DNA of 26,996 bases from a virus (IMGVR_UViG_3300006332_000026:1-26996), one strand, 5' to 3'; numbered from the stretch's first letter, positions 1 to 26,996 are shown. Program-made: numbers and translations. Notes: generated by a model from the sequence alone, not told the origin.

Positions 1-2
1 AC

Positions 3-227
3 GTTTATGTTTCCGATTTTGGAACTTTTAAAATAATTCCAGATCGGTTCCAGAGAGCGCGAGATTGCTGGTTTATAGACTTTGATTTCTGGGCTGTGGC
101 GTATCTACGTCCATTCATGACTGAAAGTCTAGCAAAGACTGGGGACAGTATAAAGCAGATGATTCTGGCTGAGTACGGTCTTATGTCTAAGAACCAAGCG
201 GCTAACGGTTTCTTGGCTGACGTATAG
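3..227 (+). CDS. Major capsid protein, C-terminal part (SU10/DUF5309-like); cut by window edge
   Basis: The first 74 complete codons of the window are an open frame entering from the left edge and ending at TAG 225-227; the 5' part lies outside. The translated end contains the blocks PDRFQRARDCW, AVAYLRPFMTESLAKTGDS and LAEYGLMSKNQAANG. A pattern of Arg-rich loop, aromatic stretch, 'LRP...LAKTGD' and then 'E-[YF]-[TG]-L..+N..A' is typical of the end of phage major capsid proteins of the SU10 head-protein type (DUF5309). Established: such proteins form the icosahedral shell with an HK97-like fold. Inference: the gene position, directly before accessory genes and an adaptor gene, fits a head module. 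The family call rests on pattern memory, not on a search. Confidence 0.72.
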   Translation, partial: VYVSDFGTFKIIPDRFQRARDCWFIDFDFWAVAYLRPFMTESLAKTGDSIKQMILAEYGLMSKNQAANGFLADV

Positions 228-234
228 GTGTAAG

Positions 235-258
235 AGTGAGGGTGTAAAAGCCCTCACT
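235..258 (+). terminator. Hairpin after the capsid gene (terminator- or attenuator-like)
   Basis: A perfect 8-bp stem, AGTGAGGG (235-242) and CCCTCACT (251-258), encloses an 8-base loop. It begins 8 bases after the capsid stop codon and ends 5 bases before the next start codon at 264. Only a short TTAT follows, so it lacks a full U-tract. It may be a leaky terminator or a 3' stabilising hairpin that keeps capsid mRNA high relative to the downstream genes. The structure is certain; the function is inferred. Confidence 0.6.
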
Positions 259-263
259 TATCT

Positions 264-887
264 ATGAAAGAAAATATAAAAGATTATTTATTTCACAAGA
301 AACGTTTTTTAAGTGTAGATTTTTGTGAGTACGCTTTAGAGAAACTAAAGAAAAGCCAGTGGGAGAGTCACGACTTCACTGGTTATGAAACAAATGATCC
401 TGAACATGGCTTTGGATGGGAGAGAGAGGTTAAGTCTAAACCTTCTGGAAATGCAGAGCCAGAATTTATAGGATTTAAAAGCCCTGACTGGAATAAAGAT
501 CATGCTCATATTAACAATGTTATTATAAATGATTTATCTAAAGCATTAACAGAGTATGTAAGAAGTTTTGGTTATAAGTGGTTTGACGGGTGGAATGGGT
601 ATTCAGCTATAAAGTTTTTAAAGTATGCTGAGACTCATCAAATGGCAGAACACTGTGATCATATTAGTTCGTTGTTTGATGGAAATGTAAAAGGTATCCC
701 GATGTTATCCATTGTAGGTCAGTTAAATAAAGACTTTGAAGGTGGTGAGTTTGTAATGTGGGGAGATCAGACAATACCATTTGAGACTGGTGATGTCATT
801 ATATTTCCATCTAACTTCATGTATCCACATAGAGTAGAGCCTGTAACCAAAGGAGAAAGATATTCATATGTCTCTTGGGCATACTAA
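264..887 (+). CDS. 2-oxoglutarate/Fe(II)-dependent oxygenase-like protein (first of three)
   Basis: 207 residues. The double-stranded beta-helix oxygenase signature is visible: an HxD pair at His130-Cys131-Asp132, a distal His189 in 'YPHRVEPV', and Arg199 in 'KGERYS', which would bind the 2-oxoglutarate carboxylate. Blocks 'LNKDFEGGEFVMWG' and 'GDVIIFPSNF' before the distal His match the usual strand order. Established: members couple decarboxylation of 2-oxoglutarate to hydroxylation of a protein, nucleic acid or small molecule. The substrate cannot be read from the sequence. The gene overlaps the next by 20 bases and starts just after the capsid hairpin. Its placement suggests late expression and possibly a virion or host protein target (inference). 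Confidence 0.8.
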   Translation: MKENIKDYLFHKKRFLSVDFCEYALEKLKKSQWESHDFTGYETNDPEHGFGWEREVKSKPSGNAEPEFIGFKSPDWNKDHAHINNVIINDLSKALTEYVRSFGYKWFDGWNGYSAIKFLKYAETHQMAEHCDHISSLFDGNVKGIPMLSIVGQLNKDFEGGEFVMWGDQTIPFETGDVIIFPSNFMYPHRVEPVTKGERYSYVSWAY

Positions 888-1389
888 GTTTAAAATTGTT
901 AGAGGTATGCTGTCTGGAGAGCTGTTAAACTTTCTTGGTATGTATGCTTACAATATAGCCACCCTTCCTAATGAATGGAAGGACGATCAAGTTCCTAACA
1001 CACCTGCATTCCATGATGATTTGGCAATGAAGAATTTAATGTGTTATCTATCTGCTGACATGGAGGAATATGTAGGTATGGATTTAATTCCTACTTATTC
1101 TTATTTGAGAGTGTATAAGCATGGTGATGTATTACACAGACATACAGACAAACATAGCTGTGAGTTTAGTGTTACATTAACTTTAAGAAGAGAATTAAAT
1201 GAGGATATATGGCCTATCTATTTAGATCCCTTTCATGAGAATGGAGATTTAACTTATGGTGGAAGAAAGATAGAGCTAGATGTGGGTGATGGGCTTATTT
1301 ACAAAGGCGTTGAGACCCCTCACTGGAGGGATAAATTTGAGGGCAGTAAACTAGCCCAAGTATTTTTACATTACATAAGGAGGCAGTAA
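868..1389 (+). CDS. 2-oxoglutarate/Fe(II) oxygenase-like protein (second of three)
   Basis: 173 residues. An HxD metal pair is visible at His92-Thr93-Asp94 within 'VLHRHTDKHSCEFSVTLTL', with a distal His152 in 'ETPHWRD' preceded by 'VGDGLIYKG'. Lys161 may take the place of the Arg that normally binds 2-oxoglutarate. The protein is shorter than typical prolyl 4-hydroxylase domains but keeps the core. The start ATG lies 20 bases inside the preceding gene, with AGGAG at 851-855 as a rather distant ribosome site. The stop overlaps the next start as TAATG. Overall this is a divergent member of the same superfamily as its neighbours; activity and substrate are unknown. Confidence 0.65.
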   Translation: MSLGHTKFKIVRGMLSGELLNFLGMYAYNIATLPNEWKDDQVPNTPAFHDDLAMKNLMCYLSADMEEYVGMDLIPTYSYLRVYKHGDVLHRHTDKHSCEFSVTLTLRRELNEDIWPIYLDPFHENGDLTYGGRKIELDVGDGLIYKGVETPHWRDKFEGSKLAQVFLHYIRRQ

Positions 1390-1556
1390 TGAGCAAGAAA
1401 AAAGAAGTGGAAGGGCCAATCACTTTGTACTCTCCTGTCAGCAGAGGTGGTGACGAAGGTTTATTAAAGGCTATCAAAGGTCTTGAAACAGGCAAGTCTG
1501 GGTATAAATCTCCGGGCAACAGCCCTAAGCATAAGGTAGAAAATCCATTCAAATAA
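1389..1556 (+). CDS. 55-residue basic microprotein, function unknown
   Basis: A short open frame starts at the ATG that overlaps the preceding stop (TAATG, 1387-1391) and ends at TAA 1554-1556. The product starts MSKKKEVEGPITLYSP and ends KHKVENPFK; it is Lys/Gly/Ser-rich with no helix-forming core, so it is probably disordered. The ribosome site is AAGGAGG at 1378-1384, within the end of the upstream gene. Its tight fit between two oxygenase genes, with no other use of these 168 bases, is the main reason to believe it. It could be a minor head protein or a decoration peptide; nothing in the sequence decides this. Confidence 0.65.
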   Translation: MSKKKEVEGPITLYSPVSRGGDEGLLKAIKGLETGKSGYKSPGNSPKHKVENPFK

Positions 1557-1565
1557 GGAGCTGTA

Positions 1566-2123
1566 ATGTTTGTGTATACAAAAACCCCTACTATTGCGGT
1601 AGTAGACGGTATTATCTCTCCAGAAGAATGTAATCAAATAATTGAGCATTCAAGAGATAAGCTAGAAAGAAGTACAGTAGCAACTGATAAAGGCTTAGTT
1701 TCAGATAAGGATAGAACTTCTCATGGAACTTGGCTTAATCATTCTGAATTTTCAGAGGTATGTCAAAGGATTTCGGATATAGCGGCTATACCATTAGAAA
1801 GAGCAGAGCCTATCAATGTTCTGCGTTATACTGATGACCAAGAGTATAAACCACATTATGATGCGCTAGATGGGATGCATCTTGAGAATGGTGGACAAAG
1901 GTTATTAACTTGTATGCTATATCTGAATAATGCTGTAGGTGGGTCTACTGCATTTCCAAAATTAAATTTAATCATTGGTTCTATAGGCGGAAGATTATTG
2001 ATGTTTGGTAATGTTGATGAAAACAATCAGGCGCATGAGCTATCATTGCATCAAGGATTGCCGCCACATGAAGGTGAAAAATGGGTGATGACCTTATGGT
2101 TTCGAGAAAAGAAGATAAACTAG
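1566..2123 (+). CDS. Prolyl 4-hydroxylase-like 2-oxoglutarate/Fe(II) oxygenase (third of three)
   Basis: 185 residues and the most canonical of the three. 'YKPHYDAL' gives the HxD pair His97-Tyr98-Asp99, 'RLLTCMLYLNNAVGGSTAFP' is the characteristic P4Hc core strand region, 'GRLLMFGNVD' follows, and 'LHQGLPPHEGEKWVMTLWFR' supplies distal His162 and the 2-oxoglutarate-binding Lys172. The length equals a bare P4H catalytic domain. Ribosome site AAGGAG is at 1556-1561, 4 bases before the ATG. Established: P4H-type enzymes hydroxylate proline in proteins, and single P4H-like genes are known in marine phage structural regions. Target here unknown. A 28-base overlap with the next gene suggests coupling. 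Confidence 0.88.
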   Translation: MFVYTKTPTIAVVDGIISPEECNQIIEHSRDKLERSTVATDKGLVSDKDRTSHGTWLNHSEFSEVCQRISDIAAIPLERAEPINVLRYTDDQEYKPHYDALDGMHLENGGQRLLTCMLYLNNAVGGSTAFPKLNLIIGSIGGRLLMFGNVDENNQAHELSLHQGLPPHEGEKWVMTLWFREKKIN

Positions 2124-2254
2124 AAAAAGCGTTTGGTGCTAAAAAAGTTAAAGCACCAGATAAGCCTAAACAAAAGACTGCTGAAGAGCATTTAAAAGAA
2201 TGGTCTAAAGACCAGACTAAAGCTATAGGTGGTAAGGGATTTTTAATAGGATGA
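2096..2254 (+). CDS. 52-residue Lys-rich microprotein, function unknown
   Basis: The ATG at 2096 lies inside the end of the oxygenase gene and the stop TGA (2252-2254) overlaps the next start as ATGA. The product starts MVSRKEDKLEKAFGAKKVK and ends KAIGGKGFLIG. It is about one third Lys/Glu/Asp, probably helical in the middle (TAEEHLKEWSKDQ). No domain is recognised. Both ends being coupled to neighbours, and the absence of any other frame filling 2124-2250, support it as a real gene. A head or scaffold-related peptide is possible but unproven. Confidence 0.6.
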   Translation: MVSRKEDKLEKAFGAKKVKAPDKPKQKTAEEHLKEWSKDQTKAIGGKGFLIG

Positions 2255-2580
2255 AAAGAAGATCAGGTAAGCTGTTAGATGTAATGCCTTATAGACATCA
2301 GGAATGGATAGAAGAGCCTGATGGAGAAATATCTATAACTACATATCAGGATGTTACTCCAACTATAGAGCAAAACAAAAAAGAATACAATATATATGGG
2401 GATAAGCTAACAACAGGCAAAAGAGGGGACTGGCATAAGGTAGCCTCTATTCCTTTTAATGTATACGAGCAATGGAAGAATGAAACTAATGGAGCAATTG
2501 ATAAAGATCCAAAGTTGCTGGCTAAATATTTAAATGACCCAGACAATAAATTTTTTAGAACTGCACCAACAAAACTATAG
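2251..2580 (+). CDS. Conserved phage head-region protein, function unknown
   Basis: 109 residues, soluble and polar. The C-terminal half carries 'WHKVASIPFNVYEQW' (61-75), then a 'DKDPKLLAKYLNDPDNKFFRTAP' stretch (84-106). The pattern 'IP...[WY]e....Dp..l..yLnd.dn.FRT.p' is one I associate with small hypothetical proteins next to capsid genes in many phages. The start is the ATG overlapping the upstream TGA (ATGA). No catalytic motif is seen. Position between the capsid/oxygenase block and the adaptor suggests a head-assembly or head-decoration role (inference). Confidence 0.7.
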   Translation: MKRRSGKLLDVMPYRHQEWIEEPDGEISITTYQDVTPTIEQNKKEYNIYGDKLTTGKRGDWHKVASIPFNVYEQWKNETNGAIDKDPKLLAKYLNDPDNKFFRTAPTKL

Positions 2581-2588
2581 AGGAAATA

Positions 2589-2882
2589 ATGATGGCAGAT
2601 TTATACAGATTAAACAATTTTAACTATACGTTTACTGCTACCGATAGTTCGGTGCTATTGAGCGATGCTATCTCTGCACAATGTAACGCAATTATTATCA
2701 ACGCAAGTGAACCTGTATTTATTAAAATAACAAAACATGGTGATGCGGCGACTTCTGGCTCGTGTGGGTACTTTATAAAGGACTGGCCTCATTATGTGCG
2801 TGTGAGTGGCGGAGATCGCGTTGCAGGTTTAAGAGCAGGTGGAAGCAACTCTGTAGTTTATATTACTGAATTGACTGAATGA
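2589..2882 (+). CDS. Small virion-type protein, paralogue of the next gene
   Basis: 97 residues, rich in beta-branched and small residues, with no signal peptide or membrane helix. It starts with the DLYRL block, ends with 'KDWPHYVRVSGGDRVAGLRA...VVYITELT', and shares this frame with the following protein ('KDWPTYWRISSGQKVSALQV...VYIAEMT'). The two are therefore tandem duplicates that have diverged. Ribosome site AGAGGA ends 5 bases before the first of two adjacent ATG codons; either may be used. The stop overlaps the next start (ATGA). An all-beta head or neck decoration protein is plausible; function unknown. Confidence 0.75.
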   Translation: MMADLYRLNNFNYTFTATDSSVLLSDAISAQCNAIIINASEPVFIKITKHGDAATSGSCGYFIKDWPHYVRVSGGDRVAGLRAGGSNSVVYITELTE

Positions 2883-3235
2883 AAATCTCTGATCCTGATC
2901 TTTATAGACTTGCAAATAAATTGCATTCTATAACCACCACTACAACCTCTACTGAAATGGCGGAGGCGGTTGGCTCTGGTATAGAGGCTGTAATGATAAC
3001 ATCTACAGAGGATGCTTATCTTGCATTTGGTGGAGAGGTAGATACTACGCCTTGGAGTGATGTCGTTGGTGCGTGGTCAGCGCAAACAAACTCATGGAAA
3101 GAATATGAAGCTGTTGGTGAAGGTTACCAAGAGAAAGATTGGCCTACTTATTGGCGTATTAGTTCAGGGCAGAAGGTATCTGCTTTACAAGTATCAGCAT
3201 CAGGAACAGTATATATTGCGGAGATGACAAGGTAA
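2879..3235 (+). CDS. Small virion-type protein, paralogue of the preceding gene
   Basis: 118 residues. Residues 5-11 (DPDLYRL) and the C-terminal 35 or so residues align with the preceding protein; the extra length is an insertion around residues 55-85 containing 'TTPWSDVVGAWSAQTNSW'. The predicted character is beta-rich and soluble. It is coupled to both neighbours: ATGA with the upstream stop, and the TAATG at its own end with the adaptor gene. Its position immediately before the adaptor fits a head-completion or neck component, but no known fold can be named from the sequence. Confidence 0.75.
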   Translation: MKISDPDLYRLANKLHSITTTTTSTEMAEAVGSGIEAVMITSTEDAYLAFGGEVDTTPWSDVVGAWSAQTNSWKEYEAVGEGYQEKDWPTYWRISSGQKVSALQVSASGTVYIAEMTR

Positions 3236-3861
3236 TGGCGATAGGAACTTATGCGGAACTCCAGACTGCTGTGGCTAACTGGCTAGACAGGGGTGACCTA
3301 ACAGATAGAATACAAGAATTTATAGACTTAGCTGAGGCAAGGATCAACCGTAACCTTCGGCTTAGACTTATGGAAACTGCGGCTACTGGAACATTAACTC
3401 CGGGAACTAGAGACTATACATTGCCTACAGATTATATACAGGCTAGGACATTTCATTTAACTCTTGACCCTATAGTTTCATTGTCGTATGTTACGCCAGA
3501 AATAATGAATAGAATATGGGGAGGGTCTACCTCTGGAACACCAGAAGCCTTTACCATTATTGGAGAAAACTTTAGGCTTGGCCCTGAACCTGCAACTGCT
3601 GATGGTTATTCTATGCTTTATTATAAGCGAATACCTGCATTAACACCTGCGGCCACAACCAATAGTATGCTTACATATAATCCTGATATATATTTATATG
3701 GGGCTTTGTTAGAAGCAGAACCTTTTCTACAGAATGACGCAAGGGTGCAGTTATGGGCTACAGCTTACAGGCAAGCTGTTAACGATTTACAAGTTCAGGA
3801 TGATAAAGACCGTCACTCAGGTTCTGAGCTAAGAGTAATGAACACGAGTGGCTACTTTTAA
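3235..3861 (+). CDS. Adaptor (head-tail connector) protein, SU10-adaptor-like
   Basis: 208 residues. The N-terminal helical region begins 'TYAELQTAVANWLDRGDLTDRIQEFIDLAEARINRNLRLR'-style (given here only as its pattern: a Y-ELQ start, L-x-R-x-DL, then I-x2-AE-x-RI-x-R). LPTDY follows at 63-67, 'LYYKRIPAL' near 128-136, and 'NPDIYLYGALLEAEPFL' near 149-165. This order is that of phage adaptor proteins of the SU10 type. Established role: a ring below the portal that joins head and tail. It lies in the expected place between capsid and tail genes and is coupled to the preceding gene by TAATG. Confidence 0.82.
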   Translation: MAIGTYAELQTAVANWLDRGDLTDRIQEFIDLAEARINRNLRLRLMETAATGTLTPGTRDYTLPTDYIQARTFHLTLDPIVSLSYVTPEIMNRIWGGSTSGTPEAFTIIGENFRLGPEPATADGYSMLYYKRIPALTPAATTNSMLTYNPDIYLYGALLEAEPFLQNDARVQLWATAYRQAVNDLQVQDDKDRHSGSELRVMNTSGYF

Positions 3862-3872
3862 GGGGATTAATT

Positions 3873-4868
3873 ATGGGATTAGAAACAGCAACATATATTA
3901 GCCAGCTAACAGCTACAAATCCAACATCTAGTGATCCTGTATCGCAAGGTGATGACCATCTGAGGCTAATTAAATCAGTATTGCAATCGCAATTTACCAC
4001 GCTAGGCGCGGCAGCAGTAACTACTACAGCGGCTGAGTTAAACCTATTAGATGGAAAGACAGCAGTAGGTGATGTTACTGGGCCGGGATCTAGTGTAGAC
4101 AATGCAATCGCAAGATTTTCTGGAACTGGTGGAAAAACAATACAGAACACAACAGTTACCATCTCTGATGATCCACCTGTTGTAAAGATTGGTGACGGTA
4201 CGGCTGAAGATACTACTATATTGTTTGATGGAAATGCTAAAGATTTTTATATGGCATTAGATGATACTGCTGACAAACTTGTTATTGGCGAGGGATCTAC
4301 TGTAGGTACAAACTCCATAATGACGATTACTGATGATACAGTAACCATAGGTGATGGAGCTACGGCAGACACCTATCTTAACTTTGATGGCAACGCTCAA
4401 GACTATCGTATTGGCCTTGATGACGGCACTGATAAACTAGAAGTCGGTGTGGGAACTGCTCATGGAACCACAATATCTTTTACTGTCGATTCATCTGCTG
4501 ATGTGGACTTTAATGATAACGTAGTCTCTAACCCAGAGATAAAGGATTATAAAGAAACTGTGCAATCTGTTACTGGAAACCAAACTGTCAATACTGCATT
4601 ACTAGCTAATGGTAATGTTATTAACTGGTCTGGAAGTGGGACGGTTACATTAGACACTCCTGCTGTTGGGTATCATGGGGTCAGCTTTACACTCATCGGT
4701 CAGTCTGCTATGACAATTGCAGAGACATCAACTAATGATATATTCTGGGCAGGTGGAACAACTCCAACTCCTAGCGGTATATGCGTATTTAACTTTTTCT
4801 GCACACTATCTGCGGCTGGAACTTACAAATGGTTCGGCTTTGATGGTGGTCAGGATTGGGCTACATAA
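3873..4868 (+). CDS. Tail fibre protein with two internal repeats
   Basis: 331 residues. The N-terminus (GLETATYISQL, then NPTSSDPVSQGDDHLRLIK) is a widespread phage fibre attachment segment that mounts the fibre on the tail. Residues about 105-155 and 158-206 are two imperfect copies of a unit reading IGDG-x2-x-DT-x2-FDGNA-x-D-x3-x-LDD-x2-DKL-x-G, a repeated shaft element. The C-terminal 120 residues are Thr/Ser/Gly-rich beta-type sequence that would form the distal part. Ribosome site AAGGGG lies upstream (3860-3865). The expected role is host recognition. The neighbouring adhesin-like and assembly-type genes support this. Confidence 0.85.
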   Translation: MGLETATYISQLTATNPTSSDPVSQGDDHLRLIKSVLQSQFTTLGAAAVTTTAAELNLLDGKTAVGDVTGPGSSVDNAIARFSGTGGKTIQNTTVTISDDPPVVKIGDGTAEDTTILFDGNAKDFYMALDDTADKLVIGEGSTVGTNSIMTITDDTVTIGDGATADTYLNFDGNAQDYRIGLDDGTDKLEVGVGTAHGTTISFTVDSSADVDFNDNVVSNPEIKDYKETVQSVTGNQTVNTALLANGNVINWSGSGTVTLDTPAVGYHGVSFTLIGQSAMTIAETSTNDIFWAGGTTPTPSGICVFNFFCTLSAAGTYKWFGFDGGQDWAT

Positions 4869-4877
4869 GGGGGGACT

Positions 4878-5396
4878 ATGCCACTAGGATTTAATGCGGC
4901 TGTACAAATGAGCAAGTCTGGTTGCGAACTCCCTACCCTTCCGGGTACGGCTCAATACTGGACTGGCTATTTTACTCAAGATAGTAGAGGTGGGAACTCT
5001 GGACTGCCGGGCAATTCCGCAAGTTCTAGTATTACCTTTGTTAACGCCGGAACATTGACAAGCTCTGATTCACGCTTCACTGGCTATTGGGGAAATAACG
5101 GGTGTACGTCTGGAGAGGCTGTGAACAGTGTAGGTTGTTGGTATTTTGACGCAGGAGCCGGAAATACGGACAGACCCACTGGCGGATCTAACACACAAGC
5201 CTACCATGAAACCAGAGGGGGTGGCATGTGGATATACTGGTCATGTGATGGATCAACTTGGTCGGGTGATCGTGATTATCAGGGATCAGGTTCAAGCTAT
5301 TCAGGTCTGCGACAAACAGGTGGCGCGGTTACTGCTTGTGGTTCATGTACGCAAACATTCTCAGTAAGCAATAGCTCAACTAGTTCAGCATTATAG
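4878..5396 (+). CDS. Putative receptor-binding or fibre-tip protein, Cys/Gly/Ser-rich
   Basis: 172 residues with a biased composition: Gly, Ser, Thr and Asn dominate, with many Trp/Tyr and six Cys (16, 76, 87, 123, 154, 157). There is no signal peptide or helix. The segment 'TGYFTQDSRGG' and a later 'GMWIYWSCDGSTWSG' suggest a compact beta fold stabilised by aromatic residues, perhaps by disulfides after release. The strong ribosome site GGGGGG (4869-4874) precedes the ATG. It follows the fibre gene and precedes a tail-assembly-type gene, the usual place of a fibre tip. No family is recognised, so the role is inference. Confidence 0.6.
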   Translation: MPLGFNAAVQMSKSGCELPTLPGTAQYWTGYFTQDSRGGNSGLPGNSASSSITFVNAGTLTSSDSRFTGYWGNNGCTSGEAVNSVGCWYFDAGAGNTDRPTGGSNTQAYHETRGGGMWIYWSCDGSTWSGDRDYQGSGSSYSGLRQTGGAVTACGSCTQTFSVSNSSTSSAL

Positions 5397-5408
5397 AGGA
5401 AAATAATA

Positions 5409-5822
5409 ATGTATTATGCAAAACAATTTAACGGTAAATGGGAAATAAGACCTATAGGAAAAATGGAAATAGGGACAGCCTTTGCTAAAGGTACGCCAGA
5501 TAGTGTTCTTGCTGGGTATGATATATATCCAGTTAAAGCATACTTGAAAACTGATGACACTGTAATTGAAGAAAGAGATCCACCTGAGTTAATTAGCGGA
5601 GAAGTTCATTTCTATTCTGAAAGAGCAAAGACTGATGATGAATACTGGGCTGAAATTAGAGAAAATAGAAATGTCTTGTTATTCGACACAGACTGGACAG
5701 ACCTACCTAATGCTCCATTGACGGATGCCCAGAAAACAAACTATCAGAGATACAGGACTGAACTAAGAAATATGCCACAGAGTACATCTAATCCAAAGGA
5801 TGCTGTATGGCCGGAGCTTTAA
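5409..5822 (+). CDS. Tail-fibre assembly / tail assembly chaperone-like protein
   Basis: 137 residues. The C-terminal half contains 'EYWAEIRENRNVLLFDTDWT' (78-97), 'LTDAQKTNYQRYRTELRNMP' (104-123) and a terminal 'WPEL'. The order R-x-x-RN-x-LL-x-x-TDW, then L-T-x-x-Q, then YR-x-x-LR-x-[DM]-P, then WP is the signature of the phage tail assembly chaperone family (Pfam Phage_TAC / Phage_tail_APC type). The N-terminal half is a separate, unrecognised beta-rich region. Established: relatives help fibres or tail proteins fold. Its location directly after fibre-type genes agrees. It overlaps the next small gene by 16 bases. Confidence 0.72.
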   Translation: MYYAKQFNGKWEIRPIGKMEIGTAFAKGTPDSVLAGYDIYPVKAYLKTDDTVIEERDPPELISGEVHFYSERAKTDDEYWAEIRENRNVLLFDTDWTDLPNAPLTDAQKTNYQRYRTELRNMPQSTSNPKDAVWPEL

Positions 5823-5953
5823 GGGATAGATTGGATATTTGTAAAAAATGTGAACACCTAAATAAGATGTTATCAGTATGCAAAAAGTGTGGATGTATCG
5901 TTCAGTTAAAAACAAAAATTAAATCTTCTAAATGTCCTGTGGGGAAATGGTAA
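5807..5953 (+). CDS. 48-residue Cys-rich (zinc-ribbon-like) microprotein
   Basis: The ATG at 5807 lies inside the end of the preceding gene and the stop overlaps the next start as TAATG (5951-5955). Six Cys residues fall at 12, 15, 25, 28, 30 and 43 in the layout CKKC...CKKCGC...KTKIKSSKCPVGKW. This C-x2-C / C-x2-C-x-C / CP-x3-W pattern is one I associate with small proteins found in the tail region of marine phages. It should bind one zinc ion. The role is unknown; a small structural or assembly factor is likely. Too short for usual ORF cut-offs, but coupling at both ends and the conserved pattern make it convincing. Confidence 0.8.
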   Translation: MAGALRDRLDICKKCEHLNKMLSVCKKCGCIVQLKTKIKSSKCPVGKW

Positions 5954-7566
5954 TGAGCTTAGTTCCTATAGAGAAAGTAGGTGAATTCGGAATTGTCAAA
6001 GACATTAATGCTTGGCAATTGCCTAACAATGCGTGGACAGAAGGTAATAATATAAGGGCAGAACATAATGCAATACAGAAAAGCCCCGGATATTTAGAGG
6101 TAATGGAGTCGTGTCCTGTACCTCCGTACTTTATTACTAACCTAGAAATAGGCGGAGCAAACTATTGGATAGTCGGAGGGCTTGCAAAAATATATGTACA
6201 CAATGGAACAACTTGGACAGACATTACAAGAACTAGCGGAGATTATAATGCAACTGCTAAAGAAAACTGGACAGCCACGATTCTAGGTGGAATACTTATA
6301 ATGAGCAATGGATTTGATGATCCCCAGTTCTGGGCATTATCATCCGGCATACCTTCAGTATCTACAAAAATGGCAGACCTAAGTAACTGGCCTGCCAGCA
6401 CAGAGTGCAAATCATTAAGGGCTTTTAAATCTTTTTTAATTGCGTTAAACGTTACCAAATCATCAGTACCTTACACTAGTCTTGTCAAGTGGTCTACTGC
6501 GGCGGCAACACAAACTGTACCCACTTCATGGGACGAGACATCACCAACCGTTGATGCTGGCGAGTATGCTTTAGAGGATAGTAAAGGTATTATAGTTGAT
6601 GGGTTACCGTTACGCGGTGACTTTATGATCTATAAACAATACTCTACTTATAAGATGAGTTATGTTGGTAATCCGTTTATCTTCTCGTTTACACAGCTAT
6701 CTCCTAATGTTGGAGCTTTAGCAAAGAACTGTGTTAAAGAGTTTGATGGTGGTCACTTTGTAATGGCTTATGGTGATATGTATATCAACACTGGTGACAG
6801 GCTTACATCTATTTTGCCTCATAAGATGAGGGACTTTATATTTAATGATATTAATGGAGATGAATTTGAAAAAAGTTTTGTTGCCGCAGATTATAATAAA
6901 ACAGAAATGTGGGCTTGCTATGTATCATCAGGTAACGTAACCAATGCCCAATGTGACAAAGCTCTTGTATGGAATTGGAGCAATAATACTTTTACTATAC
7001 GCGATCTACCTAATGTTGGCTTTATTGAGTTTGGCACTGAGGGTAATCCTCTAGCTCCGGGTTCATGGAACTCAGCAACATCTACATGGGCCTCTGACAC
7101 TCTTAACTGGAATGAGTCTGTATCTACATCTTACTTTAACTTGGCTGGTAAGAGTTTAAGTATGGCCTCTCCTACTAACACTAAGGTATATAGAGATAAC
7201 GCAGGTAACAAAGCAGACACATCTAACATGACAAGCTATATACAAAGGACTGGTTTAACTGTCGATGAGTCTGGTGCTAATAATCAATCAATGGTAAAGC
7301 GTGTAACTGCTGTATATCCTAAGATGTCTGCATCTACTGATTCTACTGTTAATGTATATGTGGGTCATCAGATGTCAACAGAAGAAGCTATCACATGGGA
7401 AGGGCCAACAACCTTTAACCCTGCCACACAATCTAAAGTTCCATTTAATGTTACAGGAAAGTACATAGGTGTTAAGTTTGAATCAACAGGCGATCAAACT
7501 TGGAAGCTGGACGGTTACACTTTAGATGTAAAGAACGCAGGAACCAGAGGAAGCAAGAGCTACTAA
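5953..7566 (+). CDS. Large tail protein, stabilisation / tail-tube type
   Basis: 537 residues when started at the ATG (MSLVPIEK) that overlaps the preceding stop. An upstream in-frame ATG at 5932 would add seven residues lying wholly inside the previous gene and is less likely. The beginning 'MSLVPIEKVGEFGIVKDINA' followed by 'LPNNAWTEGNNIRAEHNAIQ' matches the usual N-terminus of large podovirus tail proteins ('GI.kD....LP.naWt...NvR..dg...k..G'). The remainder is beta-rich, with no signal peptide or helix. The likely role is in the short tail or its hub, comparable to phage stabilisation or nozzle proteins. It is followed by a coupled small tail gene (TAATG). Confidence 0.72.
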   Translation: MSLVPIEKVGEFGIVKDINAWQLPNNAWTEGNNIRAEHNAIQKSPGYLEVMESCPVPPYFITNLEIGGANYWIVGGLAKIYVHNGTTWTDITRTSGDYNATAKENWTATILGGILIMSNGFDDPQFWALSSGIPSVSTKMADLSNWPASTECKSLRAFKSFLIALNVTKSSVPYTSLVKWSTAAATQTVPTSWDETSPTVDAGEYALEDSKGIIVDGLPLRGDFMIYKQYSTYKMSYVGNPFIFSFTQLSPNVGALAKNCVKEFDGGHFVMAYGDMYINTGDRLTSILPHKMRDFIFNDINGDEFEKSFVAADYNKTEMWACYVSSGNVTNAQCDKALVWNWSNNTFTIRDLPNVGFIEFGTEGNPLAPGSWNSATSTWASDTLNWNESVSTSYFNLAGKSLSMASPTNTKVYRDNAGNKADTSNMTSYIQRTGLTVDESGANNQSMVKRVTAVYPKMSASTDSTVNVYVGHQMSTEEAITWEGPTTFNPATQSKVPFNVTGKYIGVKFESTGDQTWKLDGYTLDVKNAGTRGSKSY

Positions 7567-7856
7567 TGGGTACATACACTGATAGAGTAGTTAAGTCTGT
7601 AACACACTATACTCCGGGGCCATTGCCTTTAGATAAGGATGATATAGATGTATATCTTATTAATGAACTGCAAAGGTTAGGTGATATTATATACAATCAA
7701 GCAACATTTAGATTGGAGAGGACTCATGCCGAACCGCAAAGACCGCGAGAAGGTGACGTTAGATACGCCGATGGGACAAACTGGAACCCCGGAGGTGGGG
7801 AAGGAATCTATTTCTTTAGAAAGGGAAGTCCCGGATCTTGGATCAAGCTCGGTTAA
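7566..7856 (+). CDS. Small tail-region protein, function unknown
   Basis: 96 residues when started at the ATG overlapping the previous stop (TAATG, 7564-7568); the frame is open further upstream but that part lies inside the tail gene. The C-terminal half contains 'EPQRPREGDVRYADGTNWNP' (56-75) and then a Gly-rich 'GGEGIYFF' and 'WIKLG'. This 'P..G.vryADG..WnPG.G.G.Y' pattern recurs in small phage tail proteins and suggests a beta-structured fibre or tail-accessory domain. The last 131 bases are shared with the next gene in another frame. The function is not known. Confidence 0.72.
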   Translation: MGTYTDRVVKSVTHYTPGPLPLDKDDIDVYLINELQRLGDIIYNQATFRLERTHAEPQRPREGDVRYADGTNWNPGGGEGIYFFRKGSPGSWIKLG

Positions 7857-8277
7857 AGTATTACTTATAAGCCCAGAGGATGTTGATCTTGTATGGGATG
7901 AGGCAGAGCCATTAATAGACTTAGCACTTAGACATTCAGAGGGAGAGTTAATATCTTCTGATCTAATTCCAATTATAAAAAGTGGTGAACAGCAGTTATG
8001 GGTAGCCATAGAGGATAGCGAAGTGATAGCATCTATGGTAACAGAGATTATTTCTTACCCAAGAAAAAGAATATTAAGAGTAATAACAATAGGCGGAAAG
8101 GATGGAAGGGGTATAGATAAATGGTATACATTCCTACCTTTGATTGAAGGGTTTGCTTTAAAGCATGGATGCACATCATTAGAGGCATGGACAAGAAAAG
8201 GAATGGCAAGAAAGCTAAATGACTGGAAGAATTCATATATGGTTATAACTAAAGACTTAAAGCAGAGGATACAATAA
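7726..8277 (+). CDS. GNAT-like protein, possibly a T7 gp13-type internal virion protein
   Basis: 183 residues from the ATG at 7726, which has an excellent ribosome site (GGAGAGG, 7715-7721); the frame continues upstream but without a comparable signal. Residues 45-175 follow an acetyltransferase-like order: an N-terminal helix pair ('VDLVWDEAEPLIDLAL'), 'LWVAIEDSEVIASMVTEI' as central strands, 'RVITIGGKDG', and a C-terminal helix 'FALKHGCTSLEAWTRKG'. The acyl-CoA loop is not canonical, so catalysis is doubtful. A similar domain is found in small internal virion proteins of T7-like phages, and the next genes also look internal. It overlaps the previous gene by 131 bases. Confidence 0.6.
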   Translation: MPNRKDREKVTLDTPMGQTGTPEVGKESISLEREVPDLGSSSVKVLLISPEDVDLVWDEAEPLIDLALRHSEGELISSDLIPIIKSGEQQLWVAIEDSEVIASMVTEIISYPRKRILRVITIGGKDGRGIDKWYTFLPLIEGFALKHGCTSLEAWTRKGMARKLNDWKNSYMVITKDLKQRIQ

Positions 8278-9374
8278 TGGCTAGAGTTTTTAATTATGAG
8301 CCGGGGGTTAGGACTCCTCTTGATGTTTATACTGGAGTCATTCCAGAATTTGGTAGTGATGCAGAGATATGGGATCTAATTCGAGAGCATATGATTAATG
8401 TAGAGACTCCAGAAGTAAAGTGGAACCCTCAATCATTAATGACAATTCCTTTTCCAAACAAGTCGCCTGTAAAACCTGATAACAAAATTCCTCCCAATGG
8501 AACTGGAAAAGGTATTGGAACAGGAAGCGGAACTGGAATTGGCACTGGAAGCGGCACTGGAATTGGTACTGGAAGTGGAACTGGAGTTGGTACTGGAACT
8601 GGTACTGGAATTGGCGATGGAGATAGCAAAAAGACAGGAAGTGGCGATAAAGGCACTGGATCAGTTGTAACATCTAATACCGCTATAGATCAGGGGCTTT
8701 TAACTGCTCTGTCTCAAGCAGAACGAGAGGCCGAAGAAGCAGAAAGGCAACGACAGATTGATGAAAAGTTAGCTGAAGATGCCGCCGCAGAAGAAGAACG
8801 CCTAGCAGAGTTAAAAAGATTGCAAGATGCCAAGGAACAGCAAGATCTTCTTGATCAGAAACGACTACAAGAGCAGAATGAAATAGCAAGACTACAACAA
8901 GAGGAGGCAGATAAAGCGTTACAAAGGTTAAGCGATCTGCAAAAGTCTTCTCCAGTACAAGAATGGGTTAACCCAGATATGACAGGCTATACTTCAACTG
9001 AAGTTGATAGTGTAATAGATCAGTATTTGGAAGAGTTAGAGAGGCAAGAAGATTTAGCCGCCCAAGCATTACAGGATGAAATTACACGCAAGTTAGCTAA
9101 AGAGGCTTATGACAAAAGAAATGAGGAAGAAGAAAGAAGGAGAGAGGAAGAGGCGCAAGCAAACGCCAATGCTTTAGCGTTATCGGATGCTTTTGATTTA
9201 ACATTTGAGACTGATATTGCTTCTGCTGGAGGTGGAGATGCAGGTGGAGGAACTGGCGTTGTTCCTGCATATACTGTAGATTTAAATGCTTGGGTCAACC
9301 CAGATCAATCTACATTTGTAGACCCCGTATTCGTTGAAGAAGATCCTTGGTGGAAAAGAATTTTTAGCAGGTAA
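8277..9374 (+). CDS. Virion protein with Gly-Thr repeat and long coiled coil
   Basis: 365 residues in four visible parts: an N-terminal folded region (1-70); a low-complexity repeat (75-116) of the unit GIGTGSGT; a highly charged coiled coil (about 146-300) rich in Glu, Gln, Lys, Arg and Ala; and a C-terminal tail with a second Gly-rich spot and 'WWKRIF' near the end. There is no membrane helix. The segment 'WVNPD' occurs twice (near 230 and 289). The flexible linker plus rod fits an internal virion or ejected tail-channel protein, and its neighbours agree. No homologue can be named with confidence. Confidence 0.65.
   Translation: MARVFNYEPGVRTPLDVYTGVIPEFGSDAEIWDLIREHMINVETPEVKWNPQSLMTIPFPNKSPVKPDNKIPPNGTGKGIGTGSGTGIGTGSGTGIGTGSGTGVGTGTGTGIGDGDSKKTGSGDKGTGSVVTSNTAIDQGLLTALSQAEREAEEAERQRQIDEKLAEDAAAEEERLAELKRLQDAKEQQDLLDQKRLQEQNEIARLQQEEADKALQRLSDLQKSSPVQEWVNPDMTGYTSTEVDSVIDQYLEELERQEDLAAQALQDEITRKLAKEAYDKRNEEEERRREEEAQANANALALSDAFDLTFETDIASAGGGDAGGGTGVVPAYTVDLNAWVNPDQSTFVDPVFVEEDPWWKRIFSR
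8511..8606 (+). repeat. In-frame tandem repeat, 24-base unit, four copies
   Basis: Four consecutive 24-base units encode GIGTGSGT, GIGTGSGT, GIGTGSGT and GVGTGTGT, with related GT-rich codons on both sides (8499-8624). Within each unit the hexamer GG-n-ACTGG recurs, so there is a shorter 12-base period as well. Copies differ at third positions, so they are not a recent perfect expansion. Such repeats change length by slippage and act as flexible linkers. Confidence 0.9.
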
Positions 9375-9392
9375 ACAAGAGAGGAATTAATT

Positions 9393-10493
9393 ATGTCAGG
9401 AGGAAGCAGAGTAACTAAAACAGAGACTAGCCCTTGGGGTATGTTGCCCGTTGAGCCCGGAGAAGAGTTTGAATTTCAGGATAAAAAATACATAAGTAGC
9501 GAAGATTTTGGTGCTGGAGGTATAGGTCAGCTTCCAAGGTTAATTGAGGTTTTTGATGAAGCAAAAGATCTTTATGAAGGTGGACAGTTTACACCGTCTT
9601 ATTATGCAGATCAAACCTATGCACCATTTGATCCTTATCAACAAGCGGCTCAACAAGCTATTGTTGATTATTCCTCTTCACCTAATGTAGAAGGATTACA
9701 GCAACAGGCTTTAGGAGGGGTTGGAGCAGGTCTTGATTATGGTACTGGATTAATGGGGTATAGCACTGGTTTGTTGGGTTCATTAACTCCCGGCCAGTAT
9801 TCAAACCTTACTCCATTTACAGATCAGCAATACTCTGATTTGTTATCTGGAACTGTAGACACTGAAAGATTTGGATCTATCTCTGATGCGTATAGAAGAG
9901 AGGCCGAAAAACAATTAACAGAAAATTTGTTACCAAATATTAGGCAGGGTCTTGTTCAGTATGGTCAGCCCGGAGGAAGTTCAAGAGGCGATCTTCTGCA
10001 GTCTCAAGCTATAGAAGCCGCAAACGAAAGAATGTCAGATAATATAGCAAAAGCTATGTTTAATGCACAAGCTACTGCTGAAGAAAATAGAATTAGGGCG
10101 GCTCAACTTGGCATAGGCGCACAACAGTTTGGCGCAGGTCTTGGTGATGTTGGAGCAAGAACAGCGCAAGGGTTCTTAGGTCAGTACCCAACTGTGATGG
10201 AGGCTCCATTAGGAATGTATGGTCAAGTAGGAAATGTAGGCGCACAAAGAAGAGCTATGACTCAGGCTGGCATAGATGAGGCAATGGCAAGACATCAATA
10301 TAGAGCTACGTTACCACAGACGGCACTACAGAACTATCTGTCTATGCTCTCAGGTGAATGGGGCGGTCAAAGTGTAGCTACCAATCCGGGTCAAAGTCCT
10401 GTAGGAACTATACTAGGTGCGCTTGCTGGCTCCACAATGGGGCCAATGGGTACACTGGCTGGAGCGCAGATAGGCGGAAGCGCATTTAATTAG
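9393..10493 (+). CDS. Putative internal virion / DNA-ejection protein
   Basis: 366 residues, soluble, Ala/Gly/Gln-rich. The N-terminal quarter is charged; residues about 70-250 are predicted helical with repeated 'QQAAQQAI', 'EANERMSDNIAKAMFNAQ', 'EENRIRAAQLGIGAQQFGAG' stretches; the C-terminus ends in a glycine/alanine-rich hydrophobic patch ('GTILGALAGSTMGPMG'). Long amphipathic helices with a Gly/Ala hydrophobic end are typical of podovirus proteins that leave the capsid and form a trans-envelope channel (T7 gp14 is an example by role). Ribosome site GAGAGGAA lies before the ATG. The family is not recognised; the role is from composition and location. Confidence 0.55.
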   Translation: MSGGSRVTKTETSPWGMLPVEPGEEFEFQDKKYISSEDFGAGGIGQLPRLIEVFDEAKDLYEGGQFTPSYYADQTYAPFDPYQQAAQQAIVDYSSSPNVEGLQQQALGGVGAGLDYGTGLMGYSTGLLGSLTPGQYSNLTPFTDQQYSDLLSGTVDTERFGSISDAYRREAEKQLTENLLPNIRQGLVQYGQPGGSSRGDLLQSQAIEAANERMSDNIAKAMFNAQATAEENRIRAAQLGIGAQQFGAGLGDVGARTAQGFLGQYPTVMEAPLGMYGQVGNVGAQRRAMTQAGIDEAMARHQYRATLPQTALQNYLSMLSGEWGGQSVATNPGQSPVGTILGALAGSTMGPMGTLAGAQIGGSAFN

Positions 10494-10501
10494 GAGGGAT
10501 T

Positions 10502-11035
10502 ATGAATAATTTTTCAAACACTCATACATGGCATTTATTTGGAATACCTGACAGGTTTAAAAGGTTAGTGCAAGACCCATCTGTTTTGCTAGATGTTCCT
10601 TATTCTCCAATACTTAGTAACCAAACTTTGCGACCACTTGCATCTGGCGATTCTTGGATGCGTATGTTTGAGGACACAGGCTTGCTTAAAATAACACAAG
10701 AAGAAAAGGAAAGAAGGCACGCTGAAAAAAGAAAAATCGACCAGTCTCAAAGACGTATGCCCGGAACATCGGCTAAAGACATCGCACGTTATGCTGCATA
10801 TGAAGATCAAAGAAAGCAAGAGGCTAAAGAGGAAGAGCTAGATCAAAAGTATAAAGATCTTACCAATATGATGCTACTTAGTAGTATTGCTAAAGCATCA
10901 CAGGCTAAGACACCAACGTCTGTGTACGCCACTCAAGCAGGAACATCAGTAGCACCAGCGGCAAGATCTTTAATGACCACACCTCTTGCTGGAAGACAAC
11001 AGCAAAGAGACTTATTAAATTACATCTACGCTTAG
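10502..11035 (+). CDS. Hypothetical virion-module protein
   Basis: 177 residues. The N-terminal third is mixed, and residues about 65-125 form a strongly charged helix ('EEKERRHAEKRKIDQSQRR', then 'DQRKQEAKEEELDQKYKDL'), probably a coiled coil. The last 40 residues are Ala/Thr/Ser-rich and flexible. No catalytic or membrane motif is present. Ribosome site AGGAGG (10493-10498) lies 3 bases before ATG. It sits between two putative ejection proteins and is probably packaged or needed for their assembly. I do not recognise a family. Confidence 0.65.
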   Translation: MNNFSNTHTWHLFGIPDRFKRLVQDPSVLLDVPYSPILSNQTLRPLASGDSWMRMFEDTGLLKITQEEKERRHAEKRKIDQSQRRMPGTSAKDIARYAAYEDQRKQEAKEEELDQKYKDLTNMMLLSSIAKASQAKTPTSVYATQAGTSVAPAARSLMTTPLAGRQQQRDLLNYIYA

Positions 11036-11044
11036 GGGAAAGTT

Positions 11045-12091
11045 ATGGCAGGATTACTAGGAAGGGGAGTATTAGCTGGGGCTAAACTTGTCAATAAGGG
11101 GAATCCTTTATGGAGCATTTTAGGCAGGGGAAGATTTAATCCACTTAGGGGGGCTAGGGAGGCAACGTATCGTGGACAACCATTTCCAGAGGGTGCTGCT
11201 ACTGGGACAGCAAGAACACGTACATCTGGCATTCCCGGAGGAACAACATTCAGACCTATCCCCGGCAAAGAGGGAGCATACAGAACAACGCATGGCGGAA
11301 CAGCTACAGGATCTACACTTCCTAAAAATGTATTGATGGACCCAAAGTTATATAATCCAGCTAGAACCACAGGATTTCTTAACCCAAGAGCGCACCCATA
11401 TAGGGCTGGTGCTGTTGGTGCTGCTGCTACACTTGGGTTACCTGCGCTTTGGCGAGGCGGTGAAGAAGAAATGCCTAATATTTCTGGAACACGGATGCCA
11501 CCCCCAGAAGTATCAATGCAAGGTCTTCCATCATACTCAGATAGGCTGTTCAAACAGAATGAACTTTTTTTTGATATGATGCAGGATGCTGTTACGAAGT
11601 CTGGTATTGTAGCGGCTATAGATGAAGAAGAGGGAGAAAATCTCCTGAAGAACATGAAAGAATTAATTTCACAAACAGTGACATATAAAAATGACTCTCA
11701 GCTGGCTAAGATAGCTGATGCGGCTTTAAAATCTACTGGCTCACCAAGTGAGATCTACCACAGAATGATAAAGGGAGGAGCCTCACCTGAAGAAGCTATG
11801 AAAGTATCTGGTCATCAAATAAAAATTAAAGATGCTACTATTGGAGACTTGTCAGCTAAAGAAAGAGTATGGGAAGGGATAGTACAGGTAGCTATGACAG
11901 GAGACATTACTCAAGCGGCGCAAATGCTTGTCCAAGCATGGGGTACTGGTCTTCTTGGAGGCGCACCTATGAGCGAGAACCCTGAGCAAAGAATGGAAAT
12001 AGCATTGCAATATCTTACACAATATATGCAAGGAGATACTGGCGTTGCTCCGGGCATGGGATCAGGGATAACGGATATAAGTGTAGCGTAA
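11045..12091 (+). CDS. Putative internal virion protein with one hydrophobic segment
   Basis: 348 residues. The basic N-terminal 110 residues are rich in Gly, Arg and Pro; a hydrophobic stretch 'AGAVGAAATLGLPALW' (about 120-135) could insert in a membrane; the C-terminal 200 residues are helical and acidic ('AAIDEEEGENLLKNMKEL'). A single potential membrane segment in a protein of the ejection module would fit a role in penetrating the cell envelope. ATG is preceded by GGGGAAAG. The stop overlaps the next start as TAATG, coupling it to the 1142-residue protein. The function is inferred; no family is recognised. Confidence 0.6.
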   Translation: MAGLLGRGVLAGAKLVNKGNPLWSILGRGRFNPLRGAREATYRGQPFPEGAATGTARTRTSGIPGGTTFRPIPGKEGAYRTTHGGTATGSTLPKNVLMDPKLYNPARTTGFLNPRAHPYRAGAVGAAATLGLPALWRGGEEEMPNISGTRMPPPEVSMQGLPSYSDRLFKQNELFFDMMQDAVTKSGIVAAIDEEEGENLLKNMKELISQTVTYKNDSQLAKIADAALKSTGSPSEIYHRMIKGGASPEEAMKVSGHQIKIKDATIGDLSAKERVWEGIVQVAMTGDITQAAQMLVQAWGTGLLGGAPMSENPEQRMEIALQYLTQYMQGDTGVAPGMGSGITDISVA

Positions 12092-15000
12092 TGCCAAGAA
12101 TAGGTTTTAAATATAATGGACAGGATTTAAGAGCCTCTGTTACTGATGAGTTTTTAACCCTTCCAGAAGAGGAACAAAGAAGGAGGCTAGAAGTCGACCT
12201 GCTGGACAAGCATGGCTTGAAGCCAAGACCAGAAGGAGAGAAAGGTTTTCTTCATAAACTTGGTTTGCTTGAAAGGCCAGCTCAAGCCTTAAAGGTTGGT
12301 GTAAAAGAAAGCCTTATTGGTGGAAGCCTATATAAAGCATTGGGTCAGGTAGACCCAACACCACAAGAGGGTGTGCTGACTGGCTTAAAAAGAGGATGGT
12401 TAGGTGAGGACGAGATAAGAACCCAAGACTTCCTTCCTGATGATATGCCCGGATGGTTAAAGGGTACACTAGGTTTTGCTGGGGATGTTCTTACTGACCC
12501 TTTAACATACTCTGGCGGCCTAATAGGTAAAAGTATTTATACGGCAGGGCAAGGCATTAAAGCAATGACACCTAGACCTGTTGCTCTTGCGTTGCAGTCT
12601 ATTAAAGAGAACGATAAGTTTACAGACTTTGCTAGAGCTATGAACGTTCCAGTGGGTGATGCAAAGAAAGTTAAGAGTGCCGCAACAGAAACAAATAGAG
12701 TGGCAAAAGAAGTTGAGCTTGAAATGGCTAGGGAAATTCCTATACTTAGGAAGTGGCTAGAAGATAAAGCAAGAAGGACTGGGAAGACCACGCAATCTAT
12801 TCATTGGGCTATGCGTAATTGGATGGATAGAAAAAAGATTATGGTAGACCATGAAGGAAAACCATTAACCTCGAATTGGTATGAGGAGGATGGTAAAATT
12901 TTTGCTGGAGACTCTAAGAGGCCCGATGCTGCTAACGTAGCAATACAAAAAGAAAATGATCTTCTTAAAGAGAAGGTCACAGATGTTCTGGGTAAGGATG
13001 GTGTTAGATATGTTGATGAATGGACAGACAAACTAGAAGAGATACTAAAGAAAGAAAAGGGTGAAGGCATATACGTTATGTCTACACTGATGAGGCACTA
13101 TTTTCCTAGACGGCAAACCCCAAAGGGGCGTGAGGTATCTGAGGCGAAACTAGCTGGAGAAGAATACTTCCCTGAAGAGTTTGGTGACTTGAATGATCCG
13201 GCAATCTACATCCCTAGAGAACACTATAGGCACGGTAGAATACATGGGGAAAAAAGTGCTGACGAAATAAACGCAGAAAAGTTTTCCATCATGGATGGTG
13301 TTGGCCCTGTTAATGAGGCTGATATACCGTACATGAATTCTTTCTTTCATACAGATCCTTCTCTAGCTATAGGGTTAAGATGGGCTGAGTCAGCTACGTC
13401 AAGACAAAAGAAAAGATTTATAGATATGGTTACAGACTGGAGGCCAATGAACAGGAAGCCAGTAGAAGACCCAATGCCTTTTATGAATGTTGGAAAGTGG
13501 GTTAGACCAGATCCAGATAATGCTGGGATGTTCCAGCAAAGGATAATGGGTAAGGATGGTAGAAATAACTGGGTTCCAGTAGACAAAGAAACCGCTACAT
13601 ATGTAGACGTTGAAGGCATAGCTCCAAAGTTTGTAGAGGAAGTAGAGATAAGAAGGGCGGCAGAGCTAGCAGAGATAACTGCTTATGCTTTAGCGAGAAA
13701 GTCTGGTGTTGCACCTAAAGATGCTATAAAAGTAAGTCGTGAAGCATTTGAAAAATCTTGGAATGAAGCGCCCAAGATTTCCATGAGGTTCAAGGCTCCG
13801 AAAAATGTATCCAAGCAAATAACTCAGCAATTAAATTTGATGGGGGCATCTACACCCGGAAGCAAGGAGCTTAAAAAGTTTTTTAAATTCTTTGATGCGA
13901 TCCAAGATCCTTGGAAAGCATGGACTCTAGCTGTAAGACCAGCATATCATACTCGTAATGCAATAGGGAATATTCTAAATGCTTATGTTATTACAGGGTT
14001 AGGATCTAATATACCAAAAGCTGTAGAGACTTTTAAAGATGCGGCTAAACTGCAATACTATGCAAGGTTTGAAGGAAGCAATGGATTAAAGAAGCAAACA
14101 GTAGACAGACTAAAAGAGATGAATAAGACAGGTCAAGCTGGGTTTGTAGAAGGCATTCCTGATTTAGATGATGCTCTATGGTTTGCCGGAGATTATGGTG
14201 GCACTGGGTTCTCTATGAAAAGAATTACAGAAGAGGCACTGAATAGAGGGATAACAGCAGGACATTATCATAAAGATATTAATCGTGATTTAATTTCTAA
14301 ATTAGAGGCTGGTGCTGGAAAGGGAAGATACCCAAAGTTACAAAGAACTCTGGGTGTTGAGGCTAAACCTATCAAATGGGGCTTTGCATTTGGCGGAACT
14401 ATTGAAGGCAATGCAAGATACGCTGTGTTTATGAACACATTAAGAAAGATGAAAGATGGAGAAGATCTTGATTGGATAGCACCAGATGGAACGAAGGTTA
14501 AGCTATCACAGTTTGATGGAGATCATGATTACTGGACTACAGATTTAAAAGAAGTTCCTCCTTGGACTACACCAGATGGGAGAGAGTTTGACGGGTACTA
14601 TAAAAAAGTAAATAGACGAATGACTAAAGAGGACGCTATGTTTGATATAGCATCTAATGAAGTTAAGGCATCTCTCTTTGATTACTCTGATCTATCTGTA
14701 TTTGAAAGAGACTGGATGAAAAGATTAATGCCTTTCTACACATGGACTAGAAAGAACTTTCCTGCACAGCTTAAACAACTTGTCCTCAATCCTCAACGTG
14801 CAGAGAAATTGCACATAGCTAAAGAGCAATTCGAGCATGAAACAGGAGACATGGACTTCTCAGATTATGGAGCCTTCTGGGGTAAGCGTGTTCCAGTTTT
14901 CTTAGGCAAAGAAAGCAAGGGGGTAGTTAAGGCTTTTACTCTTTTGAACACAGTTCCTTTAGCAGAGTTACAGAGAATGTATCATCCCAAGGAGCTTATT

Positions 15001-15519
15001 TCTGAAATGATCTCTCCTCTTCCTAAAGAAATCTTTGAGCAAATCAGCAACTACGATTCGTTTAGACAGAAACCAATCGTAGGGTACGAGGGAGAAAGTA
15101 AAGATTTTCTAGGTGTTGCATTACCATCTCGGTTATGGAAATTAGTACAGCTAATGGTTCCATTAACAGAAATTAATAGACTTAATCCGGGTGGGGTATT
15201 TGGAGAAAGGATAGTTGACCCAGCAACAGGACAGCAAACAGTTTCCAAGGCATTCGGTGGGTTAGGAGCCATGAGGGAAAGTGGTCCTGCGGATATATCT
15301 GAGGCCGCTAGATGGATAAGGTTCTTTTCAGGTGTTAGAGTTTATGATATTAATATAGAAAAGCAAAAATATTTTATGAATAAAAATCTTAAGAAGGATC
15401 TTTCGGCCTTAAAGGGGAAATTGAAATGGGCGCAAGCTAAAGGAGAGAACAGGAAAGCTCAACAAATTCTTGAGTTAATAGATGCTATCTTGCTTCAGCA
15501 ATCAACTGACCCAATGTAA
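12091..15519 (+). CDS. Very large putative internal virion (ejection) protein
   Basis: 1142 residues, the largest gene here, with no signal peptide. Visible blocks: 'GFAGDVLTDPLTYSGGLIG' near 128-146; a charged region near 200-330; 'WKAWTLAVRPAYHTRNAIGN' near 608-627; and 'LMPFYTWTRKNFPAQLKQLV' near 879-898. The motif of aromatic-x-rP-x-yh-x-RN-x-x-GN and the 'P[FY]-x-W-x-R-x-N-x-P' block are shared by large proteins of marine podoviruses that occupy the place of T7 gp15/gp16, and by large polyvalent phage proteins. No lysozyme or transglycosylase motif is seen. Position last in the virion block supports ejection into the host. Confidence 0.65.
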   Translation: MPRIGFKYNGQDLRASVTDEFLTLPEEEQRRRLEVDLLDKHGLKPRPEGEKGFLHKLGLLERPAQALKVGVKESLIGGSLYKALGQVDPTPQEGVLTGLKRGWLGEDEIRTQDFLPDDMPGWLKGTLGFAGDVLTDPLTYSGGLIGKSIYTAGQGIKAMTPRPVALALQSIKENDKFTDFARAMNVPVGDAKKVKSAATETNRVAKEVELEMAREIPILRKWLEDKARRTGKTTQSIHWAMRNWMDRKKIMVDHEGKPLTSNWYEEDGKIFAGDSKRPDAANVAIQKENDLLKEKVTDVLGKDGVRYVDEWTDKLEEILKKEKGEGIYVMSTLMRHYFPRRQTPKGREVSEAKLAGEEYFPEEFGDLNDPAIYIPREHYRHGRIHGEKSADEINAEKFSIMDGVGPVNEADIPYMNSFFHTDPSLAIGLRWAESATSRQKKRFIDMVTDWRPMNRKPVEDPMPFMNVGKWVRPDPDNAGMFQQRIMGKDGRNNWVPVDKETATYVDVEGIAPKFVEEVEIRRAAELAEITAYALARKSGVAPKDAIKVSREAFEKSWNEAPKISMRFKAPKNVSKQITQQLNLMGASTPGSKELKKFFKFFDAIQDPWKAWTLAVRPAYHTRNAIGNILNAYVITGLGSNIPKAVETFKDAAKLQYYARFEGSNGLKKQTVDRLKEMNKTGQAGFVEGIPDLDDALWFAGDYGGTGFSMKRITEEALNRGITAGHYHKDINRDLISKLEAGAGKGRYPKLQRTLGVEAKPIKWGFAFGGTIEGNARYAVFMNTLRKMKDGEDLDWIAPDGTKVKLSQFDGDHDYWTTDLKEVPPWTTPDGREFDGYYKKVNRRMTKEDAMFDIASNEVKASLFDYSDLSVFERDWMKRLMPFYTWTRKNFPAQLKQLVLNPQRAEKLHIAKEQFEHETGDMDFSDYGAFWGKRVPVFLGKESKGVVKAFTLLNTVPLAELQRMYHPKELISEMISPLPKEIFEQISNYDSFRQKPIVGYEGESKDFLGVALPSRLWKLVQLMVPLTEINRLNPGGVFGERIVDPATGQQTVSKAFGGLGAMRESGPADISEAARWIRFFSGVRVYDINIEKQKYFMNKNLKKDLSALKGKLKWAQAKGENRKAQQILELIDAILLQQSTDPM

Positions 15520-15872
15520 TGAAGAGGTTATTAATTATTTTAATGCTAACAGCCATGCCAGCTTCAGCACAAATGAGGGTATTGGAGATCCCTGTAACCG
15601 CTATCTGCTGGGACTCATTAGAAGAGGTTATAGATCACCATAAGAAAACATTAAGTGAGTACCCTATAATAAAATTATACAGCGATCATGAGAATGGAGG
15701 GGCTTTGTTGGTCAATCCTGACAATACGAACTGGACGTTTGTTGCTTTTAAAACACATCCAGTAACAAAGAAAACTGTAGCTTGCGCTTTCTTTATTGGT
15801 ACAGCGTGGAGCATTGTTAAACCACCTGAACCAGATAAGGACACTAAGAATGACGAATGGATTACACTTTAG
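15519..15872 (+). CDS. Exported small protein, function unknown
   Basis: 117 residues beginning with a clear Sec signal peptide: a KR start, hydrophobic LLIILMLTAM, and a cleavage site after Ala17 (P-A-S-A). The mature part has two Cys (30 and 89), which could form a disulfide in the periplasm, and a beta-type core ('GGALLVNPDNTNWTFVAF', then 'KTVACAFFIGTAW'). The start overlaps the stop of the 1142-residue gene (TAATG). It opens a run of envelope-directed small genes. It may act in superinfection exclusion, lysis timing or adsorption control; none can be chosen from sequence alone. Confidence 0.72.
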   Translation: MKRLLIILMLTAMPASAQMRVLEIPVTAICWDSLEEVIDHHKKTLSEYPIIKLYSDHENGGALLVNPDNTNWTFVAFKTHPVTKKTVACAFFIGTAWSIVKPPEPDKDTKNDEWITL

Positions 15873-16101
15873 TAGAGGCGTGTCCTTTGGACATATCATT
15901 GCAACCGTAGGCATTATAGTAGCAGGGTTTACATTTATCTATGATCTTCGTGAAGCTATCAGCATCCTTCAGTTTAAGGGCGAGACAGTTGAACAGAGAC
16001 TAGATAGAATTGTAACAAGAACAGATGACCAGTTCGATCAGATTATGGATCATCTAATTAGAATAGAAGAGCAAATAGATTCATTAAAAGAGGAAGAATA
16101 A
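15850..16101 (+). CDS. Single-pass membrane protein with C-terminal coiled coil (inner-spanin-like shape)
   Basis: 83 residues from the ATG at 15850, preceded by AAGGA at 15837-15841. The frame is open upstream from a TTG, but that part lies in the preceding gene. A short N-terminus (13 residues) is followed by a membrane helix 'HIIATVGIIVAGFTFIYDL' (15-33), then a heptad-like coil ('EQRLDRIVTRTDDQFDQI', 'RIEEQIDSLKEEE'). N-in topology with a coiled coil outside resembles inner-membrane spanin subunits, or a small holin-type or virion membrane protein. The similarity is architectural only. The next gene starts immediately after its stop. Confidence 0.65.
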   Translation: MTNGLHFSRGVSFGHIIATVGIIVAGFTFIYDLREAISILQFKGETVEQRLDRIVTRTDDQFDQIMDHLIRIEEQIDSLKEEE

Positions 16102-16752
16102 ATGAGTAAAGTTTTAGCATTGGTATTGATGTTGTCACCACTGGGTGTGTTGGGTGCTGATTTAGGTAAGATAAATGTAGATACAAATATAAGTTCGGAA
16201 GGAATAAGTTTAGGTCTTGACGATCAGGGTGTATACAGTATAGCTGTGGCTAACGAGGGGTATTCATTCTCGTTTGATGATAGTGATAACAACGTAAGCC
16301 TTGGTGCATATGGTGTGAGTCTTAGCACATCTGATTCAAAGAACATTGGAGTGGGGTACGGTTTGGGTATAGGATTCTTTGATGGAGATGTTCATTATAA
16401 TCACATGAACAACGGAGATCACGTTGTAGGAGGGGCTACCACGCTCACAGTTGGGGGTGTTGGCCTTGAAACCTCGCTAGATTGGAACGTGAGTGGCCGA
16501 AAAATAGACGGAAAAGCTGGATCTTCCATAGATTTATGGGGAGCTACAGGATCAGTAGTATCTAATTGGGACGTAAAGAACTTTTCATATAAAGGATTAG
16601 ACCTTAGCGCAGGGTACTCGATACCAGTATCAGATGGATTAAGTATTACCCCAGTTGCAAGCATGGGTATAGATGATAGCTGGGCAAGAGGTGATCTCAA
16701 GGTAGGTCTGTCTTTAGGTATATCATTCGGAGGAAAGAATGGCAATCTCTAA
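16102..16752 (+). CDS. Secreted, outer-membrane-barrel-like protein
   Basis: 216 residues with a signal peptide (MSKVLALVLMLSPLGVLGA, likely cut after Ala19). The mature part is nearly free of Cys and built of alternating polar/hydrophobic strands separated by Gly/Asp/Asn/Ser turns, for example 'GVYSIAVANEGYSFSFDD', 'KNIGVGYGLGIGFFDGDV' and the last strand 'GDLKVGLSLGISFGG'. About 8-12 such strands would give a small beta barrel. A phage-encoded outer-membrane protein could mask a receptor or help lysis. Alternatively this could be a soluble beta protein in the periplasm. The start ATG follows the previous stop directly (TAA-ATG). Confidence 0.62.
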   Translation: MSKVLALVLMLSPLGVLGADLGKINVDTNISSEGISLGLDDQGVYSIAVANEGYSFSFDDSDNNVSLGAYGVSLSTSDSKNIGVGYGLGIGFFDGDVHYNHMNNGDHVVGGATTLTVGGVGLETSLDWNVSGRKIDGKAGSSIDLWGATGSVVSNWDVKNFSYKGLDLSAGYSIPVSDGLSITPVASMGIDDSWARGDLKVGLSLGISFGGKNGNL

Positions 16753-16948
16753 ACATCTTAAATTTGTAGGTGAGTCATATGTCAAGCATCTACTATTTAA
16801 TATTAAACTATCTGTACAGTTAATATTATTATCCTTAGTTGCTATAATACATGGGCTATTACCTTGGTTCCTAATAGACCTAATATCAAACTCTTTAAAT
16901 AAGATAACAACTAAACTGAATAACAGAGGAAAAATGGTGGATGAATAA
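16739..16948 (+). CDS. DUF6356-like small membrane protein
   Basis: 69 residues. 'HLKFVGESYVKHLLFN' (6-21), then the hydrophobic 'SVQLILLSLVAIIHGLLPWFLI', then 'SNSLNKITTKLNNRG'. The combination of 'vGE[ST]Y..H', a helix, 'IH..LP' and a C-terminal basic helix matches the DUF6356 family as I recall it; members are single-pass inner-membrane proteins of unknown role found in marine bacteria and their phages. It overlaps the preceding barrel-like gene by 14 bases (ribosome site GGAGG at 16730-16734) and is coupled to the Fe-S carrier gene by a TAATG. Confidence 0.72.
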   Translation: MAISKHLKFVGESYVKHLLFNIKLSVQLILLSLVAIIHGLLPWFLIDLISNSLNKITTKLNNRGKMVDE

Positions 16949-17247
16949 TGACAATCACCGAGGAAGCGCAACAAAAAATAACAGAAGTTTTAGATGGGGA
17001 TGGATATTTGGCTATATACGTGGAAGGTGGCGGATGCTCCGGCTACAAAATAAAGCTAACACCAAGCCCTACCTTACCAGAGGATGCCTCTATGATTACA
17101 GACAATATATACTCTGATGGCGATTCCATTAACCTACTTGGAGATGCAGTTATGGATTGGGAAGCAGACCCTTTCAGACCCACATTTAAGTTTATACCTC
17201 CAACGGGATCACATTCCTGCGGATGTGGCTCATCGTTTGCTTTCTGA
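16948..17247 (+). CDS. A-type Fe-S cluster carrier (HesB/IscA-like)
   Basis: 99 residues, the usual length. The three cluster-binding cysteines are in the canonical places: Cys30 in 'EGGGCSGYKI' and Cys91 and Cys93 in 'SHSCGCGSSF', with the start 'TITEEAQQKI' typical of the family. Established: IscA/HesB proteins bind and hand over [2Fe-2S] or [4Fe-4S] clusters during Fe-S protein maturation; HesB-like genes are known in some marine phages. The region between (about 38-85) has diverged from bacterial IscA. It sits among membrane-protein genes rather than near the RNR or nuclease genes, so its client is unclear. Start overlaps the upstream stop (TAATG). Confidence 0.92.
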   Translation: MTITEEAQQKITEVLDGDGYLAIYVEGGGCSGYKIKLTPSPTLPEDASMITDNIYSDGDSINLLGDAVMDWEADPFRPTFKFIPPTGSHSCGCGSSFAF

Positions 17248-17277
17248 AAAATATAAAAAACCAAAAAGAAAAAGACT

Positions 17278-17706
17278 GTGGAAACGCCGCTAAATGTAAG
17301 CGATAATACTAAGTTTGCAATGCCAGTGAGAAACTTAATCTCACTCATTATTGCAGTAGCATTGGGAGTGTGGGCATACTTTGGTATAGTTGAGAGGTTA
17401 AATAAAATTGAGACTCAAATGGTTTTGTTTGAGTCTGATCTGGTAAAGAATACGGAGTTCAGAATTAAATGGCCTCGTGGCGAGCTAGGGGCATTGCCTG
17501 CGGATGCCGAACAGTTCATGCTTATTGAACACTTATCAGGGGAGTTTGATAAACTTCTAGATAACATTGAAACAGGCAAGGCTCCGTTTGACCAACAGCA
17601 AGCACTTACTTTAGAGTTTTATAAGCAAAGAATAGAGAGCCTTGAAGGACACGTAGAGAAATTAAAGGATGACTTATCGTCTATCAAGGCGAATGGGGGA
17701 CACTGA
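17278..17706 (+). CDS. Single-pass membrane protein with coiled coil
   Basis: 142 residues if begun at GTG 17278; an in-frame stop lies 8 codons upstream. An ATG at 17320 (MPVRNL) is an alternative, but has no better ribosome site. A membrane helix 'NLISLIIAVALGVWAYFGIV' (19-38) is followed by 'LNKIETQMVLFESDLV' and a C-terminal coil ('YKQRIESLEGHVEKLKDDL'). The segment 'SDNTKFAMPVRNLI' recurs in a family of marine phage proteins of unknown role, which supports the GTG start. A short N-terminus, helix and coiled coil are compatible with a spanin-like or virion membrane protein. A 30-base A-rich gap precedes it. Confidence 0.65.
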   Translation: METPLNVSDNTKFAMPVRNLISLIIAVALGVWAYFGIVERLNKIETQMVLFESDLVKNTEFRIKWPRGELGALPADAEQFMLIEHLSGEFDKLLDNIETGKAPFDQQQALTLEFYKQRIESLEGHVEKLKDDLSSIKANGGH

Positions 17707-17957
17707 TGGTCAAAGTAATGTTTGTTCTAATACTATACCTTAATGGTGGAATCATAGAGTTTATGGGACACCATGAGAAAGATGGTGAATGGGTGGAGAT
17801 GGGAGTACCCGGATGCCTTGCTATGAAGAGAACCCTGTCGCGTAACGGATGGAAGGACAGCGATTCAGGTGAGACTAGATACTCATGTGAAAAGAAAAAG
17901 GTTGAGGTTGGAGACAATTGGGAGGGCAGAGAGGTGGTTAAGAAACTGCTAGACTAA
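17706..17957 (+). CDS. Small Cys-containing protein with hydrophobic N-terminus
   Basis: 83 residues, coupled to both neighbours (TGATG at 17704-17708, TAATG at 17955-17959). The N-terminus 'MVKVMFVLILYLNGG' is short and hydrophobic, perhaps a strand or an uncleaved anchor rather than a proper signal peptide. The pattern Cys37 ('PGCLAMKRTLSRNGW') and Cys61 ('RYSCEKKKVEV') resembles a small marine phage family with 'CL..KR...........C'. No function is known. It lies in a cassette of envelope-directed proteins and may act with its coiled-coil and MscS-like neighbours. Confidence 0.65.
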   Translation: MVKVMFVLILYLNGGIIEFMGHHEKDGEWVEMGVPGCLAMKRTLSRNGWKDSDSGETRYSCEKKKVEVGDNWEGREVVKKLLD

Positions 17958-18304
17958 TGGATCTAAATACCCTGTCTATGGACACAAGCATTAAGATTAC
18001 TACATTCTTAATGCCTTGGATAACCATCCTTATAAGTTTGATTATAGCTTTAATGTTGAAAGAGATTGCCTCTTCAATAGCTAAAGGGTTGAAGTTTAAA
18101 ATGTCTAAAGTATTTGTACCGGGAGATGTTGTTTTACTTGATGGGGATGAGGCCATAATAATCAAGGTTGGATTGACAACCACCGTATTTGAAAGCATAC
18201 GTGATGAAGGATTAATATGGAGGTATGTCCCCAATGAAAAAGTGCAGTCACTAAAATTAGAAAAAGTAATACGTACAGATGTACGTGAAACAAACGGTGA
18301 ATAA
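17957..18304 (+). CDS. Minimal MscS-like membrane protein
   Basis: 115 residues. One long hydrophobic segment ('FLMPWITILISLIIALMLKE', 17-36) is followed by a basic amphipathic helix and then 'FVPGDVVLLDGDEAIIIKVG' (53-72), 'TTTVFESIRDEG' and 'WRYVPNEKV'. The order 'f.pGD.v...g..g.i..i....T.i....g....vPN' is that of the pore-proximal helix plus beta domain of MscS channels. Here the outer helices and the C-terminal cage are missing, since MscS has about 286 residues. It could still assemble as a ring in the inner membrane and act in osmotic balance or lysis. That is inference; a virion role cannot be excluded. Confidence 0.62.
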   Translation: MDLNTLSMDTSIKITTFLMPWITILISLIIALMLKEIASSIAKGLKFKMSKVFVPGDVVLLDGDEAIIIKVGLTTTVFESIRDEGLIWRYVPNEKVQSLKLEKVIRTDVRETNGE

Positions 18305-18319
18305 CTATGGAGACAATGA

Positions 18320-18415
18320 ATGAAGAAACTAAAAGAGCTAGCACAAGGAAACAAATTCATATGGGTTCTTTGTATCGTGGGTGTTGTATTGGTTTACTGG
18401 CTCTCGCCCTTGTAG
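18320..18415 (+). CDS. 31-residue single-pass membrane microprotein
   Basis: An ATG at 18320 with a well-spaced GGAG (18309-18312) opens 31 codons ending at TAG 18413-18415. The product has a basic start (MKKLKELAQGNK), a helix 'FIWVLCIVGVVLVYWL' and a two-residue tail, the shape of a small N-in membrane peptide. The gene shares its last 55 bases with the start of the lipoprotein gene in another frame. Translation from the nearby ATG 18307 or 18316 would instead extend the lipoprotein frame, but a signal peptide would then start too far inside. The assignment of two separate starts is my preferred reading. Confidence 0.5.
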   Translation: MKKLKELAQGNKFIWVLCIVGVVLVYWLSPL

Positions 18416-18765
18416 GATGCGGATCACTAAAGAAAGCAGCAATAGTGGGAACTGCGGCAGGGTTAGGTGCGACTGCTGGGAGTGTGATCTCTGGGGGTGT
18501 GATTGCACCCATAGCGGCTTCCACGATGAGTGCCTCTGTAGCCTCTGTAGTGGCGGATCAGACGGTGAAACAGCCTACCCCTACTCAGCCTCTTGAAGTA
18601 GCAGGTGATGCCACTATAGTACAGGAAGCGCCCTCTAATTTCTTTGATCTCTTAGGAGAGTTAATTAGTATGGGCGGATGGTTACTTATATTAATCGTTG
18701 TAGTGCCAATGGTATTAGGATGGATTATCCCCGGACCCCTGACAACACACAAAAAGAAACGCTAG
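18361..18765 (+). CDS. Lipoprotein with C-terminal membrane helix
   Basis: 134 residues from ATG 18361 (AAGGA at 18345-18349, 11 bases before). The signal peptide is MGSLYRGCCIGLLALALVG, followed by the lipobox LVGC with Cys20 as the lipidation site. After this come a Gly/Ala hydrophobic segment ('AAIVGTAAGLGATAGSVISG'), a Pro/Thr/Gln linker, and a second hydrophobic segment 'GGWLLILIVVVPMVLGWIIP' near the end with a KKKR tail. In-frame ATGs further upstream would put 18 polar residues before the signal and are less likely. The lipoprotein could be an outer-spanin partner or an exclusion factor; the C-terminal helix is unusual for an outer spanin. Confidence 0.68.
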   Translation: MGSLYRGCCIGLLALALVGCGSLKKAAIVGTAAGLGATAGSVISGGVIAPIAASTMSASVASVVADQTVKQPTPTQPLEVAGDATIVQEAPSNFFDLLGELISMGGWLLILIVVVPMVLGWIIPGPLTTHKKKR

Positions 18766-19016
18766 TCATTATAGTCTGGAAGGACATCGTACAGGTAGCA
18801 GACTGGACACCTGCTAGCGAGGTTAGCTGTCCAACATTCCAGAGTATAGGATGGTTAGTATCTGAATCTGAAGAAGAAATAAAAATAGGGAGTACACTTG
18901 TGGTCGATGCAGATGATCCACAAGGTACTCCCTTTGGCATTACAGCCTTTCCCAAGGGCTGTGTGCAGGAGATCAGGCGACTAAGGCTTGCGGAACCAGC
19001 TTATCAGCAGTCCTAG
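18720..19016 (+). CDS. Conserved small phage protein; last rightward gene
   Basis: 98 residues from ATG 18720 (the frame is open to 18678 but that part is in the lipoprotein gene). Features: 'VIIVWKDIVQVADWTPASEV', 'TFQSIGWLVSESEEEIKIGS' and 'PFGITAFPKGCVQEIRRL'. The layout 'v.W.Di....gW.......c.t.GW......iki......g....iPkGCi..i..L' recurs in small cytosolic phage proteins of unknown function. The gene contains a long inverted repeat (18887-18933) that probably terminates the opposite-strand transcript. Its 3' end overlaps the leftward exonuclease gene by 44 bases. Confidence 0.7.
   Translation: MDYPRTPDNTQKETLVIIVWKDIVQVADWTPASEVSCPTFQSIGWLVSESEEEIKIGSTLVVDADDPQGTPFGITAFPKGCVQEIRRLRLAEPAYQQS
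18877..18933 (-). terminator. Intrinsic terminator of the leftward operon, inside a rightward gene
   Basis: Read on the minus strand: a 16-base arm (18933 to 18918) pairs with 18903 to 18887 apart from one bulged base, around a 14-base loop, and is followed directly by ATTTTTATTTC. Arms on the plus strand are AGGGAGTACACTTGTGG and CCACAAGGTACTCCCT. A long GC-containing stem followed by a T-rich tract is the classic intrinsic terminator form, and it lies 40 bases beyond the last leftward stop codon (18973). In the plus orientation there is no T-tract after the stem. Confidence 0.85.
18942..18962 (+). other. Small hairpin near the end of the rightward transcript
   Basis: ACAGCC (18942-18947) and GGCTGT (18957-18962) form a 6-bp stem with a 9-base loop, 8 bases after the larger inverted repeat. 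It lies near the 3' end of the rightward gene and between the leftward stop and its terminator. No T-tract follows on either strand, so this is not called a terminator. It may help block the opposing polymerases or be incidental. Confidence 0.4.
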
Positions 19017-19677
19017 ATGATGACCATGAACCACAATCTTTACATTGCCATGTTTGATATACTCTAGTTTTGGTTCTTCTTGTCCCTCTCTTAACTACCT
19101 TATGCGATCCACACTTAGGACAACTAGCTTCACCCTTCTCGTTTGTTATCAATGGATGCCCCTTTGTTAAAGGTCTTAACAAATGATACGCTTCTTCTAA
19201 CATCTTCACATCTTCCTTGCAGTGCTTAACCACTGTGTTCATATGTTTCTTACTTCCTGCTATCGCTTTGATCCAAGCACCCTGATCTATAGGAGTCTTG
19301 CTTGCATTAAGATTAAGGAACCTCTCGATGTTAGCAAGCCTGTTACTCGATAACTTTAACTGATACCTTGATGTTCTCCATAAATCAACATGAGCTATGT
19401 GTGTTGACATAGGATTTTTCCTATGATACAATAGCCTAGCTTGCAGGAATGGTACATCAAACCTAGATCCATACCATGACACCCACATATCTGCTTCGTT
19501 AAGTGCCTCGCTTAATGCCATACATACACCAGAGTCATCCATTATATCTTTCTGTTTATAATCTGTTATCCTAAATGTATCTAGCTTACCATTATCCCAC
19601 TTAATACAGCCACATATTATCACTCCCCAATCTGCGTTGAGGTTAGAACATTCTAAATCTAAATGTGCTATCTTCAT
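18973..19677 (-). CDS. DnaQ-like 3'-5' exonuclease with C-terminal zinc ribbon
   Basis: 234 residues. The RNase H-like exonuclease signature is present: Asp7 and Glu9 (HLDLECSNL), Asp74 in 'SWYGSRFDVPFLQ', and 'HCKEDVKMLEEAY' with His152 and Asp156, in the order Exo I, II, III. The C-terminal 55 residues hold a four-Cys ribbon, CPKCG (186, 189) and CKDCG (212, 215), with basic residues between (KRGTRRTKTRV), suggesting DNA or RNA binding. It fits a stand-alone predicted exonuclease (RNase_H_2 type). It is the last leftward gene, and its start overlaps the upstream stop by 4 bases. A DNA-repair or host-DNA-turnover role is likely. Confidence 0.82.
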   Translation of the reverse strand: MKIAHLDLECSNLNADWGVIICGCIKWDNGKLDTFRITDYKQKDIMDDSGVCMALSEALNEADMWVSWYGSRFDVPFLQARLLYHRKNPMSTHIAHVDLWRTSRYQLKLSSNRLANIERFLNLNASKTPIDQGAWIKAIAGSKKHMNTVVKHCKEDVKMLEEAYHLLRPLTKGHPLITNEKGEASCPKCGSHKVVKRGTRRTKTRVYQTWQCKDCGSWSSSRTADKLVPQALVA

Positions 19678-19919
19678 TTGTCTGGCCCTCTTGTTTCTGG
19701 ACTGAATAATACTACATTATCAGGTCTGTTAATTGCTTCTCTAAATTTAAACCATAGATGCTGTTCCCATATGGAATCAGATCTGGCTTCCCACTCTTCC
19801 AAATGCTCATCAAGTAACTTGTCATCTACTAAATTATTTTTAAGTGCTACCTCCATTAAAGAGACAGCGCCCTTCATATGATGACACATCATCCACACTA
19901 TACTCTCATCTTGATTCAT
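19674..19919 (-). CDS. Small acidic hypothetical protein
   Basis: 81 residues, acidic, helical and without Cys motif, with the segments 'VWMMCHHMKGAVSLMEVALK' and 'LDEHLEEWEARSDSIWEQHL'. It is locked between the RecB-like nuclease gene (4-base overlap upstream) and the exonuclease gene (4-base overlap downstream), so it is translated as part of that unit. It may be a partner or regulator of one of these nucleases. No homologue can be named. Confidence 0.7.
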   Translation of the reverse strand: MNQDESIVWMMCHHMKGAVSLMEVALKNNLVDDKLLDEHLEEWEARSDSIWEQHLWFKFREAINRPDNVVLFSPETRGPDK

Positions 19920-20668
19920 ACTTTTATCTTCTTTATCCTCTTTGATTGAAAATCTTTTAACATCAAGGCGTAATGAAAGGTAGTAGGCTCACACCCAAAA
20001 GCTACCTCTTGATACTTATCTTCATTCTTATCAAGTCTAACAATCATCCCTCTCGGATAATGTTTGTAATCTTGGTGGTTAACCATCTCATGTACTGCTT
20101 GAGCATATCCAAAAACTTGTAGATAATAATCTTTATATATCTTTGCGCTTGTTTTAAAATCAATAACATATAGTTCTCCATTTATTCTAGCTAATGCATC
20201 TATTGTTCCTGCATAATTCCATATCTTAGAGTAGACTTTCTTTTCGCTACCCAACCATTCGATACCTCTCTCCTCTGCCATTACTAGCCACTTATGAAAG
20301 TTCTGCATTGGAGTCTTGACATCCTCTGGATAATCAACTAACAGTTGACCACCATTCATCTTGCTTCTAATGCGCAGCTCTATCCATTTGTGTACATCAG
20401 TACCAATGCTTTGCGCCTCTCTACTTATTTCTCTATGAGCATTAAGTATCCCATTGTATACATGACGAGACTCATTGTTAAAGTTATTGGTCCACCAATC
20501 TGCACCTGCCTGTACAGCCCACTCAGTCAGGTTCTTAGGTGACACAGCATCTACTATCCTAGTGACAGCAGGAACCTGCTTTCCCTTGACCATGTAAGTG
20601 TGCTTGGCATCATCATACTCCAACTCTACATCATCACCATGTTTGAACTGTATTGTGTAATTCGTCAT
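19916..20668 (-). CDS. RecB-like PD-(D/E)XK exonuclease
   Basis: 250 residues. The RecB/Cas4-type nuclease core is visible: 'GTDVHKWIE' with His93, 'NYAGTIDALA' with Asp157 (motif I), 'LYVIDFKTS' with Asp170-Phe-Lys172 (motifs II/III), and 'QVFGYAQA' with Gln184 and Tyr188 (the Q-x3-Y motif). The first 80 residues ('YTIQFKHGDDVELEYDD', then 'VPAVTRIVDAVSPKNLTEW') are as in phage exonucleases of this group. Established: such nucleases trim double-stranded DNA ends for recombination or degrade host DNA. Ribosome site AGGAGG is 5 bases before the ATG. A structured untranslated segment precedes it. Confidence 0.87.
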   Translation of the reverse strand: MTNYTIQFKHGDDVELEYDDAKHTYMVKGKQVPAVTRIVDAVSPKNLTEWAVQAGADWWTNNFNNESRHVYNGILNAHREISREAQSIGTDVHKWIELRIRSKMNGGQLLVDYPEDVKTPMQNFHKWLVMAEERGIEWLGSEKKVYSKIWNYAGTIDALARINGELYVIDFKTSAKIYKDYYLQVFGYAQAVHEMVNHQDYKHYPRGMIVRLDKNEDKYQEVAFGCEPTTFHYALMLKDFQSKRIKKIKV

Positions 20669-20687
20669 CAGACCTCCTATATTGACT

Positions 20688-20748
20688 GTGGTGAGCCTCT
20701 AGGGAAAACACTGGGTAACCAACCCGAAAAAACCTAAAAGCCCACCAC
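20688..20748 (-). ncRNA. Structured RNA element in the leader of the RecB-like nuclease gene
   Basis: In the leftward transcript, GTGGTGGGCTTTTAGG (20748 to 20733) pairs along all 16 positions with CCTAGAGGCTCACCAC (20703 to 20688). Thirteen pairs are Watson-Crick and three are G-U. In the rightward orientation the same three positions would be A-C mismatches, so the element is built for the leftward RNA. The 29-base apical region holds a run of six U and a small nested hairpin, GGGT (20725-20722 complement) with ACCC. It fills the 95-base gap between two genes. It could be a processing site (RNase III type), an attenuator or a protein-binding element. Confidence 0.65.
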
Positions 20749-20763
20749 CGCCTTTCTCCTCCG

Positions 20764-21024
20764 TTAGAATGGAATGTTGTCCCCCTCTGTGGATTTAGGT
20801 GTAGCCCCATTATCAGATGGAACTTTGGGTGTATAGCTCTGATCCATAGGGTTAAACCTTATCTTTTTATAAGGCTTTCCTGATGCTGATACCATGTCTC
20901 GGATACCTATCCAGTACATAGATCCATCAACCATGCCTTTACCTGACCAATCATCGTGCCAATCTTCCTTCTTTTCTTTGGCTTCAAAACACGCACCATC
21001 ATTATCTTTTTGTTCATACTCCAT
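20764..21024 (-). CDS. Small protein with SSB-like acidic C-terminal tail
   Basis: 86 residues. It ends in 'EGDNIPF', close to the 'DDDIPF' tip by which bacterial SSB recruits repair and replication partners. The middle has 'MYWIGIRDMVSASGKPYKKI' and 'RFNPMDQSYTPKVPSDNG', giving a short beta-rich core and a Pro/Ser/Gly linker; the N-terminus is highly charged. It is too short for a normal OB-fold SSB (about 110 residues before the tail), so it may be a reduced ssDNA-binding protein or only a carrier of the tail. Ribosome site AGGAG precedes the ATG. The adjacent nuclease genes suggest a recombination role. Confidence 0.65.
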   Translation of the reverse strand: MEYEQKDNDGACFEAKEKKEDWHDDWSGKGMVDGSMYWIGIRDMVSASGKPYKKIRFNPMDQSYTPKVPSDNGATPKSTEGDNIPF

Positions 21025-21033
21025 TGTATTCTC

Positions 21034-21357
21034 CTATGTATGTCGTAAGTTTGCTTGTTCAGTACGCCACGTTTCCCAGATAACCTTCTCTGTTTCACGC
21101 TTGTTCTCTAACAACTTAACATCTGCTAATGAATTCTCCCATCTCTCCTTCCAATCCTTATACTCTTGAGATGAATCAGCAACAGCATTAGCTTCTGCCA
21201 CTGTATCGTACAGTCTCTTTGCATTAATAAATGCTTGAGCCTTTACAATCTTTTCTTCTTTCTCTATTGCTTTAGCTTTAGCGTGGGCATACGCATAGTC
21301 CTCATCGCTTTCTGCTAGATACACCAGAGATTTTTCTACTCTTTCTTCTGAGATCAT
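21034..21357 (-). CDS. Helical protein of the DNA-metabolism operon, function unknown
   Basis: 107 residues, almost wholly charged helix: 'EERVEKSLVYLAESDEDYAY', 'AHAKAKAIEKEEKIVKAQAF', 'DWKERWENSLADVKLLENKR'. Similar helical proteins ('YL...d...A.a+a......e...KA') lie beside RecB-like or recombination genes in other marine phages, which hints at a recombination accessory role. The start ATG overlaps the HNH gene by 56 bases and has a strong AGGAGAGG ribosome site. A promoter-like sequence (21369-21396) lies immediately upstream. Confidence 0.7.
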   Translation of the reverse strand: MISEERVEKSLVYLAESDEDYAYAHAKAKAIEKEEKIVKAQAFINAKRLYDTVAEANAVADSSQEYKDWKERWENSLADVKLLENKRETEKVIWETWRTEQANLRHT

Positions 21358-21667
21358 TCTCCTCTCCTATTATATCATATTTAAAAGCCTTGTCAAGTGT
21401 ATCAAAAATAAATAATGGTTGACAAGCTAGGATACTTTTGTCTCCGCTGTGTAAAGCACTATGGCAACCATGGCACAAAGGCATTGCTAGCCAGTCGTTT
21501 GATTTCAAACCAAGTCCTTTATTACCTACCCTTCCTGCTATAGAACTGATGTTAATAGCATGATGTGGTACTATAGTCTCATCCTCTAGCCCACAGTTGG
21601 CACATGGTAAGGTAGCTATCCAGTCAAGATACTTTCTGTTTTGCCACCGCTTGCTCTTCTCTAGCAT
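21302..21667 (-). CDS. HNH-type endonuclease-like protein
   Basis: 121 residues from ATG 21667 (TTG just before it gives the longer reading). Ribosome site GGAG is 7 bases upstream. Motifs: 'YLDWIATLPCANCG' with Cys22 and Cys25, 'IVPHHAINISS' with His35-His36, and 'PLCHGCHSALHSGD' with Cys65, Cys68, His69 and His73. This is the order of the HNH/beta-beta-alpha-metal nucleases of the DUF968/Ref type found in phages. Established: Ref-type proteins cut DNA at RecA-made displacement loops; others are homing or recombination nucleases. The C-terminal 45 residues are Lys/Arg-rich. Overlaps its neighbours on both sides. Confidence 0.8.
   Translation of the reverse strand: MLEKSKRWQNRKYLDWIATLPCANCGLEDETIVPHHAINISSIAGRVGNKGLGLKSNDWLAMPLCHGCHSALHSGDKSILACQPLFIFDTLDKAFKYDIIGEENDLRRKSRKISGVSSRKR
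21369..21396 (-). promoter_or_regulatory. Sigma-70-type promoter inside the HNH gene
   Basis: On the minus strand TTGACA (21396-21391), a 16-base spacer and TATAAT (21374-21369), with TG one base before the -10 (extended form). All twelve hexamer bases are consensus. The expected start site (about 21361) is only 4-5 bases before the ATG of the 107-residue gene, so a transcript from here would be nearly leaderless for that gene, though it would serve all genes downstream. Confidence 0.62.
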
Positions 21668-22232
21668 CAACTAACTCCAGTATCTTATTGATTATAAAAG
21701 TTTTATCACATTGAAACCACTCGCCTTTGACTCTATACTTAGATAGAGCTTGATGCACTTCCTTCTCTAAGGTTGCACAATCATCCACCATCTCTGACTC
21801 CCAGACGCTTTCAAAATCCCCCCATGTATTAGCTTGGTTTAATCTTTCTTGTGGGTTATGGGATGCACCTACCTTATAATAGTATAGCCACCCATTTACA
21901 GACTTCATGTGATCTTTAAAGATATAAACAAAACCTCTTGGATCATCAGGCTTAAAGATCGTAACCCTTTTACCCTTGGGTCTTTGTACTTTGGGTAGCT
22001 TTCGATGCGCCCTATAAGTAGGGGTGTTAGAAGAAACGTAGACACTTTTGTACTTGCAGTATTCTTCTCTTGCTCTATCAATTAATTTTTGTCGTTCATT
22101 TTTAGGCAGCGCATAATAGTTTGTAAATCCACCAGCTAATTTATAGTATATAGGTCGAAGTCTATTCCGTACCCTCTGCACTTCTGGATTATCCTTGTAG
22201 TATTTACCATCTATCTTTGTGTAACTGTTCAT
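21624..22232 (-). CDS. T5orf172/GIY-YIG-like nuclease domain protein
   Basis: 202 residues from the ATG that overlaps the RNR stop (ATGA, 22229-22232); a longer upstream reading lies inside the RNR gene. Residues 1-95 are basic ('YALPKNERQKLIDRAREEY', 'KLPKVQRPKGKRV') and likely bind DNA. Residues 98-185 carry 'RGFVYIFKD', 'YYYKVGASHNPQERLNQ' and 'TLEKEVHQALSKYRVKGEWF'. The order of G-[FY]-vYI, yKvG-x-s-x-nP-x-R, lE-x-x-vH, gEWF is that of the T5orf172 domain, a GIY-YIG relative. Tight coupling to RNR suggests a homing-type gene or an operon member. Confidence 0.82.
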   Translation of the reverse strand: MNSYTKIDGKYYKDNPEVQRVRNRLRPIYYKLAGGFTNYYALPKNERQKLIDRAREEYCKYKSVYVSSNTPTYRAHRKLPKVQRPKGKRVTIFKPDDPRGFVYIFKDHMKSVNGWLYYYKVGASHNPQERLNQANTWGDFESVWESEMVDDCATLEKEVHQALSKYRVKGEWFQCDKTFIINKILELVDAREEQAVAKQKVS

Positions 22233-23872
22233 AAGTTGCATACTCCTGATAAGCATTGTTCCTCACTGTTATCCTCATAGATGACACCTCTCTTCGAGTG
22301 CGCTTCTTCATAAGGTACAGTAGTGATTGGTTGACCACCCCTTGATCCATCAGGGTAGATTGTTAAGCCCCTTAATCCAGAGGCATACTTCTTAACTAAT
22401 GACATAAACGGTATTACTTTATCCTCATTGTTTAAGTCTGTTCCCCATGCAGGTATGTTTATCGTGGAACTAATTGCATGATCCACATACTTCTGTAAAT
22501 CATATTGAAACTTAATCCTTCTTTCTGGGTCAGTTGCTAGATCAACAGCCGACTCTATATCTTCTGGCTTAATGCCATTATCTATTAGTGCTTGTGCCGT
22601 ACCGTCAACGACAAACTGATGCTTCCATCTTGTCCCATCTGTAAGATAACGTCTACGGTATGCGACTGCATAGATTGGCTCAACCCCTCCAGTTGTTCCA
22701 GCAAGGATGCTAATAGTTCCTGTTGGGGCAATGGCTCTGTATCCTTTAGGTCGGTTAAGAAATAATCTATCGCAGTGGTCATTAGCACTTCTCGTGCTTT
22801 CTGATTCATATATTTTCATCCATTGTTTAAGTTCATCGTTCATCTCATACTTATGTCCACGCTTTAATAGCCATTCATGCAAGCCCATTAAGCCCAGACC
22901 TATACGAGAATTCTTTTGTCTTACCTTTCCTACTTTATCATAAGGTAAGTGCGCTCTTATCAACCCACAAACAAGAAACTTAGACGCGAGACTAACCACA
23001 TCTTTAAGCTCCTCAATCGTATCAATATTCGCAAGGTTAACAGACCCAAGATTACATACATCACTGTCATCTTCTGACGTAATCTCAGTGCAAGCGTTTC
23101 GTAAAGTCTCATTCTGTTTGTCTCCAAAGTTAAAAGAAAATCCTGGCTCACCTGTCATCAGTGCTTGCCTGCAATTCTCTGTGAATACTTCGCTACCATT
23201 ACCATGTAGCCATGCGTCATCATAATTAAGACTGATGTTCATCATGTCTAACGGAGCAGGATAATTAAAGTTTGCTTTCTTTGCATCAGCAACTGTGATA
23301 TTAGACCCTTCGATCTTTATATCATGCCAGTTCTTTACCTTGAGTAAATGTCTAGCATCTTCATGTTGCCAGTTCATGCTACCATACAGGGCAGACCTAC
23401 GGCTGCCACCCTGCATAACATTCCTACCTATCTCATTGAGAGTATAGAGTAAAGGAATGGGGCCAGATGCCACGCCACCTGTCCTACGCAATTGTCTGCC
23501 TGATGGTCTACACAAACTAACATCAGCACCTATACCACCACCTGTCATCAGACAAGACATTGCTCTTTGTGACAATCCGGCCCACTCCTCCCTGCTATCT
23601 TCCTCTAACCTCAATAAGTAGCAGTTGTTAAAAAACCTAGCATCTCTGCCAGAATACCAGAGGTATCTACCTCCGGGCATAAACTTAAACTCACTGATGT
23701 ACTGCGTCAGTTGATCCCTATCGCTCTTAGCCATAAGGTTATTCTTCTCTCCATCCATGTCACCACACACCCAATTAACTACAGTGTGCGCTCTATCTTC
23801 CCATGTCTCATAGGTATTAGATGCGTACTTTTGCTTGAAGATTGTCTCTCCTAGACTTGTCTTGAATGGCAT
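22229..23872 (-). CDS. nrdJ: Class II (B12-dependent) ribonucleotide reductase
   Basis: 547 residues, reducing ribonucleotides to deoxyribonucleotides for DNA replication. Catalytic marks: 'FFNNCYLLR' with Cys84; 'GGGIGADVSL' (111-120); 'RNACTEITSEDDSDVCNLGSVNL' read in two parts, with radical-site Cys261 in N-x-C-x-E and Cys273 in 'DVCNLGS'; 'APTGTISILAGTTGGVEPI' (352-370); and a terminal redox pair C-x4-C (Cys540, Cys545) in 'QCLSGVC'. No small (R2) subunit gene is present nearby, which fits the adenosylcobalamin-dependent class. The length is shorter than usual NrdJ (about 700). Ribosome site AGGAGAG. Preceding gene overlaps it by 56 bases. Confidence 0.88.
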   Translation of the reverse strand: MPFKTSLGETIFKQKYASNTYETWEDRAHTVVNWVCGDMDGEKNNLMAKSDRDQLTQYISEFKFMPGGRYLWYSGRDARFFNNCYLLRLEEDSREEWAGLSQRAMSCLMTGGGIGADVSLCRPSGRQLRRTGGVASGPIPLLYTLNEIGRNVMQGGSRRSALYGSMNWQHEDARHLLKVKNWHDIKIEGSNITVADAKKANFNYPAPLDMMNISLNYDDAWLHGNGSEVFTENCRQALMTGEPGFSFNFGDKQNETLRNACTEITSEDDSDVCNLGSVNLANIDTIEELKDVVSLASKFLVCGLIRAHLPYDKVGKVRQKNSRIGLGLMGLHEWLLKRGHKYEMNDELKQWMKIYESESTRSANDHCDRLFLNRPKGYRAIAPTGTISILAGTTGGVEPIYAVAYRRRYLTDGTRWKHQFVVDGTAQALIDNGIKPEDIESAVDLATDPERRIKFQYDLQKYVDHAISSTINIPAWGTDLNNEDKVIPFMSLVKKYASGLRGLTIYPDGSRGGQPITTVPYEEAHSKRGVIYEDNSEEQCLSGVCNL

Positions 23873-24170
23873 ATCTCTCTCCTAATTTATTCTCTTTGGC
23901 AAATTTAATATATTCAACAAGCGGTATACCCTCTCTCTGTTTAAACACACCGTCCCAAGGAATACCAGATGGTGCTATCTTATGTCTATTTCTATAGCAC
24001 CACCTAGCAAACCAGTAACGTCTACCCTCAAACCTTCCATCACCGAATGGCTCATCAAGTAGGGTTAACTTCGTAACGTCTATCGTGGGTCGTGTTTTCC
24101 CATACGCCTTTGTGATGGGACGCAACGTATTCTTCTTCTTTTTGCTTCCTTGATAGTACCATTTTTTCAT
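23817..24170 (-). CDS. Hypothetical basic protein upstream of RNR
   Basis: 117 residues from ATG 24170, the second of two close ATGs, chosen because AGGA sits 5 bases before it. Lys/Arg-rich at both ends ('MKKWYYQGSKKKKNTLRP' and 'DKSRRDNLQAKVRI') with a compact aromatic centre ('GRRYWFARWCYRNRHKI', 'GIPWDGVFKQREGIP'). It overlaps the upstream gene by 116 bases and RNR by 56, both real frames by their ribosome sites. A nucleic-acid-binding role is possible. No family is recognised. Confidence 0.6.
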   Translation of the reverse strand: MKKWYYQGSKKKKNTLRPITKAYGKTRPTIDVTKLTLLDEPFGDGRFEGRRYWFARWCYRNRHKIAPSGIPWDGVFKQREGIPLVEYIKFAKENKLGERYAIQDKSRRDNLQAKVRI

Positions 24171-24363
24171 AAGCATCCTGCATATTATCTAGTGTACCTA
24201 CACTTATTTCGCTCCATTTGCAACCCCAACCTATCTGTTCAAAGACTTTATCGGCAGATCGAACAAACTCCTTATTCGCCTTACGACATTGCCAAGTATC
24301 AATAGCAAGCTCGTGTTCATTCTTCAACCTTCTGTCGGATTTAGGTGTTGTCTTCTTAGCCAT
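24055..24363 (-). CDS. Hypothetical charged protein
   Basis: 102 residues from ATG 24363, which has a good ribosome site (CAGGAGA). The upstream in-frame ATG at 24405 lies within the previous gene. Features are a basic N-terminus (AKKTTPKSDRRLKNEHEL), one WQC motif and helical acidic/basic stretches ('MQDAYEKMVLSRKQKEEEY'). The C-terminal end shares 116 bases with the next gene in another frame. The product has no recognised family. It belongs to the operon between the Erf/single-strand-annealing-like gene and RNR. Confidence 0.6.
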   Translation of the reverse strand: MAKKTTPKSDRRLKNEHELAIDTWQCRKANKEFVRSADKVFEQIGWGCKWSEISVGTLDNMQDAYEKMVLSRKQKEEEYVASHHKGVWENTTHDRRYEVNPT

Positions 24364-24364
24364 G

Positions 24365-24757
24365 TTATTTCTCCTGTTTAAAGTCGTCTGATTCATCTTC
24401 ACCAAAGACTCCGTACTTATAGAAGCCAGTGATCTTGAGTATCACCCTAGACAATGCACGTTTCTCAGCCATAGCAACAGGATACTTCTGTTGTGTGTTC
24501 TGAGGCGATGCTTCACCATAGGATTCAACAGATACATCACCCTTCTTAGCAGTAGCCTTGACCACTACAAACTCAGGGTTAATAGACTCCACATCAAATG
24601 TTACAGTGATGTTGTTATGGTACTGTATCTTCTCAATACCAGTTCGAGTTATGATATTAACGGATCGCTTGCCAAAGGATAGTTCATATGTATCCTCGCT
24701 CTTAACCAACCCGTTATCTTTATACAGTTCATTTAAGAACTCACTCTTTGTAGCCAT
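24365..24757 (-). CDS. Putative single-strand-annealing / Erf-like recombination protein
   Basis: 130 residues from ATG 24757 (AAGGAG upstream). Blocks: 'YELSFGKRSVNIITRTG', 'HNNITVTFDVESINPEFVVV', 'VESYGEASPQNTQQKYP' and 'AMAEKRALSRVILKITGFYK', ending 'GEDESDDF'. The conserved 'GEA...N....yp..MAEKRA.sRvIL+l.G....ys' pattern recurs in phage proteins that accompany recombination genes; the 'AEKRA.dRAIL' stretch resembles the Erf/Sak annealing group. That assignment is tentative, since the family in marine phages is mostly annotated as unknown. Neighbouring resolvase and RecB-like nuclease genes support a recombination role. Confidence 0.6.
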   Translation of the reverse strand: MATKSEFLNELYKDNGLVKSEDTYELSFGKRSVNIITRTGIEKIQYHNNITVTFDVESINPEFVVVKATAKKGDVSVESYGEASPQNTQQKYPVAMAEKRALSRVILKITGFYKYGVFGEDESDDFKQEK

Positions 24758-24767
24758 GATTGTCTCC

Positions 24768-25010
24768 TTAGTCTGTACCTTCTGCACCTCTTGGAATATC
24801 AAAGTTATCATCAACTAATTCTTCATGGTATGACCCATCATCATCACGCCATGCTTTAAATTTCTTCTCAACCCATTCACCTCTAGTAATGATAGCAGGT
24901 TTATCTCTTGTTCCAACTTGGTCAATAGTTCTGCGGCCATATTTCACAGGTGTGAATATTTCTTCCATCAAAGATCCAAAGTTATATGGATCAAAACGTC
25001 TATCCAACAT
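24768..25010 (-). CDS. Hypothetical acidic protein
   Basis: 80 residues, starting MLDRRFDPYNFGSLMEEIF and ending in an Asp/Glu-rich stretch ('DDGSYHEELVDDNFDIPRG'). The start ATG overlaps the resolvase-like gene by 11 bases and has AAGGAG (25020-25025). The promoter-like sequence 25043-25071 lies just upstream, so this gene could be the first of an internal transcript. No family or motif can be assigned. Confidence 0.65.
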   Translation of the reverse strand: MLDRRFDPYNFGSLMEEIFTPVKYGRRTIDQVGTRDKPAIITRGEWVEKKFKAWRDDDGSYHEELVDDNFDIPRGAEGTD

Positions 25011-25290
25011 TGTCAGTCTCCTTAGTAAAGTTATTTAATCTCATTATAACATACGAGTCCTCATATGTCAAGTTCTTTTCATGCAGTACCACGATAGGTA
25101 CTCTATGTTCTGCCTCTGTCTCTGCCTGTTCCATAGCTGAGTGTAACCATTTGGGTAGAGTCTTTCGATGCTTGACCTCGATGCTCCACCTTGGATGCTC
25201 AACATCTCGACGCGACTCACCATTGCAACCAGTTCTCTCACCACCTAGTAGCTTGGCAACCATGCGTTCACAATGCTTCCACGTTGTCAT
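25000..25290 (-). CDS. Holliday-junction-resolvase-like PD-(D/E)XK nuclease
   Basis: 96 residues from the ATG overlapping the upstream stop (ATGA, 25287-25290). 'CERMVAKLLGGERTGCNGES' puts Glu8 in the first helix, 'RRDVEHPRWSIEVKHRKTLP' gives Asp29 and the Glu38-Val-Lys40 pair, and 'AHRVPIVVLHEKNL'-type beta follows (here HRVPIVVLHEKN). The order E, D, E-x-K with 'EVKHRK' is that of phage resolvase-like nucleases. Established: these cut branched DNA such as Holliday junctions. Its last third hosts a promoter for the downstream genes. Likely acts in replication or packaging. Confidence 0.78.
   Translation of the reverse strand: MTTWKHCERMVAKLLGGERTGCNGESRRDVEHPRWSIEVKHRKTLPKWLHSAMEQAETEAEHRVPIVVLHEKNLTYEDSYVIMRLNNFTKETDNVG
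25043..25071 (-). promoter_or_regulatory. Sigma-70 promoter inside the resolvase gene
   Basis: Minus strand: TTGACA (25071-25066), 17-base spacer, TATAAT (25048-25043), with TG one base upstream of the -10. Both hexamers and spacing are perfect consensus. The expected start (about 25036) leaves a leader of about 25 bases containing AAGGAG before the ATG of the 80-residue gene at 25010. It would drive the genes from 25010 downstream, including RNR. Confidence 0.8.
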
Positions 25291-25535
25291 GGTATAGCCT
25301 TGCCTAATGCTGTACTCTTTGCGTATGCCTGACATCTATTGCTCCAGTCTGAGACTGTCTCTCCATCCTTTCGGTTGAGTCCCATCTTCTCTAACTGTAG
25401 TTTAAATGCTTCGGGTATGCTCATAGTCTTTCCATCAATATTCATAGTGCTATACTGTACGGTATAACATCGGCTACATAATTGGTACATCTCGTTTATC
25501 TGTGTCGCATCCCTTCCGCAGTTGTCGCATCTCAT
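25287..25535 (-). CDS. Small zinc-ribbon protein
   Basis: 82 residues. A four-Cys zinc ribbon at Cys3, Cys6, Cys20 and Cys23 (MRCDNCG...LCSRCY) is followed by a helical region ('IPEAFKLQLEKMG', 'DWSNRCQAYAKS'). Ribosome site GGGAG lies before the ATG, which is 62 bases inside the preceding gene. The stop overlaps the resolvase-like start by 4 bases. A small nucleic-acid or protein-binding adaptor is likely; no function known. Confidence 0.7.
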   Translation of the reverse strand: MRCDNCGRDATQINEMYQLCSRCYTVQYSTMNIDGKTMSIPEAFKLQLEKMGLNRKDGETVSDWSNRCQAYAKSTALGKAIP

Positions 25536-26085
25536 GTAGTATCTCCCTTTTTTCCTGCTCCATTTCTTTATGGAACTCTTGCATTGTTAAGCGATCACTT
25601 TCCAAACGCCTCTCTTCGTACTCCTCCATGATAGCAGGGTAATCCTCTTTAGGAAGAGTCTTTACTGGCGCAGGTCTTTTTGGTGGGTTCCAGTAAGGAT
25701 CTTTTGATTTCCCAGATCTCTGTAGAAACAAATCATCTGGTACAGCACTAAATCCTAGACCACCTGTCTGTTCATCTGCTGATTTTAATGGCATTGATAT
25801 TACCTCGATTGATATTTCCTTTCCTATAGGGAATGGATGTGTTGTTTGTCTTTCGGAACCGTTGTATTTTTGCAACTTAAAGTACACATTAAAGATTGCC
25901 TCTCTCGCTTTCTCTTTATTTGCCTTGCTTTCTGGCAGTTTATTTACTGCTTCAATGCAATCAAGACAGGTATTAAGATAGAAATCTATAGGCACACCTG
26001 ATGCACCCTTGGTTTTCTTTATTTCTATGACGCATCTTTCAAAACAATTCTCTGCTTTTTTAACTAACCTATTTAACTGACTCAT
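25474..26085 (-). CDS. Hypothetical protein, first gene of the leftward operon
   Basis: 203 residues. Residues 1-80 are helical with five Cys ('ENCFERCVIEIKKTKG', 'NTCLDCIEAVNKL'); the middle has Pro-rich stretches ('DPYWNPPKRPAPVKTLPKED'); the C-terminus is a charged coil ('MEEYEERRLESDRLTMQEFH', 'KEMEQEKREILHEMRQLRKG'). Only one ATG fits, and it has no Shine-Dalgarno match nearby, unlike the other genes here, so translation may be weak or controlled. The main promoter at 26132-26160 lies about 40 bases upstream by its expected start. No family is recognised. Confidence 0.65.
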   Translation of the reverse strand: MSQLNRLVKKAENCFERCVIEIKKTKGASGVPIDFYLNTCLDCIEAVNKLPESKANKEKAREAIFNVYFKLQKYNGSERQTTHPFPIGKEISIEVISMPLKSADEQTGGLGFSAVPDDLFLQRSGKSKDPYWNPPKRPAPVKTLPKEDYPAIMEEYEERRLESDRLTMQEFHKEMEQEKREILHEMRQLRKGCDTDKRDVPIM

Positions 26086-26086
26086 A

Positions 26087-26101
26087 TATTATAACACATA
26101 A
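26087..26101 (-). repeat. 15-base regulatory motif, inverted copy
   Basis: On the minus strand this reads TTATGTGTTATAATA, exactly the same as 26292-26306 on the plus strand. It ends one base before the ATG of the first leftward gene, inside the expected mRNA leader. Its TATAAT cannot be a promoter for that gene because the start site would fall within the coding part. An operator or translational control site is more likely. Confidence 0.6.
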
Positions 26102-26131
26102 CCTTTAACTTATTGATTTAAAAAGCCTAAT

Positions 26132-26160
26132 ATTATACCACAAATCTAACCATTTGTCAA
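26132..26160 (-). promoter_or_regulatory. Main leftward promoter, consensus sigma-70
   Basis: Minus strand: TTGACA (26160-26155), a spacer of 17, TATAAT (26137-26132), with TG one base before the -10. It is a perfect consensus promoter in an intergenic region, pointing at the leftward operon. The expected start site is near 26125, giving a leader of about 40 bases before the ATG at 26085. It points to transcription by the host RNA polymerase, probably early in infection. Confidence 0.9.
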
Positions 26161-26162
26161 GC

Positions 26163-26240
26163 ATTAATCTTGACACCTTATGAGAGGATTAATCTTGCCC
26201 CCTATAGAGACAATAAACCTTCCTATAGAGAGCAATCTTG
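26163..26240. repeat. Direct repeats in the divergent control region
   Basis: ATTAATCTTG occurs at 26163-26172 and 26188-26197 (25 bases apart), with a shortened copy AATCTTG at 26234-26240. CCTATAGAGA occurs at 26201-26210 and 26222-26231 (21 bases apart), each followed by CAAT after 0 or 1 base. Spacings near two helical turns and the location upstream of both the leftward promoter and the rightward gene suggest repressor or activator sites, or start sites of a phage-type polymerase. Confidence 0.6.
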
Positions 26241-26291
26241 TATGCGAAATACCCTTTGCAAAATTATCCTTTAATATCAAAGGCTTATTGC

Positions 26292-26306
26292 TTATGTGTT
26301 ATAATA
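26292..26306 (+). promoter_or_regulatory. Extended -10 promoter-like motif for the small rightward gene
   Basis: TTATGTGTTATAATA contains TATAAT (26300-26305) preceded by TG-n, an extended -10. No good -35 is seen 16-18 bases upstream. The expected start (about 26312) gives a leader of about 13 bases with the ribosome site GAGGA (26311-26315) for the ATG at 26325. The same 15 bases occur inverted at 26087-26101. Confidence 0.55.
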
Positions 26307-26324
26307 GTAAGAGGAATACCCTTT

Positions 26325-26471
26325 ATGGATTATTCAGACAAACTTTCCAGAAAGAATAAACGATACAAGAGACGTAACCTAGTAGCTAAAGATAACAAAT
26401 ACTTTAGCAGATCATTTACTCCTAAAGTTAAATACTCTAGGAAGTCGAAGCATCCTAACGCGACCCCATAG
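26325..26471 (+). CDS. 48-residue highly basic protein, function unknown
   Basis: The only rightward gene in this part. It starts at ATG 26325 after GAGGA; the longer frame upstream (to 26238) would pass through the promoter motif and is unlikely. About 40% of residues are Lys or Arg ('DKLSRKNKRYKRRNLVAKDN', 'SFTPKVKYSRKSKHP'). The 'RRN.VAKdn...+.f......y.RK' pattern resembles a family of small basic phage proteins with unknown role. A nucleic-acid-binding or host-takeover protein made early is plausible. Its end overlaps the facing gene by 17 bases. Confidence 0.65.
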   Translation: MDYSDKLSRKNKRYKRRNLVAKDNKYFSRSFTPKVKYSRKSKHPNATP

Positions 26472-26805
26472 CTTCCTTGTAACCATCATCTGAACCATCT
26501 GCGTAACCTTCTTGATAAGCACTGTCACGAGCTACCAACACCTCGTTCTCGCAAGTATTAAAGGGGATTAGTATAAACTCTTCTCCAACAATTCCTCTAG
26601 CTATTTCCCTTTCAATTCCTTTTCCCTCATGTGCAACCTGACATACTGTATAGTGATCCTTGCCTACCTCTGGATCGTGCCATAATCTAACCTTGATTCC
26701 TCCACCCCAACCTGCACAATAAGATGTATACCCTGAGTTCTTAGTTCCAAGCCTTGAAACGTCTTTCGGTCTATCGCCCCTCACAAATCCATAAAAATGT
26801 GCCAT
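26455..26805 (-). CDS. Conserved marine-phage hypothetical protein
   Basis: 116 residues from ATG 26805, with AAAAGGAG before it. The beginning 'MAHFYGFVRGDRPKDVSRLG' followed by 'TKNSGYTSYCAGWGGGIKVR' and 'HYTVCQVAHEG' matches a hypothetical family I recall from marine phages ('MAxFYGxVxGxRG...RxGTKxSG...aAgWxGxIxVxLxxD'). It looks beta-rich and cytosolic, and ends with an acidic 'YQEGYADGSDDGYKEAMG' helix. No function is known. The gene end faces and overlaps the small rightward gene. Confidence 0.75.
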   Translation of the reverse strand: MAHFYGFVRGDRPKDVSRLGTKNSGYTSYCAGWGGGIKVRLWHDPEVGKDHYTVCQVAHEGKGIEREIARGIVGEEFILIPFNTCENEVLVARDSAYQEGYADGSDDGYKEAMGSR

Positions 26806-26820
26806 GATTAATCTCCTTTT
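26803..26820 (-). promoter_or_regulatory. Repeated ribosome-binding module (copy 1)
   Basis: AAAAGGAGATTAATCATG (minus strand) precedes and includes the start codon of the 116-residue gene and is repeated exactly at 26937-26954 before the next gene. It has a strong Shine-Dalgarno sequence with 7-base spacing and contains the palindrome GATTAATC. Confidence 0.8.
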
Positions 26821-26939
26821 TTGTTGTAGCAGTCCTGACAAATGTCACCATCATCTTCGGGAATACACTCGCGCTCGTCCATTAACTGACCGCAATTTTT
26901 ACAATTTGTACTGTGTTTTTCAACCCAGTTAAAACTCAT
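26808..26939 (-). CDS. 43-residue zinc-ribbon microprotein
   Basis: Starts at ATG 26939 after AAAAGGAG; a longer reading to the window edge is open but lacks a ribosome site. Cys13, Cys16, Cys34 and Cys37 form a ribbon (TNCKNCG...DICQDCY), with one more Cys at 25. The acidic loop 'PEDDGD' between the pairs is notable. Such minimal zinc proteins are frequent in phage early regions; the function is unknown. Its stop lies within the ribosome site of the next gene (TAA at 26808-26810). Confidence 0.7.
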   Translation of the reverse strand: MSFNWVEKHSTNCKNCGQLMDERECIPEDDGDICQDCYNKKGD

Positions 26940-26954
26940 GATTAATCTCCTTTT
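26937..26954 (-). promoter_or_regulatory. Repeated ribosome-binding module (copy 2)
   Basis: Exact 18-base copy of the element at 26803-26820, here for the 43-residue zinc-ribbon gene. Both copies place AAAAGGAG 7 bases before ATG. Confidence 0.8.
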
Positions 26955-26964
26955 GGTATATCTT

Positions 26965-26994
26965 CTATAGAGTCCCATCAGTATCGCCACCCTC
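26965..26994 (-). CDS. Possible 3' end of a leftward gene cut by the window edge
   Basis: A minus-strand frame entering from the right edge reads nine codons (EGGDTDGTL) to TAG 26967-26965, 25 bases before the next start codon. It is too short to prove. It is recorded because the preceding transcript must come from outside the window and gene spacing here is normally this small. Confidence 0.25.
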   Translation of the reverse strand, partial: EGGDTDGTL

Positions 26995-26996
26995 AA

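Follow-up and report, generated by a model that had tools for sequence, protein, structure and literature searches.

The viral record analysed here (the window, 26,996 bases in full and classed as linear; such records are often fragments) carries a run of small rightward genes, most of whose products bear export or membrane signals in their sequence. The question raised by this locus is whether these genes lyse the host with unfamiliar parts or remodel its envelope, two possibilities that the initial annotation had set side by side. Where the open literature that we searched explains lysis in phages of this kind, it names no agent other than lysozyme or peptidase M15 (PMC6811365, PMC10504331). 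When phages lyse SAR11 and comparable ocean bacteria, dissolved carbon is set free, and the genes of the cassette are annotated as hypothetical in the phages of these bacteria. The comparison of related loci reported below supports lysis, through G10, G9 and the G6-G7 pair (Table 1), and we retain remodelling by G1 and G3 as a rival.

Results

A gene block with a recurrent core

Tail and virion proteins are encoded by the rightward genes upstream of the cassette, the last of which (12091-15519; product of 1142 aa) has a stop codon that overlaps the start of G1 (TAATG). G1-G11 follow almost without gaps, all rightward, and run up against a leftward block of DNA-metabolism genes. The ten packed genes first annotated at 15519-18765 lie where they had been placed, but the cassette extends into an eleventh, G11, which groups with them and whose family is found in 63 loci, among them 24 of the 37 G10 loci with enough flank to be counted. 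The scan of the window genes brought up no terminase, portal or capsid gene and, to judge from this content, the window is a fragment that lacks them. Simple scans of the cassette region for promoters and terminators yielded nothing usable. The 1142-aa virion protein was considered both as a hydrolase and as a route to relatives, and these searches returned no domain and no match. Relatives of this protein surfaced later via neighbour genes.

Table 1. Genes of the cassette, with positions in the window.
Gene	Position	Strand	Description
G1	15519..15872	+	small exported protein, 117 aa; signal peptide MKRLLIILMLTAMPASA; same-place homologs
G2	15850..16101	+	83 aa; one N-terminal membrane helix and coil; phrog_12220, 23.5 bits
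G3	16102..16752	+	216 aa; signal peptide, beta-rich; possible outer-membrane barrel (unproven); alignment A2
G4	16739..16948	+	69-aa DUF6356 membrane protein; PF19883, 47.9 bits (Pfam cut-off 24.4); holin candidate by context only
G5	16948..17247	+	99 aa; IscA/HesB-type Fe-S carrier; PF01521 (Fe-S_biosyn), 31.5 bits (Pfam cut-off 26.3)
G6	17278..17706	+	at most 142 aa; N-terminal membrane helix and coil; phrog_20984, 96 bits; alignment A7
G7	17706..17957	+	83-aa soluble (predicted) alpha/beta protein; two invariant Cys; G6 partner; alignment A1
G8	17957..18304	+	115 aa; membrane helix and possible MscS beta-domain (sub-threshold); alignment A6
G9	18320..18415	+	31-aa single-helix membrane peptide; overlaps G10 in the +1 frame
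G10	18361 (or 18307)..18765	+	lipoprotein; C-terminal membrane helix, basic tail; alignment A3
G11	18678..19016	+	about 112 aa, conserved; overlaps the 3' end of G10; closes the block; phrog_25889, 25.7 bits

The gene-order comparison with related phages that the initial annotation had proposed proved informative. Homologs of G1-G8, G10 and G11 occur in conserved order in independent viral contigs, and for this reason we take the cassette ORFs to be real genes. Counted over the 37 well-flanked G10 loci, which like all loci compared here are related to one another, so that the statistics overstate independence, a helix-plus-coil protein (G2, G6 or another, c104) is present in 33, a signal-peptide protein (G1 or related) in 32, G2 itself in 26, IscA in 24, DUF6356 in 22, G6 together with G7 in 16, G3 in 8 and G8 in 6. 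Three loci without G6-G7 (L102, L105, L106) carry c104 between G4 and G5. These frequencies, together with the loci that carry c104, thus set a core that recurs apart from genes that are optional. In the window, as in several relatives, the cassette comes after the last internal virion gene; in G001, G005 and G009 it is again a block but occupies a different position.

Most of the individual gene descriptions in the initial annotation stood. The signal peptide of G1, a protein with homologs at the equivalent place in related contigs, ends in ASA before Q; a single N-terminal helix is present in 42 of 48 intact homologs of G2 and in 109 of 113 of G6; and G4 is DUF6356 well above the Pfam cut-off. 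In two relatives (G003, G010) the G4 gene is relocated beside a candidate hydrolase gene at the terminase, a context that makes it a candidate holin. G5 combines the Fe-S_biosyn domain with the motifs GGGCSGY and CGCG, as expected of an IscA/HesB Fe-S carrier. It had been thought the only clearly cytosolic product of a cassette otherwise exported or membrane-bound, and most products do carry such signals, but G7 is also predicted to be soluble (model pLDDT 90). The barrel-like description of G3 is weak: its model is an antiparallel strand ladder, but at a pLDDT of 45 confidence is low, and an outer-membrane barrel is possible but unproven. The resemblance of G8 to MscS is weak as well, as its match to MS_channel_2nd reached 17.0 bits against a Pfam cut-off of 20.2 and no significant PDB match was found.

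A lipoprotein of spanin-like predicted topology

G10 was correctly called a lipoprotein. The lipobox of the window protein reads LVGC, and in all 15 aligned homologs a lipobox Cys is combined with a C-terminal helix, where the conserved stretch GGWxLxLxxxxPMxxxWxxPGP is followed by basic residues. The helix and basic tail recur in all 98 intact homologs, 94 of which have a lipobox by a relaxed pattern and 74 by a strict one; among background ORFs, lipobox and C-terminal helix coincide in 16 of 2154. The family is large, with 250 relatives confirmed in viral contigs, long contigs among them, by a scan with the G10 alignment. Unimolecular spanins have been described as carrying an N-terminal lipoylation signal and a C-terminal transmembrane domain (PMC6139136), which is the topology predicted for G10. 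We call the protein spanin-like and do not assign it to that class, because its periplasmic part is Gly/Ala-rich and because 39 of the 74 strict-lipobox homologs have a further Cys (none is periplasmic in the window G10); no periplasmic Cys occurs in 58 published unimolecular spanins (PMC6139136).

A gene overlapping the signal sequence of G10

The 31-residue membrane peptide G9 called for a separate test, being tiny and encoded in overlap with G10. Its ATG in the window is preceded, 7 nt upstream, by GGAG, and 78 of 94 loci have a +1-frame ORF of 25 codons or more running through the part of G10 that encodes the signal sequence (2 others have one in the +2 frame). When synonymous G10 codons were shuffled with the G10 protein unchanged, such ORFs in either frame arose in 37.8 +/- 3.9 loci, with a maximum of 48 in 100 rounds. 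Locus pairs in these statistics are non-independent, a problem largely avoided by a test on clusters of less than 60% identity, in which an overlapping ORF with a membrane helix was present in 9 of 10 against 1.36 +/- 0.95 under the null (maximum 4 in 500). A GGAG- or AGGA-type motif precedes most of the overlapping ORFs and, at positions whose amino acid is shared by the aligned G10 homologs, the codons are identical at 60% inside the overlap and 48% outside it. On the strength of these reading-frame statistics we regard G9 as a genuine gene that overlaps G10. The G9 peptides are 30-58 aa long, with a basic N-terminus and then one membrane helix, and genes of this kind tend to escape gene callers.

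The G6-G7 pair and lysis genes

A scan of viral contigs confirmed at least 599 relatives of G6, and G7 accompanies G6 in 79 of 81 loci. G6 is found in 45 phage records of several lineages, 40 of them named Pelagibacter phages, and all eight of these G6-carrying records that were sampled also have G7. The layout of G6 is the helix and periplasmic coil of an i-spanin, and its profile gave weak matches, to designed coiled coils only. The confident model of G7 is a small alpha/beta domain with two Cys that are invariant across the alignment; no PDB fold matched it, and its good matches are all uncharacterised viral proteins. Because its hydrophobic start forms a beta strand in this model, G7 is probably soluble and not exported. 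It has no lipobox and its domain is compact, features that do not fit an o-spanin, which is an outer-membrane lipoprotein.

In HTVC027P the genes for G6, G7 and a peptidase M15 are consecutive, and in HTVC019P, S35-C6 and HTVC041P the pair lies shortly upstream of terminase/maturase genes, followed in the first two by a lysozyme gene. Outside the window lineage, 25 of 67 loci have a GH24 or M15 endolysin (labels checked by Pfam on examples) no more than 3.3 kb from G6 and none has one at 3.3-6 kb, with 163 kb available, giving a p of about 8e-5 whose significance is inflated by locus relatedness. Rz/Rz1-like overlapping pairs stand alongside G6-G7 in nine loci, an association that taken alone is not significant (p 0.17). 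The association was computed on endolysins and Rz/Rz1-like pairs only, leaving out the two-helix neighbour family, cluster 8, which had been considered as a GTA-type holin and was dropped when Pfam gave no support. The pair also occurs beside DNA polymerase or terminase genes and in many different virion backgrounds.

G6-G7 is thus a pair associated with lysis genes, and its sequence and neighbourhood suggest a role that is itself lysis-associated, with an inner-membrane or regulatory function more likely than that of a spanin. A simple Rz/Rz1 pair was rejected, as G7 is predicted to be soluble and the nine loci have Rz/Rz1-like pairs of their own in addition to G6-G7, and a secreted antiholin like T4 RI is unsupported for G7, given the beta strand at the N-terminus of its model.

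Where the endolysin might be

As first annotated, no endolysin is recognisable in the cassette, where no gene has a peptidoglycan hydrolase domain, nor among the scanned window proteins. This absence is weak evidence, because the window is linear and without terminase, portal and capsid genes. A stronger fact is the absence from two relatives that appear circularly complete, G002 (39,748 bases, with 112-base identical ends) and G003 (39,607 bases, whose ends overlap over 1178 bases at 92%, leaving about 38.4 kb). Both have an SU10-like portal, capsid and adaptor, terminase, ribonucleotide reductase, a helicase-type ATPase and nucleases, and no peptidoglycan hydrolase is among the Pfam families listed (for G002, all but two of 27). 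Searches of 17-21 contigs of the lineage with PF00959, PF08291, PF01510, PF05838, PF01551, PF13539, PF01520 and PF07486 gave no match, and the positive control, phages with known lysozymes, worked.

A single sub-threshold match to the SLT-like family PF01464 (18.3 bits) was obtained in another relative, G007, for a 168-aa protein with an E...GIWQF motif, encoded two genes upstream of the terminase small subunit. This terminase-proximal slot, which is missing from the window, is filled in G003 and G010 by a DUF6356 gene and a gene for a 235-240-aa protein with HELRH, a form of HExxH. The SLT-like protein is encoded at L200:1862-2368 and the HExxH protein at L191:10499-11221. The SLT-like and HExxH proteins may be divergent hydrolases; no domain was found in the terminase-adjacent proteins of 532, 686 and 874 aa in relatives. 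In all probability the endolysin is divergent or has its gene close to those of the terminase, and the simplest solution would be a divergent hydrolase in this slot. Lysis with no hydrolase at all is possible but unlikely.

Discussion

We consider it rather probable, from gene content and predicted topology, that the cassette serves chiefly as the membrane-disrupting portion of a lysis module whose hydrolase lies outside it. The genes would probably be expressed alongside the late genes, and one or more of the small inner-membrane proteins G9, G4, G2 and G6, the last probably with G7 as its partner in action, would make holes in the inner membrane or collapse its potential, and set the time of lysis. 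After the wall had been cut, G10, whose lipid would anchor it in the outer membrane and whose C-terminal helix would anchor it in the inner one, would pull the membranes together, as is thought for unimolecular spanins. The wall-cutting enzyme would probably be divergent and encoded in the terminase-proximal segment, or be an unrecognised virion protein, and G1, G3, G5, G8 and G11 would be accessory or passenger genes. What the comparison establishes is gene order, conservation, topology at the sequence level, G9 as a gene and the link between G6-G7 and lysis genes, whereas the function of every cassette gene is something that we infer; none passes the cut-off of a curated lysis family in Pfam or PHROGs, where G4, G9, G2 and G6 gave no significant holin match and only phrog_1296 matched weakly. 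The IscA protein, the possible barrel and the possible MscS domain are not lysis proteins and count against this assignment.

If the cassette instead served to remodel the envelope late in infection, for superinfection exclusion or outer-membrane protection by way of G1, G3, G8 and G10, the lysis genes would lie elsewhere. The predominance of exported or membrane products and the possible barrel of G3 are in keeping with such a role, and lipoproteins serve superinfection exclusion in some phages. We regard it as unlikely, however, in that G3 and G8 are optional, the constant parts are a bridging lipoprotein and helix-plus-coil proteins, and G6-G7 associate with endolysins. More doubtful is the proposal that the products are minor virion or DNA-ejection components: the cassette does sit right behind a virion gene, whose stop overlaps the first start codon, but one would not expect virion proteins to have signal peptides and a lipobox, and the variety of virion backgrounds and gene neighbourhoods of G6-G7 also argues against it.

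Least probable, in our judgement, is that a widespread marine lineage of tailed dsDNA phages lyses its host without a peptidoglycan hydrolase of its own, with G9 as a lysis protein of the single-gene type and G10 opening the outer membrane. Single-gene lysis occurs in ssRNA and ssDNA phages, and we know of no case in tailed dsDNA phages. The Pfam families listed for the two complete relatives, and the eight hydrolase families that were negative where the control was positive, would be explained in this way, and the layout of G9, a soluble part followed by a transmembrane one, is that described for MS2-L (PMC10688784). Missing profile matches are nevertheless weak evidence, and the SLT-like gene near the terminase in one relative and the HExxH protein there in two others may be divergent hydrolases.

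The G6-G7 genes point to phages of SAR11-like bacteria, but the GC content of the window (40.6%) and its relatives (about 41-46%) is above that of the sampled pelagiphage loci (30-36%). A host search in bacterial genomes matched only two contigs, both from one Marinimicrobia MAG, which may be phage sequence that was misbinned. As far as the literature was searched, the reality and conservation of G9, the spanin-like topology across the large G10 family, the breadth of G6-G7 and the complete relatives without a recognisable endolysin are new. The preferred lysis assignment yields a testable parts list, consisting of the G6-G7 pair, a spanin-like lipoprotein family and an overlapping membrane-peptide gene.

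Several known systems share parts of this arrangement. The complete relatives have portal, capsid and adaptor families in common with SU10-type podoviruses, but carry the cassette and lack an endolysin that Pfam recognises. Pelagibacter phages such as HTVC010P, HTVC019P, HTVC027P and others encode a pair homologous to G6 and G7, annotated as 'fibrinogen-like coiled coil protein' or hypothetical, whereas the window lineage has a higher GC content, the additional genes G1-G5 and G8-G11, and no neighbouring endolysin. With lambda Rz/Rz1, G2 and G6 share the i-spanin-like layout of one N-terminal helix and a coil, and G9/G10 the overlapping-gene layout; G7, however, is predicted to be soluble and is no lipoprotein, and separate Rz/Rz1-like pairs lie beside G6-G7 in some loci. 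MS2 L (PMC10688784) resembles G9 in its basic N-terminus, single membrane helix and gene overlap, but G9, with a length of 30-58 aa, belongs to tailed dsDNA phages that have further lysis-like genes, and no homology is claimed. Unimolecular spanins of the phage T1 gp11 type differ from G10 in a periplasmic part predicted to be beta-rich (PMC6139136), and G10 differs from them in the extra Cys of about half of its strict homologs and in the overlapping membrane-peptide gene. They nonetheless combine, like G10, an N-terminal lipobox and a C-terminal membrane helix in one small protein (PMC6139136), in the case of G10 at the end of a membrane-protein cassette.

Neighbouring genes and cassettes of related phages

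Close to the left end of the window, three consecutive genes match PHROG families of 2OG-Fe(II) oxygenases or families related to these, and this trio shares the late block with the IscA-like gene (G5). The virion region also encodes a protein in which a long GTGTGIGTGSG-type repeat is followed by a charged helical stretch. Convergent with the last cassette gene, G11, and overlapping it at the 3′ ends of both genes, lies a gene for an exonuclease-like protein (phrog_403 match) with a zinc-ribbon-like C-terminal tail, CPKCGS...CKDCGS.

In some relatives, IscA-like and DUF6356 genes occur in repeated copies inside the cassette, with three and two copies, respectively, in contigs G011 and G015, and two tandem IscA-like genes in L023. 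Beside their terminase genes, relatives encode two proteins that are candidates for a divergent wall hydrolase, one SLT-like and the other with an HExxH motif.

Coordinates of the features discussed
Feature	Sequence	Position
Oxygenase-type trio	Window	264-2123
Repeat protein	Window	8277-9374
Exonuclease-like protein	Window	18973-19677
Repeated cassette genes	G011 (L207/L208)	~21600-24200
Tandem IscA-like genes	L023	4283-4906
SLT-like protein	L200	1862-2368
HExxH protein	L191	10499-11221
Cluster 29 member	L064	2137-2379
Cluster 29 member	L067	5756-5992

Upstream of G6, the membrane helix-plus-coil gene, other phages carry a further family of small Cys-containing proteins (cluster 29), whose layout, a hydrophobic start followed by spaced Cys residues, is similar to that of G7, the predicted soluble partner of G6.
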